64,000 nucleotides of DNA from Linyphia triangularis. Lineage: Eukaryota > Arthropoda > Arachnida > Araneae > Linyphiidae. The stretch covers positions 34,440,123 through 34,504,122 of the forward strand of contig OZ021732.1 in the NCBI GenBank assembly GCA_963978545.1, read 5' to 3'. Positions 1 to 64,000 of this stretch are shown here, in pieces (positions within the stretch are counted from its first letter, which is position 1; every line of letters starts with the position of its first letter). The position numbers and the translations under genes were made by a program. Below the pieces are notes generated by a model. That model made no database searches, was not told the origin of the DNA, and saw only the letters and a list, made by a program, of their open reading frames with translations.

Positions 1-460
1 GGTTAAAAATTAAATCGAACTACTATATTTCAGTTATGTGTAAAATTTTAATATTTTGGTGTTGAATAAAATAATTATCATAATCAAATAAAATGAGAGA
101 ATTGTCCCACGGGAAGGTTAATGTTTTAAATTCAGGGACATGTGGAGATTGGAGAATGATTCCTCTCAAAAGACTTCTTGGAAGACGCTCCTTCCTTTGT
201 AATTCCTATTTCTCTTAATATAGTAGACAGTGGTTACGGTGTTTTGTGCGGTACAATTCGCTTGTAACTCTTGCAAAATGAAAAATTTATTTCAATCTAT
301 TAGCACTGAAACATGGAAAGGTATGGCAGCCAAAAATTTGAATTCATAAGGAGAACAAACAGTTTTATAATTAGAAAATTTTGCAATCTATAGGTAATCC
401 TAGTGATCTGAAAATATTTAATAATAAACAATGTTTCTCTTTAAGAAATGATGTCTCTTG
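1..460. other. AT-rich host DNA, nothing recognised
   Basis: I see no open frame, RNA gene or repeat with recognisable ends here. It reads as AT-rich noncoding host DNA. Confidence 0.5.
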
Positions 461-605
461 TTAAACAATATTTATTTGTTAAACAATATTTTTCTTGTTT
501 TAATAATATTTTTCATGTCATACAATAATTTCTTGTTGAACAATAATTTCTTGTTGAACAATAATTTCTTGTTGAACAATAGTTTTCTTGTTTAACTATA
601 TTTTG
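461..605. repeat. Short tandem repeat, 18-bp unit
   Basis: An 18-bp unit, AACAATAATTTCTTGTTG, is repeated about three times nearly perfectly at about 520-580. More degenerate copies (AACAATATTT-type) extend on both sides. It is a minisatellite with no coding potential. Confidence 0.75.
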
Positions 606-620
606 TTACTATTAATTATA

Positions 621-1559
621 CAGACTCATCAGAATATCGTTTTGGTTCATTCTAAAGATGAGACCAGTCAAGCCCCATCTTCTAGTTCTTATTGTTTCCT
701 TTATCGATGCCAATACTGCTCTGTGTAAGAGCATTTCATTGCTAATGGTATTTAGCCAGAAAAATTTACATTATAATTCTTAGGCATTTATTTTGAAATT
801 CCTCGAGTCTTTTTGCTTGTACTGTTGTGAGTTTCCATATTTCCGAGCCGTATAGAAGAACTGATCTTTCTAGGGATTTATAAAAATTTATCTTAACTCT
901 CAAAGTCATATTAGGTGTTCTCCAGATTTTATTCAGGCTTCTAAAACAGTCGCAAGCCTTGGCAATTCCGTTTTGTATATCATCATCTGTTCCACCCTGG
1001 GTGTTCAATGTTGCACCTAAATATGAAAAAGTGTCAACATTCCCTATGGGTTCGTTTTTCAGGGATGCCAGTTTTCCTCCTTTTGGAGGATTTCCTCCGT
1101 TTTGGTTTTTTATGTAACATTTTCCTCCTCTTTGTCCCTGTCTTGAGGATCAACATTTTTCTGATCTGAACCAGTTTTTCCTGCAAAAAGTATACTTTTC
1201 CCTCTTGGCTCCCCTTTCCTCCCAGATTACTTCACTAACTCCTAATATTTGAAATGTAATTATTATATAGTATGAGAAATTTCATTCTATCTTTAAAATT
1301 ATTGAATCATCCTTCCTGCATACTCTTTTGTTGAATTTTTGTGTATTCCATCCGCGAGCTTTTTCAACGAATTTTTGAATTTCCTCCCTTTTTCCTCTCT
1401 GATTACTCTCATCCCTGGTTTTTAATGTGTATATCTGTGCCACTTTTCTGATTGCTATATAATGTTTTTGTTTTGGTCATATTAATCTGTAGTCCGATCA
1501 TTTCGGTATATTTAGTAAGGAGATATGTTTTCTGTTGTAGATCTTTTAATCTTGAGGAT
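621..1559 (-). pseudogene. Non-LTR retrotransposon (LINE) reverse-transcriptase fragment
   Basis: The minus strand encodes the C-terminal part of a LINE reverse transcriptase, which would copy LINE RNA at a nicked genomic site. From 1559 leftward it shows the GLQIN..KTK block, then TFSYLGATLN, then the LLYGSEIW block of the RT thumb. A stop lies near 766. After a frameshift the RRWG...RMN tail motif follows at about 660-620. The frame is interrupted at 1060-1417 by a separate inserted element. Removing the insert and one copy of its 6-bp duplication leaves the RT frame continuous, so the insertion came after the LINE copy. The 5' part of the LINE is missing. The copy is dead. The family could be RTE- or Jockey-like; I cannot tell which. 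Confidence 0.85.
1060..1417. mobile_element. Non-autonomous DNA transposon (MITE), CAGGGATG ends, 6-bp target duplication
   Basis: The 358-bp segment starts with CAGGGATG and ends with CATCCCTG. A weaker inverted match (AGT..TC) continues a few bases inward. It is flanked by the direct repeat GTTTTT at 1054-1059 and 1418-1423. Proof of insertion is that the surrounding LINE frame reads straight through once it is removed. The interior is pyrimidine-rich (CCTCC and TTTCC runs) and has no coding frame. The ends look hAT-like (CAGRG), but the visible duplication is 6 bp rather than the usual 8 bp, so the superfamily is uncertain. Confidence 0.8.
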
Positions 1560-1560
1560 A

Positions 1561-1598
1561 TACTGAGGTTATACTGGCTTTATTAGTTAAAAAGCCCT

Positions 1599-1637
<39 letters not shown>

Positions 1638-4600
1638 AATGCATATATTGACACTTTCTGATTAGTCCTTAGTAAGTATTTTTTATTTCATAGAATGGCT
1701 CATGTTTCAAAGGACGAACGCAGAGCTATTTAACTTATGACAATTATTACTTTTCTTTCATTCAACTCATTTCACCTCATGACATTTTGAAATTAGTTAC
1801 CTCTAAGAATAGCGTAGAAAATCTTTTCTAAAATATTACAATGAGCAATAATATTTCATATAAACACGCGCGTAACTTTACTAAAACAGCGTGCAACGCG
1901 TTTTCAACAAAGACGAGTCGAAAAAAAAATTTTTTTTTTTAAAACCCTGTAATGCTCAACGATGGTCATCATATTTTAGTGGGGAAAATAAAATAGTTTT
2001 CAAGATAAAAAATAGATTTTGTAACTAAATAGTATTTTTCTTCTTCTTTTGAACAAAAAGTTAATTAAGAAAATTGTTTATTGTTTTTGCAACCATTGTA
2101 ATTTTAATTAAACATATTGATCCTTCTCTTCTGAATGCGCTATTTCTCTGTTCCTATTAGTTCAATCGTATGCAATGTAATCAAATTCCATCATCCCCTG
2201 GTGACAGTGCCCGGGGTCTGATCTAACGTTATATTTGAAGTTTGTTCTGCTAAATGGAATCAACTGCCATGAGTAAATAATGACTACATAGGCAGGGACA
2301 GTTTAAACAGATGATGTTATAACGATGAGTGAGAGTAATTTCAGTTCGGAAAATTATTTCAATTGATATCGAACTCAATCTTTGTAGTGATTGAGAAAAA
2401 TTTGTCAGTTACTGAAGTGAAGCTGCGTCATAGTATGGTAATCGTAATTACGATACATTAAAATATATTAACTGCATAAAAATATTAAACTGAAAATGCG
2501 CTCTCTTTATATCTGAAAGTATAAATAAGTTTTGTTCAAGAGATCTTTTATATGAAAGAGATTTTTAATACAAAATATTGAACAGAATCAACAATTTTAA
2601 TTAAAACGCTGGTATGTTTTTGAGTTGTCCAAGTCAAAAATCTGCTAAAGGGAATACATTTTTCTTCATTCTTGAAAAGTTAAATTGAATAGATGATGCT
2701 TAGAAGCTGAAGTTAATTTTCAGTTATTTTTATTTATACATATTCGGACGAGAATTATTTTCAGAAGGCTGCATGATGCTAATAGTTTTTGTTCATATTT
2801 CGATTTTTCAAAAGTGATAATTGGATTTTCTATTGAAATATTAATTAGTAATTATGCATTAACTTTCTGTTCAAATTAGTAAATTTAAAACCCGTGTTAA
2901 ATTCCTTTTTCCTGTGAATTTTGTCAGCTTTCTCTTTTTTACTATTAACTATCAAACGCTATGAAACTCGTAATTGCATTCCCTTGACCCTCCGCCGCAC
3001 ATCACAAGAGATTAGTATGAGCAATACATTGGATACAGGATTGTATAAATATACGAAATTACCTCTATTTTCATGCCATGTTTTGAATTGTAAAGAAGAA
3101 GGAATTTTTTTTTTTTTACCCAGTTAATGTTTTGCAGTCGTTGCAACTTAATCTTTGGAGCAGGGCGCAACACATTTTCCGACACTCAACCAAATTGCGT
3201 CACAAGCACTTTCAGTTTTGAGACGTGGCCAATATCTAAATGCAGCAATTTTTTTTCGCTCTTAAGCTCTTATGTTCTGGTAATGTGAACACTAGTTTGG
3301 AATCTATTATTTACGATATTTTGGATTGACAGCACTTAAATAATTTCTCTGTCTCTATTTACCACTGTTTGTGAACAGTTTTCATGATCGATTATTGTAT
3401 CTTCTTGTGAAATAAAGTCGATTTTTGTCATAAATAGTTCGAAAGTTTAAAAAATATGCACTTGAAGCTGCCATATATTAAAACATTGTATCAAAGTTAA
3501 AATAATATATCTGTTTGGGGTACGTGAAAAAAATTAAGTATATCAATGAATTTGATCTTGCAAAATATGCTAAGTTAACATAGGTTGAAGTTTTGATCTA
3601 AATGGTTTTAGTTTAATTAAGATTTTTTTTTCCACAAATATTTGGCTTTAATCGAAAGTGGTGTGATTGATAAAATGGAAATTTCTTTAGAAATTTTTCT
3701 ATCTGTGAAAGTATATCCTACAAGGTGTTTTAAAAGGAATTTTATGTATTTTTGTCCAATAAAATCAATAAATGATTATTATGGATTTTTATGAAAATTT
3801 TGTACCAGAATTCTAGCAAAATTTACCTTTTGGTTTAAAATAAACAAAGTAGCATTACTTGAGATTTCAATTCGAATTTATTAACTGCAAACATTTCTTA
3901 CGAGAATAATTGCAATTTAAAAGCTTTGAATATACATTAATCATGTTAACGTGATTAATAATATGTCCTGGCCACGAATTCTTCACAATGCGATCTAAGA
4001 AACAGTTGGGTGTGATGTGATGTTTATTTTTGTTTCGTGGTTGAGATCTTTAAAATTCTTTAAGGCGAAACTGTTGTTCGTAAACTTTCCAACTGTGCTA
4101 GCAAAGAACAAACTCATTCTTGTTTCGAACCTTGATCTTCTTGTCTTGTTTTTATTAGAAAGTAAAGATGTATTTTTTATATTAATTTAATGTGACAGTT
4201 TCTTGGAAAATTAGTAATTTATTTTGAACTGGTTAAATCATTGATCTCTTTCGATAATATTGCTTATTTTACTGACGGTCCTACAGAATTCCTGTTCATT
4301 TTTCTTCTTTTAAGCTGTTGATTTTTATCGAGAATGTGACATTACCCTTCTATGACCTTAAGTCATTAAAATGTAAACTTGAATAATATTTGCGAATTCT
4401 TTTTTTTTTTTAAATAACTTTTTCTGATAGTCAGTTTGACTCAAAATTACAAATTTGATTGAATCTATTTATTTTATTCGGAGTGTTCCATACTTTCAGA
4501 TTAAACTAGCTGTTCTAAAATTTTAAGATAAACGAGTTTGTCTTATACAGAACTATGTTTTGTTATATAGATATAGTTGTTTATATTAATATCAGTAATA

Positions 4601-4950
4601 TACAATTAAAATGTAATTTGTTCAAACTAGGTGATCAATACACTCTAATTTAGAACAGCTTTTTTATGTGTTTGACGCATTTTTAGAAATCCATTTGGAT
4701 AAACTTTTAAAGGTCAACCCTTAACTTTTTAAAACAAATGTGTGTATCATCTTGTGTTTTTAAAGCAATGCATTTCTTGAATCAACGTAGTTTTTCTTTC
4801 TCACTAATCCAAATTCTATTTTATGCCACTTTCTACCTTTTGACACTACTTCAAATATCGATAAAAGTCCAATGAATTTGTTGAGATAAAAAGAAATGGA
4901 CGAGGGAATAACTTAAGTTTGAACTTATGCTTTTTAAAATAAAATGGATG
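1561..4950. other. AT-rich host DNA, no gene seen
   Basis: A poly-A tract lies at 1605-1634. Otherwise I find only short chance open frames and homopolymer runs, with no recognisable domain, splice-bounded coding exon or bounded repeat. Confidence 0.5.
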
Positions 4951-5642
4951 TCAAAATGTAATTATCCGATATTCATCTCCTCTGGTACTTGACACCCTCA
5001 TTCCTCTGCCAATTCCATCGCAAAAGTCAAACATAATCCCCCAAACCAGCTGTTTTTGATGATGAGGCCAGTTATGAGCCCTCTCATCCCACGCAAAGAA
5101 GTTTAGACGAGGGGGGTGGAAAAAAATGGTGAAACCAGATGTGAAAAGCAGAATCCTCATGGTTTCTAGGAGAACTTCGAAGGGGCCCCCCTAGAGTCAG
5201 AAGATCCCCAGCACGTTCCAATGCATCTGCACTGGAAAGACCTAAAGGGCCGACCGGAAAGTTGGTTATTTATAGAGGATCTTTTGGCGGAAAAGAACTA
5301 AAAGTAGAAGCATCTCCCATCCCGGGTCTAGTCTGGTCGTCTTCCACCCCTAGATATATCTTGGTCGTCTGGCTCCATATATGGACTGGTGAGGTTCTCG
5401 GATTCCACGATCCCGCTCCGGATGCGACGCCAGTTCGTGTATGGAATCCGAACGGGGATGTCGGTCCACCAGCTTTTCTTTGGATTCTTTTCCTGAATCC
5501 CACCTACGAACATTTCGGCGAGCTTATTAAAAGTACAGGTAGATCTCGTGGCTGGCTCTTTCTGTGGCCGGCTTTGGTAGTCAACGCTCTTCCTGTTCTG
5601 CAGTGGTGCATAGGTGATGGAGTCCGAAAGTCTTCTTGGTGA
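4951..5642. other. GC-richer block, candidate promoter or first exon, function unknown
   Basis: This stretch is clearly less AT-rich than its surroundings and is open on both strands: plus 5262-5642 (126 codons) and minus 4951-5160 and 5270-5503. No frame matches a domain I recognise. The plus strand has a TATTTATAG box at about 5267 and a good splice-donor-like GGTGAGT at about 5638. A non-coding or coding first exon is therefore possible. It could equally be a regulatory island or an old repeat. I do not assign a product. Confidence 0.25.
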
Positions 5643-8290
5643 GTTTGTCTTACGTGTGCGGTAATTCCTTACATTTCATAGGGATTATTCTTGGTAATAG
5701 TTATTTGAGAGTACAGTTCGACTAATTATGTTTTGCCTACTGCAACTGGATTGTTGTGAGGATTTTAAAATTACCGAGTTCAGTAATAATATATTCTAAT
5801 ATTTGGTTTGTCAGGTCTTGTACGTATTCCTTAACGCGTTTTGTTCCATTCCTGAAGGAATTTTGCTATTTATTGACTCCAGTGTGTTAAGTGAGTGCTT
5901 TTGGCTAAATAATGTGTATGTAACTATGAAACTTGAGGATTTTTAATTCGTTGACTTTGATTAGTTGGGCCTAAAGGTCGTGTCAATTATTTAATTAGAA
6001 ATTTTTGGATCAGGGCTCTTTAAACTCCCAGCAGTGGAAATTTGGGATTGCTTTCGAATCTTAGCTCAACATTTATTTTTATGCGTTCATCAATTTTGTA
6101 GTAACATTATTTTCAACTTGAAGATAATGAGAATGTCAGCTGTTGATTTTTTTATCATTTATTTTTGGTTCGAAGCTCGTATCTTCTGACCTTTTTTGTG
6201 TCTGATAACAGCCTACTAAAATAGGCAATGTGATTTTCCGGTTTATATGTTTATTCTAGTTAGCGTTCCTCGAAAAATCTTTTCTTTTATCTCAATAACA
6301 GTTTCTCAATGATAAATTATTGAAACGGCTGGTCCAATTGTAATGTAAGCTGGTCGAACTAATTATATGCTTATAAAAAGATTTCCCAATTTCCAAAATT
6401 TCTTTCGAGGTTGTTAATTTAAATAAAATGCCGTTTCGGGAATGGTGTTTCCAAATTTTAAATTTTGTTTTTGTTATAAATTTCATTAACGTTGTAACGA
6501 AAGCTAATACGGCACATTTTTTTTTATTTTGTATCGATAATAATTCTTACTTTGCCACATTGACTAAAAACTATGATAAAATTGGGGAAAAAGAAATATT
6601 GGCTTTTATTTAAAATACTAGTTCTTTTTTTCCGACGAATACTCAGGAACTCAGGATATATAAGAAAAAAACACTTTATTCTACTTTTATGTAGTTTGAT
6701 GCTTACCACAATTACTTTAAATAATTTTTGTAAAGACCATTTCTGCGATTGCTAATTAATAGTTTTAGTGTTTTAAATCAAAGGCATTAATTTATCGAAA
6801 ATAACGCTCTAAAAAATCCCATAAAGTACTTAGTAGCAGTCTGGTCTTGTTGTCCATCATGTTTTACTAATATTAAGTTGCTCTTAACCAAGACTAAATT
6901 AAGGTCCATTTAAAGTTAGTAAATCCAAAACCTTGAATTGAATTTCACAATAAGTTATGACTGGCCTTATCCTACAACCACTGCCCACATGCAGCCATAT
7001 CTTATCGTTTGGTGCATTGTAAATTTGCCATCGTTGTCCCATTCATTCTGCCATTCTAACCAGTGACAACAATGTGGAGTTACAAATTGCTCTTTTCATA
7101 CTCTTTTAGCCGTCTGACAGGCTGCGGCCGTATCTTTAGTATACGTTATAGATTGTGCTTGCGGTGAAATAATGCCGGAAAGATAATTAGAAATGATCAC
7201 ACGTGTGACGTGAAGCGTGGATGTCATCTACATCGTTAGGTTTATTAACTGTCGTTTCTCATTGGTTGATGAGCCGGATCTTTTATCTTTTAGGAGGTTT
7301 GACGCTGGATTATTTGTTAGTTGTTGGAATTCTCCATCGAGTATTTTCCAAATTTTAATTCAGCTGAGTTTTTTTTTCTTAAATTCTTTGTCATCGTAAT
7401 ATACAACTACTGTTCGTAAAATATAGTTCAAGCCATTGAATATATAAATGTTTTAAGTTGTAGCTTGCCTGTTAACAAATCATAATAAATCCAAAACAGA
7501 TTGTATTTATTTGGAAAGAAATATTGGCAATGACAAATGATTTGATATACAGATACTATTAAAATAGTGTATATTATTTACTTTGTGAGAACCACAGAGA
7601 AACGTATTATTCATAATTGCAGTACCTTGTAACCGTGCTAAGTCTTCTCCTTACTTGTTTTTCAGTGACTAATTACAAAAATTTCAATCCTGATAAAATA
7701 ACCTATGTAACTAAGAGAGTATAATTAAGCAATCTTATCTTAATCTTAAATTAAATGTTATATAGGTATAAAAAATTAAACTTTATCCTTATAGAGTCAA
7801 AACAAGATAACTTTAACTACATCTGTTCGTTTGAAATTAGTCTGATAGATGGCGCTACAATACTAATTTCCTAGATTCTTGGGAATGAATCTGAACGTTT
7901 TCATCAATAGTCATGACAGTTCAAATAACAAAGAATTTTTCTTTTAGGAAATGCGGAATTATTTTCACCTATCTAACTTAATGAATCACTGACGGAAATT
8001 ATTTAAAAAATATAATATTCAAGTTTAATTTTATTCATTTTAAATGTCTGGAACAACAGAGTGGAGTATTTATTTGACTGTTCACTGAAAATCAAATGTG
8101 CGGCATAGAGGCAAATTTACACACATACATATATACTACATATGTTATTAGGAACACACATTTTATACTTAAAAAGTTATGAGGAATGTTTGCGGAAGTA
8201 AATATAATCCCACACCTTGATAATTTCTGTGGAAATTTTTTGAATAAAAAGGGAATTTGGCTTTTGTATATGTCATACTTACTCTCTCCT
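5643..8290. other. AT-rich host DNA with one less AT-rich patch
   Basis: No gene is supported. The patch at about 6980-7210 is less AT-rich and contains a palindromic TCACACGTGTGA E-box-like site and GATA-type motifs, so it might be regulatory. A CTCF-like site is listed separately at 7846-7857. Confidence 0.4.
7846..7857 (+). promoter_or_regulatory. CTCF-like core motif
   Basis: TAGATGGCGCTA contains AGATGGCGC, which matches the AGRKGGCGC core bound by insect CTCF. This is a motif match only. Similar sites occur at 32792, 32861, 33793 and in the Polinton end. Confidence 0.3.
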
Positions 8291-8296
8291 CCTTAA

Positions 8297-8848
8297 CAGA
8301 GGTGTAGTGTAAAATAAAAAGGTGTGGGAACGCTACGTTGCGTCGTTACAAACGTTTATTTATTTTTTTCGGTGAGGATGCGGAGGGGGGGGGGGGGAGT
8401 AAAAATGACAACTAAAAATATATAACTTTATTAATACTACTTTAGTAATTTCAAAACAAACAACATGCAACTGAAAAATACATTCGTCAGTTCATTTCTA
8501 ATGAAGTAGCATTAATACATTGAAAAACTGGGAGAGGGGGAGTCTAATTCATCAGTCGGATTGTTCATGGAATGGCCATGTGCGGGTTGCCGTGCCTCTT
8601 TCAAGTGTTTTGCAAGTACTTGAACTTGCCTGCCCTACTCATCTATATCGATGGCTCAGCTCTGAAGTTGTGGATCGAAAACGAAGGCATAGTTCTCACA
8701 AAAGAACTTTTTAATTTTCTTACTTGACTTTCCGTTAAGTGTCATGTAAAAAAAAGAAGAAGAAAATTCAGATGAGGGAACGCCGTTCCTCCTTCAAAAG
8801 AGGTAAAGGATCGCCGTTCCCACGCGTTCCCGCTCCACTACACCCCTG
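8297..8848. mobile_element. Non-autonomous DNA transposon (MITE), CAGRGGTGTAGTG ends
   Basis: The 552-bp segment begins CAGAGGTGTAGTG and ends with the reverse complement of CAGGGGTGTAGTG. A GGGAACG block sits just inside both ends. The direct repeat CCTTAA flanks it at 8291-8296 and 8849-8854. The interior contains a 14-bp poly-G run near 8385 and a 64-codon open frame at 8520-8714 with no recognisable domain. The termini are hAT-like, and again the visible target duplication is 6 bp, as in the element at 1060. Confidence 0.8.
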
Positions 8849-9050
8849 CCTTAATCCTCCCTATCCTCGTAAAGAAATACTCCTTTTTTTATAGGTCATA
8901 TTTGCCTTCCCAGCTTGACCCTTCTGTGTCAGTGAAACTCACGTTAAATTTTTGAAAAAAAATTAAGATATTTGGTTTGGAATATATAACATTTTAAGTT
9001 GTACGAACGTTTAATGATTCTGTCAAGTCTTCTACTGAAAGGCAGTTTTT

Positions 9051-9137
9051 AGAGGAAGAAGATGTTATGTACACCATCGAAGATGTACATGGCTTTTTGT
9101 GGCTTCTTTAATGGAAGGACATCATAACATCTTCCTC
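9051..9137. repeat. Inverted repeat / hairpin
   Basis: GAAGATGTTATG near 9058 is the reverse complement of CATAACATCTTC near 9123, extended by GAGGAA/TTCCTC with a small bulge. The loop contains a second short inverted repeat (TGTACA). It could fold as a hairpin. Pairing is too irregular for me to call it a microRNA precursor. Confidence 0.4.
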
Positions 9138-9202
9138 ACGGGTATGAAAATAAAAAAATACCTTCAATCATCATCATGTTTTAAAAAAATAATAATAAAA
9201 TT

Positions 9203-9206
<4 letters not shown>

Positions 9207-9254
<48 letters not shown>
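9207..9254. repeat. (AT)n microsatellite
   Basis: An uninterrupted AT dinucleotide run of 48 bp. Confidence 0.95.
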
Positions 9255-9257
<3 letters not shown>

Positions 9258-12065
9258 AATTTTTCTTATGATTCCTTATTTCACAAAGAAAAATAAAACT
9301 TTTAAACAGTTGTGTAATTTAGTGCATCCTAATAAAGAACGGTATAGTATAAAGTTAAAAGTTAAAAAATAAGTAAAAGAATAAAGTTAGGTAAAGTATA
9401 AAGTTAAAACTGATTTCTCATATTCACTTTTTCATCCACTAAGCTCTTCAATTTTTGAACTATATAAATTAATTACTCATGATCTTAGTTTAGAAAACAT
9501 GCTCGAGTCTGTACTTGATTGATAACTTGCTTCCAAGACAAGTATTTTGGCAAAACAGGGGTTTGTCTATAAGCTTACAAATTTATATTAGAAGCATTAC
9601 ATTTTAAACAGGAACTTTTACCTCTGTGAGTTCATTATCATTCATTACAATTCCTATTTTAAAATGTCGATCTTAACCGTATTTATTTTTTCAGATCCTG
9701 GTATTGACTGCAAATGACCATGAATCAGGATTATGAGTGCTCTGTCTGGATTCCGTGCTTCCTTACTTCCCATATCTTCTTAAAGAGATGTATGGAATGT
9801 AAAGAAGTATGGAGTGTTGACGGAGTGGAACGTCCCTGTTATGTCCACATCGCTCCACAGCCACTGTTCTACAGCCATATCCAGATTTCAGTAGCATTGC
9901 TACCATAAAGTGTCTTGTTGGTCCTTCCACAAAGCTGTGCAACATAACAAAATGGATAACCAGTTGAATAATTCTTTTACTACCATGGATATAAATTTCA
10001 GCCATTCCGAACTTATTTACAAAATGGTAATTGTTTAGAATTTGGTATGTGATTTGTTTGCGGAATATAGTTATTACGTTTAATTGCTAATGGGAAAATA
10101 GTGTGTCATATGTTCTGGTAATTGCATGGTATCCAAGTACAACAATTCGAATGTAAACAAACCTTTTTTTTTTTTTTTTTTTAAATTTTCATGACTCAAT
10201 TATTGCTTACTTATTGAGAATTGTTTTCTTCAATTAATAATTTAATTTTCCTTAAAGTAAAATGATTAAAATAGTTTCCTTCTCCAATTAGTTTCATTTA
10301 AATTATTTTTTAATCTATGGTTTGATTGTATTTTGGAAGAATTTATTGCACTTTGGTAATTAATCACGAGCAAACTTCTAAATAAATGTTACAATTACGC
10401 AAATTAAAAAATAATAGTAAAAAAGGCTTCAATTTATCATGATACTTTTTGCTACAGGAATTAAACGAAGATTGAACAAAATGCATTGGATACAATGATA
10501 TTTTTTTTCTCTATTTTAATTCTGTAAAGCTTTTTAATTTAAAACTAAACGTATGAAAATAATAAACTGAATAAAATTTTAACGCTGCTTTATATGTTGA
10601 TGAGTATGTTCAAACTTTTTTTGAATTCTAATTTTATTAATTGCATTTTTTCTTAAATTTATGCATTTTGCGATGTACCTTTTTTTTTTGTTCAGCTTTA
10701 CTTTATAATTAATCGTGTATGTAGATTAAGTACCAGTTTTATATATAAAAAAAAAAAACATCACAAAATACATTTATTTTCAAAAAATATGTTGATATGA
10801 TTTTGTTTTCGCTGAATATGTTTGTCATTAGCATTTGCAGATTAAAAATGAGAAAAATATCGATTTAACAGAAGTAATCGATATGAAACTGCCCATACTT
10901 TAAAGTTGTCGGTGCATTTTTTAAAAAATATTTTCTTTGCTTGGAGAAAGAATTAAACTATCCTTTATCTAATATATGCAAATAGAAGGATGTAAGGTAT
11001 GTTCCGAATTCTGGAAGATTTGTTGGCAGTTACCATACTACTAAGATAAAGCAGCATCACCAAATTGTGGAAAAAGTCTCCATTTTTGGCGATTTAGTTG
11101 AAAATTATACTAATTTATTATTTCCCAACAGCCTCACCCTTGACATTTTTGTTGTTTGCCCTATCATTTTCATGAACTAAGACAGTTTTAAAGGTTTTTG
11201 TTGGACTTTTTTTTGCCATGATTGTTTTTCATAATGGAATTGAAATTTCAACTTGAGAATTTAAAGTCCCCAATCGTGAAATTCTTTAACTTTTGCGCTT
11301 AACAACTTTAAGACGTAATAAATTTTTACGCCGTGAGTATTACGTATGAATACTAACTTTAAAGATATTTGAACCAAAATAGTTTCTTGGCGAACTTTTA
11401 TACATTGTTGGCGAATGTTATGCGAATAGTTGGAAACCCTGGCGTCAGAAAGAAAGAAAATCCCTTAGATTTTTTGCGTTTCGAAGTTGGATTAGGCTTT
11501 TTATAAATTACCGTTTTTTATGTTGTTGATAAGTCCTCTCCGGGAAGAACAGATAAGAAAATTTGCATAACATTTCTTGAACATTAATTTTAGGTTTCAC
11601 GGAGAAGGGAAAAAAAGCGGTTATATTTTTACACTTAAGAATTACAAGCTTGGCGTTTAGAGTAGTGCAATCGACGACGATGGCGAATAAATTACGAGCG
11701 ACTTTTCAGAATAGAGCCAGAAAGTAATTGCAGGAAAAGAAAATTGTTTTTCGAAAGTAATTCTTGTCTTATCCTATTCCCAAATATGCGATTTAGCCAA
11801 AAACTATATTTTATTATTTTTAAATTCTGTATGTCTGGGCATATAAATGAATGCATTATGGAACATTGTAGAATGAAATTCAGGAGCTCGCCTCTTCTGC
11901 AATGGTTGTGTTTGGGTGGAGCACGACTCCCGTTTAACGATGCATTATTAAACTGTGGATTTCATAGAAAGATTGAAAGACATTTCAAAGTCGTTGAGGG
12001 TTTGAAAGACTCTTCTTTATTTATCTTTCATGAAGACTGTGGATTTAGTATTATTTGAAATTGTG
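9255..12065. other. AT-rich host DNA, no gene seen
   Basis: Only chance frames (for example 9714-9908 and 11744-12058) without recognisable domains. Several long T or A runs occur (10166-10181, 10680, 10747). Confidence 0.5.
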
Positions 12066-12450
12066 GGTAAAAGATGTAATTTTAGAAGAAAAATTAAGTT
12101 TTTATTTTTTATAATATTTTATGTTAAAGATGCTCATTATAAAAGTAAATTACAATGCTTTAAAATACCACAAAAAGATATACAAAAAAGCTCAATGACT
12201 AATTCATAGTTAAAAATTATACTTCTTTTTAATAGGAAAATTCAATTAAAATTAGCATACATATAATGAATTCCCTTCTAGAACTAGAAATTTTTTCCGT
12301 AAAGATGTAATTTTGGAAAAAAAAGTTAAACTTTTATTTGTAATAATATGTTATGTAAAAGATGCTCATTTAAAAAATAAATAACAATGCTTAAAAATAC
12401 CACAAGAAGATATATAAAAAAAATCTCAATGACTAATTCATAGTTAAATA
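12066..12450. repeat. Diverged local tandem duplication, about 230-bp period
   Basis: A block at about 12066-12220 recurs at about 12299-12450. The shared landmarks, in order, are AAAGATGTAATTTT, AAGATGCTCATT, ACAATGCTT, ATACCACAA and CTCAATGACTAATTCATAG. The copies differ by many substitutions and small indels, so the duplication is not recent. Confidence 0.75.
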
Positions 12451-15400
12451 ATAATAACACAAAAATATAAAAAAAATAATTAAGGTAGTCTTGTAATATT
12501 TTTTACTCATCTTTAAGATTTCGAATAAAATTTCAAAGAAATAGAAGTACTACTCTATTGTTTCCACGTCAAATTAAAAATATTTAATCATTATTAAATG
12601 AATTTTTTTTAACTATGCCTTTTAAGAATCTTAAAAAAGTTATTGAAATTTAAGCATGATCTCTTTAAAAATGGAAACCAATACAATAAACGATTACCGG
12701 GATTGTAGTTTATAATTTATTTATTATTTCTCCCTAGTGTCCTGTTCCATCTTGAAATGCAATTAAAAAACATTAATTTTCTAAAATTAAATAAAAGAAT
12801 GCTCCGATTTTTTTAAACATCTAATCCAATGAAAAAGATTGGCTAATGGAGAAACCCCGATAATCCCAATGATGTTTTTCCCCCATCCGTTTTTTTAGTT
12901 AATACTCTTTTACGCCACAGCGAGCAGAACCACAAATAAGCTCGTTTTTGCAGCTCCACATAGACAAATTGGGAGTAATTAAAACTTGTGTAATTACCAA
13001 GGGAATCAGAATGGATGAACCGCAGAGGAAGAAAGAGCCAGAGAACGAATGTAGTCACAAAAAATAACGTGCAAAGCCTTATCTTACAGGCCACCAGTAA
13101 TTAAAAAGATGCACCGCAATTAACCTCTGGTTGACATATACTAGAAATCTATGAATAAATTAAAACTCCTTTCTGAAATTCAGAAAGAAAACGTATTTTG
13201 TGAAGGGTGCCCAGGATTGCACCCTGGAGTTGAGTTGTAGTTTTTTAATACGGTTCTTGGCAGTCTATTTAAGATTTAATAATAATGCATTAGACCATTC
13301 GTTATCATTAGGAGGAATTTTGCAGATCTTGCGTGAAAAAGGTAATATTGATTGGGTTGCGTGCAAGGGATTTTACTGGCTTTTGAATTCAGCATTGTTT
13401 TACTTGTATATAAGCCTTATTTATCTTTCCTTTCGTATTTTCATTTCTTCTTTGGATATGGGGATGTTTTCTGGAAAATAAGAGGGGGAACTTGATGGCC
13501 CGACGAGATTATTGCTACACTGCGCGGGAAGTGTCAGGATTTTTATAATACAATTTTTTGCCAAATTAATGTATAAAAATAGAATGTAAAAAAAAAAAAA
13601 AAAAAGGAAATATGTAATTTCAAATCTATACGTTACCTGTTTCAAATTTTGTAAAATCTAAGATCAACCCAGCAGCTATAGTACCTCAAGCAGTAGCCCA
13701 TGATGTATTACAAAAGTGTTGAATTCACAAGCAGGAACTTTTTAATAGATCTCCTACCATATTCAGTTGATTTAGAGATTAATTTCTTCGTATGATATTT
13801 GGAATATCGAAATAAAGCTACAAGTTAAAATGTATTACATATTTTAATTTAAGAATAGATTTTTCAATCCTTATTTATTTCTCATAATTTTTTTATGAAC
13901 TAAATAAATTTCTTATCCAAGAAAACTTCCAGTATTTCAAAGGAGTTTTATGCGTTATAACTTAATAAAGTGAATAAAAATAAGTTATGATACTAAAACC
14001 ACTTTACAGTATTTAATTTGCATTTTTTCTACACGAGCTTGCCATTGGTACTGCTTTTACTACCCCACAACTTAGCTATCAAACACACTCTCTATTATAT
14101 TCGCCCAAAAATAATAATAAAAAAAACAGTGTATTACTCTCCACAACATCCTCCCACTCCTTGTAGTGATCAGCTATCATCCGTCACGGAAAAGAGCCCA
14201 CCTAAAGAAAGACCAGGGAACTCCCAGACGAAGAAACCTTCTTTTCCCCGCCTTTTTTAGAAAGAAGAGCTATCCATTGTTTTAGCGCCCCTCCACTTAA
14301 TTACAGTTTGCATTTAGTGTCCTGTGAAGTAAATTTTTTTTTAGCCATCGCCCCAGCAAAAGTGATGGATGCGTTTTAATTACGGCTGTAGCCCTGGCGT
14401 GTTGCGTGCCGCCCTAGCTTCTTCCCTAATTACGTGTCACTGTGTTTTGGTTCTTCGAAAGAATGCGCCCCGTGCTTCTTTTTAAAAGGAAGAGGAAGGT
14501 TAATAATAAAATTAGTCCTCAGATATCTTCTCCAGAAGAGGCGACAAAATAATAACTTAAAAATGTTTACAATGACATGCTTAAGAGGTTATTGAATAAC
14601 CAATAGGGTAATGTCCTGGATGTTTTGTTAAGTTGTTGTCTTTTAAGATGGTTCTTATCAGTTTTTTTCGTGTTAGAAACCGGGCCGTGAATTGTATGTG
14701 CGAGGTGGATGATGTCTGAAGTGGGAGCAGTGGTTGAAGGAACATTGCTGAAGCAACCAAATATTTTAATTGCTAATATCAATTGGTAGATCCTCAATCC
14801 CTCATAATGGGAATATTAAAATTTGTTAAAATATTGTTTGTTAATTACGATGTTTAAGAATATTTGTTAAATTGTTGCAGACGTAATGAATCTAGTGACA
14901 CATTATATTTCTAGTGAACCGAATGATATACTTCAAATTTCGCTGATATCCCAGATATATCGTCTAGTGGAATAGCTTAAGAAACATTTCGATCTGACTG
15001 TAGAAAACATTTGAAACGTAAAATTAATTAAAGAGATTTTTTGGCCACTTGCGAATTTGTTATTACATAATTTTTTTAATATTTCTCAATACAAATGTAG
15101 AGTGTTTTTTTTTTTTTCCTTTTCTCCAAAAGAGAAATATTTGCCTTAATATTGAAAGAGTTCACATTAAAGTTTAGAGATTTACTTCCTAAGATCGTAA
15201 GGTATTGTAAGAAGCTAAATAATCTTCGAAATTTAAATTAAGTTTTCCATCGGCTTGAAATTTCATTCTATAAAGCACACAAACCGGTGCAAGTTTATTG
15301 AGATAAATTGGTTATTTTATAAAAATTACGTGCATGTTTTGTGTTAACCCTATTTAATTATGAGTTTCAACAGAATTCGAGCAACGGAAGAAAAAAAGAA

Positions 15401-15540
15401 ATCGGTAATCATTAAAAAGGTAATCGTTTTTAGGTGAATGTTGTGTGAGATGTTAAGTGCATGCATATTGTGAGTTATTTAAGCATGTCAAAATAATAAA
15501 ATTTTAAAAGTTATTAACAGCTTTAACAAAATGGCCATTG
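12451..15540. other. Host noncoding DNA with less AT-rich patches
   Basis: No gene is supported. Patches at about 12850-13110 and 14140-14470 are less AT-rich than the background. A possible regulatory cluster inside them is listed separately. A poly-A tract lies near 13590. Confidence 0.4.
12976..14432. promoter_or_regulatory. Cluster of homeodomain-type TAATTA sites
   Basis: TAATTA occurs at 12976, 13098, 14298, 14377 and 14427, with TAATTAC also at 12991. Several lie in the less AT-rich patches, where chance occurrence is lower than in the background. This is compatible with an enhancer bound by homeodomain proteins, but no other evidence supports it. Confidence 0.2.
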
Positions 15541-15544
15541 ACAT

Positions 15545-16380
15545 TTAAAGAGAGTCGACCTCTAAACGGCGACACGCAATCGTTGGCCTAAAATAAAGAT
15601 AGTTTCAACCCCCGGGTCTTTTCTCAAATGGAGATCTGGTTACCTTAACTGATGACAAATGGATTATGCATGACAAGTTAGCATGTGATTCAGCTAATAC
15701 CGTTATTGCTTAATACTTGGTATTGGTACATATTGAATTTATAGCGTGGAAATAAATTTTTCTTGGTAGAGAAGTAAAAAACCTAACATTTATTATTAAA
15801 AAAGTCGAGCTTTAGAGACGACGCGAGGTTTAATTATTGGCCTACATTAGGTAACAGAATTTTCCGGTCTTCATTCAAATAAAGATCTGGTATTTATTAA
15901 TGTTAGCATGTGCCTAATATAGCTGTGTTAATTCTGAGTTTTTTTGGCTCGATGTTTCTATAAAGCGTATTTATAGCATGAACGTAATTATATTCAGTTT
16001 CAATTAAAATTTAATATTGGCGATGTACAATTAGTGGCCTAAATTAAAAATTGTTCGAAGCACTAGATCTAATGACTCAAACGAAGATCTGGATAAATTA
16101 ACTTATGTTTAGATGATCGTCTTAAAGTGGCATAATTGTTACAAATACTTATTTACTATTGAGTATTGATTTTACCAAGCAGTAAGCAAGTGTTTGATGC
16201 TACCTATGATGAGCTTCTTATGGAAATTGTCATACTCTTCAAGAAATGACAAACAAAGTTTAACAAAGTTTGTTGAGCTTTAAGCAACTACATGAAGTAT
16301 TTAGTATATAGTAAAGAAGAAAGTTGCATCAACCTGATCACAGAAAGATATCTGGTGGACTATAACTAATGGTATATGAA
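15545..16380. repeat. Ancient tandem repeat, about four diverged units of 200-265 bp
   Basis: Shared words recur in order: GTCGA, then GGCCTA, then AA.GAGATCTGG or AAGATCTGG, then TTAGCATG. The AGATCTGG landmark is at about 15633, 15883, 16086 and, as AGATATCTGG, 16346. Units are heavily diverged and the last is partial. I do not recognise the family. Confidence 0.55.
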
Positions 16381-17108
16381 TAACCATGTTCACAAGTTTA
16401 TGAAACCATTGTGAAAATCAATAAAGTTATTTTAAGTTTAGACACTTCTTGATTGTTTATTATCAATGTAGACCCGATCGGGGCAGAATCTTAAAGCTTT
16501 GAAACACATATTCTGATATATTTATCATCAAACAACAGCTTAAAATTGTTATATTTTAGCATGGAAATGACTAAATATACATACATGTTTAATTTTCTTT
16601 TGCTGCTGGCTCGTTTGCTTACTAAACGTATACCGAAAGATTGTAAGATCAGGCTATTCACTAACAATCACTCAGGGTAGAAAACTTACCATATTGATAA
16701 GGAAATGGATTAACCCAGTTTTTACCTTGTCAATTTGAAATAATTTACAATGAGTGTACCATTAATTAAAATATAAACGTTTGCGAGTCCATTTCTGAAA
16801 TTGTGATTGAGGGTGAATTATTTATTTGCTCTTGAATACATACACCATGAGTTTTATGAAGGGAATTTAAGAGTTGTTTTTGCAGATTTTGAGTTAAGTA
16901 CAAAACAAAATTGTTTTAGTTCTCTCCATAATTGCAAGTTTTCTTATTTTTATTTTAACATTAACTGTTCGTTTGAATTGTAGATGTATATGTCTGATTT
17001 AATAATAGTTGCTTTTGTTAGATATTGGTTGATTACCAAATATAGGTTTGATTTGTACTCTCATCAGCCTTTTTAGTAAATTAGTTTATTGTAATGATGC
17101 ATTGAAAT
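16381..17108. other. AT-rich host DNA, nothing recognised
   Basis: No coding frame, RNA gene or bounded repeat is seen. Confidence 0.5.
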
Positions 17109-17256
17109 AGAAAATTAAAGATTAAAATAAAATTTGAAACAAAGAAGAAATTAAAGATTAAAATAAAATCTGAATCAAAGAAGAAATTAAAGATGAAAAT
17201 AAAATCTAATCTGAATCAAAAAAGAAATAAAAGATTAAAATAAAATTTGAATTAAA
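17109..17256. repeat. Minisatellite, about 36-bp unit, four copies
   Basis: The unit begins GAAATTAAAGATTAAAATAA and continues AATCTGAATCAAAGAA. It repeats four times with minor changes, including a small internal duplication (AATCT) in the third copy. Confidence 0.85.
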
Positions 17257-17694
17257 TGAACAACCAAACCTACCGAGGACATGAACTTAGCATCGTTAAC
17301 TTCTTAGGTCGGAGTACGATTTATTAATCACTCTTACATTATTAATTTTGCCATTTATTGTGTATACATGCTATTGAAGTCAATAAAGTTTGTCTTTTTC
17401 ATAAAATATTATTATTTCTGGAAATTTACTTTCTGCTCTCAACAATGTAATATGATGCATCTACACCATTCAAACTAATAAGAAAGTAGTTTGAGAAATA
17501 CTGACATGAGTATTGCTTACAGTAAGGCAGATAAAAGGAAAGGGCTAAAAAGAAGAATTTGGCGTATTTGAAAAAATGAAAATGCAGTTTTGTTTCTAGG
17601 GAAAAAGGAATTGTTTTCTTTTGGAAATGAAAATTAACAAATATGAGACACATTCAAGTTAAGAATTACCTTCATTCTTTTAATGTTTCCTATT
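17257..17694. other. AT-rich host DNA, nothing recognised
   Basis: Only chance frames are visible (for example minus 17426-17653, with no domain). Confidence 0.45.
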
Positions 17695-20600
17695 TAGTCC
17701 AGGGAAAAGAGACATTTTGCCTTGCGAAAGGTTATGTAGTTCTGATTTTTCAATATGTTATAAAGGTTTGTCTCGTGGTTTATAAACCAAGTTTTCGACC
17801 TCCTAACCCTTGTGCGTTCTCCGTGGTGCACCAAAAACTTAGCCGTTTTTCAGTTTATACGTCATAACTCTTTGACAATGCATCTTAGAAACAAATATTA
17901 TATTCAAAAGTTGTAGAATATTAAATTATCTACAACTTTTGTATACTAAGTTTTTTTGTAGACCTAATATGTAAATAGTTATGTCGCATCAAAGTCAAAA
18001 CTTTTTCGTAAAAATGCTACTTTTTTAAGATTTGTGTCAAGTTTTTTTATTATATCTTCAAAATGGTAAGTTTTAGAGAAAAAGTTTGTGTATAAAAATT
18101 GTAGAACAATAAATGTCCTACAAGTTTATTATATAAACTTATTTTCTAGGACTAATAACAAAGGAGTTACTCTGCTTTGTGTATTTTCAGTGGTGCACCA
18201 CAAAAAAAATACGTTTTTCAGTTTATACATCATAACTCTTTGCCAATACATCTTAGAAACAAACATTATATTCAAAAGTTGTAGAATATTAAACTGTCTA
18301 CAACTTTTGTATGCTAAGTTTTTTTGTAGACCTATTATGTAAATAGTTATGTCGCATCAAATACAAAACTTTTTCGTAAAAATGCTACTTTTTTAAGATT
18401 TGTGTCAAGTTTTTTGATGGTAGGGGTTTAAAATTAGCTTCTTAATGCATAGTTTGACAATTTTAATAAAAAAATAAAACAATATATACGTAATACTAAT
18501 GATAATGTAAAATAAAAAGTGGAAATATATTAAATAATGTATATATCTATATACAATAACGGTAATATCAATTTACCATTTTCGCCATGGTGCACCAAAA
18601 ACCTTCTGAATTCTGAAATTTTGAATTTTTTTCAGTACACCGATCATATCCTTTTTCCACTGCATTTTATAGGGGAAAAAATTATATTTTAGGTTGTAGA
18701 GTATTAAATTTTCTACCACTAATGTATGTGCAAAATTTGTTTTGTAGAACTATTCTATGAAAAACAAATTGTATGAAAAGCATCAAAGCAAAAACTCTTT
18801 AGTAAAAATACCATTTTAAGATTCTTGTCGAGTTTTTAGATGATATCTATAAAAGTATATAATAAAAATTGTAGAACCCTAAATTTGCTACGTTGTGTAT
18901 ACAAAGTTATTTTATAGGATTAATAACAAAAGAGCTACTTGGTAAGATCTAATATTAAAAACAGTTTCTTACAGCAAAGCCTGACAAGTTTGTTAAAAAA
19001 TAAAACAATATAGGTATTAAAATAATAGTATTATAAATCAAAAAATATAAATATTATAAAAATGCATATATCTATATATAATAATAGTAATATCAATAAA
19101 ACTTACAATTTAGAAAACTTAAAAATTCTTAAATTTAGTTTCGTTTAGCCACACGAAGGCTCGGCTAGTTCCTCCGCTACTTCTTGAATTAAGAGTTCTG
19201 TTTGGTCGTCTTCATCGTTGTCATCAATTATGATGTTCGTTATATTGTCACAGGTTTGTCCATGACAGTTTTTACATATTATGGAGCACTTGAGACCGGC
19301 CTTTCTACCCGCAGGCCTTAGTGCATCCTATGTTGCGCTGGCAGAAAATGTAGGTCAGAATTGATTGAGGAGCTCAATCCCTGATGGTTGTAATAGGAAG
19401 AAGCCCTTTACTGTCCTTCTACCACCCACAGACCAGAGGATTTTTCAATTAGCCCATCCATGTCTTTACTTGATGGTATGTGCGAAAGACATGGTGCGTA
19501 GTAGCTTCTTGGGTCGGAGGTAGCTTTGACAGATTTAACTTGCTCCCAGTTGTTGATTTGGAAAATTACTTATAACGCAAAGCATTTCAAGTTGTTGCCC
19601 TGTGACCACCAAAGAGAGCAACAAGAATGCTTGATACTGCTTCGGAGATCTTGTATCTCAAAAGATCTGTACCCCACGTAGTCAGCCACTTGAATGCAGT
19701 CTATTTCTCATTTTTATTTCCGAATGCAGAAATTTTTGGTGCATCACGGCAAAATGGTAAATTTTATATTACTATTATTATCTATAGATATGTACATTAT
19801 TTAATATATTTCCACTTTTTATTTTACATTATCATTAGTATTATATATATATTGTTTTATTTTTTTATTAAAATTGTCAGACTAAGCAGTAAGAAGCTAT
19901 TTTTAAACCCCTACCTATACATAAAATATTATAGGTTATCATCTCGTAAACCTTCAAAGAAGAGTAGCTCCTTAGTTATTAGTCCTAGATAGTAACTTTT
20001 TTGTATAAAACTTATAGAAAATTTATAGATCTACAACTTTTGTATTATATATTTTTTCCTACGACTTATTGTTGTGAAGATATAATTGAAAAACTCGGCA
20101 AAAAAATTAAAAAAGCAGCATTTTCACGAAAAGTTTTTACTTTGATGCTACGTAACTCTTTACATAATAGCTTTACAAAAGCAAATTGTTCACAAAAGTT
20201 GTAAAAAATTTAATACTTTACAACTTTTAAATTTAATGTTTGTTTTTAAAATGCATTGCGAAAGAGTTATGATCTATAAACTGAAAAACGTATTTTTTGT
20301 GGTGCACCACTGAAAATACACAAAGCAGAGTAACTCCTTTGTTATTAGTCCTAGAAAATAAGTTTATATAATAAACTTGTAGGACATTTATTGTTCTACA
20401 ATTTTTATACACAAACTTTTTCTCTAAAACTTACCATTTTGAAGATATAATAAAAAAACTTGACACAAATCTTAAAAAAGTAGCATTTTTACGAAAAAGT
20501 TTTGACTTTGATGCGACATAACTATTTACATATTAGGTCTACAAAAAAACTTAGTATACAAAAGTTGTAGATAATTTAATATTCTACAACTTTTGAATAT

Positions 20601-20815
20601 AATATTTGTTTCTAAGATGCATTGTCAAAGAGTTATGACGTATAAACTGAAAAACGGCTAAGTTTTTGGTGCACCACGGAGAACGCACAAGGGTTAGGAG
20701 GTCGAAAACTTGGCTTATAAACCACGGGACCGACCTTTATAACATATTAAAAAATCAGAACTACATAACCTTTTGCAAGGTAAGACCCGTTTTTCAGTCT
20801 CTATTCCCCGGACTA
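17695..20815. mobile_element. 3.1-kb element with long repeat-rich inverted ends
   Basis: The left arm (about 17695-18610) and right arm (about 19725-20815) are inverted copies of each other. The outer ends read TAGTCC and GGACTA, and a 3-bp ATT on each side may be the target duplication. Each arm contains tandem copies of a unit of about 365 bp, each carrying the palindrome GTGGTGCACCA (17823, 18190, 18587; mirrored at 20668, 20299 and about 19738). The unit also has CATAACTCTTTG and paired GTTGTAGA/TCTACAAC segments. The centre holds a decayed gene (19145-19560). I do not recognise the superfamily. A fold-back DNA transposon is the simplest reading. Confidence 0.75.
19145..19560 (-). pseudogene. 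Decayed gene with a cysteine-rich (CXC-like) C-terminus
   Basis: The minus strand between the inverted arms has codon-like stretches broken by frameshifts and stops. At about 19490-19395 it reads ATSDPRSYYAP and onward. After a stop and frameshift, about 19320-19145 encodes a segment rich in Cys and Lys (GRKAGLKCSIICKNC, then HGQTC). It ends in an acidic tail (DDNDEDD) and a stop at 19145-19147. The Cys spacing resembles the CXC (tesmin/TSO1-like) module found in some transposon-associated arthropod proteins; that match is from memory of the family pattern. It is probably the remnant of the element's own gene. No full-length product is possible. Confidence 0.5.
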
Positions 20816-20855
20816 ATTGATGAATAATAAAAATGAGATTTACATGAATCTGTTG

Positions 20856-22696
20856 CAGTGGCGGCTTGTGGGTATTAAAAGTGAGGGGGCCCAAATTAAC
20901 AATGGCATGGTTTTTTGAAGGAAGGGGGGGGTTGAGAGAGAGTGAGTGCAAATTTCAAAATGCATGAGTTTCATGCAATTAAATGTTATTCAAATTCACA
21001 TAAAACAAAGCTATAAGAGCAAATATCCAAATAACAAAACAAATTATCAAATAAATTTTAGTTAAATATATGTTTTAGTAAAATGAATGATTATAACAAA
21101 TTCAACACTGCAGTATTTCGTTTGAGCCAATGGCTTATGAAAATTTACCCCATGTCCCATGGCTTTTGAACTTGATGGCTCATGGATTTCGAAAATTTAA
21201 AAATGAAGAGAAGAAAAATGGTGAGATTTTCAGAAAAAGTATGGATTTTAAATTATTCATTTAAACATAAAATTAATGCATATTGATTCATTAATATTTC
21301 AGTTCAAAATTTCATTACTCAACAGAAACATATTTTCAATCTTATATTTTTACTTTTTAAAAATTTTGGTTGTTTACTGTTCAGTCAGAGTCCGTTTGTC
21401 ATTTGTGGAATGTGCCAGAAAAAATTCATTTATTGTTGTCCTTATAAATGGATATTTCAGGCAACTGAATGAGTTAAAGATAGCTAATATTCTGTGTTGA
21501 GAATGTCAAACACATTTATATGAATTAAAATACTTAAAATAATCTTTCAATTGCAAAAAAAAATCTTGTTTTTTGCTATCCATAAAATAAAGTTTGATTG
21601 CTATACCAAAGTAAAAAGATGCTGAGGGTATAGTGGGTCCTATGTCTGCATACTCAGAAGCAGATTAGACGTTAGTGAGGTTGCTATAATGACCATTGTT
21701 GTCTATTATAGCAGCAATTAGGTGGGGAAATAGGATGGGAGGAAGGAGATTAGGACAGCCCAGTTTTACTTGCTGTATACATTTAACTAATCACCTCTAA
21801 AATCGAATGAATTAAAAAGAGAAATTATACTTTATGATAATTAAGATAATGAAATACATTACCAATTGGGCTCATACATGCGAAGGGACATGGGATTATC
21901 CAAACAAAATGAGTCTAAATATTTTTTGAAAAATCACGATTCTGTGTTTAAAAATTTATTTATTAAGAAAAGCTTACGCTTATGTTTGAAATATAAAGGG
22001 TAAAATTAAATGATCTTACCGAGATTTTTGTTATAAAATTAACACCCTTTTCCCTACGTGTAATTATAGTTTTCTATCTATTTTCTCTGGCTCTCCCAAT
22101 TTAATTCACCGTCATTTCATTGTACGCTTGCGCTGTAGAAAATCCCAGCACTTCTTTCGACAATTCCAGCTCGAGCTCGACTACTTTTGGTCAACACACA
22201 AAGTGGACCATTCCTTATAGAATTGCAGTAAATTGATACCGATGTAGGAGAAAGAGACCCTCCCCCCACCACTTCCCTAAAAACACAGGAAGTGAAGGGC
22301 CTGGCTACAAGCTTTAATCTATGTTCTTTTCAAGGTCTCCGAGAAAAGGGTCTTTTATCCCTCAAGAATTGCTTCCCCGTGGATAGATTTCAAGGTCATT
22401 ATCATGGAGTATTTAAGAGAAGAGAGCGTAACCATATTAACAAAAACACACTCGAGTGTGTTTGTATCAATATGGTTGCGGTTGATTGACATTTTCACGA
22501 GTTTGTGGCAAGAGAGCTATTGCTCTAAAGCACAATAGTTAATATTGTGAGGTTAATAAACTGTTTTCATTTTTCTTGCAATTTTTAAATATTTTACAGA
22601 AATTCCAAAACAACATTATTAAGTATAAATGGGACCAGGGTCCCAAAAAGTGAGGGGGCCCGGGCCCCCCCTGGCCCCCTGCATCATCCGCCACTG
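20856..22696. mobile_element. Non-autonomous hAT element with 8-bp target duplication
   Basis: The 1,841-bp segment begins CAGTGGCGG and ends CCGCCACTG. G-rich stretches (GGGGGCCC) lie just inside both ends. It is flanked by perfect 8-bp direct repeats ATCTGTTG at 20848-20855 and 22697-22704, the hallmark of hAT insertion. I find no transposase motif. The interior has only chance frames, a local repeat of GGCTTATG/GGCTTTTG/GGCTCATGG at about 21130-21185, and a palindrome at 22431. Confidence 0.88.
22431..22476. repeat. Imperfect palindrome centred on CTCGAG
   Basis: Two arms of 23 nt (ACCATATT...ACACACTC and its near-exact reverse complement) meet at CTCGAG with no loop. Four or so mismatches lie in the middle of the arms. 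It sits within the hAT element. Confidence 0.7.
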
Positions 22697-22704
22697 ATCT
22701 GTTG

Positions 22705-25602
22705 CCCAGAGCACTGTTGGTTACATATGCGGAATGAAAAATAAAGAGAAAGTGGACTGCCTCAAAGCATGGTTCTTAGGATTGGTTTTCAGGAAGAAAA
22801 AACAAGTGATGATGATATAATTTTTATCTCTAACAGCAATTATATATATAAATGTTTTAATCAATCGCTCATACACAAAGCACATTATATTTTCTCTTTG
22901 TCACAAAAAGTAACGGCGTCTACACATCAAGCTGTACATGTACAGTGAGAATCTTTCACATTGACAAGTGAAAACAAGTAAATTATCCTTCTTATTTAAA
23001 AGAAAAAAAAAAAAATATTTTTCTTAACCGTAGTCGAATAAAGAATTAATTGGTCAATTTGCACAACAACCTCTTACCTGAAAAAGATTATATTTTTAAG
23101 ACAAAAAAGAAAAAAAAAATTGAATAAATATCTTTTTTTGGGATATTGGTAATAATTTTTTAAAATTACTTTAATTGGAAGGTTACTAGTAGATTCAAAA
23201 GTATATGAGAAGTTTGAAAAGTATTTACTTTTCATGCTATTATGTATCGACCAATAACATTCCAATTGAAGTCAATATTTAAAAAAATTAATACCAATAT
23301 CCAAAATATAACTTCAAAAATAAGACAGGCTGATAAATTTTACTTCGAGTTTATTCTGAATATAATTTGTAAACAAAGTAATATAAAAATTTCAGTGAAA
23401 AAATTAGAAAATAATATGCATAAATTAAACTTTTTATTATGGAGTATCATAATTAAAACCAACAGATCAATATATGATAATGTTAAAACAGAGAGAGCTT
23501 AACATTTTGGCCATAGGAGATTGTTTGGTTAAACGTCTAAGCATTTTTATGCCGCACAGATTGATTGGCATATTTGTTACTCGAGAATTATTCAGAATAA
23601 AAAATTTAAGGAGATGTCATACTTATTTCTTGAGGATAATACAGAAATAACAAGACCAATCCATAATGGAAATTGTGTTTTTAAAATGAGTTCTTTTAAA
23701 ATCCAACTTTTTGATTATTCTTCCCATGAATTAACCGAATCGGCTACTAATAAACATATCACACAACTTGAAAGCCCCACCAAAAAGTTTTTATTCATTA
23801 ATCACTTTATACTTTAATTTTATTATATCGCTGTGTAACCTGTCACATTGAATCGATAGCTAAAATTAAACTCTGTCATCTTGAAGAAAAAAATAAATAA
23901 AAGGAATGGCTGAATAATAAAATGAATTTCTTTAATGCCTTTAAAAAATAAAACGAATAATCTTCTCAGTTCTCCTATTGTTTCCTGCACCTTTTTTGTA
24001 ATCTCTCCAAGTGCAGCCAAAAAGTATTTGCTGGTGACTGAACCCGGCATAGAATCTTCCCTGAAGAATCCATTATCGACTCTAGTGGATTTTCTCCGTC
24101 TTTTGATTGATAAAAACCGTCGGAATTACATTTCAATTCCGATGCAATTGTTCCACGGAGGGCGACTTAATGAGAAAATGATGCCGCAACTGTCAAATTG
24201 ATGAATGGCAAATGACTCAACTTCCAAACCAAGTTTGGGCCCCTATACTACTAGTCGAGCTGCTTACGACCAGTCGGGTCGAATTAACGTCGTTTTACTT
24301 GAATCAACTTTTAAGTTGAGGCGATTTAATTAGTCGGAGACGAGTATTTAGTGGCCTTTTGCAGAGTTGAGATAGGATTGATTCAGATGCCATCTTAATG
24401 AACTCCTCTGGTTATTTACCAGTTATTCGTGGAAAGCTTTGAATCGAAACGACCGATTGTATAAAGTAATGATCGGATTCGTAAACTTCCATTAGAGGTG
24501 AAATTGCCGCATTTGAATAAGTGTATCATGTTAGTGTCCTGGATAAGTCAAAGTACTTTGAATAGTTGGTTTGTTACACAAAAGGATCAATTTTTCAAAG
24601 AACAAGAAGTTTGTTATACATTTGAAAGGCTTTGACAAGTTTAACTTATAATAATTAGTTAGACCTCAAAGAATTCTCTAGTATATTTCAGGTTTTGGAG
24701 TCAGATGATGAACTAGCTGTGTTGGTCAAATTAGCCTATTTATTTTTTAACGCTTAATACATCTCTAACATTTGTTACTTAGTAGTTCAATTCATGGAGG
24801 AGAGAATTGCCACAGATAGGCATAGGAAAGAAGTGAGCAAACACAGCCAATTCGAGCAGTACAGAAGCATTCCTTCGGATATCCTTTTTGAGTTGATATA
24901 TGGGAAAACTAAGAGTGATATATCTATCCCCACTGCATTTGAGATACATCTATTCACTTTCACGCTGACATAACCCATTTATAGGGTAACCCACATATTC
25001 AAACAGGACGAATCACTACAACAGGACATCCAACAAAACTTTATTTTTTTCAACAACACAACCAACAACACCTGGCAAAGTCAGGAAAGTGCATAGGGTG
25101 AGCTTGCCCCCCCCCCGCTCCCTGGGATTTGAAAATTAAATGTAATTTTAAATTCAAATTCAAATGTTGTTTTAGTGGTATGTGGCTCTTGTATTTAAAG
25201 CTCCATAAATCTAATAAAATCTGCCTAATTATAATCTAATAAAATCTGCCTAAAAAGCGACCAATTCTAATCCTAGCTATTTAGAAACTCGTGGAATTGC
25301 TGCCAATGTTCTAATTTACTACGATTTATGTTAATCTGGACCCTCATGGATCGCTGGATACAAGGAAAGCTGGTTTACTGAAGTTGGATCAATATCTACA
25401 GTGCTAGACGAGGATAAAGGGAGTTTGAACTCTTCCCACAGAGTTCAAAAAAGATATTTCTGGGGCAGAAAATATTTCAAATGTTGAAATGGTCGAATTC
25501 CATTTAATTCAATTTCAGATTAATCTAGAAAACCAGAAAAAAAGAAATGAAAAATCAAGAACAATGTAACTTAATATGGAATCCCATGTTGGGTTTTGCA
25601 TA
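22705..25602. other. Host noncoding DNA
   Basis: No gene is supported. Frames at 23242-23502 and 23614-23817 are composed of AT-rich codons and show no domain. A less AT-rich patch lies at about 23940-24560 and might be regulatory. A poly-C run is at 25107-25117. Confidence 0.4.
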
Positions 25603-25670
25603 ACCACTGTCCCCTAGATATACCACTGTCCCCTAGATATACCACTGTCCCCATATCTAGGGGGCAGTGG
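25603..25670. repeat. Short tandem repeat followed by its inverted copy
   Basis: ACCACTGTCCCCTAGATAT (19 bp) occurs twice head-to-tail at 25603-25640. A partial copy follows, then the inverted form ATATCTAGGGGGCAGTGG at 25653-25670. The inverted copy can pair with either direct copy to form a GC-rich stem. Confidence 0.8.
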
Positions 25671-25877
25671 CATAACTAGCCAACAACCATTTATACATTT
25701 TGGCACATGTAAGTTACATATCAAGACACTATAGAAAAAAAAATTGACATGAAATGCCACCATACAGGATGAGGAAGCTCTTCAAAGACGTTTTATGCAG
25801 TAATATAGGAGAAAACTTAGTGCTTCATTGAAAATCCCTTCCAGAGAAATTTTCTGGTCTATAAGCCGATTTCAAGA
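25671..25877. other. Host noncoding DNA
   Basis: A short AT-rich stretch with nothing recognisable. Confidence 0.5.
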
Positions 25878-25885
25878 CTTGATTT

Positions 25886-27930
25886 CAGGCGCGTAGCCAG
25901 GGGGTGGCTGATGGGGCTGCAGCCCCCCCCCGAAATTTTCAAACCTCGAAAGTCAGAAATAGATCTATTTATGCTTGGATAATTAAAATTTGAAATTATT
26001 TTTTGAAATTGTATATAAGCCCATCAATTCAAAACGAAATCATTAGTATTTTTGGAGAGCTCATACAATCCGAAATAGTTAAAAAAAAGTATCAAATTCA
26101 GATTTTTTTCCATCATTGCCGACGAAACAGATATTTCTCAAATAGAACAACTGTCCTTATGCATAAGGTATATTGATGAAGCAACTGTACAAACTAGAGA
26201 AGATTTCCTTGTGTTTATTCCTGTCCTGGTGCAGGTCTTACAGCTACAATTGTAGAAGCCTTGCTAAAACTTGGCTTTGATTTAAACAAGCTACGTGGCC
26301 AAGGATACGACGGGGCGTCAAACATGCGTGGGCAATTTCGTGGTGTTCAAGCTATGGTGAGAGAAAAATACCCGAAAGCTGTATGTACCCATTGTGTATC
26401 TCATCACTCTCTAAATCTCTGCATATCTGACGCAACGAAAGTTCATGGCATCCGAAACGCCTTTGGTGTAAGTTCAGAAATTTTCAGTTTCTTTCATAAA
26501 TCTGCAAAACGAACAGATATTCTAAAAAAGAATATTAAAGACTTGAAACGTAACACAAAACAGAAGAAACTAAGATGTTATGTGAAACTCGTTGAATTTT
26601 ACGTCAGAAGCCATTTTAATGTTCAAGGAGTTTTTAGAGCCAATCATCGCTTCGTTAGAGGAAATCGAGGGCCTCGCAACAGACGATTCGTCCAAAAAGG
26701 CACACATTTTGTTGCAAAGCACATGCCAGTTTTCTTTTCTAGTATGTTTGTGCATCGCCAGTAAACTGCTCGGTTGCACATACAACCTATCCGATTATCT
26801 GCAAAGTACTAACATTGACTTGGCCAGTGCTTTGGGTGAAGTCAGCAACATGACGATGTTGTAAGAAATGAGAAACAACCACGTGGATAAGTTTAATTCT
26901 ATATATAATGAAGCTGAAACCTTAGCTGAAAAACATAATATAGAAGTCAAAACACCAAGAGTGTGTAAAATCCAAAAGAATCGCCCAAATATAGCCTACA
27001 AAACAACTGAAGAATACTATAGAATAATAATTTTTACTCCCTACTTAGATGATATGATACCTTCATTAAATGAGCGCTTTTTGCCTCATAAAGAAACAAT
27101 TTCTTCCTTGCAAAACCTTATTCCGCAACACGCTCTTGGGAAGAGTTTTCAAGATATTGAACCATACATCTCCTTTTATGAAGATGATCTTCTTACTTAC
27201 AAAGATGTGATTGAAGGCGAATGGGAGCTGTGGAAAAGAAAGTGGATGTCGGTCGAAATGTTACCAAACTAGCGATTGGGTCGCTGTATGAATGCGACCA
27301 AAACATCTTCACCAGCATATACGTTTTGCTCAAAATCCTATCCATTCTGCCAGTGTCAGCAGCCACAGCTGAGAGAAGTTTTTCTACTCTTCGGAGATTG
27401 AAAACTTTTCTTAGAAGTACTGCAAGCGAAAATAGCTTAACTGGACTGGCTTTGCTGAATATCCATAGGCAATGCTCAGTTTCAGACGAGATGGTCCTCA
27501 ACAATTTTGCCAGCAGTGGAACTGTTAGAAAATTCAATTTAACTTTGTAATGCCTCTTAATTAAATACAATTGTCCCATTATTAAACTTTATTTTAAATG
27601 CGATATTTCTTCTCAATTCCTTATTTTAAAAAGCATTTTTATTGTGTTTCATTAAAGCATTCTTAATCAAATATTATTCATGCATATTAATACTTAATGT
27701 CACGATTGTGAAAAGAAAGGGTCATTTGATTATTACTACATTTAACGAATAAATTTTCTTTCCAGTGAATGCTATATGTGCTAAAAGTATTACAATCCCA
27801 AAAAGTGTTTATTTGTTTTTTAGTTTGATTAATTTTGATTTGTAAATTATTGAATGATAATTATTGTTTCCGAAGTTGACATTTATAATTTCTCAGCACC
27901 CCCTGAAAAAAAATCCTGGCTACGCCCCTG
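25886..27930 (+). mobile_element. hAT transposon, decayed, with 8-bp target duplication
   Basis: The 2,045-bp element starts CAGGCGCGTAGCCAGG and ends CCTGGCTACGCCCCTG, an inverted pair. It is flanked by perfect 8-bp repeats CTTGATTT at 25878-25885 and 27931-27938. Just inside the ends are G-rich or C-rich runs. It carries a broken transposase gene of the ZMYM/P52rIPK-like hAT group on the plus strand. Confidence 0.93.
26033..27547 (+). pseudogene. hAT transposase (DUF4371 / hAT dimerisation type), frameshifted
   Basis: The transposase would cut and paste the surrounding element. From left to right the pieces are NEIISIFGELI at about 26033, then ADETDIS and LSLCIRYID in shifting frames, and RGQGYDGASNMRGQFRGVQ at about 26290, a hallmark of this RNase H-like core. 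CTHCVSHHSLNLC follows. After a frameshift at about 26580, a segment continues to a stop near 26862. A middle piece spans 26868-27272. After another shift comes the C-terminal dimerisation block at 27221-27550, with LPVSAATAERSFSTLRRLK. At least three frame breaks make it inactive. The N-terminal zinc-finger region expected in full-length relatives is missing, and the element is short for an autonomous copy. Confidence 0.9.
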
Positions 27931-27938
27931 CTTGATTT

Positions 27939-28419
27939 ATTTTCTCCTTGCAAAGGAATTGACTATTATGTCGTCACTCATAACTTCAATCAGTTTAATA
28001 AACAGAAAAAAAAAATAGCAGATGTAATCGAAAAATTATTGTTCATCAATCGAAAAAGCATCATTCCTAATTTAGTGAACGCTCAGTCAGGGCCGCCGAC
28101 AGGATTTGCACAAAAAGAGATAGCATGACCAAAGTTAGAGGAAAAAGCAATTTTTTTTTCTTATTTTAGTTGAAATGTAACATCAAATTTTCTTGCAATG
28201 ATTTAATTTGATAAAATCAAAATATCTAATTTTTATACTTATTTGATAAATTCTGCTGTTATAAAAAATATTATTTCTGTTTCAACATCGTACACACAGC
28301 GTTCTAAGATGTTGAAATAGAAGTTGTACGAAAATGCTCTACTGACTTAGTATATTTTATGATGTTAATTAATGGAACTTTTAAATTTGGACATTACTGA
28401 TATATTATGATAGCAAGTT
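27939..28419. other. Host noncoding DNA with a possible lone transposon end
   Basis: CAGGGCCGCCGACAGG at about 28089 resembles a hAT terminus, but I found no matching inverted partner. Otherwise AT-rich. Confidence 0.4.
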
Positions 28420-29590
28420 AAAAAGCGAATAGGATGTTAGGTTTTATCAGGAAGAGTATCTCATCTAAATCTAGTGATATATTTTGCCACTTTATAGAGG
28501 ATTGATTAGGCCATCTCTAGATTATGCAGTACAATTCTGGTCGCCTCATCTCAAGAAGGATATTGATTTGTTGGGAAAGGTTCAGCATAGAGCAGCGAAA
28601 ATCATACAGGGAAGCTAGACTTAGAATTATGGTGCTAGATTGAAGAACCTTATATATTGTTACGAATTTTTGTATATTTGTAAATATTTCGTAGTATTAA
28701 TTATGTAAAACAAAAAAAAATTGTGAACATTTCAAATAAGGCACTGCAAGAGTTTGTCTTTACTTCACTTTCCTGCAATGCGTCTCTTAATGCTTGAAAA
28801 CGAGTTTTACAAGGAGAAGGTCATTTAACATCATGGATAAGGGCAAGTTGACGAGATAGAGCCAAGTTGGCGACGGTTTTGGCAACTGATTTGGCGACAC
28901 TTTCGGTCCTTATGTGCCTGTATAGGGCTTTTTGACTGCGATCTGGAAAATTCTCCAAATTTCTATCTCTAGAAGATTCGCGAAGGATTAGCTTTCCTAT
29001 ATAAGACCGGCCAAGAGAGCGGGTGATCGAGTTGAGTTAGTTAGTTGTATCTTAGCGAGCATTCAGAGTAGTTCCGAAAGTGAACTGTATTGCACTGTCT
29101 TTTGCCCCGATTTTAGCAGTTGTGTATCTAGTTTTTAACTGCTGTTTGTACTCCATTGTTGTGTAAAGAGTTGTATTGAGTCTATTAAAACGGAAAGTTC
29201 TGGAGTTGTAAAAGAATCTGCGAAGAGTTATATCGGAATAAATTCCTTCAAGTTTTAATCGGCCTTGGCTTCAAGTCTTACGAACCCATTCACACAACAA
29301 TATGTATACTTTGGAAGAAAGAAGGTTCAGAGGGGATTTGATTGAGATGTTTAAATTTACAGGGGGATTTCAAGGGTTTAGAGTTCAATACAAGGGACCG
29401 GACAAGCGGTCATGTATTTAAGTTATTTAAAACGCTTTTTAACTTGGAGAATAGGAAACATTATTTTTACAATAGAGTAATTTATATGTGGAACAATCTG
29501 CCGGACAAAATCGTAAATTTTACCGGAGTCAAGAGTTTTGAAAGGCAGCTGGATCTATACTGGGGGATTGTTCAGAAAAGTTAATTTGGA
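28420..29590 (+). pseudogene. LINE 3' end (reverse transcriptase C-terminus), split by a solo LTR
   Basis: The left piece (28420-28657) encodes RMLGFIRKSI, then, after a frame slip, LIRPSLDYAVQFWSPHLKKD and VQHRAAKIIQG. This is the conserved tail of a Jockey/CR1-type LINE reverse transcriptase. The right piece (29300-29584) continues with EERRFRGDLIEMFK and ends with NRVIYMWNNLPDKIVN and a stop at 29584. The two parts are separated by a 642-bp LTR insertion. A T/G-rich tail (TTTTGTATTTG repeats) follows at about 29620-29650 and is probably the LINE 3' terminus. The copy is 5'-truncated and inactive. Confidence 0.88.
28658..29299 (+). mobile_element. Solo LTR, probably Gypsy type
   Basis: The 642-bp segment starts TGTTACGAA and ends ACAACA, so it has the TG...CA ends of LTRs. 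A 4-bp ATAT direct repeat flanks it (28654-28657 and 29300-29303). It contains a TATA box, TATATAAG at 28998-29005, and a polyadenylation signal AATAAA at 29237-29242, in the order expected for an LTR promoter and R region. No gag or pol sequence is present, so it is what remains after recombination between two LTRs. The 4-bp duplication favours Gypsy, but BEL cannot be excluded. Confidence 0.85.
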
Positions 29591-29599
29591 CCAACCTAA

Positions 29600-32500
29600 A
29601 TGGGCCTTGTGCCTGTAGTTGGTCGTTATTTTTGTATTTGTATTTTCATAACAACACATTAGATGGATCCAAGTGTATTTTTATGTGATAAATTTTAAAA
29701 TGTAATCGATGACAGGTTCATTAAAACCTAAAAATAAATTGCTAAATTCTTCATTAAACTACTACAGTCAATTTATTGCATTTAGGTGTTTAAGTTACAT
29801 AAGAATTCTATTTATCGCATCCTAATCTTATGTGTAATATTTATAGTAATATATAAATGTTACACATAGGATTCTAATTTTGGATAATATATCATATGTA
29901 TAACATTTATGGTAATATATTTCTCACAAATGTCAGTCGCTGCCTTTGTTTATGGTAGACAAAGTATCAAGAAAAACCAATCCCAGGTTACCAAAAAACT
30001 TCCATTTCACTTTAATTTTCGAAAACTAACTAAATATAATCAAAACACATTTCATTACTTTTTTCAAATACTATATTGCGCAACAATGTGTAAAAAAAAG
30101 AATAAAAGCCGTTTGTTATATTTTAAATTTTCCGTGGCTGGTATCTAGCACAATAAACAGATGTAAACGTATTAGTAATTCAGAAACCTTATAATATTTC
30201 TCAGAAAATCATTGTTTATCATTGGTGATATACTGCAAAGGGAATAATGAATATTATTTTGGCTCAAAAATTCATGGAGGCAGGGTTTTCGGTTATCAAT
30301 ATAAAAATTCATACTTCTTAATGTCCTTATAAAATTGACAAATACTGAATTTTTTAATTAGATTTTTAACTTATATTTGATCGCATGTGATTATTTTAGG
30401 AAATGATCAACATTGAAAATTTACATTGAAAAGTTTGTTATTTATGCATCAATTACCACACTTTATATATTTTGTTAAACTTTTGCAAATAGTTAAGTAG
30501 ATAAGAAACTCACCTGAAACAATTTTTTAAAATTCTGCATGTGCTTATAAAATATTGCACTCTCTATATTAAACTTAAAACTTTTGGACTATAAAATACT
30601 TATTTGTTTAGCTTTGTTAATAGTAAAAGTGTATGCGCAATTTGATTTGCATAGGGGCGAGCTAAAATTTTATAACTGTCCAAGGAAAAAAAAAAAAAAA
30701 AAAGTCAAAGAAAATTTATAGTTTGGATGTCAAATATTACGTATCAAATTAGTATAATACTCACGTTTTTGTACTGAAATAGACAGCTAATGTCTTATAA
30801 CCGTATTACTAATTTTTTTTATTTATTTGAGAAAAGGCTTAGTTCTTTAATCCAATATTAATATACGCTGAAAGATGATCAATTTTTTTTTTACAATTGT
30901 CTTTCATGACATTCATAATTCGCACGAAGGAAGTTAGCAATAGTAATAGAGGAATTGAACTGACCAATATTTTTTCCCTATCGACCTCTTCCAAGGCTGC
31001 CCCATCCTCCTTTTCTGCAGTTGGATCGTTGTGAAAAAATAGCAGAAGGTAAAGTAATGAGTCAAAAACTTCCCATTTCATATTTTGAGGAAAAATTTAC
31101 TTTTCTAATTTTGCTCTGAAATCGGGAAATCATGACAAGGAAAGTATTGGAATATGGAGTCAAAGGACAAGTTTGATTAATCCCAAAAAAGTTTTAATTC
31201 TACCACACTAAATTAAAAATTATGACTTAAAAAACAATTTGTAAAGAGGTTACCAAAAAGAAGGAGAATGTTTCAAATACATTTGAGAGTATTCTCGGGT
31301 TTAACCGAAGCAAAACTGAAGTAGGACATGCTAGATGTTGAAAAGACAATCTACGGCAAGTTAACAAAAAAAGTGGGGAAAAAAGTTTTAAGAACAAAGA
31401 AAACGCTATTGTAAGAGTTTGAAACCTTTTCATATACTCAGATTCATGCAGAGCTAAGATATAAATGATATATATATGAGGTGATAAAAAAAAGACTAAA
31501 TATTTTTTTTTTAGTTATTGCAAGAAAAATATGAAATTGTTTTGGAAAAAAACCATACGTGATAGTAAAAAATGAATTTTATGTTTGGAATTAGCATTGA
31601 AAATAACATAAAAATCAATCTTCAAAACTGAAACAGTTTTCAAAATGTATTTCGAAAGTGTTGATATGTAGTAAAAACCTTCAAAGATTTTTTAATTTTT
31701 CTGTATAAATACTTTTTTTCTGAAACTTCATTGAGTGTATTTATCGTTGTTAGGTTGTATCGGGTAATTTTTTATAATTTAGAAGTTTTTTTTTTTTTTA
31801 CAAACTCAGAATTTTTAATTAATTGAGAGGGAGTGACATTTCCAGAGACTATCGATTGGCATACTAAACTGGAAAATTAATAATACATAATTTTACTGAT
31901 TTTGTTCCGAAGATTATTAGTTGTTTTTTAAGTTTTGGAATGTTGGCTTCTTTCAAAACAAAATTAAGGTATATTGTTCAATTACTTACAGCTCTTGTCC
32001 CTAAATTCTTTAACCGTAAAAACATAAAGGATATTATTTTTGTTTGGTGCTGCCATCTGTTAATTGTATTTCTATACAAAATTTTATTTTTTTACTGTAC
32101 CAAAAGCTACAAAAGCAAAGTAATAAAGTAGCAGAAAATAATAACATGGAAAAATATATAAATTATAAAATAATTAAAAAAAAAATTAATTTGCTGTTAT
32201 GTTTAGAAAGTTTACTTTGCGGAGCTTTAACTAATTGCTCATTTTAATATTAACATTAAAATAAATCGAAAATAATGAAGATACAATGGTGTTGTAAGTT
32301 AAATAAACATTTAATATGTAAGGGAGCCCAGTTTTCTTAGTTTCAGAAGAATATTAAACTTTTTTAAAAGCTTTTAATTTCAAAACTGACAGGTAAATAT
32401 ACATATATATAAAAGCAATATAAATTAATGGAAATTTAAAATACATGCATACATTTCACGAATTATACGTATAAAGAAATATACAATTTATAAGGTTATA

Positions 32501-32790
32501 AGGCCATTCTTTCTACAAAGAAAATAAATTGGTCAATGTACCTAGTTTTTTGTTCCGTTACACGAGATGGACCGAAGACAGCAGTGTGTAAACATTTGTC
32601 ACTAAAATCTTGAGGGAAAACTCGAAAGATAGGATAGGATAGACGTAAAGTCCATACCACATTTAAATATAATATAAATTTTGCAAATTGGACTTAAAAC
32701 AATATTACTTGTGGCTTGTGATGAATTGTTTGTTATAAGGAAAATTAAAAAAATGTATGGATACAAACAAAATCGTTCAACATTTCGAAT
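29600..32790. other. AT-rich host DNA, no gene seen
   Basis: Many chance frames but no domain. A poly-A tract of about 18 bp lies near 30686. A short inverted repeat around ATATTTATAGTAATATATAA occurs near 29840. Confidence 0.45.
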
Positions 32791-32791
32791 A

Positions 32792-32870
32792 CAGGTGGCG
32801 CTGTACGAAAGAAAAGGTATTTTGGACAGTTAATGTGCAAATTTTTCTTATATTGATTTCGGCGCCATCT
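32792..32870. promoter_or_regulatory. Inverted pair of CTCF-like motifs
   Basis: CAGGTGGCGCTG (plus, 32792-32803) and AGATGGCGCC (minus, 32861-32870) face each other 57 bp apart. Both match the AGRKGGCGC core. Motif evidence only. A small decayed repeat with these ends is an alternative. Confidence 0.3.
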
Positions 32871-33044
32871 ATGCTTTACATTTTGAACTATTTATTTCTT
32901 TTTTAGAAAAAAAACCGTTTCTCCTATCACAAAGGCTTTTGTGCAAGTAATCCCAGGCACTGATTTGTTGATTTTATAAACTATATATAAGTTTCAATTA
33001 ATAGACTAAGAATATTTATCTTAGCTTTTAGAATAAATTCCTCA

Positions 33045-33420
33045 GTGCCGCTAAATCTCCAATCCCTATCAATTCCATCGCCAAAGAATAGTATCGAAAT
33101 TCTCACAACTGTTTTAGGGTTGCCGTTCCTCATTCATCGATCTCCTCTGGATCTTTCTCCGGGGAGTGTGCCAATCATTGTTAGACTTCGCCAGCTGCGG
33201 TCTTCACTTCATTTCCTTCAGTCTAGCTAGATGCCCTACGCGTCCAATGACATAAATCTTTCCATCCCCCTCCCATTCCCTGGCATTTACTTTAGTCGTA
33301 CCATCCCCTCTAAATGACCACTGGTGTACACACATAAGAGCTTGCCTCGGCAAATGGACCTTACGGGAATTTGGCGATAAAGAAGGAACGCCATTGAATT
33401 TCAAGGCCCGGTAATGGGCG
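33045..33420. other. Less AT-rich block, function unknown
   Basis: Balanced base composition stands out here. Open frames exist on both strands (plus 33045-33230, minus 33204-33404) but match no family I know. It may be a conserved noncoding element or an old repeat. Confidence 0.25.
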
Positions 33421-33539
33421 CCCTGTGTTTAATTCTACCACCCGACTGAGCAATACGTAACTGTATATCTTAATTGGAGGTTCTTAAGCAGAAAAGAACC
33501 AATTTTAAAAAGAGGGTTTAAAATTGTTAAGAAATACTT

Positions 33540-34145
33540 CACGTGAAAATAAAATTTAATTGCATCTTACAAATGCAGTTAGATATTCTTCTGTGTTAGA
33601 ATATGCAGGGTATTTAAAAGTAATAATATTAAAAAAAAAAAAAAAAATCAATAATTCATGAATATTTGGGATTCATAATTTAGTTGTTTTCGTATAAATG
33701 CTCGTTAAGAAATCGATTTTTTTTTTCAGAAGTTGGTCTTTGGCAGCCTACAACCTAATTAAATAGCATTGGGTCGTAGCTAACAGATACCTACAGCGCC
33801 ATCTGTTGGTGAAAACCTAACTATTTTTTTCTTCTTTGGAAAAAAAAAAATTCTTTCTCTCTGAGCATTTCTTTAATTAAAAATTTTATCTTTTTATAAA
33901 TTTTTCCACAGTCTTGCTACTTTGGATCACTCTGTAAATAACCGTAAAACAATAAACAACTTCAAATTGGTTTGAGGAAAAATGATACTTTTATTTCTCT
34001 TGTATGTCGTAAGTGGAATAAACAAAAAGTGATTTTTAACCAAACGAAGCAATCGAAATGAAATCTATTTCATATTACTATTCCAACAATTCCTTCTTTA
34101 CAAAATATGAACTCCATTGTTCTAAAATTACTAATGATGAAAGCT
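33540..34145. repeat. Dispersed duplication, copy 1
   Basis: Segments such as ATTCTTCTGTGTTAGAA, AACTTCAAATT, AATCGAAAT and ACAATTCCTTCTTTAC recur in the same order at about 36975-37200. The copies are diverged and differ in spacing. This copy contains a further 350 bp or so between landmarks, including the CTCF-like site at 33793. Confidence 0.55.
33793..33810 (-). promoter_or_regulatory. Strong CTCF-like motif
   Basis: On the minus strand this reads CCAACAGATGGCGCTGTAG, fitting the longer CTCF consensus (CCA, spacer, AGRKGGCGC). It is the best such match in the window. Binding is not shown. Confidence 0.35.
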
Positions 34146-35610
34146 TGGGGATATGCTCTTGGAGCTGTTTAGCCACTAAATTTTGTAAAAAGGCCGCACC
34201 AAATCTTCTCACGTGAGCTACACATTTTTGTACCGGAGTATTTTTTTGATACAACATTATATTTAAGTTAATTAAATATTCTAATAATATATTTAATTTA
34301 TTGAGAATTTTAGTATATTGACAATTTAGACTGGCAAATTATGCAATATTTCCTGAAAAATTGAAGTTAAATTTAAGTTCTAAGTTCGTCTATGTCTGTT
34401 ACTTCTAAAAACTTTCTTTCAATTTAATTATAAATTCTGTGTGCTTTTTCTAAAGTAGAAGAAACGTAGGAGAATTATTCCATTTAAATTCTGTTTGGGA
34501 GTTGTCATGAAAGTATTCTGTTAATATGTAATTAACAGAATGAGGTTTATTGTTCAAGTACTCTGTACTTGAAAGTGTTAATTTAAAAAAAGTTTTCTAA
34601 AATATCAATTGCTTTAAAAGACTTTTCATGATAACAAACAGAGTAACGAGAAGAGATAAAATAAATAATGATATAACAAATAATAGGTATTTTTTAAAAT
34701 ATTATTTGGGATTTAATTGATATTTTTGAGTTAAAATCACGAATAAATTGCGATATATGCGCCTGTCATATTTTGTGGAACTCTAGTTGGACTTTTAGAA
34801 GGAAACACATACCAATATGCAATATGTAACACATATATGCAAGTCTAAAGTAATTCTGATTCGGTACGTTTGAGGCCTATAGGGAAGCCGGAATTACACT
34901 ATAAAAGTCCTTTAACAAAGATAAGCCTTCTATTACAAAAATTTAGCTATTATAAAATCGCATTTCCCGTTCAAAACCCTCAATAAGAAGCCTTTTTCAA
35001 AATTCTTTTGTGGGGTAAGACCTGCCTAATTAACAGAGCTTTATAAAATTTCGTATACATTCTAATGAGGTCAGGGCATTATTTTGAAGTTGTCTCAATA
35101 AGTAACCTAATAAAAAATTAATTTACGTATTTCAAGTTATTATACTTATGTTTATTCGTTTTGATTATTCAATTTTTCAATAAAGTTTTCAAATAACCAA
35201 TATTAAATTGCTATCACCATCACTTATAAAATGACAAGTAGCACAGATACACTCGGCAATCACTTAAGGATAATAAAAAGTTTGTTTTAACAATGCAGTT
35301 CGATTAATTTATTTGTAATGAAAGAAAGAAGACAATATGTGGATTAAAGTACTGTGAAATTTGTATAAGTGCACATTAAGTGCGCTTGTGTGATTTAATA
35401 TTATTATTCGTTCAAAGTCAGTTATGATTTATGTGGATTTGATGGAGTTTGGTAGTAGGGATCCCTTTCGGGAAATGGAGCAGTGGAGGTGACACTCAAC
35501 CCAGTGGAGTTCGTGTGAGGCACACTAGGTCCACAGGAGGAGAAATAGAAGTTCGATCACCACCTTGAATTCTTACTTATTCTCCTTAGACACTTAATTA
35601 ACTTGATGAT
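34146..35610. other. AT-rich host DNA, no gene seen
   Basis: No domain-bearing frame. A less AT-rich patch at about 35440-35560 has no recognisable content. Confidence 0.45.
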
Positions 35611-35614
35611 AAAA

Positions 35615-35820
35615 TCTATCTTGAATGAACTGATGTTTATTAAAATGTGTTCATTAGTACCATGACCAAAGCAGATTATCCAGTCTGCTTTGTCATGGTA
35701 CTAATATACAAATTTCTCGAACACACTTCGGAGCAGTCATTAGTACCATAACTAAAACAGACTAATTCAGTTAAACTCTATCTTGAATGAACTGATGTTT
35801 ATGAAAATGTGTTCATTAAT
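35615..35820. repeat. Local direct repeat, 44-bp unit
   Basis: TCTATCTTGAATGAACTGAT and the following 24 bases occur at 35615-35658 and again at 35777-35820 with one or two changes. A related CATTAGTACCATAACTAAAA copy lies at about 35739. Confidence 0.75.
35654..35704. repeat. Near-perfect hairpin
   Basis: TTAGTACCATGACCAAAGCA pairs with TGCTTTGTCATGGTACTAA across a short loop of about 8 nt. Only one mismatch or bulge is visible in a stem of about 21 bp. The stem is long and regular enough to be a small-RNA precursor or the core of a fold-back element. Confidence 0.6.
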
Positions 35821-35829
35821 GACCAAATT

Positions 35830-36974
35830 AGATTCTAGAATCATACTTTTCCCTTTAGAGTTTTACCAAACTGCTGTAGCACGTACTTTCTTTATCTGAC
35901 GGATAATAAAGCAAAAACTGATTTTGTTCCTTATTTAATCAGATTTGTTTTTATGTCATTAAATTATTATATTCTGTTCCATATTTTAGCATTTTACATT
36001 ATTTACCGTAATCCTCTAGTACGTAATTACTTTTTAAAGACACTGCGTATTGGGATCTTTTCTGCTTAAAACAAAACTGTCACATATTCTACTTATGAAT
36101 CCCCATTCCTTGTTGTAACAATAGGTCTCCAGAGAGAAGTACAAGTTTGGGCACTGTTTTTGCTACAATCTAAGCAATATCATTTTAAATAAGTATGCGG
36201 GACGATAAGGAAGAAACTTAAGAGGCTGCTCGATTTCTCATCTCCAGATCAGGATTGCAATAATCAGCCGTAAATGATGATTTCCTCCTAGATGAGTGGG
36301 CCCAAGTGACCACTAACTTTGAATGGGTTTTCGGATCCCATAGGCCCTGTTTTTGCTGACGGCTATGAACTAATCAGTACTGGATCGCCCGGTTAATTGC
36401 CGTTTCATGGGTTGATGGTCATCCTATATACGTTCGAGGTACTGCTTTGAGCACCAAGTACCGTATAGAGGCAATTCAAATTGAGAATTGCCTGTTATCT
36501 TTGCCGTGAGGAATTGAACGGATGCTATAAAAATGGCAAGAAGTAGGGGCACGGCCTGTATAATGTAGAGATTTTATGCCTTTTTATTTTTGAAACATTT
36601 GGTTACATCATTTTTAAATAACTGTGATTTTTTAATTGTTTGGTAAAGAATAAGACGTGTTTTTGTAAGGTCTCTTTAGCTGTATTTTTTGCCGATCCTA
36701 TGTTAATTGCGTTTTTTTAAAGTTTTTAGACACAATGATTTATGTAAAGCAGATTATTTAGGAAATGGTAAACATGATCTGTATGTAAATCAGATGCAAG
36801 AAGAAATCTGTTACATGAAAGAAATCATCGAGGAAAATGAGTAATTAACCCACCTTGAAGCAAATTCTGGCAAAGACAGTGGCATAAAAATCAATTATTT
36901 ATACTCAAAAATATAAAGAAGCTTAGAAACATAGTTGCTTTAAGTACAGTCGCATTATTCTAGAAAAGGAAGGA
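35830..36974. other. Host noncoding DNA with a less AT-rich patch
   Basis: The patch at about 36200-36540 is less AT-rich and contains short inverted words (GGTACTGC, and CAATTCAAATTGAGAATTG). No coding frame or RNA gene is recognised. Confidence 0.4.
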
Positions 36975-37200
36975 AACAATCCCTTTACAAATGAAGTTAG
37001 GTATTCATCTGTGTTAGAAATTATACAAAGCGAGAAGCAACTTCAAATTAGCCCGATATGTTGCACCTGGAACAAAGAATGTTTTATTTTATATTTATTG
37101 GAAATAAAACAATCGAAATAAGATATATATCAAATTATAAGCTAACAATTCCTTCTTTACTACTTAGGATCAACACTTTATTAAAATTATCAAGAAACGC
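36975..37200. repeat. Dispersed duplication, copy 2
   Basis: The shorter relative of 33540-34145, sharing ATTCATCTGTGTTAGAA, AACTTCAAATT, CAATCGAAATAAGATATAT-like and ACAATTCCTTCTTTAC words in order. Confidence 0.55.
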
Positions 37201-37368
37201 ATGAGATATTTTTAAGGGACACATTTAGGTTTTTTTTTTTTTTCTTTTTCTCAAATTTATTTGTATGTTTTTCTTCACATTTAGGAGAATAAATAAAATT
37301 GCGACTTTCCTAGTATTTTATACACCGACACGCTTTTAATTCGATTCCCATATTGTAGGAGTTCCACC

Positions 37369-37392
37369 ATATATATATATATATATATATAT
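37369..37392. repeat. (AT)n microsatellite
   Basis: A 24-bp uninterrupted AT run. Confidence 0.95.
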
Positions 37393-37981
37393 TTTAAATA
37401 TTTGTGAAATGTTTAATTATTTACAATTCTTATACTTCTATTCAAATAAGTTTTAATAAAGCTATTGAATCGATTTTGATATTTCAGAAAAATTAAGATT
37501 TAAGAACAAAAATAGTAGTAAAGAATTCTACGATATGGTTAAGATTAAAAAGGAGAACAGGTTTGACGAAAATTGAAGTAATTAATCCTGCATAAATCAG
37601 CCAACCTGAAATATTTCGAACAGGGAATATCAATCAAGAATTTACCCGATTTTTTTGAAGATAACGTGTTTATTTGGAAGAGGTAGAGTTTGTTATCATA
37701 TTTCACTTTAACTTCCAGTTGATTTCTTCTGTATTTGAATATTGTCACATTTACGGTGGAACTTTTGAAAACATTTTCTTCGGTTGTAATGTTAAGGGTG
37801 ATAATTGGTACTTGACTGGCTCTTATCTTTGAAATCACCGAAACGCATTCTAGCCATTATGGTAGATGAAATTCGTGGCACTTCGGCCTATCATATCATC
37901 GTAAAATGAAAACAAAACACTTGAAAGGTTTTTCCTATAAAAATGTTAGGTGACACCACCAGTTGTTAATTAAAAAGGTCA

Positions 37982-39035
37982 ATGCTGCTGACTTTTTATA
38001 GCTCCTCTGTATTTTCGCTGTACGTTTTTCCTCTCCCTTCTGATCCTCTACACGTTTTTACAAAAATTTGTTCAACTGCTGGAAAGGTATCAAGCACTAC
38101 ATCAAGGTCCATCCCTTCTGACAGGGTTTGTAGGAAGGATGTTCCAATGCAAATACTAAAGATACGATTTTGGTTACACACTTACATTTAATTTGCAACA
38201 ACAGACGTAGGAATCGCTGCTTACCAAGAAGTGAATGATTGTCGATTTGTTGTTGAGTTACATTAGAACAGTCGACAGTTGTTATTGAAGAATAAGTAAT
38301 AGCTATAACAGATGAATAAGAAGTGTTTACAATTAAAGAATTGAATGTTTAGAGTTAAACTAACATACTTAACACAGTCTTTAATGCTTGTTCTATTAAA
38401 AGGAAAAATGAAATCTGCTGAAAATAAAACAGCAACAAAAAAATTGTGCAAACATTTTATTTGAATTTATATTTTCCACCGTACTTGATCCGACCAATTT
38501 TTCTTGTGCAAAGATAAACAGTAAACTGAAAATAGTGCTTTTAAAATGCAACATGCAAGCGGATAATCTTCCCTTAACATACTTACCAGCAACTAATTAC
38601 AACACTCTGAAAAACGAGTTTCCAAGCTATTAAATTCCTCAATGGCTCGCTCAGAAGGAAACATCCGAAATAAACGTGAAAACAGTAGCACTAACTTTCA
38701 AAGAAAAACATGTCTAATATTACGTGTAAAACTCATTTTTGTATGCTTATGGTGCGTCTTTCAAAAAATCTGGTCAACTATTGTAAAGGTATCAACTACT
38801 GGAGGGGTCACTTTACATCAAGATCCATCCCTTGCTGTCGGGCCCCTATTTGCAGAAGGGATGTGTCGATGTAAATACTAAAGACATGATTTTTGTTACA
38901 TACATTTAATTTAGAATAAATCAGCTAATGAACGTTTGTGGATTTGTTGTAAACGATATATTAGAACAGCCGACGGTTGTTATTGAAGAATAAGTAGTAG
39001 CTTCAAAAGATGAATTAGTAATATTTGCAATTAAG
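37982..39035. repeat. Diverged segmental tandem duplication, about 700-bp period
   Basis: The block at about 38070-38335 recurs at about 38780-39030. Shared ordered words are AAAGGTATCAA, CATCAAG.TCCATCCCTT, AAATACTAAAGA, TTACA...CATTTAATTT, GATTTGTTGT, TTAGAACAG, GTTGTTATTGAAGAATAAGT and AGATGAAT. The copies differ by substitutions and by an insertion. No coding function is seen. Confidence 0.7.
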
Positions 39036-42000
39036 GGGGTCTTGCACAAGACTTTTTTTCAGATTATTGAATTTTGAGTTTATTATTGTTTATTAAAAAA
39101 TTTAAATTATTCTCTTTAAAACGATGCCTCATTTATAATTATAACTTATTTTGAAGTATTTTTTAACAATTATTTGAAATAAACAAAAAAAAAAATGTAG
39201 GTATGTAAATAATGTTTTTTTAACTTCAAAATCGAATTTCTTTAAATGCTGTTTTTTCATGTTTGAGGGCACATATTAAAATCTATTTAGTATAAATGCT
39301 TGAATTTTTTTAATACATGTTTATCAAATGTATTTAAGTACTTTAAGACGAGGAATAAATGGTAAGTTTCATACTTTTTTTAAAAATAATTTATCTAAAA
39401 TTTTAGCAATTTTTTAAAAATATTAAAAAAAAAACTTTAATTTTTCGAATTTTTAAAAAATAACGAAAACTTCGATTTAAAGTATTCAAAAGTATCCAAT
39501 TATAATACTGACAGTTTCAGACTGATAGAAGATTCGATTATTAGATGATCCCAAAGTTGTTGAATTTGACATGGGCTCCTATACAGGTGCCGGACAACCT
39601 TAAGGAAATTGAAGTATTCAAACTTACATGTATAAACGACCATTTTAATCAAGTGCATCTTTGAAATTATAATGAAAAAAAAAAAAAGAAAGAAAAACGT
39701 TTAGTATTATAAGAAGACTATTGGTGGTTATTGGAATGAAATGACTAAGAAGTTTTTCAGTATACGTTTTTTTTTTTTACAGGGAAATTTATCAGGAAAC
39801 GATGAAAGCTTGAATATTTATCGAACTTATAAGAGAATGTATCAGAAAGCGATGAAAGTTGGAAGATTAACGTAATGTAAAATCGATCATTAAAAATATA
39901 CACTAAGGTACTGAAGAAAGTTGTAAAAAGATTCAACACTCAGAAGAAAACTGACCATTTAAGAAAAGTAAGTGTGTAACTACGTTATTTGAGTTCACTT
40001 TTTATGAAATCTTCTTCAAATATATTCTTCCATCATGGCCCTCTCTTATCCATTCATTTTTTTTCTATAAAAATCTATTCATTATATTCTGTGTTTTATT
40101 TGGACATTTTTTGATGAACTTAGGGTCGTCCTTTACAGTCACCAAGAGATTTCTTCTCAAATGATCAACACCCATGTGATGGTGGCTGATTCCTTTTCCC
40201 GCAGTAAATAATATTTATATCCTCTCAAGTACCAACCCATTATTGTCTAGAGTTGCCAAAAACAGCACATGGAACTGAATTCATTTCCCCTCCTCTCTAT
40301 ATAAATCACACTCCCAAAAGATATTAGCTCAGGCTAAATCGGTTGCCATTCACAATACAAGAAAACTCTATGACGCAAATAGTGCAAATATAACCAATCT
40401 TCAATGATGTATAGAGCGCACACATATGGACAATACACAATGTGTGAATCCTAAGCCATATTAATCTCAACAGCTTTCAAGACGCCACGGTCAAAACGTA
40501 GCAGAAACTTTGCCAATCCATTGCCTAGAAACCTTTCATCATTCCTCATACAATATTTCTTTTTTTATGGCCTGCACTCTCCTTTTTCCAACATTTCCTC
40601 TGGTCTTATTCATCTTCCGAGTCGATTCAGTCAGTAGTGCTGAAATGCCGGTTCTGCAACAGCGGTGATGAGACGCCATTTTCTTGATCTGGTAAACAAC
40701 TCTTGCCATTTTAGGGGAATATGCTGGCCCCTAAGTACCATAAGACGGTTTTGATGCGCGTCTCCTGGGACCAGGGCTACTATCTTTCGGATATTTGGAT
40801 ATTTCTTCTATAAGGCTTCTCAATTTTTAGCAGCTTCTATGAGTAGTACTCAATAGAGGGATTCCTGTATTATTCGTAATGCATAAAATATCTTTCTTGA
40901 AGATAGTTGTATGCTGTGAATAGAAGGGCCTCGCAGGAATACAATGCCTCGTGATGGGATCCTGATGGAATTTCTGTTTCGCGGATGAATGCTTTGAAAA
41001 AAAAAAAAAAAAAAAACATTCGAATAAAGTTTTAGTAGTATTTTGAAGAGACGCTATAACATATTTTGGTTATTTAGTGATGGAAATGTATTGTTTTTAT
41101 CTAATCAATGGTTCTGAAATAAAAAGTATCATCTAGAGCACTGTAAAAAATAAATATATAGTAAAACATAAAGATGATGTTACAACAATTAATGAGTAAG
41201 AGTGTAAATGAACGAAATCAACGTTTTTATAATTAATTTGGTAGCAAACTACTGGAAACTACATTTAAGAAACACATTTAATTTGAGCTTTTAGTGTTAG
41301 ATTTGAGTTGCTTGTGTTGTTAAGTTTTCTTATACATGCGGGATTGAAAAATCGACTTATATTTAAGTGAATTTTTGTTATTACATTATGTGATACTTAG
41401 GTGATACAAAGTTTGAGTATAGTGTATATTGAGGCTCAATTTTGGTTGAAAATAAACTTACAATTAAAAAGTTATATGAAAACTATCAATTACGGGCTTT
41501 GTTGTTAGTTTAATATAAAAAATGAAACGTAATAAAATTAAGCTATAAATTAAGCATAATTTAAGAAACAAAGATCTTTGCACAATACTAAGAGGAAAAA
41601 AAAAAAAAAAAACTACGACAAGCATTTACTTTTATGGCGACTTTATATGGCAGTGATGATTTTTTTAAATACCTTGCATTTGGGTAGAGTGATATTGTTA
41701 TTGTACTCCTGATCTCACCAAAGACTTTTTTTTTAAACCCACTTAAAATGACCAGCCAGAAAAAGTTATAAGGTTTCCAAGTCTTTTGTGTCAAGTGGAA
41801 TGAACTGTGTTGCAATAAATAGAAATAGGACAATCTATGTGAGCAAAAAGAAAAGTTAAAACATTACGAATCAATAGATATGTACTTTAAAAAGATATTT
41901 CTAGCTGAGACAGATAATTTAATTTTAAAATTATATTTTTATAATTACATAAGACATTTGTTTAAAAATCTATTTTAACATCGTAATTCACTTTGTAGTT

Positions 42001-45000
42001 ATTAAAATCGCTAGTTACTAGTTAAACTAAGATTAGTAAAGAATTTCCAGACGTCAACACAAATTTAAAGTTTTCTTTTTACGATAGATAACACCAAACG
42101 AAAAGCACGCATGTACATAAAAGCATTAATAATCTAGAAATCAATTCATCAAGTAATTTCAATTAAATATGTAAGCAAGCAATTCTCAAACAACCATGAC
42201 AACCTCATGAATTGCGTATTATTCACATTGGCGACAACCAAACCAATGTTATTTTAACTGTGGTTAACCAAGGATAAACTTCTAATGAAGGACTTTGCAC
42301 AAGCGTTCACTTCATGTTGATATTTCGAATTTGACGCTCCAGCAAACAACGCTGCGAAAATAATTTAAGCGATTCTTTAAGAATTCGAAATTACATCCCC
42401 CCTCCCCTACCACTACGACCGCGCGGCGACTTAGCAAGACCGTCTTTCTCCAGTAATGAATAAATTTTAATCAACTTGTTTACTCAGTTTTAAGTCTCCG
42501 CAGAGTTAACTTTTCGAAAGCGACTTTTCAAAGGAGTAATTGGAGAAAGGCATCTTTGTCAGCACTTAAGCGATTGCAAAATGTAACCTTTTGCCTGTAA
42601 AACCAGACTCTACGTATCCATAGCGACCAATTCAGGAATACTGGAAGGGTGCTAAACTTAAGGTGTGAATGGGTACTTTCTTAGATAATAACACAGACTT
42701 GCGTTTATTGATTTTTAACGGTTTGTACCCTCTGCTAGTCATTTAATTGCTGAATATTTTTATATGGTGCGTCCAAATGAAAAGAAGACCTCAGCTATAT
42801 ATACAGACATTTTTAATAAAAATATTACATTAACAGTGTACAATAATACAATAATAAGTATTCGTCATTGATATTGAAACACTGATCCGGAAACGAGTGA
42901 ATGACCTCAGGATAGAAACTCCTGGGTGCTGACAAAGTTTTTCAAGCATAAAGCTTTTTTTTCCCCTCTTCCTTGTTACAGGTGAATATTTGACCTACCA
43001 GAGATTTTTCTAAGGGAACCACCGAATTATGGTGAACCTTGAGAGACCCTAGTATTCGTACACCGCTTTCATCCTGCGATAAATTTCTGAAGCATGCTCC
43101 TCATTTGCGCGAATAATTGGATAACTGATCTTTATGCTTTTCTGGAAGAATCCATCATACAATGAACTACGGAAACAATTCTCCAGAAATGGGTATATTG
43201 ATGCGAAACCGTTTACTTTGCATGTGCAACTGGGAATACCACGACGTTATCTATTGGCTAACACATTAACTAACTGGGATTTGATACCACACTGCTACAG
43301 GTAGGGTCTCCTTTTCATTTGGACAGATCTTATAAGTATAATATTCCTCCCGGTGTGTAATTTTTTCCCACATATTTTCAAAAATCCGATAACTTAATTG
43401 ATGTAAGTGCACCTCAATAAGGAAAACACGTTTTGAAAAATTTGGATTATTGCACCACTCAAACAATTTCCTTCAAACTTGGAATACTTTTAGTCTCAAT
43501 ATTGAACAATATGAAAAAATATGTTATTATATTTATTAATTTCGGGATATTTAAAATTCAGGATTTACAAACTTCTATAAGACTCCTGTTTGCCTTATTA
43601 TGACAAAACTGTCACCAATATCCCCAATAAAATAAAAATTCACAAGAAAGTTATATTTAAATTGAAACGCTTTAAAATTATTTAAAATAATTAGAATGTT
43701 ATAGACCTCAAAATCGTAATGCCTTTTTCGTTGTTGTCGTCACCCTCATGTCACCCCTCATAAATACCCCAAGTTACATCCCTTTTCTGAAGACACGTAA
43801 AGGTAGCCGAAATATTACTTGTCATAACTAGATATAAACTACAACTGTTATGAATGCTAAGCATAAATCAATAGCATGTCTAGTGTCTTTAACAAACCAC
43901 AAATGTCCTTGTTGGTAAACATAATATTTTCATGTTTGATGGTACCTGGTCTCCATTAACGATGCACAAGAGCGTTTATGGATTTTAATATATTAAAAAT
44001 GCTTCATGGATAAGGTAAACGCCCTAATATAGCCATTATATAATATTTAATCACTAGCAAATGATCGTTTCAACTTAGCAGAAGTAAGAATCTTCTAAAA
44101 AAAGCATTTTAGTTTGCGAAATATCTTGCGTGGGGACAACTGCTCCATTCTTTTTATTTTTTATCTTAAGGTTGCCACAGAGATATGTATAGAGGGCATT
44201 GAAAACAAGTTGTTGAATTTTAAAAATTTTGATTTCTAGTCAATAGTATTGACAAGTTTTTAATAATTTCTATGTATATCAGGAACAAATTAAAATTGTA
44301 ATTATTGTCTTCAACATTAATATTTTTGCTAAATAAAAAATTTATATTTTTCAAAAACTTGTTTCATTGCACACCACCAATTGGACATAATGTAACATAC
44401 CAACTGTCACTTAAAATCAACTAAGCAAGCTTTATTAAGTGATTTTTTTAATTGAAAAAGTGAATACTAGAAAACAACAATTATCAGTAAAAACTATCAC
44501 ATTCTCATTCAAACTTATTTACAAAGTTTTTTACTTAAAATTCCTTAACACCCACGCTTATTGTTATTTATTTATATTATTATTTATAAATCTTCATGTT
44601 TTCTTTAAATTTTTAAAATTTGTTTTCTGTATTTCACACCTTGTGACATTTCCAAATGATTTATTTACCCCACAATGAAATATTAATGCTTAGGTTTTTA
44701 AATACAACTTACAACTTTAGACATACTAATTTAGCATTTCAAAAAACTCAGGAGTCAAGAGAATATAAACGTGAAGAGGATAACGTTTTCCTTTCTCGCT
44801 ATCCTACTTAAGTTGTCATTAAAAGAAAAGCTAACAGAGAAACTAACACAATGTAATCTACAATATTTTATTAGTTGTTGAGAAGTGTTTTCTAATATTA
44901 GGTTGTGTAAAATAGTTATTAATTTTATAAATGAATTTTTGTAACCGTATTACAGTTTCAGAAGTAAAAAAGGGTAATATTTTCCAAAAACTAGACTAAG

Positions 45001-45221
45001 TGCCGAATTAGGAAATCAATTAGGAATTATCAAACTTAATGAAAAAATTCAAGTTGCACTTCCCTTTGTAGTTCGAACTATAAAAGTTAACTTTTAGAAA
45101 ACTAAATCGAAAATGACTTTTCATTTTTCAAAAGGGGTAAAGGCCATTGTCATTAATTAGACAAGTACAAAATCTCAACAATGCGCGGCCTTTTCCCTTG
45201 AAAGACGGTTGGTTTGTGCGC
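39036..45221. other. AT-rich host DNA, no gene supported
   Basis: Less AT-rich blocks occur at about 40590-40960 and 42340-42660. The first has short codon-like stretches on the minus strand but no domain I can name. Poly-A tracts lie near 41000 and 41595. Chance frames such as 43266-43466 and 44439-44678 show no family signature. Confidence 0.4.
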
Positions 45222-45234
45222 TCTTGAACAAATG

Positions 45235-45414
45235 GTTGGTTAGTTAGTACGCTCAACGACCTATATTTGTGCACAATGATGGCTAATCAGGCCGGAACTT
45301 ACATTTTAACGTGGACTCTGAATAACAACGAGCATCCATGCCTAAGCCGGGATTCGAACATGGCACCTTTGACATGCGAGGCCAGAGCGTTAACCCCACA
45401 GCCGTCACCTGGGG
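45235..45414 (-). mobile_element. tRNA-derived SINE with 13-bp target duplication
   Basis: Read on the minus strand, the 180-bp segment starts near 45414 with a tRNA-like head. The A-box region is GGCTGTGGGGTTAACGCTCT and the B-box is GTTCGAATCCCGG at about 45347-45359. A unique body follows, then an AC/TAAC-rich tail (ACTAACTAACCAAC). Perfect 13-bp direct repeats TCTTGAACAAATG flank it at 45222-45234 and 45415-45427, showing it was placed by retrotransposition. The head is too diverged in its stems to be a working tRNA gene. Confidence 0.88.
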
Positions 45415-45427
45415 TCTTGAACAAATG

Positions 45428-46345
45428 ATGCTCTGGATCAGTATAATCTGCGAGTTGCTCATACACTAGAAAATCTCAAATACAACTACCCTAGTTTTAA
45501 CGTATTTGCTAATAAAAACTATTTCTACCTAAACTTTCCTAACTAAATTTTGCCAATGAACTGCAATATGTTCACACAAGTGATGCAGAATTTTTTCCCT
45601 TTTTATGTAATTAGATTTAATTTGTAATAATGTTATAATATTCGATTCAGCGATAATTGTATCGAGTTAAAATTGAAGACTGGCAAATTATTAGAAATAA
45701 ATATTCACTAAAAGAAATTTCTTTGTGTGTTTTTTGATATGGCAATGGAATTTCTTTGTGGCATTTAATCTCATAAAATTGGTCATATATGTATCAGTAA
45801 ATTCACTTAAATACTCAGTATCAATAAAAACTTACTTTCTTTGCATAAGTAAGTTACAAACCAGTGTCAAATTGTTTTGAATGATCGGAAGTAGAGAAAT
45901 GAAAAACACGAATAGACTAAATCAATGAGATTAAATATTAAAGTCGGTCAATGTAACAATAATGAATGATTGCATTAAAAGTTTCTTTTGTTATTTATAT
46001 TCACAGGATTAAATTCATGCAAAGGCATTTATGTACTGTTCAAAATATTTTCGTGACAGCTACTTATTTCTTTTATTACGTAATTTTTTTATTTTTAATT
46101 TTTTTTTATTAATCAGCAGAGACGAGTATTAACAGTAAATTTTTTTTCTCTAAGAAAATGAAAAATTCTTTGTTTGTCCTTTTAAACTTTAATACTTTAA
46201 TTACGCTTTAATGGCTATAGGGTTTGTAATGCCTCTTAATATTTGTATAGTAAAAATCTAGACTGAAAAATAAGATAAATATTTTGAAGCTAGGTAGAGA
46301 TATATTTATACATTTTATTTTACATTCAATGCTAGCTTAATATAA
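45428..46345. other. AT-rich host DNA, nothing recognised
   Basis: No coding frame, RNA gene or bounded repeat is seen. Confidence 0.5.
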
Positions 46346-46359
46346 GAAGGACGTAAGTA

Positions 46360-46480
46360 GGTATAAAGTGGGGGTTCTGAGCCACCGGAGCCCCGGAGCC
46401 ATCCCGGAGCGGGGAGTTCTGAGCCACCGGAGTCATATTGGAGGGTGGTTTCTGAGCCAGGGGGTTATCCCGGAGGTGTA
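46360..46480. repeat. GC-rich minisatellite
   Basis: GTTCTGAGCCACCGGAG occurs at about 46374 and 46416, with a third degenerate copy (TTTCTGAGCCAGGGG) near 46449, separated by CCCGGAG words. It is a small GC-rich island in AT-rich DNA just outside the Polinton. Confidence 0.7.
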
Positions 46481-46673
46481 CGAGGGTTATACACCATAGT
46501 GTTGTAGAGTTGAGTTGTTTCTCCTGTTGTAAAAGTTTGTTTTTAAGAAATGGCAACACTTTTTAGTTTTGCTTTATGTAACACTACGACTACTATAGTA
46601 ACTTATTTAAGTTAAAATTTTGTGACGTCACAATACTAAATTAATAAAGTTTAGTTATACTGAGTGGCAACAA

Positions 46674-46827
46674 CTCTTACTTTTTGGCTAAATTTAATGT
46701 ATTAGTAGCGTTGTCTAGTGATATGGAATTAAAATATAGTGTACAGAATCATTTTTTAGATTTATTTTACTTGGTCGGGGGATCGAACCTACAGTATTGT
46801 GGTAAAATAACTTTGTAGCTTAGTAAC
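46674..46827. repeat. Polinton left terminal inverted repeat
   Basis: It matches the reverse complement of 63773-64000. Shared stretches include CTCTTACTTTTTG, TATGGAATTAAA, TCGGGGGATCGAACCTACA and GTGGTAAAAT. It is about 74 bp shorter than the right copy because it has one instead of two copies of an internal repeat. Confidence 0.93.
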
Positions 46828-47843
46828 CGATAGAAAAACAGATAATAAGTTCATAATTTTGTAAATAAATCTCCATTTCCACACCTGTGCTTAAACCAAC
46901 CACTTTGTGGGGTAGATGTTTTACCATTGGGCATAATAAAGTGATTTTAAATTAATTAATTTAGTTATTGAAGTAAATACTTATACAAGTTCATTTATAA
47001 ATCATATTCATTTGTACATGAAAATAATATACATTCCTTTTTTCAATAGATAATGTAACTTTATTATCCTTTATTCTCAATTTTTATAAAGCGTATACTA
47101 ATTCAAATTTGTTCTATTATTTCTTGAAAAGTTGTTTTTCTACATAAAATAGAATTAAATGCCACTAATTAATAGTAGACACCCTTACGTGGGAAGATAA
47201 ATTCGTTTGCACTTTCTTTTGAAAATAAGATTAACTTGGAGAGTCAGTATTTTCACGTGTAATGAACATGTACTTTGATGTGTTTATAAACATTTATCAC
47301 GACAAAGGGAGTTGGTTCCAAAGTGATTTAGATAATCTTTAAGAATAGACTTTACATTGAAATCGAATTGTCACTGCTTTGTGGATTGTAGATAGTGCTA
47401 ATCACGCAGTAATTGTGCTGGAAAAGTACCATCTACTAATGTGTGCATAACATCGTTTAAAAAACCTACTATCAAAAGTAAACTTTATTCTCATCAAATC
47501 TATTTAACTCCATGCGATAATGACTTTTCTAGTAGTCTGCTGTTTCTAATCTTGTACGCTTATCACAATACATACTACAAATCTCAATTCGTATATTTGC
47601 CTATACTCATTTCTTTATTTAAAATACTAAGAATGTGTGTATATTTAAGACTTAATCAAAGATTATTTTCTTGTGTATGTAAAAAGCATGCGTTCCCATG
47701 ATGACAAACTTTCAAAGGGTTTTACTGCATTCTATCTTATTTGACGAAGTTGGGCATTATTCGTCACGTATATAATCACTTGTGCGCAAGTGCAAGTATG
47801 AAGTTTACTCTAATGTGATTGGTGTATACATCGCAAGGACATG
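46828..47843. other. Polinton left subterminal region, no clear gene
   Basis: AT-rich sequence between the left repeat and the polymerase promoter. A frame at 47441-47701 (86 codons) is hydrophobic but has no recognised domain and no nearby promoter; I treat it as chance. Confidence 0.5.
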
Positions 47844-47851
47844 TATATAAA
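47844..47851 (+). promoter_or_regulatory. TATA box of the polymerase gene
   Basis: TATATAAA lies about 125 nt before the ATG at 47972, giving a predicted start near 47875 and a leader of about 100 nt. Confidence 0.5.
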
Positions 47852-47971
47852 ATGAAGTATTTGAAGATATAAATCATTACACCCCTTGCTTGAGCTAATT
47901 GCCTTCTTTAGCTTTTTTGGCTACTTAACTCTACTGTCTTAGGATTTAATCTACTTACTTCCCTTGCTACC

Positions 47972-50900
47972 ATGGATAGTGTCTCTCAAGTGTTTGAAAC
48001 TTCATCAATGCCTCTAAATGATGAAGTTTTCGCTATGGCGGATTTTGGTGATATCACCGCCTCACAGCTAAGTGAACCATTCGACAATTTATCGTGTAAT
48101 ATTTGTTTCACGGCATTCACATTGCGGCGTAATCTGCTACGACATCTTAGATATCAGCATGGGAACAACAATAAAAAATGCCATATATGTGGACGGCAAT
48201 TTAGTAGAGTGGATACTTTGAAGGAGCATATAAAAACACACGAAAATAGAAAGCGTAAGCGGGAAGGTAATGATGAAGTGTCACATCTACCACCATTATC
48301 TTCAAATGTGAGTATTTATTGCTTATTTAAATTGTATGTGAAAAAAAACTTTATGGCTGAAATTTTTCAATGTAACTAATTTCTTATTTTATAGCTTAAG
48401 TGAACCGCTCATGTTTTTACTTAGAGTGTATGTATAAAAATGTTGTGTTTCTTTTTAGCTACCTGCTGTTGCGTCTACATCTCGTGCCCAACCAGTTCCC
48501 CCTAATATTCAGACCTCTTCTTCAAATGTAAGTATTTATTGTTTATTTAAATTGTATGTGAAACAATTTTTATGGTTGAAATTTTTCAATGTAACTAATT
48601 TCTTATTTTATAGCTTAAGTGAACCGCTCATGTTTTTACTTAGAGTGTATGTATAAAAATGTTATATCTTTCATTTCAGCTACATGCTGTTGAGTCCACA
48701 TCTCGTGTCCAAGCAGTTCCCTCTAATGTTCAGGCCTCTTCTTCAAATGTGAGTATTTATTGCTTATGTGAGTATGTATTGCTTATTTAAATTGTATGTG
48801 AAAAAAAACTTTATGGCTGAAATTTTTCAATGTAACTAATTTCTTATTTTATAGCTTAAGTGAACCGCTCATGTTTTTACTTAGAGTGTATGTATAAAAA
48901 TGTTGTGTTTCTTTTTAGCTACCTGCTGTTGCGTCTACATCTCGTGCCCAACCAGTTCCCCCTAATATTCAGACCTCTTCTTCAAATGTAAGTATTTATT
49001 GTTTATTTAAATTGTATGTGAAAATTTTTTTATGGTTGAAATTTTTCAATGTAACTAATTTCTTATTTTATAGCTTAAGTGAACCGCTCATGTTTTTACT
49101 TAGAGTGTATGTATAAAAATGTTATATCTTTCATTTCAGCTACATGCTGTTGAGTCCACATCTCGTGTCCAAGCAGTTCCCTCTAATGTTCAGGCCTCTT
49201 CTTCAAATGTGAGTATTTATTGCTTATGTGAGTATTTATTGCTTATTTAAATTGTATGTGAAAAAAAACTTTATGGCTGAAATTTTTCAATGTAACTAAT
49301 TTCTTATTTTATAGCTTAAGTGAACCGCTCATGTTTTTACTTAGAGTGTATGTATAAAAATGTTGTGTTTCTTTTTAGCTACCTGCTGTTGCGTCTACAT
49401 CTCGTGCCCAACCAGTTCCCCCTAATATTCAGACCTCTTCTTCAAATGTAAGTATTTATTGTTTATTTAAATTGTATGTGAAAATTTTTTTATGGTTGAA
49501 ATTTTTCAATGTAACTAATTTCTTATTTTATAGCTTAAGTGAACCGCTCATGTTTTTACTTAGAGTGTATGTATAAAAATGTTATATCTTTCATTTCAGC
49601 TACATGCTGTTGAGTCCACATCTCGTGTCCAAGCAGTTCCCTCTAATGTTCAGGCCTCTTCTTCAAATGTGAGTATTTATTGCTTATGTGAGTATTTATT
49701 GCTTATTTAAATTGTATGTGAAAAAAAACTTTATGGCTGAAATTTTTCAATGTAACTAATTTCTTATTTTATAGCTTAAGTGAACCGCTCATGTTTTTAC
49801 TTAGAGTGTATGTATAAAAATGTTGTGTTTCTTTTTAGCTACCTGCTGTTGCGTCTACATCTCGTGCCCAACCAGTTCCCCCTAATATTCAGACCTCTTC
49901 TTCAAATGTAAGTATTTATTGTTTATTTAAATTGTATGTGAAAAATTTTTTATGGTTGAAATTTTTCAATGTAACTAATTTCTTATTTTATAGCTTAAGT
50001 GAACCGCTCATGTTTTTACTTAGAGTGTATGTATAAAAATGTTATATCTTTCATTTCAGCTACATGCTGTTGAGTCCACATCTCGTGTCCAAGCAGTTCC
50101 CTCTAATGTTCAGGCCTCTTCTTCAAATGTGAGTATTTATTGCTTATTTAAATTGTATGTGAAAAAAAACTTTATGGCTGAAATTTTTCAATGTAACTAA
50201 TTTCTTATTTTATAGCTTAAGTGAACCGCTCATGTTTTTACTTAGAGTGTATGTATAAAAATGTTGTGTTTCTTTTTAGCTACCTGCTGTTGCGTCTACA
50301 TCTCGTGCCCAACCAGTTCCCCCTAATATTCAGACCTCTTCTTCAAATGTAAGTATTTATTGCTTGCTTATTTAAATTGTATGTGAAATTTTTTTTATGG
50401 TTGAAATATTTCAATGTCACTAATTTCTTATTTTATACCTTAAGTGAACCGATCATGTTTTTACTTAAAGTGTACGTATAAAAATGTTATGTCTTTCATT
50501 TCAGTCACCTGCTGTTGTGTCTACCTCTCGTCCCCAAGCAGTTCCCTTTGTTGGTTTACCCCCCCGTGGCCTACCCAGAAGTCTTTACACATTCGAAACT
50601 CAGTATGTGCATCCATGTGAGAAGGAGTGTATGGACTTGTTAGTGTTTCTTAGAACGAATAAGAGTGAACTACAAGAAAGAATTGAGCGTCTTGTTCGCA
50701 AAGGCTTAAAATGGTACATCTCAATCTCAATTCGCTTCACTCGAAGGATTTCTACAACTGAGAATGAAGAGTGTGTTGGCCACTTCAGATCAAATTGCGA
50801 TGTTACTCTTCAAGGAGAAAGCCCAAATATCGAGAAAGCTTATGAAAAAGTAAGTTCAATTTCTTTCATATATACATTTTAAAAGTTTATGTTCTATAGT

Positions 50901-53900
50901 TAAAATGCAAATTCCACTTTTGAAAAGATTAAAGTTTGGTGAAATTAAAACTATTTATTTTTATTCTTTATTTAGAAATGATCTTTAACATTAAAAGTTC
51001 AATACTTAACTGTAGCACAAATTTTTTTATTCTGAGGGTTAAATAAGCATTTAAAATGTTCATTAAGAAAAATCCTCGAATATATATTTGAGTGATAGAT
51101 TTTATGATTATACCTTTTTAGAAATAATATTTGAGAAATGATAGTTTTGTAGCATTTGTAATTCTACCTTATGTATTTGTTTTTTCAAACTTCTTTAACA
51201 AGAAAATTTAAGAAATATAAATATTTTTACTAATTCAAATCACTTACTCGAATGAAATATTTTTAATGTATGTTTAATGAACCTTTTAAATAATGTAAGT
51301 TAAACATTAACGATTTTATGGTAACATGTAATTTAAATTAATATGCATTTCTCTTTTAATATTACCAAGAAGAGTAATTGCTTTTCAAAACTTTTAATAG
51401 AGGATACATGTTTTTCAATAACTTCTTTAGAAGTTAGGTATTATAATTGCAGCTTTAAAATGTATTTAATTTTTTTAAATTAAATAATATAGCGAGAAAT
51501 TGAATAGAACATTGAAAAGTTTATATTCATTTATCAAATGTATAATGTCGTACATTTCTTTCTTTCTATTTTTTTTTCTCTCTTATTTAAAAGATTATAT
51601 CTTCGTATAAAGAATTTGTAAGCATGGGAACTGCTTGGATTAATGCTCGAATCTACTATGCTCAAGTGAACACTTGTTTCTGCACTATATAAACTATTGA
51701 ATTTTAAGTATGTGTTTTTCAAAACTGATTGTAACATACGTTTCATTTTAAAACTTGTAATCAAAAACATAGATTTTATAATAATAGCTTTAAAATTATT
51801 ATTTAAATATTTTCTTTGATATAATTATAAGAAATTTTAGAAAAAACAACAACAACATAGTATTATTTAAAAGGGAAGGAAATTTATAAAATAACTTTTA
51901 CTAAGAACTTTATTTTTATTTAACAGATTCTAAGTTCCTATGATGAATTTGAAGCCAAGGGTTCTGGATGGATTATTGACCGTATCCTGTATGCTGAACT
52001 AAAGACTGCTGCATACACACCCCTCGCTGCCTCATCATACATCCCCCTCCCTAAAAGTCTTCAAAGCAAAAAGGCCATTCTGAATTTACAAAATAGTGAC
52101 AGTAAGTGCTTTCTTTGGTGTGTCCTAGCATCTCTACATCCTATTAATCACACTAATCATGCCTATAGAATTAGTAATTATCAACCATTTGAGCAGGAAT
52201 TAAATTTAAATGGTATTGATTTTCCCACACCGATATCCCAGATTGAGAAATTTGAGACACAAAATAATATTTCAGTAAATGTTTTTGGTTTCGAAAAGGA
52301 AATTTTTCCACTTCGCATCACACGTTTGAATAGTGATAATCATGTTAATCTATTGGTGATATCGAAGGGGGAAAATCAACACTATTGTTTGATAAAAGAT
52401 TTAAATAGATTACTTTCTGAGTTGACGAAACATAAAAGTAGAGCATATTATTGTAACTACTGTCTTCATAGATTTGCGTTAGAAGAAAATTTAAATGAGC
52501 ATGTTATCGATTGTAAAGTACATAAACTGCAAAAAATTAAAATGCCGTCTGAACATAATAAATGGCTCACCTTTGATAAGTATAAATTTGCTTTGCCTGT
52601 CCCCTTCTCAATTTATGCAGACTTTGAGTCAATCCTAGTGAAAACGCATACTTGCTTCCCAAACCCAAAGTACTCTTCAACAGTTCCTGTTGCATATCAC
52701 GTACCATGTGGCTTTTCGTATATTGTAGTTGATGATCAAGGAAAAATGATAAAAGATCCTGTCATTTACAGAGGTGAGGATGCTGTTGATAAGTTCTTAT
52801 CCAGTCTACTTGAGGAAGAGGCTCAAATTGATAATATCCTCAAAGTTAAAAAACCCATGACTTTCACTGATGTTGACAAACAACATTTTAAGGAAAGTAC
52901 AATATGCCATATTTGTGAAAAGCCTCTTCGTGGTGATAAGGTCAGGGACCATTGCCACCTGAGTTCATTGTATAGAGGCCCAGCTCATAGCAAATGTAAC
53001 ATAGATTATCAAATTGCAACCCACATTCCTGTTATTATTCACAATTTGAAAAACTATGATGCACATTTAATTCTACAGGGCATTGGTAAAATCAAGGATA
53101 AAAACATTAGCTGTTTACCAAATAACAGTGAAAAATTTATTTCATTTTCACTTGGTAATTTACGCTTTCTGGACTCTCTCCAATTTTTAAATGCTTCTCT
53201 TGATAAACTTGTCGGAAGTTTAGAGAATAATCAACTAAGACTTACCAAGAAATATTTTGGAGAAAAGGCGGGTTTAATGATTAATAAGGGTTGTTATCCC
53301 TATGAATATATGGATAGCTTTCAAAAATTTGAAGAATCCTCTCTTCCGCCTCAACATGCATTTTTTAGCAATTTGACAGAAAGCCACGTTTCATTAGATG
53401 ACTACAAATATGCCCAACAAATCTGGAGAGAATTTAATTTAAAATGTTTAGGGGATTATCATAACTTATATGTTGTAACTGATGTTTTATTGCTTGCGGA
53501 CGTCTTTGAAAATTTTAGGCAATTTTGTCTCTCATTCTACAAATTGGATCCATGTCATTGTTTCACTGCTCCTGGTCTTGCTTGGCAAGCTTATCTTCGC
53601 ATGTCTGGTGTTAAACTAGAACTTTTAGTTGATCCAGATATGCATTTATTTATTGAACGGGGCATAAGAGGGGGTGTATCAATGATTTCGCATAGACATA
53701 GTGAAGCTAATAATAAATATATGGAAAACTTTAATCCTGATCTTGCCTCAAACTATATCATGTACTTGGATGCCAACAATCTATACGGTTGGGCTATGTC
53801 AGAGGCTCTTCCTACACACGCCTTTGAATGGCATAAAGGTCCAATAGATTTCATGAATGTAGCCGATGATTGTGAAGTAGGTTATATTTTGGAGGTAGAT

Positions 53901-55010
53901 TTAGAGTATCCTCAGTCTTTGCATGATGAGCATAATGATTACCCCCTCGCTCCAGAAAAGATGATAATTTCCCCACACATGGTTTCCCCCTACAATAAAT
54001 CTTTAGCTGAAAAGCTTAATTTAAAAGTGAACCCCGCTGTTAAACTTGTACCCAATTTGATGTCTAAAAGCAAATACATTCTTCATTATAGAAATTTGAA
54101 GCAGTACGTTTCACTAGGATTAAAAGTTACCAAAATTCACTCTGTTATTAAATTTAGACAAAGTGCATGGTTAAAGAAATATATTTCTTTTAATACTGAG
54201 CAGAGAAAATTAGCCCAAACCACATTTCAAAAAGACTTGTTTAAACTTTTAAATAATGCCGTATTTGGTAAGACAATTGAAAACCTTAGAAATAGAATGA
54301 AATTAGATTTAGTTACAAGTGAGAAAAAGGCCAAAAAATTAGTAGCATCTCCTAGTTTTAATTCATATAAGATAATTAATAAAGATTTAGTTTCAGTTGA
54401 ACGTAAAATCACATCACTTCTCCTAAACAGGCCAATTTACGTTGGATTCTCAATTTTAGACATTTCTAAAATTTTAATGTATAATTTTCACTACACATAC
54501 ATTAAACCTAAATATAATACACATGCTAAATTACTCTTTACAGACACAGATTCCTTGTGTTATAGCATAATGACTGAGGACATATACACTGACATGCATA
54601 CTGACTCCCATTTATTCGATTTTTCGGATTATCCTCCTAACCATGCACTTTATAGCAATGTTAATAAAAAAGTTTTAGGCAAAATGAAGGATGAATTATC
54701 CTCGGTCATTACTCTTGAATTTATAGGTCTTAAACCTAAAATGTATAGTTTGAAAAGTGTGCAAGATGAGAAGAAGACGGCAAAGGGTGAAAGTAAAGTA
54801 GTTGTAAAAAATAGTATTAGGCATAGTGATTATAAAAACTGTCTAATTTCGGAATGTAGAGACATAGCACGGACACATCGAATACTAAGCCTTAATCACG
54901 TTCTACAAACTGTCTCCTATTCAAAGTCGACACTGTGTCCATATGACACAAAACGATATGTACTAAGGGATGGCATTTCATCACTAGCTTATGGTCATTT
55001 TACTATTTAA
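47972..55010 (+). CDS. polB: Zinc-finger / protein-primed DNA polymerase B (multi-exon)
   Basis: Replicates the element by protein-primed synthesis. Predicted exons are 47972-48307, nine 69-nt exons (see the array entry), 50505-50849 and 51927-55010. All junctions are phase 0 with GT/AG borders, giving about 1,461 residues. Exon 1 encodes two C2H2 fingers (CNICF...H, CHICGRQF...H) and a basic RKRKR stretch. The last exon carries another C2H2-like finger (YYCNYC...HVIDC, about residue 610). It then has the exonuclease motif YADFE (about 665), a treble-clef-like DHCH...AHSKCN (about 775) and NLKNYDAHL. Polymerase motif A is YLDANNLYGWAM (about 1047), motif B KLLNNAVFGKT (about 1207) and motif C FTDTDS (about 1306). 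The acidic residues expected for catalysis are present. The fused zinc-finger N-terminus depends on the splice model; the long last exon is certain. A frame starting at 52326 would lack the conserved upstream part and begins at TTG, so I reject it as the start. Confidence 0.9.
48308..50504 (+). repeat. Tandem array of nine duplicated 69-nt exons with their introns
   Basis: Type A exons (begin LPAVASTSRAQ) are at 48459-48527, 48919-48987, 49379-49447, 49839-49907 and 50280-50348. Type B exons (begin LHAVESTSRVQ) are at 48680-48748, 49140-49208, 49600-49668 and 50060-50128. Each is 23 codons, phase 0 at both ends, preceded by TTTTTAG or ATTTCAG and followed by GTAAGT or GTGAGT. A+B pairs repeat every 460 bp (440 bp for the last), with introns almost identical between pairs. 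The array therefore grew recently by unequal crossing-over or replication slippage. The exon at 50505 begins with a related sequence (SPAVVSTSRPQ), as does the end of exon 1. The encoded linker is rich in Ser, Pro, Val and Gln and is likely disordered. Confidence 0.92.
50850..51926 (+). other. Large intron of the polymerase gene
   Basis: Starts GTAAGT after the exon ending at 50849 and ends TTTATTTAACAG before 51927. It is AT-rich and has no coding content. The flanking frames join in phase 0. Confidence 0.75.
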
Positions 55011-55134
55011 ACTTATTTTTCTTTCTAAACTATTCAATTGTTAAAATAGAACTTGATTTTATTATAGTTCGAACATTATTGATTTTGTATTCATTAATTT
55101 AAATTTTAAAATGTGATTTTTTTGTATGGTTGAG

Positions 55135-55140
55135 AATAAA
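55135..55140 (+). terminator. Polyadenylation signal of the polymerase gene
   Basis: AATAAA lies about 125 nt after the stop codon at 55010, within an A-rich stretch. Confidence 0.55.
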
Positions 55141-55622
55141 AAAAAAATATTTCTGTTTCCAAATTTTGTTTTTATTATTTATTACAAAAGCAGTAGCATT
55201 TTCTCACATACTTATAGAACTTAGTGTCATGAATATTGTTACTAAAATTTGGTTAAAGAGATTGCAATTTAATTAGTTATAAAAGTTTTCATAAATAACT
55301 TTTTGAGATTTGGTGATTTTACTTTAAAACTTAATTTCTATGCGGATGGTTTAAACATGTGTGCTTAAACTGCATGACTTTGTTTAAACAGGATTAGTCA
55401 TATAACCAGATCACGAGCCTTAGTCAACCATCGATGTGATGGTGACGTGCTCCTTATCAAGTCATGAGATAATCGATAGAGGTGACTGTACAAGTACATA
55501 CTATTCACGGGTTAAGGTTTGTTTAATCACGATATCATAAGTAAACATCATGTGATGTTCGAAGCTTGGCCATCGCGTGATATATATCGACCGCTGATAT
55601 CGTTATCATAGCTAGCTCTCTT
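55141..55622 (+). other. Intergenic region between polymerase and AlkB genes
   Basis: The first 230 bases are AT-rich. From about 55375 the sequence is less AT-rich and rich in short palindromes (ATCGAT, GATATC, TCATGA, CATGATG-type), which suggests a promoter region for the AlkB-like gene. Confidence 0.4.
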
Positions 55623-55629
55623 TATAAAA
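55623..55629 (+). promoter_or_regulatory. TATA box of the AlkB-like gene
   Basis: TATAAAA sits 73-79 nt before the ATG at 55702, in a palindrome-rich upstream region. Confidence 0.5.
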
Positions 55630-55701
55630 CTATCGTCACTGATCGAACTTCATTCCTTACTCGAGCTTGCTAAAAGAAGTTGCTGCTGCTCGTTAGTTAA
55701 A

Positions 55702-57087
55702 ATGGCTAACTTAAGTATTGAAAACATTGAAAAAATTTTCGATTCCGATTATTCTCAACAATTGCTTCTTGAATTGTTGGAGTACAAGTATCATGATTTG
55801 AAACTCTGTTTCAATGGACGAAGCTACACTCCTAAGAGGAAGGTCCTTGCATTTGGTGATTACGGTCTTAGCTATGCCTTTTCCGGAACGAGTGTCTCTG
55901 CCGAGCCATGGACTCCCACGCTACTAGCCATTAAGAAGGATGTGGAAAGTAAAACTGGACAAGAGTACAACTATGCCCTTCTCAATTTCTACCCGGATGG
56001 ATCTGCCAAGATTGGAGCCCACAAGGATGATGAAACGAGTCTCGACCCGACCTCTATCATCCCCACGCTCAGTCTTGGGGCCAGCCGCACCATGAACTTT
56101 ACCCGATTTCAATTCCAGTCCCATAAAGTTTTGCTGAAAAGTGGATCCCTTCTTCTCATGAAGCCGCCAACTAACAACTTTTGGAGCCATGAAATTCCTG
56201 CTGAGCCTGCTGTAACGGAGCCTAGAATCAGCATTACCTTCCGGAAACTCGTTAAGAAACCTCAAGATATTGGCCTCCACAAGTCTTCTTCACAAAAACG
56301 ATCGTTTGAGGAAGCGATCCCCGAAGATGACTGGTTGACCCGACTATACGCCCCAGCAAAGAAAAATAGTTTGTGCCTTAAAGAGTGGAACCTCGGGTTT
56401 GGTTTTGTAGTGTCCCTACATCAATTTGACTCTCGCGTTTTTATTCATATGTGTCAACATAGTAGCCAAGGAGGTACTCAGAAAATTGTAATGAACATGA
56501 GCACATTTGTGGACTTTATGAACAAAATCTTTCTCGTGAATACGAAATATTCAACTTCAAGCGTAGTGTGTAATAACCAACTCCTAATCTTATCACAGAA
56601 AGGTGAGCTACTTTTCAAACAAATTTTTAATTTTCAACTTAAAGACAGTTTTTTAAAAGTGGATGATAATAATCTCATTAAAATTAAAGACCTTATACCC
56701 GAAATGTGTGAAACAATTAAAGAATCTCTTTTAACTCTATTAAATTCTAAAATTCTTGTTAAATGTGCAGCAAATGTTAATGTACCTCCTAATGTAGATT
56801 TATTTAATGAATATGTCTCTGCTTTGCGACTTGAAGTTGAAACTAATGTTTTTAAGTTATTTCGTTGTGAAGGTTGCGTTGACAACGCAATGGGACAACA
56901 ATCACATACCTGTATAACTGCCTCGGTAGAAGATCAATTTTGGTATGTGGGTGACAGTGCAATTCTCATATTGAATGTAAATACTATCATTGAAACTTTG
57001 ATATCTAAAAATGTTATTCACTTATTTGATGAAGATTTCTTCAAAGTTATTTCTTGGAATGCTTTGAAAGATCATTTAAAATTTTAA
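55702..57087 (+). CDS. AlkB-like 2-oxoglutarate/Fe(II) dioxygenase with an unknown C-terminal half
   Basis: 461 residues. The first 190 form an AlkB-type fold that, in known relatives, removes alkyl groups from nucleic acids using iron and 2-oxoglutarate. NFYPDG (95-100) is followed by the metal-binding HKD (His107, Asp109). The distal His163 is in FWSHEIP, and the 2-oxoglutarate-binding Arg175 with Arg181 is in RISITFRKL. All expected ligands are present. The remaining 270 residues (about 195-461) match nothing I recognise. A Cys-rich stretch near residues 390-407 (CEGCVDNAM...HTC) might bind zinc. The gene lies between the polymerase and the convergent minus-strand block, inside the Polinton. 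AlkB genes are not part of the core Polinton set, so this is a captured accessory gene. It may repair alkylation in element DNA or modify RNA; that is inference. Confidence 0.88.
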   Translation: MANLSIENIEKIFDSDYSQQLLLELLEYKYHDLKLCFNGRSYTPKRKVLAFGDYGLSYAFSGTSVSAEPWTPTLLAIKKDVESKTGQEYNYALLNFYPDGSAKIGAHKDDETSLDPTSIIPTLSLGASRTMNFTRFQFQSHKVLLKSGSLLLMKPPTNNFWSHEIPAEPAVTEPRISITFRKLVKKPQDIGLHKSSSQKRSFEEAIPEDDWLTRLYAPAKKNSLCLKEWNLGFGFVVSLHQFDSRVFIHMCQHSSQGGTQKIVMNMSTFVDFMNKIFLVNTKYSTSSVVCNNQLLILSQKGELLFKQIFNFQLKDSFLKVDDNNLIKIKDLIPEMCETIKESLLTLLNSKILVKCAANVNVPPNVDLFNEYVSALRLEVETNVFKLFRCEGCVDNAMGQQSHTCITASVEDQFWYVGDSAILILNVNTIIETLISKNVIHLFDEDFFKVISWNALKDHLKF

Positions 57088-57153
57088 ATTGCTGTAAATA
57101 ATTGTCATTGAAACTCTATGTTATTCAGATATTTTAAAACTTATGAGATTATA

Positions 57154-57159
57154 AATAAA
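57154..57159 (+). terminator. Polyadenylation signal of the AlkB-like gene
   Basis: AATAAA lies about 67 nt after the stop codon at 57087. Confidence 0.55.
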
Positions 57160-57221
57160 ATGTATTTCATTCAATAATTTGTGTCTGTGTGATTTCAATA
57201 ATAGAACAGTTTTAAGCAACA

Positions 57222-57890
57222 CTAGTTTATTGAATAAGGTTCCCACTTTAAAGCATGTTTTACATTTCGTTTCACCTTCCCTCGAACATTTTTTACAGGT
57301 GACTTTAACAAATTTTTATTTCCAATAAACTGCTTTGGAACATTTAAATCTTGTAATGCTGTATCATATATACTTCTGGCATTACTTTTGCTATTGTACA
57401 TATAATTGAAAAAGTCTACAATATTAGAGTTTGGTATTTTTTCTCCATGTAGTGAAATTTGTCCTTTGGAATTCCACGATAAGATATCAGACTGGTTCTT
57501 GATAAGAGAGAGGACGCTTTCCGCCTTCCTTCGTAAATTCTTAGGTACTGAAGACAATATAAGTTCTTGATAAATGTTTTCTTTTTGAACATGCTTCTTA
57601 CTATCTTCCACTTTCACAGATTCTTCCACATTCTTGTTACTTTCAGATTTCTCAATGTCTCCTACTTCTCCATTTTTCTTTTCCTCTATTGAACGCGAGT
57701 TGTTAAATTCTTGCAAATTTAAACTTTTCATAAGCAGCTCTTGATAACGAACTAATTTCTCATGATCAGGTAAGTCACTATTTAAAATTTGTATCATAGC
57801 TTTATCTAATTCACTAAGTCTCTTATGAGTCACTGTATGTTTTGTGACCAATTCCTCTGGTATAAGAGCAAATTTCTTAATTTGAGCCAT
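57222..57890 (-). CDS. Polinton-conserved protein of unknown function (222 aa)
   Basis: Starts at the ATG at 57890 and overlaps the end of the upstream gene by 14 nt in another frame, so the two are probably co-transcribed. The N-terminal part is helical (ALIPEELV..., then LSELDKAMIQILNSDLPDHE). The middle is charged and rich in Lys/Glu/Ser, likely disordered (about 70-105). The C-terminal domain is more ordered: LILSSVPKNLRRKAESVLSL, then SWNSKGQISLHGE and SNIVDFFNYM, and ends in a basic tail. I recall the same layout in uncharacterised proteins encoded by other animal Polintons, but no function is established. An AATAAA signal on the minus strand overlaps the last codons (57231-57226). Confidence 0.75.
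   Translation of the reverse strand: MAQIKKFALIPEELVTKHTVTHKRLSELDKAMIQILNSDLPDHEKLVRYQELLMKSLNLQEFNNSRSIEEKKNGEVGDIEKSESNKNVEESVKVEDSKKHVQKENIYQELILSSVPKNLRRKAESVLSLIKNQSDILSWNSKGQISLHGEKIPNSNIVDFFNYMYNSKSNARSIYDTALQDLNVPKQFIGNKNLLKSPVKNVRGKVKRNVKHALKWEPYSIN
57226..57231 (-). terminator. Polyadenylation signal for the minus-strand genes
   Basis: AATAAA on the minus strand lies within the final codons of the 222-residue gene. Plus and minus transcription converge on the gap at 57088-57221. Confidence 0.4.
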
Positions 57891-58206
57891 GAAATAATGT
57901 TGTTAGAACACTCAAAGCGGCGGGAATAAGTATGTTAAGAAAACCTCCTTTCTGTAAAATAACTTGACGCTTTTTCGATAAAGACACTTTTCGATTACTT
58001 AAATGTCGCAAAGTTTTTTTATGCTTAGAGAGTGCTTTCTTCTGCTGTGGAGTCAATGGAACATTTCCATTCAATGTGTTCATGCAGCATTCGCATATGG
58101 TTTTTATACATTTCTTATTGAGTTTACTCAGTAACGTTTTTCGTAACTTTAACGGACATATTTGTAATAGTCGCAATTGATTGAGTTGTTCCTTCTTAAG
58201 TGACAT
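57877..58206 (-). CDS. Polinton-conserved small basic protein with hydrophobic C-terminus (109 aa)
   Basis: I place the start at the ATG at 58206 (MSLKKEQLNQ); the longer frame to 58221 opens with GTG. The N-terminal half is helical and contains a Cys pair (ICECCMNTLNGNVPL). A very basic segment follows (KKALSKHKKTLRHLSNRK), then a GGF-led hydrophobic stretch (LQKGGFLNILIPAALSVL) near the end. That combination of a basic body and a membrane-active tail recalls small virion proteins of adenovirus-like viruses, but this is analogy only. Similar proteins recur in Polintons. A TATA-like box lies 35-42 nt upstream, directly after the ATPase stop codon. Confidence 0.75.
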   Translation of the reverse strand: MSLKKEQLNQLRLLQICPLKLRKTLLSKLNKKCIKTICECCMNTLNGNVPLTPQQKKALSKHKKTLRHLSNRKVSLSKKRQVILQKGGFLNILIPAALSVLTTLFHGSN

Positions 58207-58240
58207 CTTGCTAAATGACACTTTTATTCAAAGTTATTCA

Positions 58241-58248
58241 CTTTTATA
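58241..58248 (-). promoter_or_regulatory. TATA-like box before the 109-aa gene
   Basis: On the minus strand TATAAAAG follows directly on the ATPase stop codon (TAA at 58251-58249). It is 35-42 nt before the ATG at 58206. Confidence 0.5.
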
Positions 58249-58866
58249 TTATTTAAATTGATACACTAGCTGTGTCTGATGAGGTAAAATTTTTGATCGA
58301 AGGCGCAACTCTTCTGGAGTTTCAGCCCGTAAATCTATAAAAAGATATGAATAGGGGTTTTTCGTGGCGTCTTCAAAGACTTCTTGAAACAATTTTACAT
58401 GTCTAGGAAATAGTTGTCTTCCGAGATGCGAGATTTGACTCAAATCTCGCCTATTTTTACAAAGTACCAAGTAATGCGTGTTCAATGTAATGTCACGCAT
58501 TTCCTTTCCTTTATAGAAGAAATTCTGTGTTATGAATATAACACTCAGGTTTAAATGATGACTACCTTTTGTAAAAAGATCAGTTAAATGACTGTTAGCA
58601 TTTGACATTAAATCATCAATTACGAAGAGTGTATTCTCCCCCAAAAATTCTTTAAATGTAGTTGGCAGACCTTCTACAAATGTTACATTGTCAATTTCGT
58701 CATATAAAGGCTGATGTATTCCGTAAAACCAAACAACCTTATCGGGAACGATTGAAAACATGCCATGCTTTTCACTTATCAAATCCCGCACAAAATAGCT
58801 TTTACCACAACCAGTTGGACCGGCAATTACCATAGTAAAAGGGTGTTGCAACTTTGGAAATTCCAT
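58249..58866 (-). CDS. FtsK/HerA-type genome-packaging ATPase (A32-like)
   Basis: About 205 residues from the ATG at 58866 (MEFPKLQHPF); the longer frame to 58887 begins with TTG. It would power DNA entry into the capsid. Walker A is GPTGCGKS (residues 16-23) and Walker B is FVIDDLM (Asp84, Asp85). A polar motif IFITQNFF follows, as in the sensor strand of this family. The size is typical of Polinton ATPases. It lies between the protease and the small basic protein genes. A TATTTAAA box lies 32-39 nt upstream. Confidence 0.93.
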   Translation of the reverse strand: MEFPKLQHPFTMVIAGPTGCGKSYFVRDLISEKHGMFSIVPDKVVWFYGIHQPLYDEIDNVTFVEGLPTTFKEFLGENTLFVIDDLMSNANSHLTDLFTKGSHHLNLSVIFITQNFFYKGKEMRDITLNTHYLVLCKNRRDLSQISHLGRQLFPRHVKLFQEVFEDATKNPYSYLFIDLRAETPEELRLRSKILPHQTQLVYQFK

Positions 58867-58897
58867 ATTGAATGAGAGACGATACAAAGTGTTACTG

Positions 58898-58905
58898 TTT
58901 AAATA
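58898..58905 (-). promoter_or_regulatory. TATA-like box before the ATPase gene
   Basis: TATTTAAA on the minus strand lies in the 45-nt gap between the protease stop (58912) and the ATPase ATG (58866). It is 32-39 nt before that ATG. Confidence 0.45.
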
Positions 58906-58911
58906 CTCTCT

Positions 58912-59388
58912 TTATTGATAAAATGGTGCTACAATTTTAAAGTGCTTGGTTACAAAATAATGCACTTTGATATCATTACATAGCTGATTGGGTACAAAAG
59001 ATAAGAGGATATCGTTCAGAGAACGACCATTACATTTAGAATATAGATAAAAAATACAATATTGTCCGCAAACGGAACTCGCATTCGATTGAAGTATCAT
59101 GGGATTAAACTCTACATGTTGATAATTTTTAACATAACTTGAAATTTTTCCAGTAAAATATGAGGGCGGGTTTCCGAACGAGTCAAAGAAGCAAATTTTT
59201 GTAGGCGAATCTATATAGAAAGCTACCCAATGACTACCTTCTTGATCAGACTTGTCAGTGTTGGCAATAAAACAGGCTGGAAAGTTTCGAATAGACGAGG
59301 GTAATCGATCACTTGAGAAAACGCCCAAGAATATATTCTTCGTTTTTGCATTTCCAGAAAGAATTCTGGTTATTTGAAAGGTATCCAT
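58912..59388 (-). CDS. Adenain-like cysteine protease (Polinton PRO)
   Basis: 158 residues. Members of this ULP/adenain family mature capsid proteins. The catalytic set is complete: His53 in GSHWVAFY, Asp69 in FFDSFG, Gln100 in LQSN, and Cys107 in VCGQYC. The length is normal for Polinton proteases. The ATG at 59388 overlaps the major capsid stop codon as TAATG, so translation may be coupled to the capsid gene. There is no TATA-like box at the spacing used by neighbouring units. Confidence 0.94.
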   Translation of the reverse strand: MDTFQITRILSGNAKTKNIFLGVFSSDRLPSSIRNFPACFIANTDKSDQEGSHWVAFYIDSPTKICFFDSFGNPPSYFTGKISSYVKNYQHVEFNPMILQSNASSVCGQYCIFYLYSKCNGRSLNDILLSFVPNQLCNDIKVHYFVTKHFKIVAPFYQ

Positions 59389-61241
59389 TAATTCGGAAAG
59401 TCACAGACAACGTGACGTGGTTTTGATATTTCAATCACGTTTTGAAACTCTGCGTAAATGAGAACGGATAATGTCTCCGAAATAGCTTCGGAAAATTTAA
59501 TTTCCACACGTAAATTTCCCTGGTGTTGTAGATTAAAATGTTCTCCGTCGCAAAGATCAGGATTTAGATCAAATGCGTAAAGTACATGTCCTCTGGTGTA
59601 TTCTTCTTGAGATAAGTAAATTCCCTTATCTTGATTAACCCTTTAAATCCCATGGAGTCAGCGTTGTGGGTTTCACAAAACCCCGATGACTTTCCATTCA
59701 TAAAAACTGGAAATGAACTCGCCCAACTCGTTCTCCTGTCTGCCACTCCTGGGATTGCTGTGGGGGGTCACTGTCGACCATTAAAAGATCATTACTATAT
59801 GTATACAGCCTGCAATAGGGGTGTGCGTTGGGTCATCTGCTTGATATGTCAGAGAATTTAGTTGGCGTCTTATCAATGAAACAAACGCCACCGCTAAGTA
59901 CATGACAAGATTCGCATAAAAGAAAAGTCCCTGACTATCTTACTCCATGTCCAAAGGGTGGGGCAGTTTGACATTGAGTACTTTAAATCCATGTCTCCCC
60001 TCTACATGCCCCACAATAGCCTATTGTTGAGGACCGTCACGCTTTAAACAACTAAGGCAGGGCAGTTCCCCTCACTTGAAAATATACGTTTACCCCTGGT
60101 TTACCCCTGCAACCGCCCGAAAGGCGGTTAGCTGGGAAATTCTCTACAAGGCGGTATAGGGCGGGTTGGGATTTAAAGTGTTAAATCCCGAGAATAAACT
60201 GTGATAGGCGCGAACGTAGTTGTTAGAATCGAAATTGAGTTCTAACGGTTTAGAAGGAACAGGTTGTCCGTCTACGTAGATGGATACAAAGTTTGCGTTA
60301 AAGTAAGAAAATAGGAACGGGTTCTTTGAATATTGTCCATTCATTGCTGCATTTCCTAAACAGGTTAGTATCACGCGCTTTGGCATGAGTCCAAGAAACA
60401 CATTATCTTGTAAAAAGGACCAACTGCCCTTGGCAATACTAAAAGTTTTGCAAATCACACGATCGATTGGATATTTGCAGGACGTCTTCTCTAAAGCTTT
60501 GGCATGTGCGATGGCAACAGCAGGGCTCACCTTCACTTTTCTTATAAACATAGAAGCATGTTCTAGAACTATCTTATAATCACCATCCTGTTTGGTTGAA
60601 ATTAAGCAAAATGACGATTTGCTGCGTATCATTTTAATTTTGATATCTACCAAGTTGATCATGAGACGATTCTGCTGGAAAATGTCGCAGTGAAGTTGAC
60701 CAATCATGTCTACGGTTCGACTGTCTTTGATAAGATTGTAGCGCGTCTTCATTCCGGCATCAGCACTTGCATTTAAGGGGTCTATAATATCAGGTTGGGT
60801 ATCTTTGTAGAATCCTTCACAGGTAAGTAGACTTTTCTTGGCGTCTTCTCCATAATTTAACAATGTCTCTATATAGGCTCTAAAAGGATAGGTGTTGCTT
60901 GCAGATGAGATATTTCTTTCATTTAAACTAACGTCCACTTGACTGAATAGCGAGTGTAGGAAAAGGTTTATGGGGGCAACAGGTTCATTTTCTGGCAGTT
61001 TAGAACCGTCTGATTTTGTCACTTTCACTTTAACATGTAGATAGGATGCAGCTAAGTCTACATATTCTTCACCACTCCCCGATATCGTGAACTCGATCGG
61101 TCCACCATCACGAACACTTGAAAGGGGATGAAATTCTACAAATTGCCCTTTTTCGATAACGGTTTGTGTAGGGGGAATTGAAAATAAATCCAATTCCGAC
61201 TTTACGCAAGGGGGAGAGTCTTTGTAGATAAAGGAAGCCAT
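59388..61241 (-). pseudogene. Major capsid protein (double jelly-roll), interrupted by an insertion
   Basis: Starts at the ATG at 61241 (MASFIYKDSP); the nine codons upstream belong to the previous gene's region. The first part runs to 60181 and then reads 13 or so foreign codons to a stop at 60144. The missing C-terminal part is at 59634-59388, in the same strand, ending in a TAA that overlaps the protease ATG. It is recognisable from the conserved Polinton capsid tail (EEYTRGHVLYAFDL, HFNLQHQGNLR). Between them is a 542-bp TTAA-flanked element. The two halves are otherwise undamaged, and their frames are compatible across one TTAA, so the insertion looks young. Total length without the insert would be about 435 codons, normal for arthropod Polinton capsids. 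As it stands the product is truncated and probably non-functional. Confidence 0.92.
59639..60180. mobile_element. piggyBac-like MITE inside the capsid gene
   Basis: The 542-bp segment begins CCCTTTAAATCCCA and ends with the reverse complement of CACTTTAAATCCCA. It is bordered by TTAA at 59635-59638 and 60181-60184. TTAA duplication and C-starting 13-14-bp ends are piggyBac traits. There is no transposase frame, so it must have been moved by a transposase made elsewhere. piggyBac excision is usually exact, so the insertion could in principle revert. Confidence 0.88.
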
Positions 61242-61663
61242 TAGGAGAAAATATCTCGTACTGCACACTTCTTCTTGGTTAAATGTGGAATGATATACTT
61301 CTTCTTCTGTTTACGCTTTTTATGCTTTTTCCCGCTACCAATCATAGTTTTAACTCGAGTGGCGGCTTTATCTGTTAACACATTTCCGGCTTCTTTGAGC
61401 CTTCGTTTGGCGGCTGTTTTAAAATCTTGACCTTGAGAAAGATCATTCATTAGGTTTACACCGCTGTGAAACATTTGTTTCCCAATAGCTTTAGCACCCG
61501 ATTTTAGAAGCGGTGCTGCAGCACGAAAAAATGATCTAAATAAACCTCCTAGTCCATATCCTCTCTGATAAGAACTTCCCTGATAATAATTCAAACCTCC
61601 TCCTGTTTGCTGTACATAATAATCTTCGAAAGATTTTTGACAGCACTGGTAAGGAACATACAT
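61241..61663 (-). CDS. Small basic putative virion protein (140 aa)
   Basis: Located between the minor and major capsid genes. The first 40 residues are rich in Tyr, Gly and Gln (QQTGGGLNYYQGSSYQ). A likely amphipathic helix follows (GLFRSFFRAAAPLLKSGAKA), then a Lys/Arg-rich C-terminus (SGKKHKKRKQKKK). In place and character it resembles the pX/pVI-type minor proteins of adenovirus-like capsids, which contact DNA or membranes; the assignment is inferred. Both ends show TAATG overlaps: its ATG with the minor capsid stop (61665-61661), and its stop with the major capsid ATG (61243-61239). Confidence 0.8.
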   Translation of the reverse strand: MYVPYQCCQKSFEDYYVQQTGGGLNYYQGSSYQRGYGLGGLFRSFFRAAAPLLKSGAKAIGKQMFHSGVNLMNDLSQGQDFKTAAKRRLKEAGNVLTDKAATRVKTMIGSGKKHKKRKQKKKYIIPHLTKKKCAVRDIFS

Positions 61664-62406
61664 TATGAGAGAGATTTCTGTCGAAAGTGTAACTTCACGT
61701 ACGAGCGTCCACGTTCAAATGGCGTTAAACACCCAGAGTGCGTCCTTATAACGATTTCCAAAGTCTCAATAAATTTCCGGTTAACAGGTAAGTAGTGTGG
61801 TCTATCATATTGTTCGCTAATCATCTCACCGTCTTGACCTCTTACTCTAACAACTCGAAGGAGAGGTGCTAAAACATCTCCTACAATTTGCGGTTCTACT
61901 ATATCCGTATAAATCATCAATACGCGATAATGTGCAGAGGGGGCAGCTACGAATGGACCAACAACAGTTGTTTCTATACTTGCGTCAAACGAAGTTATTT
62001 CCATAGGTTCGAATCCAAGCATTTCAGCAAGTCCTTGATATAATATGAGTTTCGCATTATTTTTTACAGTTATCTGAACACGCTTCGTGACAGGATTATA
62101 ACTTGTAACAATTTTATCATCGTGTTCTTTCACATAAATAGCCTTTAAAATATCAGGAACCGTCTCATAACAACCCGGAGGTAATCTTCTTCCTACCTCT
62201 AACTTTCCACTCGTCTCGAATCCAATTAAATTATTTTGATGATTCACATTATACCAAGTATGTGGGTATAAAAACTCTACCATTCCAACTTCCCATTCTC
62301 CTTTCAATTCAATTGGAACGGATAGACGAGTGATAAAATGAGAAATTTTATTCTCGGGAAAATATGACATGGAACTGTCCGAAATGAGTGTTATGTAGAA
62401 ACTCAT
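61663..62406 (-). CDS. Minor capsid (penton-like) protein
   Basis: About 247 residues from the ATG at 62406 (MSFYITLISD). An in-frame ATG eight codons upstream (62430) is possible but lies closer to the TATA-like box. It matches the Polinton minor capsid family expected to form single jelly-roll pentons at capsid vertices: SSMSYFPENKISHFITRL near the start, GEWEVGMVEFLYPHTWYNV, then a run of beta-rich sequence with MLGFEP and YTDIVEPQIVGD. It is first in a four-gene structural block (minor capsid, small basic protein, major capsid, protease), with a TATA-like box overlapping the integrase stop. Confidence 0.9.
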   Translation of the reverse strand: MSFYITLISDSSMSYFPENKISHFITRLSVPIELKGEWEVGMVEFLYPHTWYNVNHQNNLIGFETSGKLEVGRRLPPGCYETVPDILKAIYVKEHDDKIVTSYNPVTKRVQITVKNNAKLILYQGLAEMLGFEPMEITSFDASIETTVVGPFVAAPSAHYRVLMIYTDIVEPQIVGDVLAPLLRVVRVRGQDGEMISEQYDRPHYLPVNRKFIETLEIVIRTHSGCLTPFERGRSYVKLHFRQKSLS

Positions 62407-62440
62407 GATGACAAATGAGTCTTGAAACATGTGTAAGCAA

Positions 62441-62448
62441 TATTTATA
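62441..62448 (-). promoter_or_regulatory. TATA-like box for the structural gene block
   Basis: TATAAATA on the minus strand contains the integrase stop codon (TAA at 62446-62444). It lies 35-42 nt before the minor capsid ATG at 62406. Confidence 0.5.
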
Positions 62449-63487
62449 GGGTTAGTAAGTTAGAAGCGGGAATCCATTGATTAAACTTATCGAGATAACC
62501 TCGGTATTTCACAAAATATTCCATTTTCTTCTTACGCATGCGTTTTCTTAAAACTTTTTCGATTGGAAATTCATCTTTCATTGTAACCTTTTGCAACTCT
62601 TGCGCATAAAACGTCCCTTTTATAGACTCTCCTAATAAATCATTCACTCTATACACTGCAGGCTGCCTCTTGACACATTCTGTTATAAGAAACAATTCTT
62701 CCGTCCAATTCGTTTCATACCCCTTTTCAAAGGTTAATTTTTTCTTTGAAATGCGAACTACGTCATCCGCATTAAATACACATTTGGATTTAGGCAAATT
62801 CTCCATATCTCCATAGAGGGTGAACCAAACATCCTGTTCATTTTCGGCATTCACTTCCACGGGAGCTCGCTTGATACTTCTATGATAAGTGTGATTGTAA
62901 CTTTTCACTAAATCTTGTAATACATCAATGTATTTATGTGTATTTTTAGCAGTAAAGTACTTCCACATTTTAGTTTTAATACTTCGATTCCAGCGTTCAA
63001 TGATGGATGCTTTTGACAAATTGTAAGTTGTGAAAAATCTAATCCCCTTCTTTTTTAAAAAGGCTTGAAACAGCTTATTTTTAAATTCTGTTCCTTGATC
63101 AGTCTGAAGTGATTTTGGATTTCGTTGACTCAATATTATTTGAAAAGCCTTAACAATGTCTACACCCCTCTTTTGTTTCAAAGGTACTATCCACCCATGC
63201 TTTGATAGTACATCAATAATTGTTAAAAGATAGCGATAACCATCATTAAACTTTTGTAAACTTGTCATATCCACTAAATCCGCTTGCCATTGTTGATCGA
63301 TATTATGAACTATTACACGATTCGTAGGAAATTTATGACGAATGGGCTTGTGTAGAGTATACGCATCCACTCCCTTCAACCATTTCTGTATCGTTTTCTT
63401 GGGAACCTTCCTGTCCGCAGCACGGTATAAGGCGTCGATACCGCCGAAGCTTGCTACGCTTGCGGGGTCTTGATACGTTGTGTTCAT
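62444..63487 (-). CDS. Polinton integrase (rve) with C-terminal chromodomain
   Basis: 347 residues. It inserts the element by a DDE mechanism like retroviral integrases. The catalytic triad is Asp70 (WQADLVDM), Asp130 (LQTDQGTEF) and Glu164 (SIIERWNRSI), with near-canonical D/E spacing. A C-terminal chromodomain-like module (about 304-345: EKVLRKR...EYFVKYRGY...FNQWIPASNL) could target chromatin marks. The frame is intact. The start MNTTYQDPAS at 63487 is the only suitable ATG. It is 51 nt downstream of the small membrane protein gene. A weak TATA-like TACTTAAG lies 35-43 nt upstream. Confidence 0.95.
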   Translation of the reverse strand: MNTTYQDPASVASFGGIDALYRAADRKVPKKTIQKWLKGVDAYTLHKPIRHKFPTNRVIVHNIDQQWQADLVDMTSLQKFNDGYRYLLTIIDVLSKHGWIVPLKQKRGVDIVKAFQIILSQRNPKSLQTDQGTEFKNKLFQAFLKKKGIRFFTTYNLSKASIIERWNRSIKTKMWKYFTAKNTHKYIDVLQDLVKSYNHTYHRSIKRAPVEVNAENEQDVWFTLYGDMENLPKSKCVFNADDVVRISKKKLTFEKGYETNWTEELFLITECVKRQPAVYRVNDLLGESIKGTFYAQELQKVTMKDEFPIEKVLRKRMRKKKMEYFVKYRGYLDKFNQWIPASNLLTL

Positions 63488-63538
63488 TACAACAAGAAAT
63501 TTTATTAATTCTTATCTGTATCTTAAGTAATAACATCT

Positions 63539-63694
63539 TTACAATAAAATTGATATATTTCCGATTTCATTGAGTTGAAGAGTAAAGTCAATAGGCAAAT
63601 GACTGTTATCTGTTACAAAATAAATAATTGAAAAAATTATAAGCACACCAATATATATACAAGAACCAACGGTAACTTCACTCGACACTTCCAT
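63539..63694 (-). CDS. Small single-pass membrane protein, unknown (51 aa)
   Basis: An uninterrupted frame from ATG 63694 to TAA 63539. Residues 1-10 are acidic/polar (MEVSSEVTVG). Residues 11-27 (SCIYIGVLIIFSIIYFV) form a clear transmembrane segment, followed by a polar tail (TDNSHLPIDFTLQLNEIGN). A TATA-like box (TTTATAAAG, 63728-63736) lies 34-42 nt upstream, the same spacing as in other minus-strand units, which supports it as a real first gene inside the right end. I do not recognise homologues. A small viroporin-like or membrane-association role is only a guess. A chance frame cannot be excluded. Confidence 0.5.
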   Translation of the reverse strand: MEVSSEVTVGSCIYIGVLIIFSIIYFVTDNSHLPIDFTLQLNEIGNISILL

Positions 63695-63727
63695 CTTTGC
63701 AACTGAGACGTCTGTATAGATACATTA

Positions 63728-63736
63728 CTTTATAAA
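63728..63736 (-). promoter_or_regulatory. TATA-like box before the 51-aa gene
   Basis: TTTATAAAG on the minus strand, 34-42 nt before the ATG at 63694, just inside the right inverted repeat. Confidence 0.45.
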
Positions 63737-63740
63737 GGAC

Positions 63741-63793
63741 ATGACTTCATAGCCCAGTTACTAAAACGACAAGTTACTGGGCTATGAAGTCAT
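63741..63793. repeat. Perfect 18-bp stem hairpin at the inner edge of the right repeat
   Basis: ATGACTTCATAGCCCAGT (63741-63758) and its exact reverse complement (63776-63793) are separated by 17 nt. The inner arm belongs to the terminal repeat; the outer arm is present only on this side of the element. Confidence 0.9.
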
Positions 63794-64000
63794 TTTACCA
63801 CGAGATTGTAGGTTCGATCCCCCGACATAGTAAAAGAAATCTAGAAAAATAACTCTGTAAAACAATATACTTTAGTTTCCCATCCCTAGATGGCACCACC
63901 ATCTTAAACTAATTCTCAAATATAAACTTAGAAAAATAGCTTTAATTCCATAACACTAGATGGCGCAACCATTACATTAAACTTAGTCAAAAAGTAAGAG
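63773..64000. repeat. Polinton right terminal inverted repeat (cut by window edge)
   Basis: Inverted match to 46674-46827. It carries two diverged tandem copies of a unit of about 74-88 bp (each with TAGAAAAATA, TTCCAT or TTCCCAT, TAGATGGC and TTAAACT), where the left repeat has one. GGTTCGATCCC at 63811-63821 matches a tRNA B-box. Confidence 0.93.

Follow-up and report, generated by a model that had tools for sequence, protein, structure and literature searches.

What is the ladder of nine near-identical mini-exons that lies within a predicted polymerase gene of the spider Linyphia triangularis, how could it have arisen, and does it contribute to the protein? In the window (the whole stretch of DNA that was analysed, 64,000 nt of contig OZ021732.1), the ladder stands between an exon encoding zinc fingers and the exon encoding the polymerase, and an initial annotation had read it as a recently expanded linker of adjustable length in a Polinton. 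The features concerned are the following.

46674..46827, no strand: left terminal inverted repeat, segments of which match the reverse complement of 63773-63890 and 63941-64000 at 80-85%
47972..48307, + strand: exon 1, with the ATG and two C2H2-type zinc fingers (PF00096, 6e-10), ending in ..LSSN, phase 0
48308..48458, + strand: array intron I0, the first of nine (I0-I8), with the 87-nt core and an internal acceptor
48459..48527, + strand: mini-exon A1
48680..48748, + strand: mini-exon B1
48919..48987, + strand: mini-exon A2
49140..49208, + strand: mini-exon B2
49379..49447, + strand: mini-exon A3
49600..49668, + strand: mini-exon B3
49839..49907, + strand: mini-exon A4
50060..50128, + strand: mini-exon B4
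50280..50348, + strand: mini-exon A5
50349..50504, + strand: last intron I9, diverged, without the two internal TAG acceptors
50505..50849, + strand: post-array exon in phase 0 (115 codons), homologous to the head of the mini-exon over its first 44 nt
50850..51926, + strand: next predicted intron, GTAAGT..AACAG, 1077 nt, phase 0
51927..55010, + strand: polymerase exon, open to the stop, whose PolB region matches adintovirus PolB

The layout proposed at the outset was borne out by the coordinates and by comparison of the copies: there are nine 69-nt, phase-0, exon-like segments at 48308-50504, in which A (five copies) and B (four copies) alternate strictly, and the end coordinate given for the array, 50504, is the exact end of the last intron, I9. 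Every mini-exon, as had been claimed, comprises 23 stop-free codons in phase 0 with both neighbours (LPAVASTSRAQPVPPNIQTSSSN / LHAVESTSRVQAVPSNVQASSSN). Across their 69 nt the A copies are identical (5/5), as are the B copies (4/4). The annotated 460-bp spacing holds for same-type exons generally, but not for A4 to A5, which are 441 bp apart; as a further small correction, the exon that starts at 50505 opens with a diverged, partial copy of the mini-exon. Tandem Repeats Finder delimits the repeat at 48306-50547 (period 460, 4.9 copies, 97% matches), and its score of 4168 rules out a chance repeat; the middle three 460-bp units differ pairwise by 1-2 substitutions and no gaps.

The splice sites are also conserved, as the annotation had it. 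All ten array donors are GTRAGT (the introns start with GTGAGT or GTAAGT) and all ten acceptors have a pyrimidine-rich tract (10 of 12), and each mini-exon is preceded by ..TTTTTAG or ..TTTCAG and followed by GTAAGT or GTGAGT. On the + strand GTRAGT is found at 11/11 predicted donors in 47972-51926 and at four other places therein, three of which are copies of a 19-nt donor duplication; the other 60 kb hold 24. The G+C content of the mini-exons is 0.46-0.48, versus 0.22-0.25 in the introns. The copies of exons and introns alike are near identical, and unless the assembly is in error the array is genuine and its expansion recent, as originally suggested.

The surrounding element, by the features tested, is a Polinton of the adintovirus type, in agreement with the first reading: it has a chromodomain integrase, an adenovirus-type protease, a packaging ATPase, terminal inverted repeats and a PolB homologous to adintovirus PolB. 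It spans from ≈ 46.67 kb to beyond the window end, which cuts the right inverted repeat (63773-64000); the left repeat may begin further left. On the minus strand lie the integrase, with an rve domain and a C-terminal chromodomain (62447-63511; PF00665 3.1e-12, PF00385 2.6e-9), the packaging ATPase (58252-58911; PF02456 3.2e-6, PF04665 4.9e-6) and the adenovirus-like protease (58915-59400; PF00770 5.6e-7). Two further minus-strand ORFs, 60147-61310 and 61666-62451, have to our eye the look of capsid genes and are candidates for such; neither has a match in Pfam or PHROGs. On the + strand a 491-residue ORF adjoins the polymerase (55612-57087), with an AlkB-like 2OG-Fe(II) oxygenase domain at residues 67-211 (PF13532 3.5e-23) and a long remainder. 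Outside the element, 17694-20816 contains an inverted repeat of ≈ 730 bp at 92% and, at 19955-20677, a tandem duplication of 366 bp, and is probably a further mobile element; the ORF pieces at 26198-27272 (+) and 766-1149 (-) look, judged by eye, like a relative of hAT-type transposases and a reverse transcriptase remnant. According to a passage in PMC11071296, an OTU-like domain N-terminal to the polymerase is a defining feature of Polintons/Mavericks of the adintovirus type; the domain searches show none here. A double jelly-roll major capsid protein, and terminal inverted repeats with a 6-bp target site duplication, also characterise the type.

Of 7995 candidates scored against the polymerase (51924-55007), 4761 are relatives at E ≤ 0.001, the top one being 63% identical. 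P0019, named as the PolB of Parasteatoda house spider adintovirus, is 52% identical across the whole query; named polymerases of Araneus ventricosus (61%) and Nephila pilipes (64% over 81% of the query) are also found, and among the best 120 of the 4761 relatives the closest named polymerases are those of spiders (Araneus, Nephila). The PolB region has no Pfam match at E 0.01, and a sequence search of the PDB gave three matches, none better than E 0.12. In viral_contigs, a single-protein polymerase query found no relative; a profile search found one distant locus (42%) at which the polymerase is a single 1299-residue ORF. This locus, at 3329-7228 of an IMG/VR contig (L002), has a distant Polinton-like polymerase and an adjoining ORF that looks integrase-like by eye. 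The exon pattern matched one viral contig (L001) at a single stretch of 20 nt, and the 801 bases around that stretch contain no array; a region search with P0002 returned P0002 itself and one other zinc-finger protein.

Among the best 120 of the 4761 relatives, the ORFs of 15 reach ≤ 20 residues upstream of the third-exon start, those of 17 reach 21-99 and those of 88 at least 100. The 15 include four close relatives, P0001, P0003, P0005 and P0015, with starts at -15, -32, -18 and +5, which would fit an intron shared at this position; some of the relatives' sources may be spliced or annotated, and ORF starts do not settle intron positions.

The origin of the mini-exons can be sought in their two ends. 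Over the first 44 nt, the head of the mini-exon matches the exon at 50505 at 36/44 positions for A and 35/44 for B; on neither strand does any other place in the window, the array aside, exceed 24/44 for A and 23/44 for B. At its other end the mini-exon closes on 9 nt, TCTTCAAAT, that also close exon 1 directly before its donor. The longer similarity to exon 1 is weak (16-17/27); exon 1 is absent from the best six places in a scan of the window with the 25-nt tail, and for the last 12 nt plus GT another place in the window matches better (13 versus 12 of 14). The tail match counts only by virtue of its position exactly at the donor. Together, the head and tail homologies fit a birth of the mini-exon by tandem duplication across an intron, followed by divergence into A and B and then by amplification of the 460-bp dimer. 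Such a duplication is the simplest history; it is well supported at one end and suggested at the other. I9 is the most diverged of the introns, as expected if it is the original one.

A protein found elsewhere is of interest here. P0121, the sole protein retrieved by a search with exon 1, is a 120-residue ORF on a 1074-bp contig (source tag lgn). It is identical to exon 1 at 112/112 residues, keeps the SSN at the end of exon 1, and then runs through the donor as VSIYCFLI-stop. One edit is needed for I9 to encode VSIYCFLI, and 3 to 5 for each of the nine array introns. The nearest intron is I9, so there is a further copy or allele whose first intron resembles I9. The contig may come from an unexpanded copy, which the match fits but does not prove; alternatively, its array could merely start with a different intron.

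In order, the introns I0-I9 measure 151, 152, 170, 152, 170, 152, 170, 152, 151 and 156 nt. Identity is 99.3-100% among the five introns preceding A exons, 98.0-100% among the four preceding B exons, and 90.7-92.0% between the two types; I9, which is left out of these ranges, is 84-91% identical to the others. I2, I4 and I6 (three of the five introns preceding A) carry the 19-nt donor duplication, GTGAGT..GTGAGT, at 48749, 49209 and 49669; splicing from its second donor would lengthen the exon by 19 nt and throw it out of frame. All nine array introns, A and B types alike, share an 87-nt core without any difference. Between the A and B units, all 22 differing columns of the 226 aligned (4 of them empty for this pair) fall outside the core, and the acceptor tracts are five substitutions and a 2-nt indel apart; an identical run of 87 as the longest has a permutation p of 0.0003, on the assumption of evenly scattered differences. 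A 50-nt pattern from the core had no match in genome_contigs or viral_contigs. An unusually stable fold of the intron RNA was considered and rejected, the z-scores of the three introns folded being 1.37 (I0), -0.53 (I1) and -0.20 (I9).

The core contains a branch-point-like CTAAT, a pyrimidine tract and a TAG, i.e., the elements of an internal acceptor. The first internal TAG lies 64 or 66 nt upstream of the authentic acceptor in 9/9 array introns, and phase-0 joining at it gives, again in 9/9, CTT AAG TGA (Leu-Lys-stop). A second TAG is likewise present in all nine: in the five introns preceding A it lies 34 nt before the acceptor and would shift the frame, and in the four preceding B it lies 36 nt before it, and its use would extend the reading frame by 12 stop-free codons. 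These acceptors could end many spliced products early. I9 differs from the core at six positions, two of which abolish both TAGs, an observation made after the fact; the one intron obligatory for any transcript reaching the polymerase is without these internal acceptors. Either the original intron was kept clear of rival acceptors, as its splicing is obligatory, or the array introns may have acquired internal acceptors once these had ceased to matter, or else the internal acceptors would act as a switch.

What the array would do to the protein can be judged from the linker. The third exon starts 137 residues after the last zinc finger if the array is left out, and 344 residues after it with all nine exons. 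The same spacing (C2H2 motif by regular expression, third-exon start by BLASTP anchor) is 97-228 residues, with a median of 137, in the 40 relatives that have an upstream C2H2 motif among the best 120 of 4761. The full-array spacing thus exceeds that of all 40, while the array-free spacing equals their median, so the array comes on top of a linker of ordinary length. When the relatives' linkers were scanned crudely for repeats, short internal ones were flagged in P0012 (9 residues) and P0089 (17 residues), and no array comparable to this one. Of the proposal of an adjustable linker, then, the position stands, in a zinc-finger-to-polymerase linker that varies in length among relatives; against adjustment speak the acceptors with a stop in the array introns and an array-free length that is already the median.

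Coding constraint on the mini-exon peptide was looked for in the comparison of A with B and was not detectable. The two differ at 8/69 sites, seven of the changes being nonsynonymous and one synonymous (49.2 and 19.8 sites); counts this small are not evidence of positive selection.

The explanation towards which we lean is that of a recent tandem exon-plus-intron array in the linker of a zinc-finger/PolB gene of a Polinton of the adintovirus type, made in four steps. To begin with, going by the homologies at the two ends, a tandem duplication that broke once within the exon 1 tail and once ≈ 44 nt inside the following exon would have spanned the intron, and its product would have been a chimeric 69-nt exon already equipped with acceptor, donor and phase 0 on both sides. 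A second duplication, with divergence, would then have given types A and B. In the third step copies of the 460-bp A+B dimer, which are near identical, accumulated and were homogenised, presumably through unequal crossing over or gene conversion. In the predicted fourth step, transcripts may include anything from 0 to 9 mini-exons with the frame of the polymerase unbroken. Because the units are in phase 0 and the linker is poorly conserved, we propose that the array is tolerated and its copy number free to drift; a tuned function is not required. The degrees of confidence expressed here and below are not exclusive shares, the first three steps being common to this explanation, to a passive intron and to a splicing switch.

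The serious rival to an adjustable linker is a passive role, possible in our view though rather doubtful, in which the array is minisatellite-like and sits in one long intron from the donor at 48308 to the acceptor at 50505, its mini-exons rarely or never used. Skipping the array would give just the 137 residues that are the relatives' median, the peptide has no sign of constraint, and the array introns hold rival acceptors, the first of them closely followed by a stop, of which I9 has none. On the other hand, all ten donors remain GTRAGT and all ten acceptors pyrimidine-rich despite the divergence of the A and B tracts, and every mini-exon keeps its 69 nt, its open frame and a G+C content about twice that of the introns. 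This retention of splice sites, length, frame and composition is weak evidence, because recent copies are near-identical in any case. An error of assembly, by which one or two real units were repeated, we think very improbable: units 2-4 differ from each other by only 1-2 bases and could be produced or collapsed by an assembler, but each of the five units is distinct from the rest, the 19-nt duplication is confined to I2, I4 and I6, I2 has a G-to-T change, I1, I3/I5 and I7 differ in their poly-A/T stretches, and the last unit is diverged.

The same acceptors can also be read as repeated poison acceptors by which splicing would switch between a short DNA-binding protein and the polymerase, in a ratio dependent on the number of units. 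The core that is identical in nine introns and across both types, its CTAAT, pyrimidine tract and TAG, the stop met upon joining in 9/9, and the removal of exactly the two TAGs by two of the six core differences of I9 all speak for this. However, homogenisation by gene conversion yields an identical core without selection, the permutation presupposes an even scatter of differences, the observation on the TAGs in I9 is post hoc, and the second TAG is not uniformly poisonous, being in frame and stop-free before the four B exons, so that the switch rests on the first. We consider it improbable. We give as little credence to its combination with the linker, in which an array of variable copy number would supply in-frame linker isoforms, the poison acceptors would supply a zinc-finger-only product, and the number of units would set how much DNA-binding protein is made relative to the full polymerase.

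The array and its element can be set against several known systems. The element resembles Polintons/Mavericks and adintoviruses in its chromodomain integrase, protease, packaging ATPase, terminal inverted repeats and a PolB 52% identical to that of Parasteatoda house spider adintovirus. Unlike the genes of intact vertebrate Mavericks, which a passage in PMC8097293 describes as intronless, its pol gene has 11 predicted introns and the exon array, and it would signal spliceosomal introns in Polintons of this group. Some polinton-like viruses have group I introns in another gene, as a passage in PMC12220804 states. The micro-exon genes of Schistosoma have many short exons interspersed regularly with introns, and alternatively spliced isoforms are reported for them; their products are secreted proteins, and near-identical tandem exon-intron copies are not part of their description in the passages of PMC10526429 and PMC10399815 concerned. 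A literature search at the level of listings and passages found no published Polinton with an exon array, which is weak evidence of absence; with the same reserve, we found no described exon array in the polymerase of a mobile element, whereas alternating homogenised arrays are known from silk genes of Argiope.

Of the published arrangements that we found, these silk genes come nearest. In the dragline silk genes MaSp2.1a and MaSp2.2a of Argiope, as set out in passages of PMC9779670, two exons and two introns form the tandemly repeated unit, and the two intron types alternate and are near-identical within type, on an average that excludes the first and last introns. The authors propose unequal crossing over, think that alternative splicing alters only length, and write that no further eukaryotic gene in which two homogenised types of intron alternate was known to them. 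Here too A and B exons and introns alternate (9 exons and 10 introns, a likeness of structure), and the introns are near-identical within type at 98.0-100%, I9 left out. The mode of evolution is probably shared. Unlike the silk genes as those passages describe them, which are host genes whose repeats form the bulk of a structural protein, this is a small array of 69-nt chimeric exons in the linker of a replication polymerase of a mobile element. If the number of units varies among copies or alleles, a single locus would display how exons are born step by step through duplication across an intron, beginning with one intron and arriving at nine additional exons, in a gene with a known range of linker lengths among its relatives; it would also be a further alternating homogenised array of exons and introns, after those of the Argiope silk genes.
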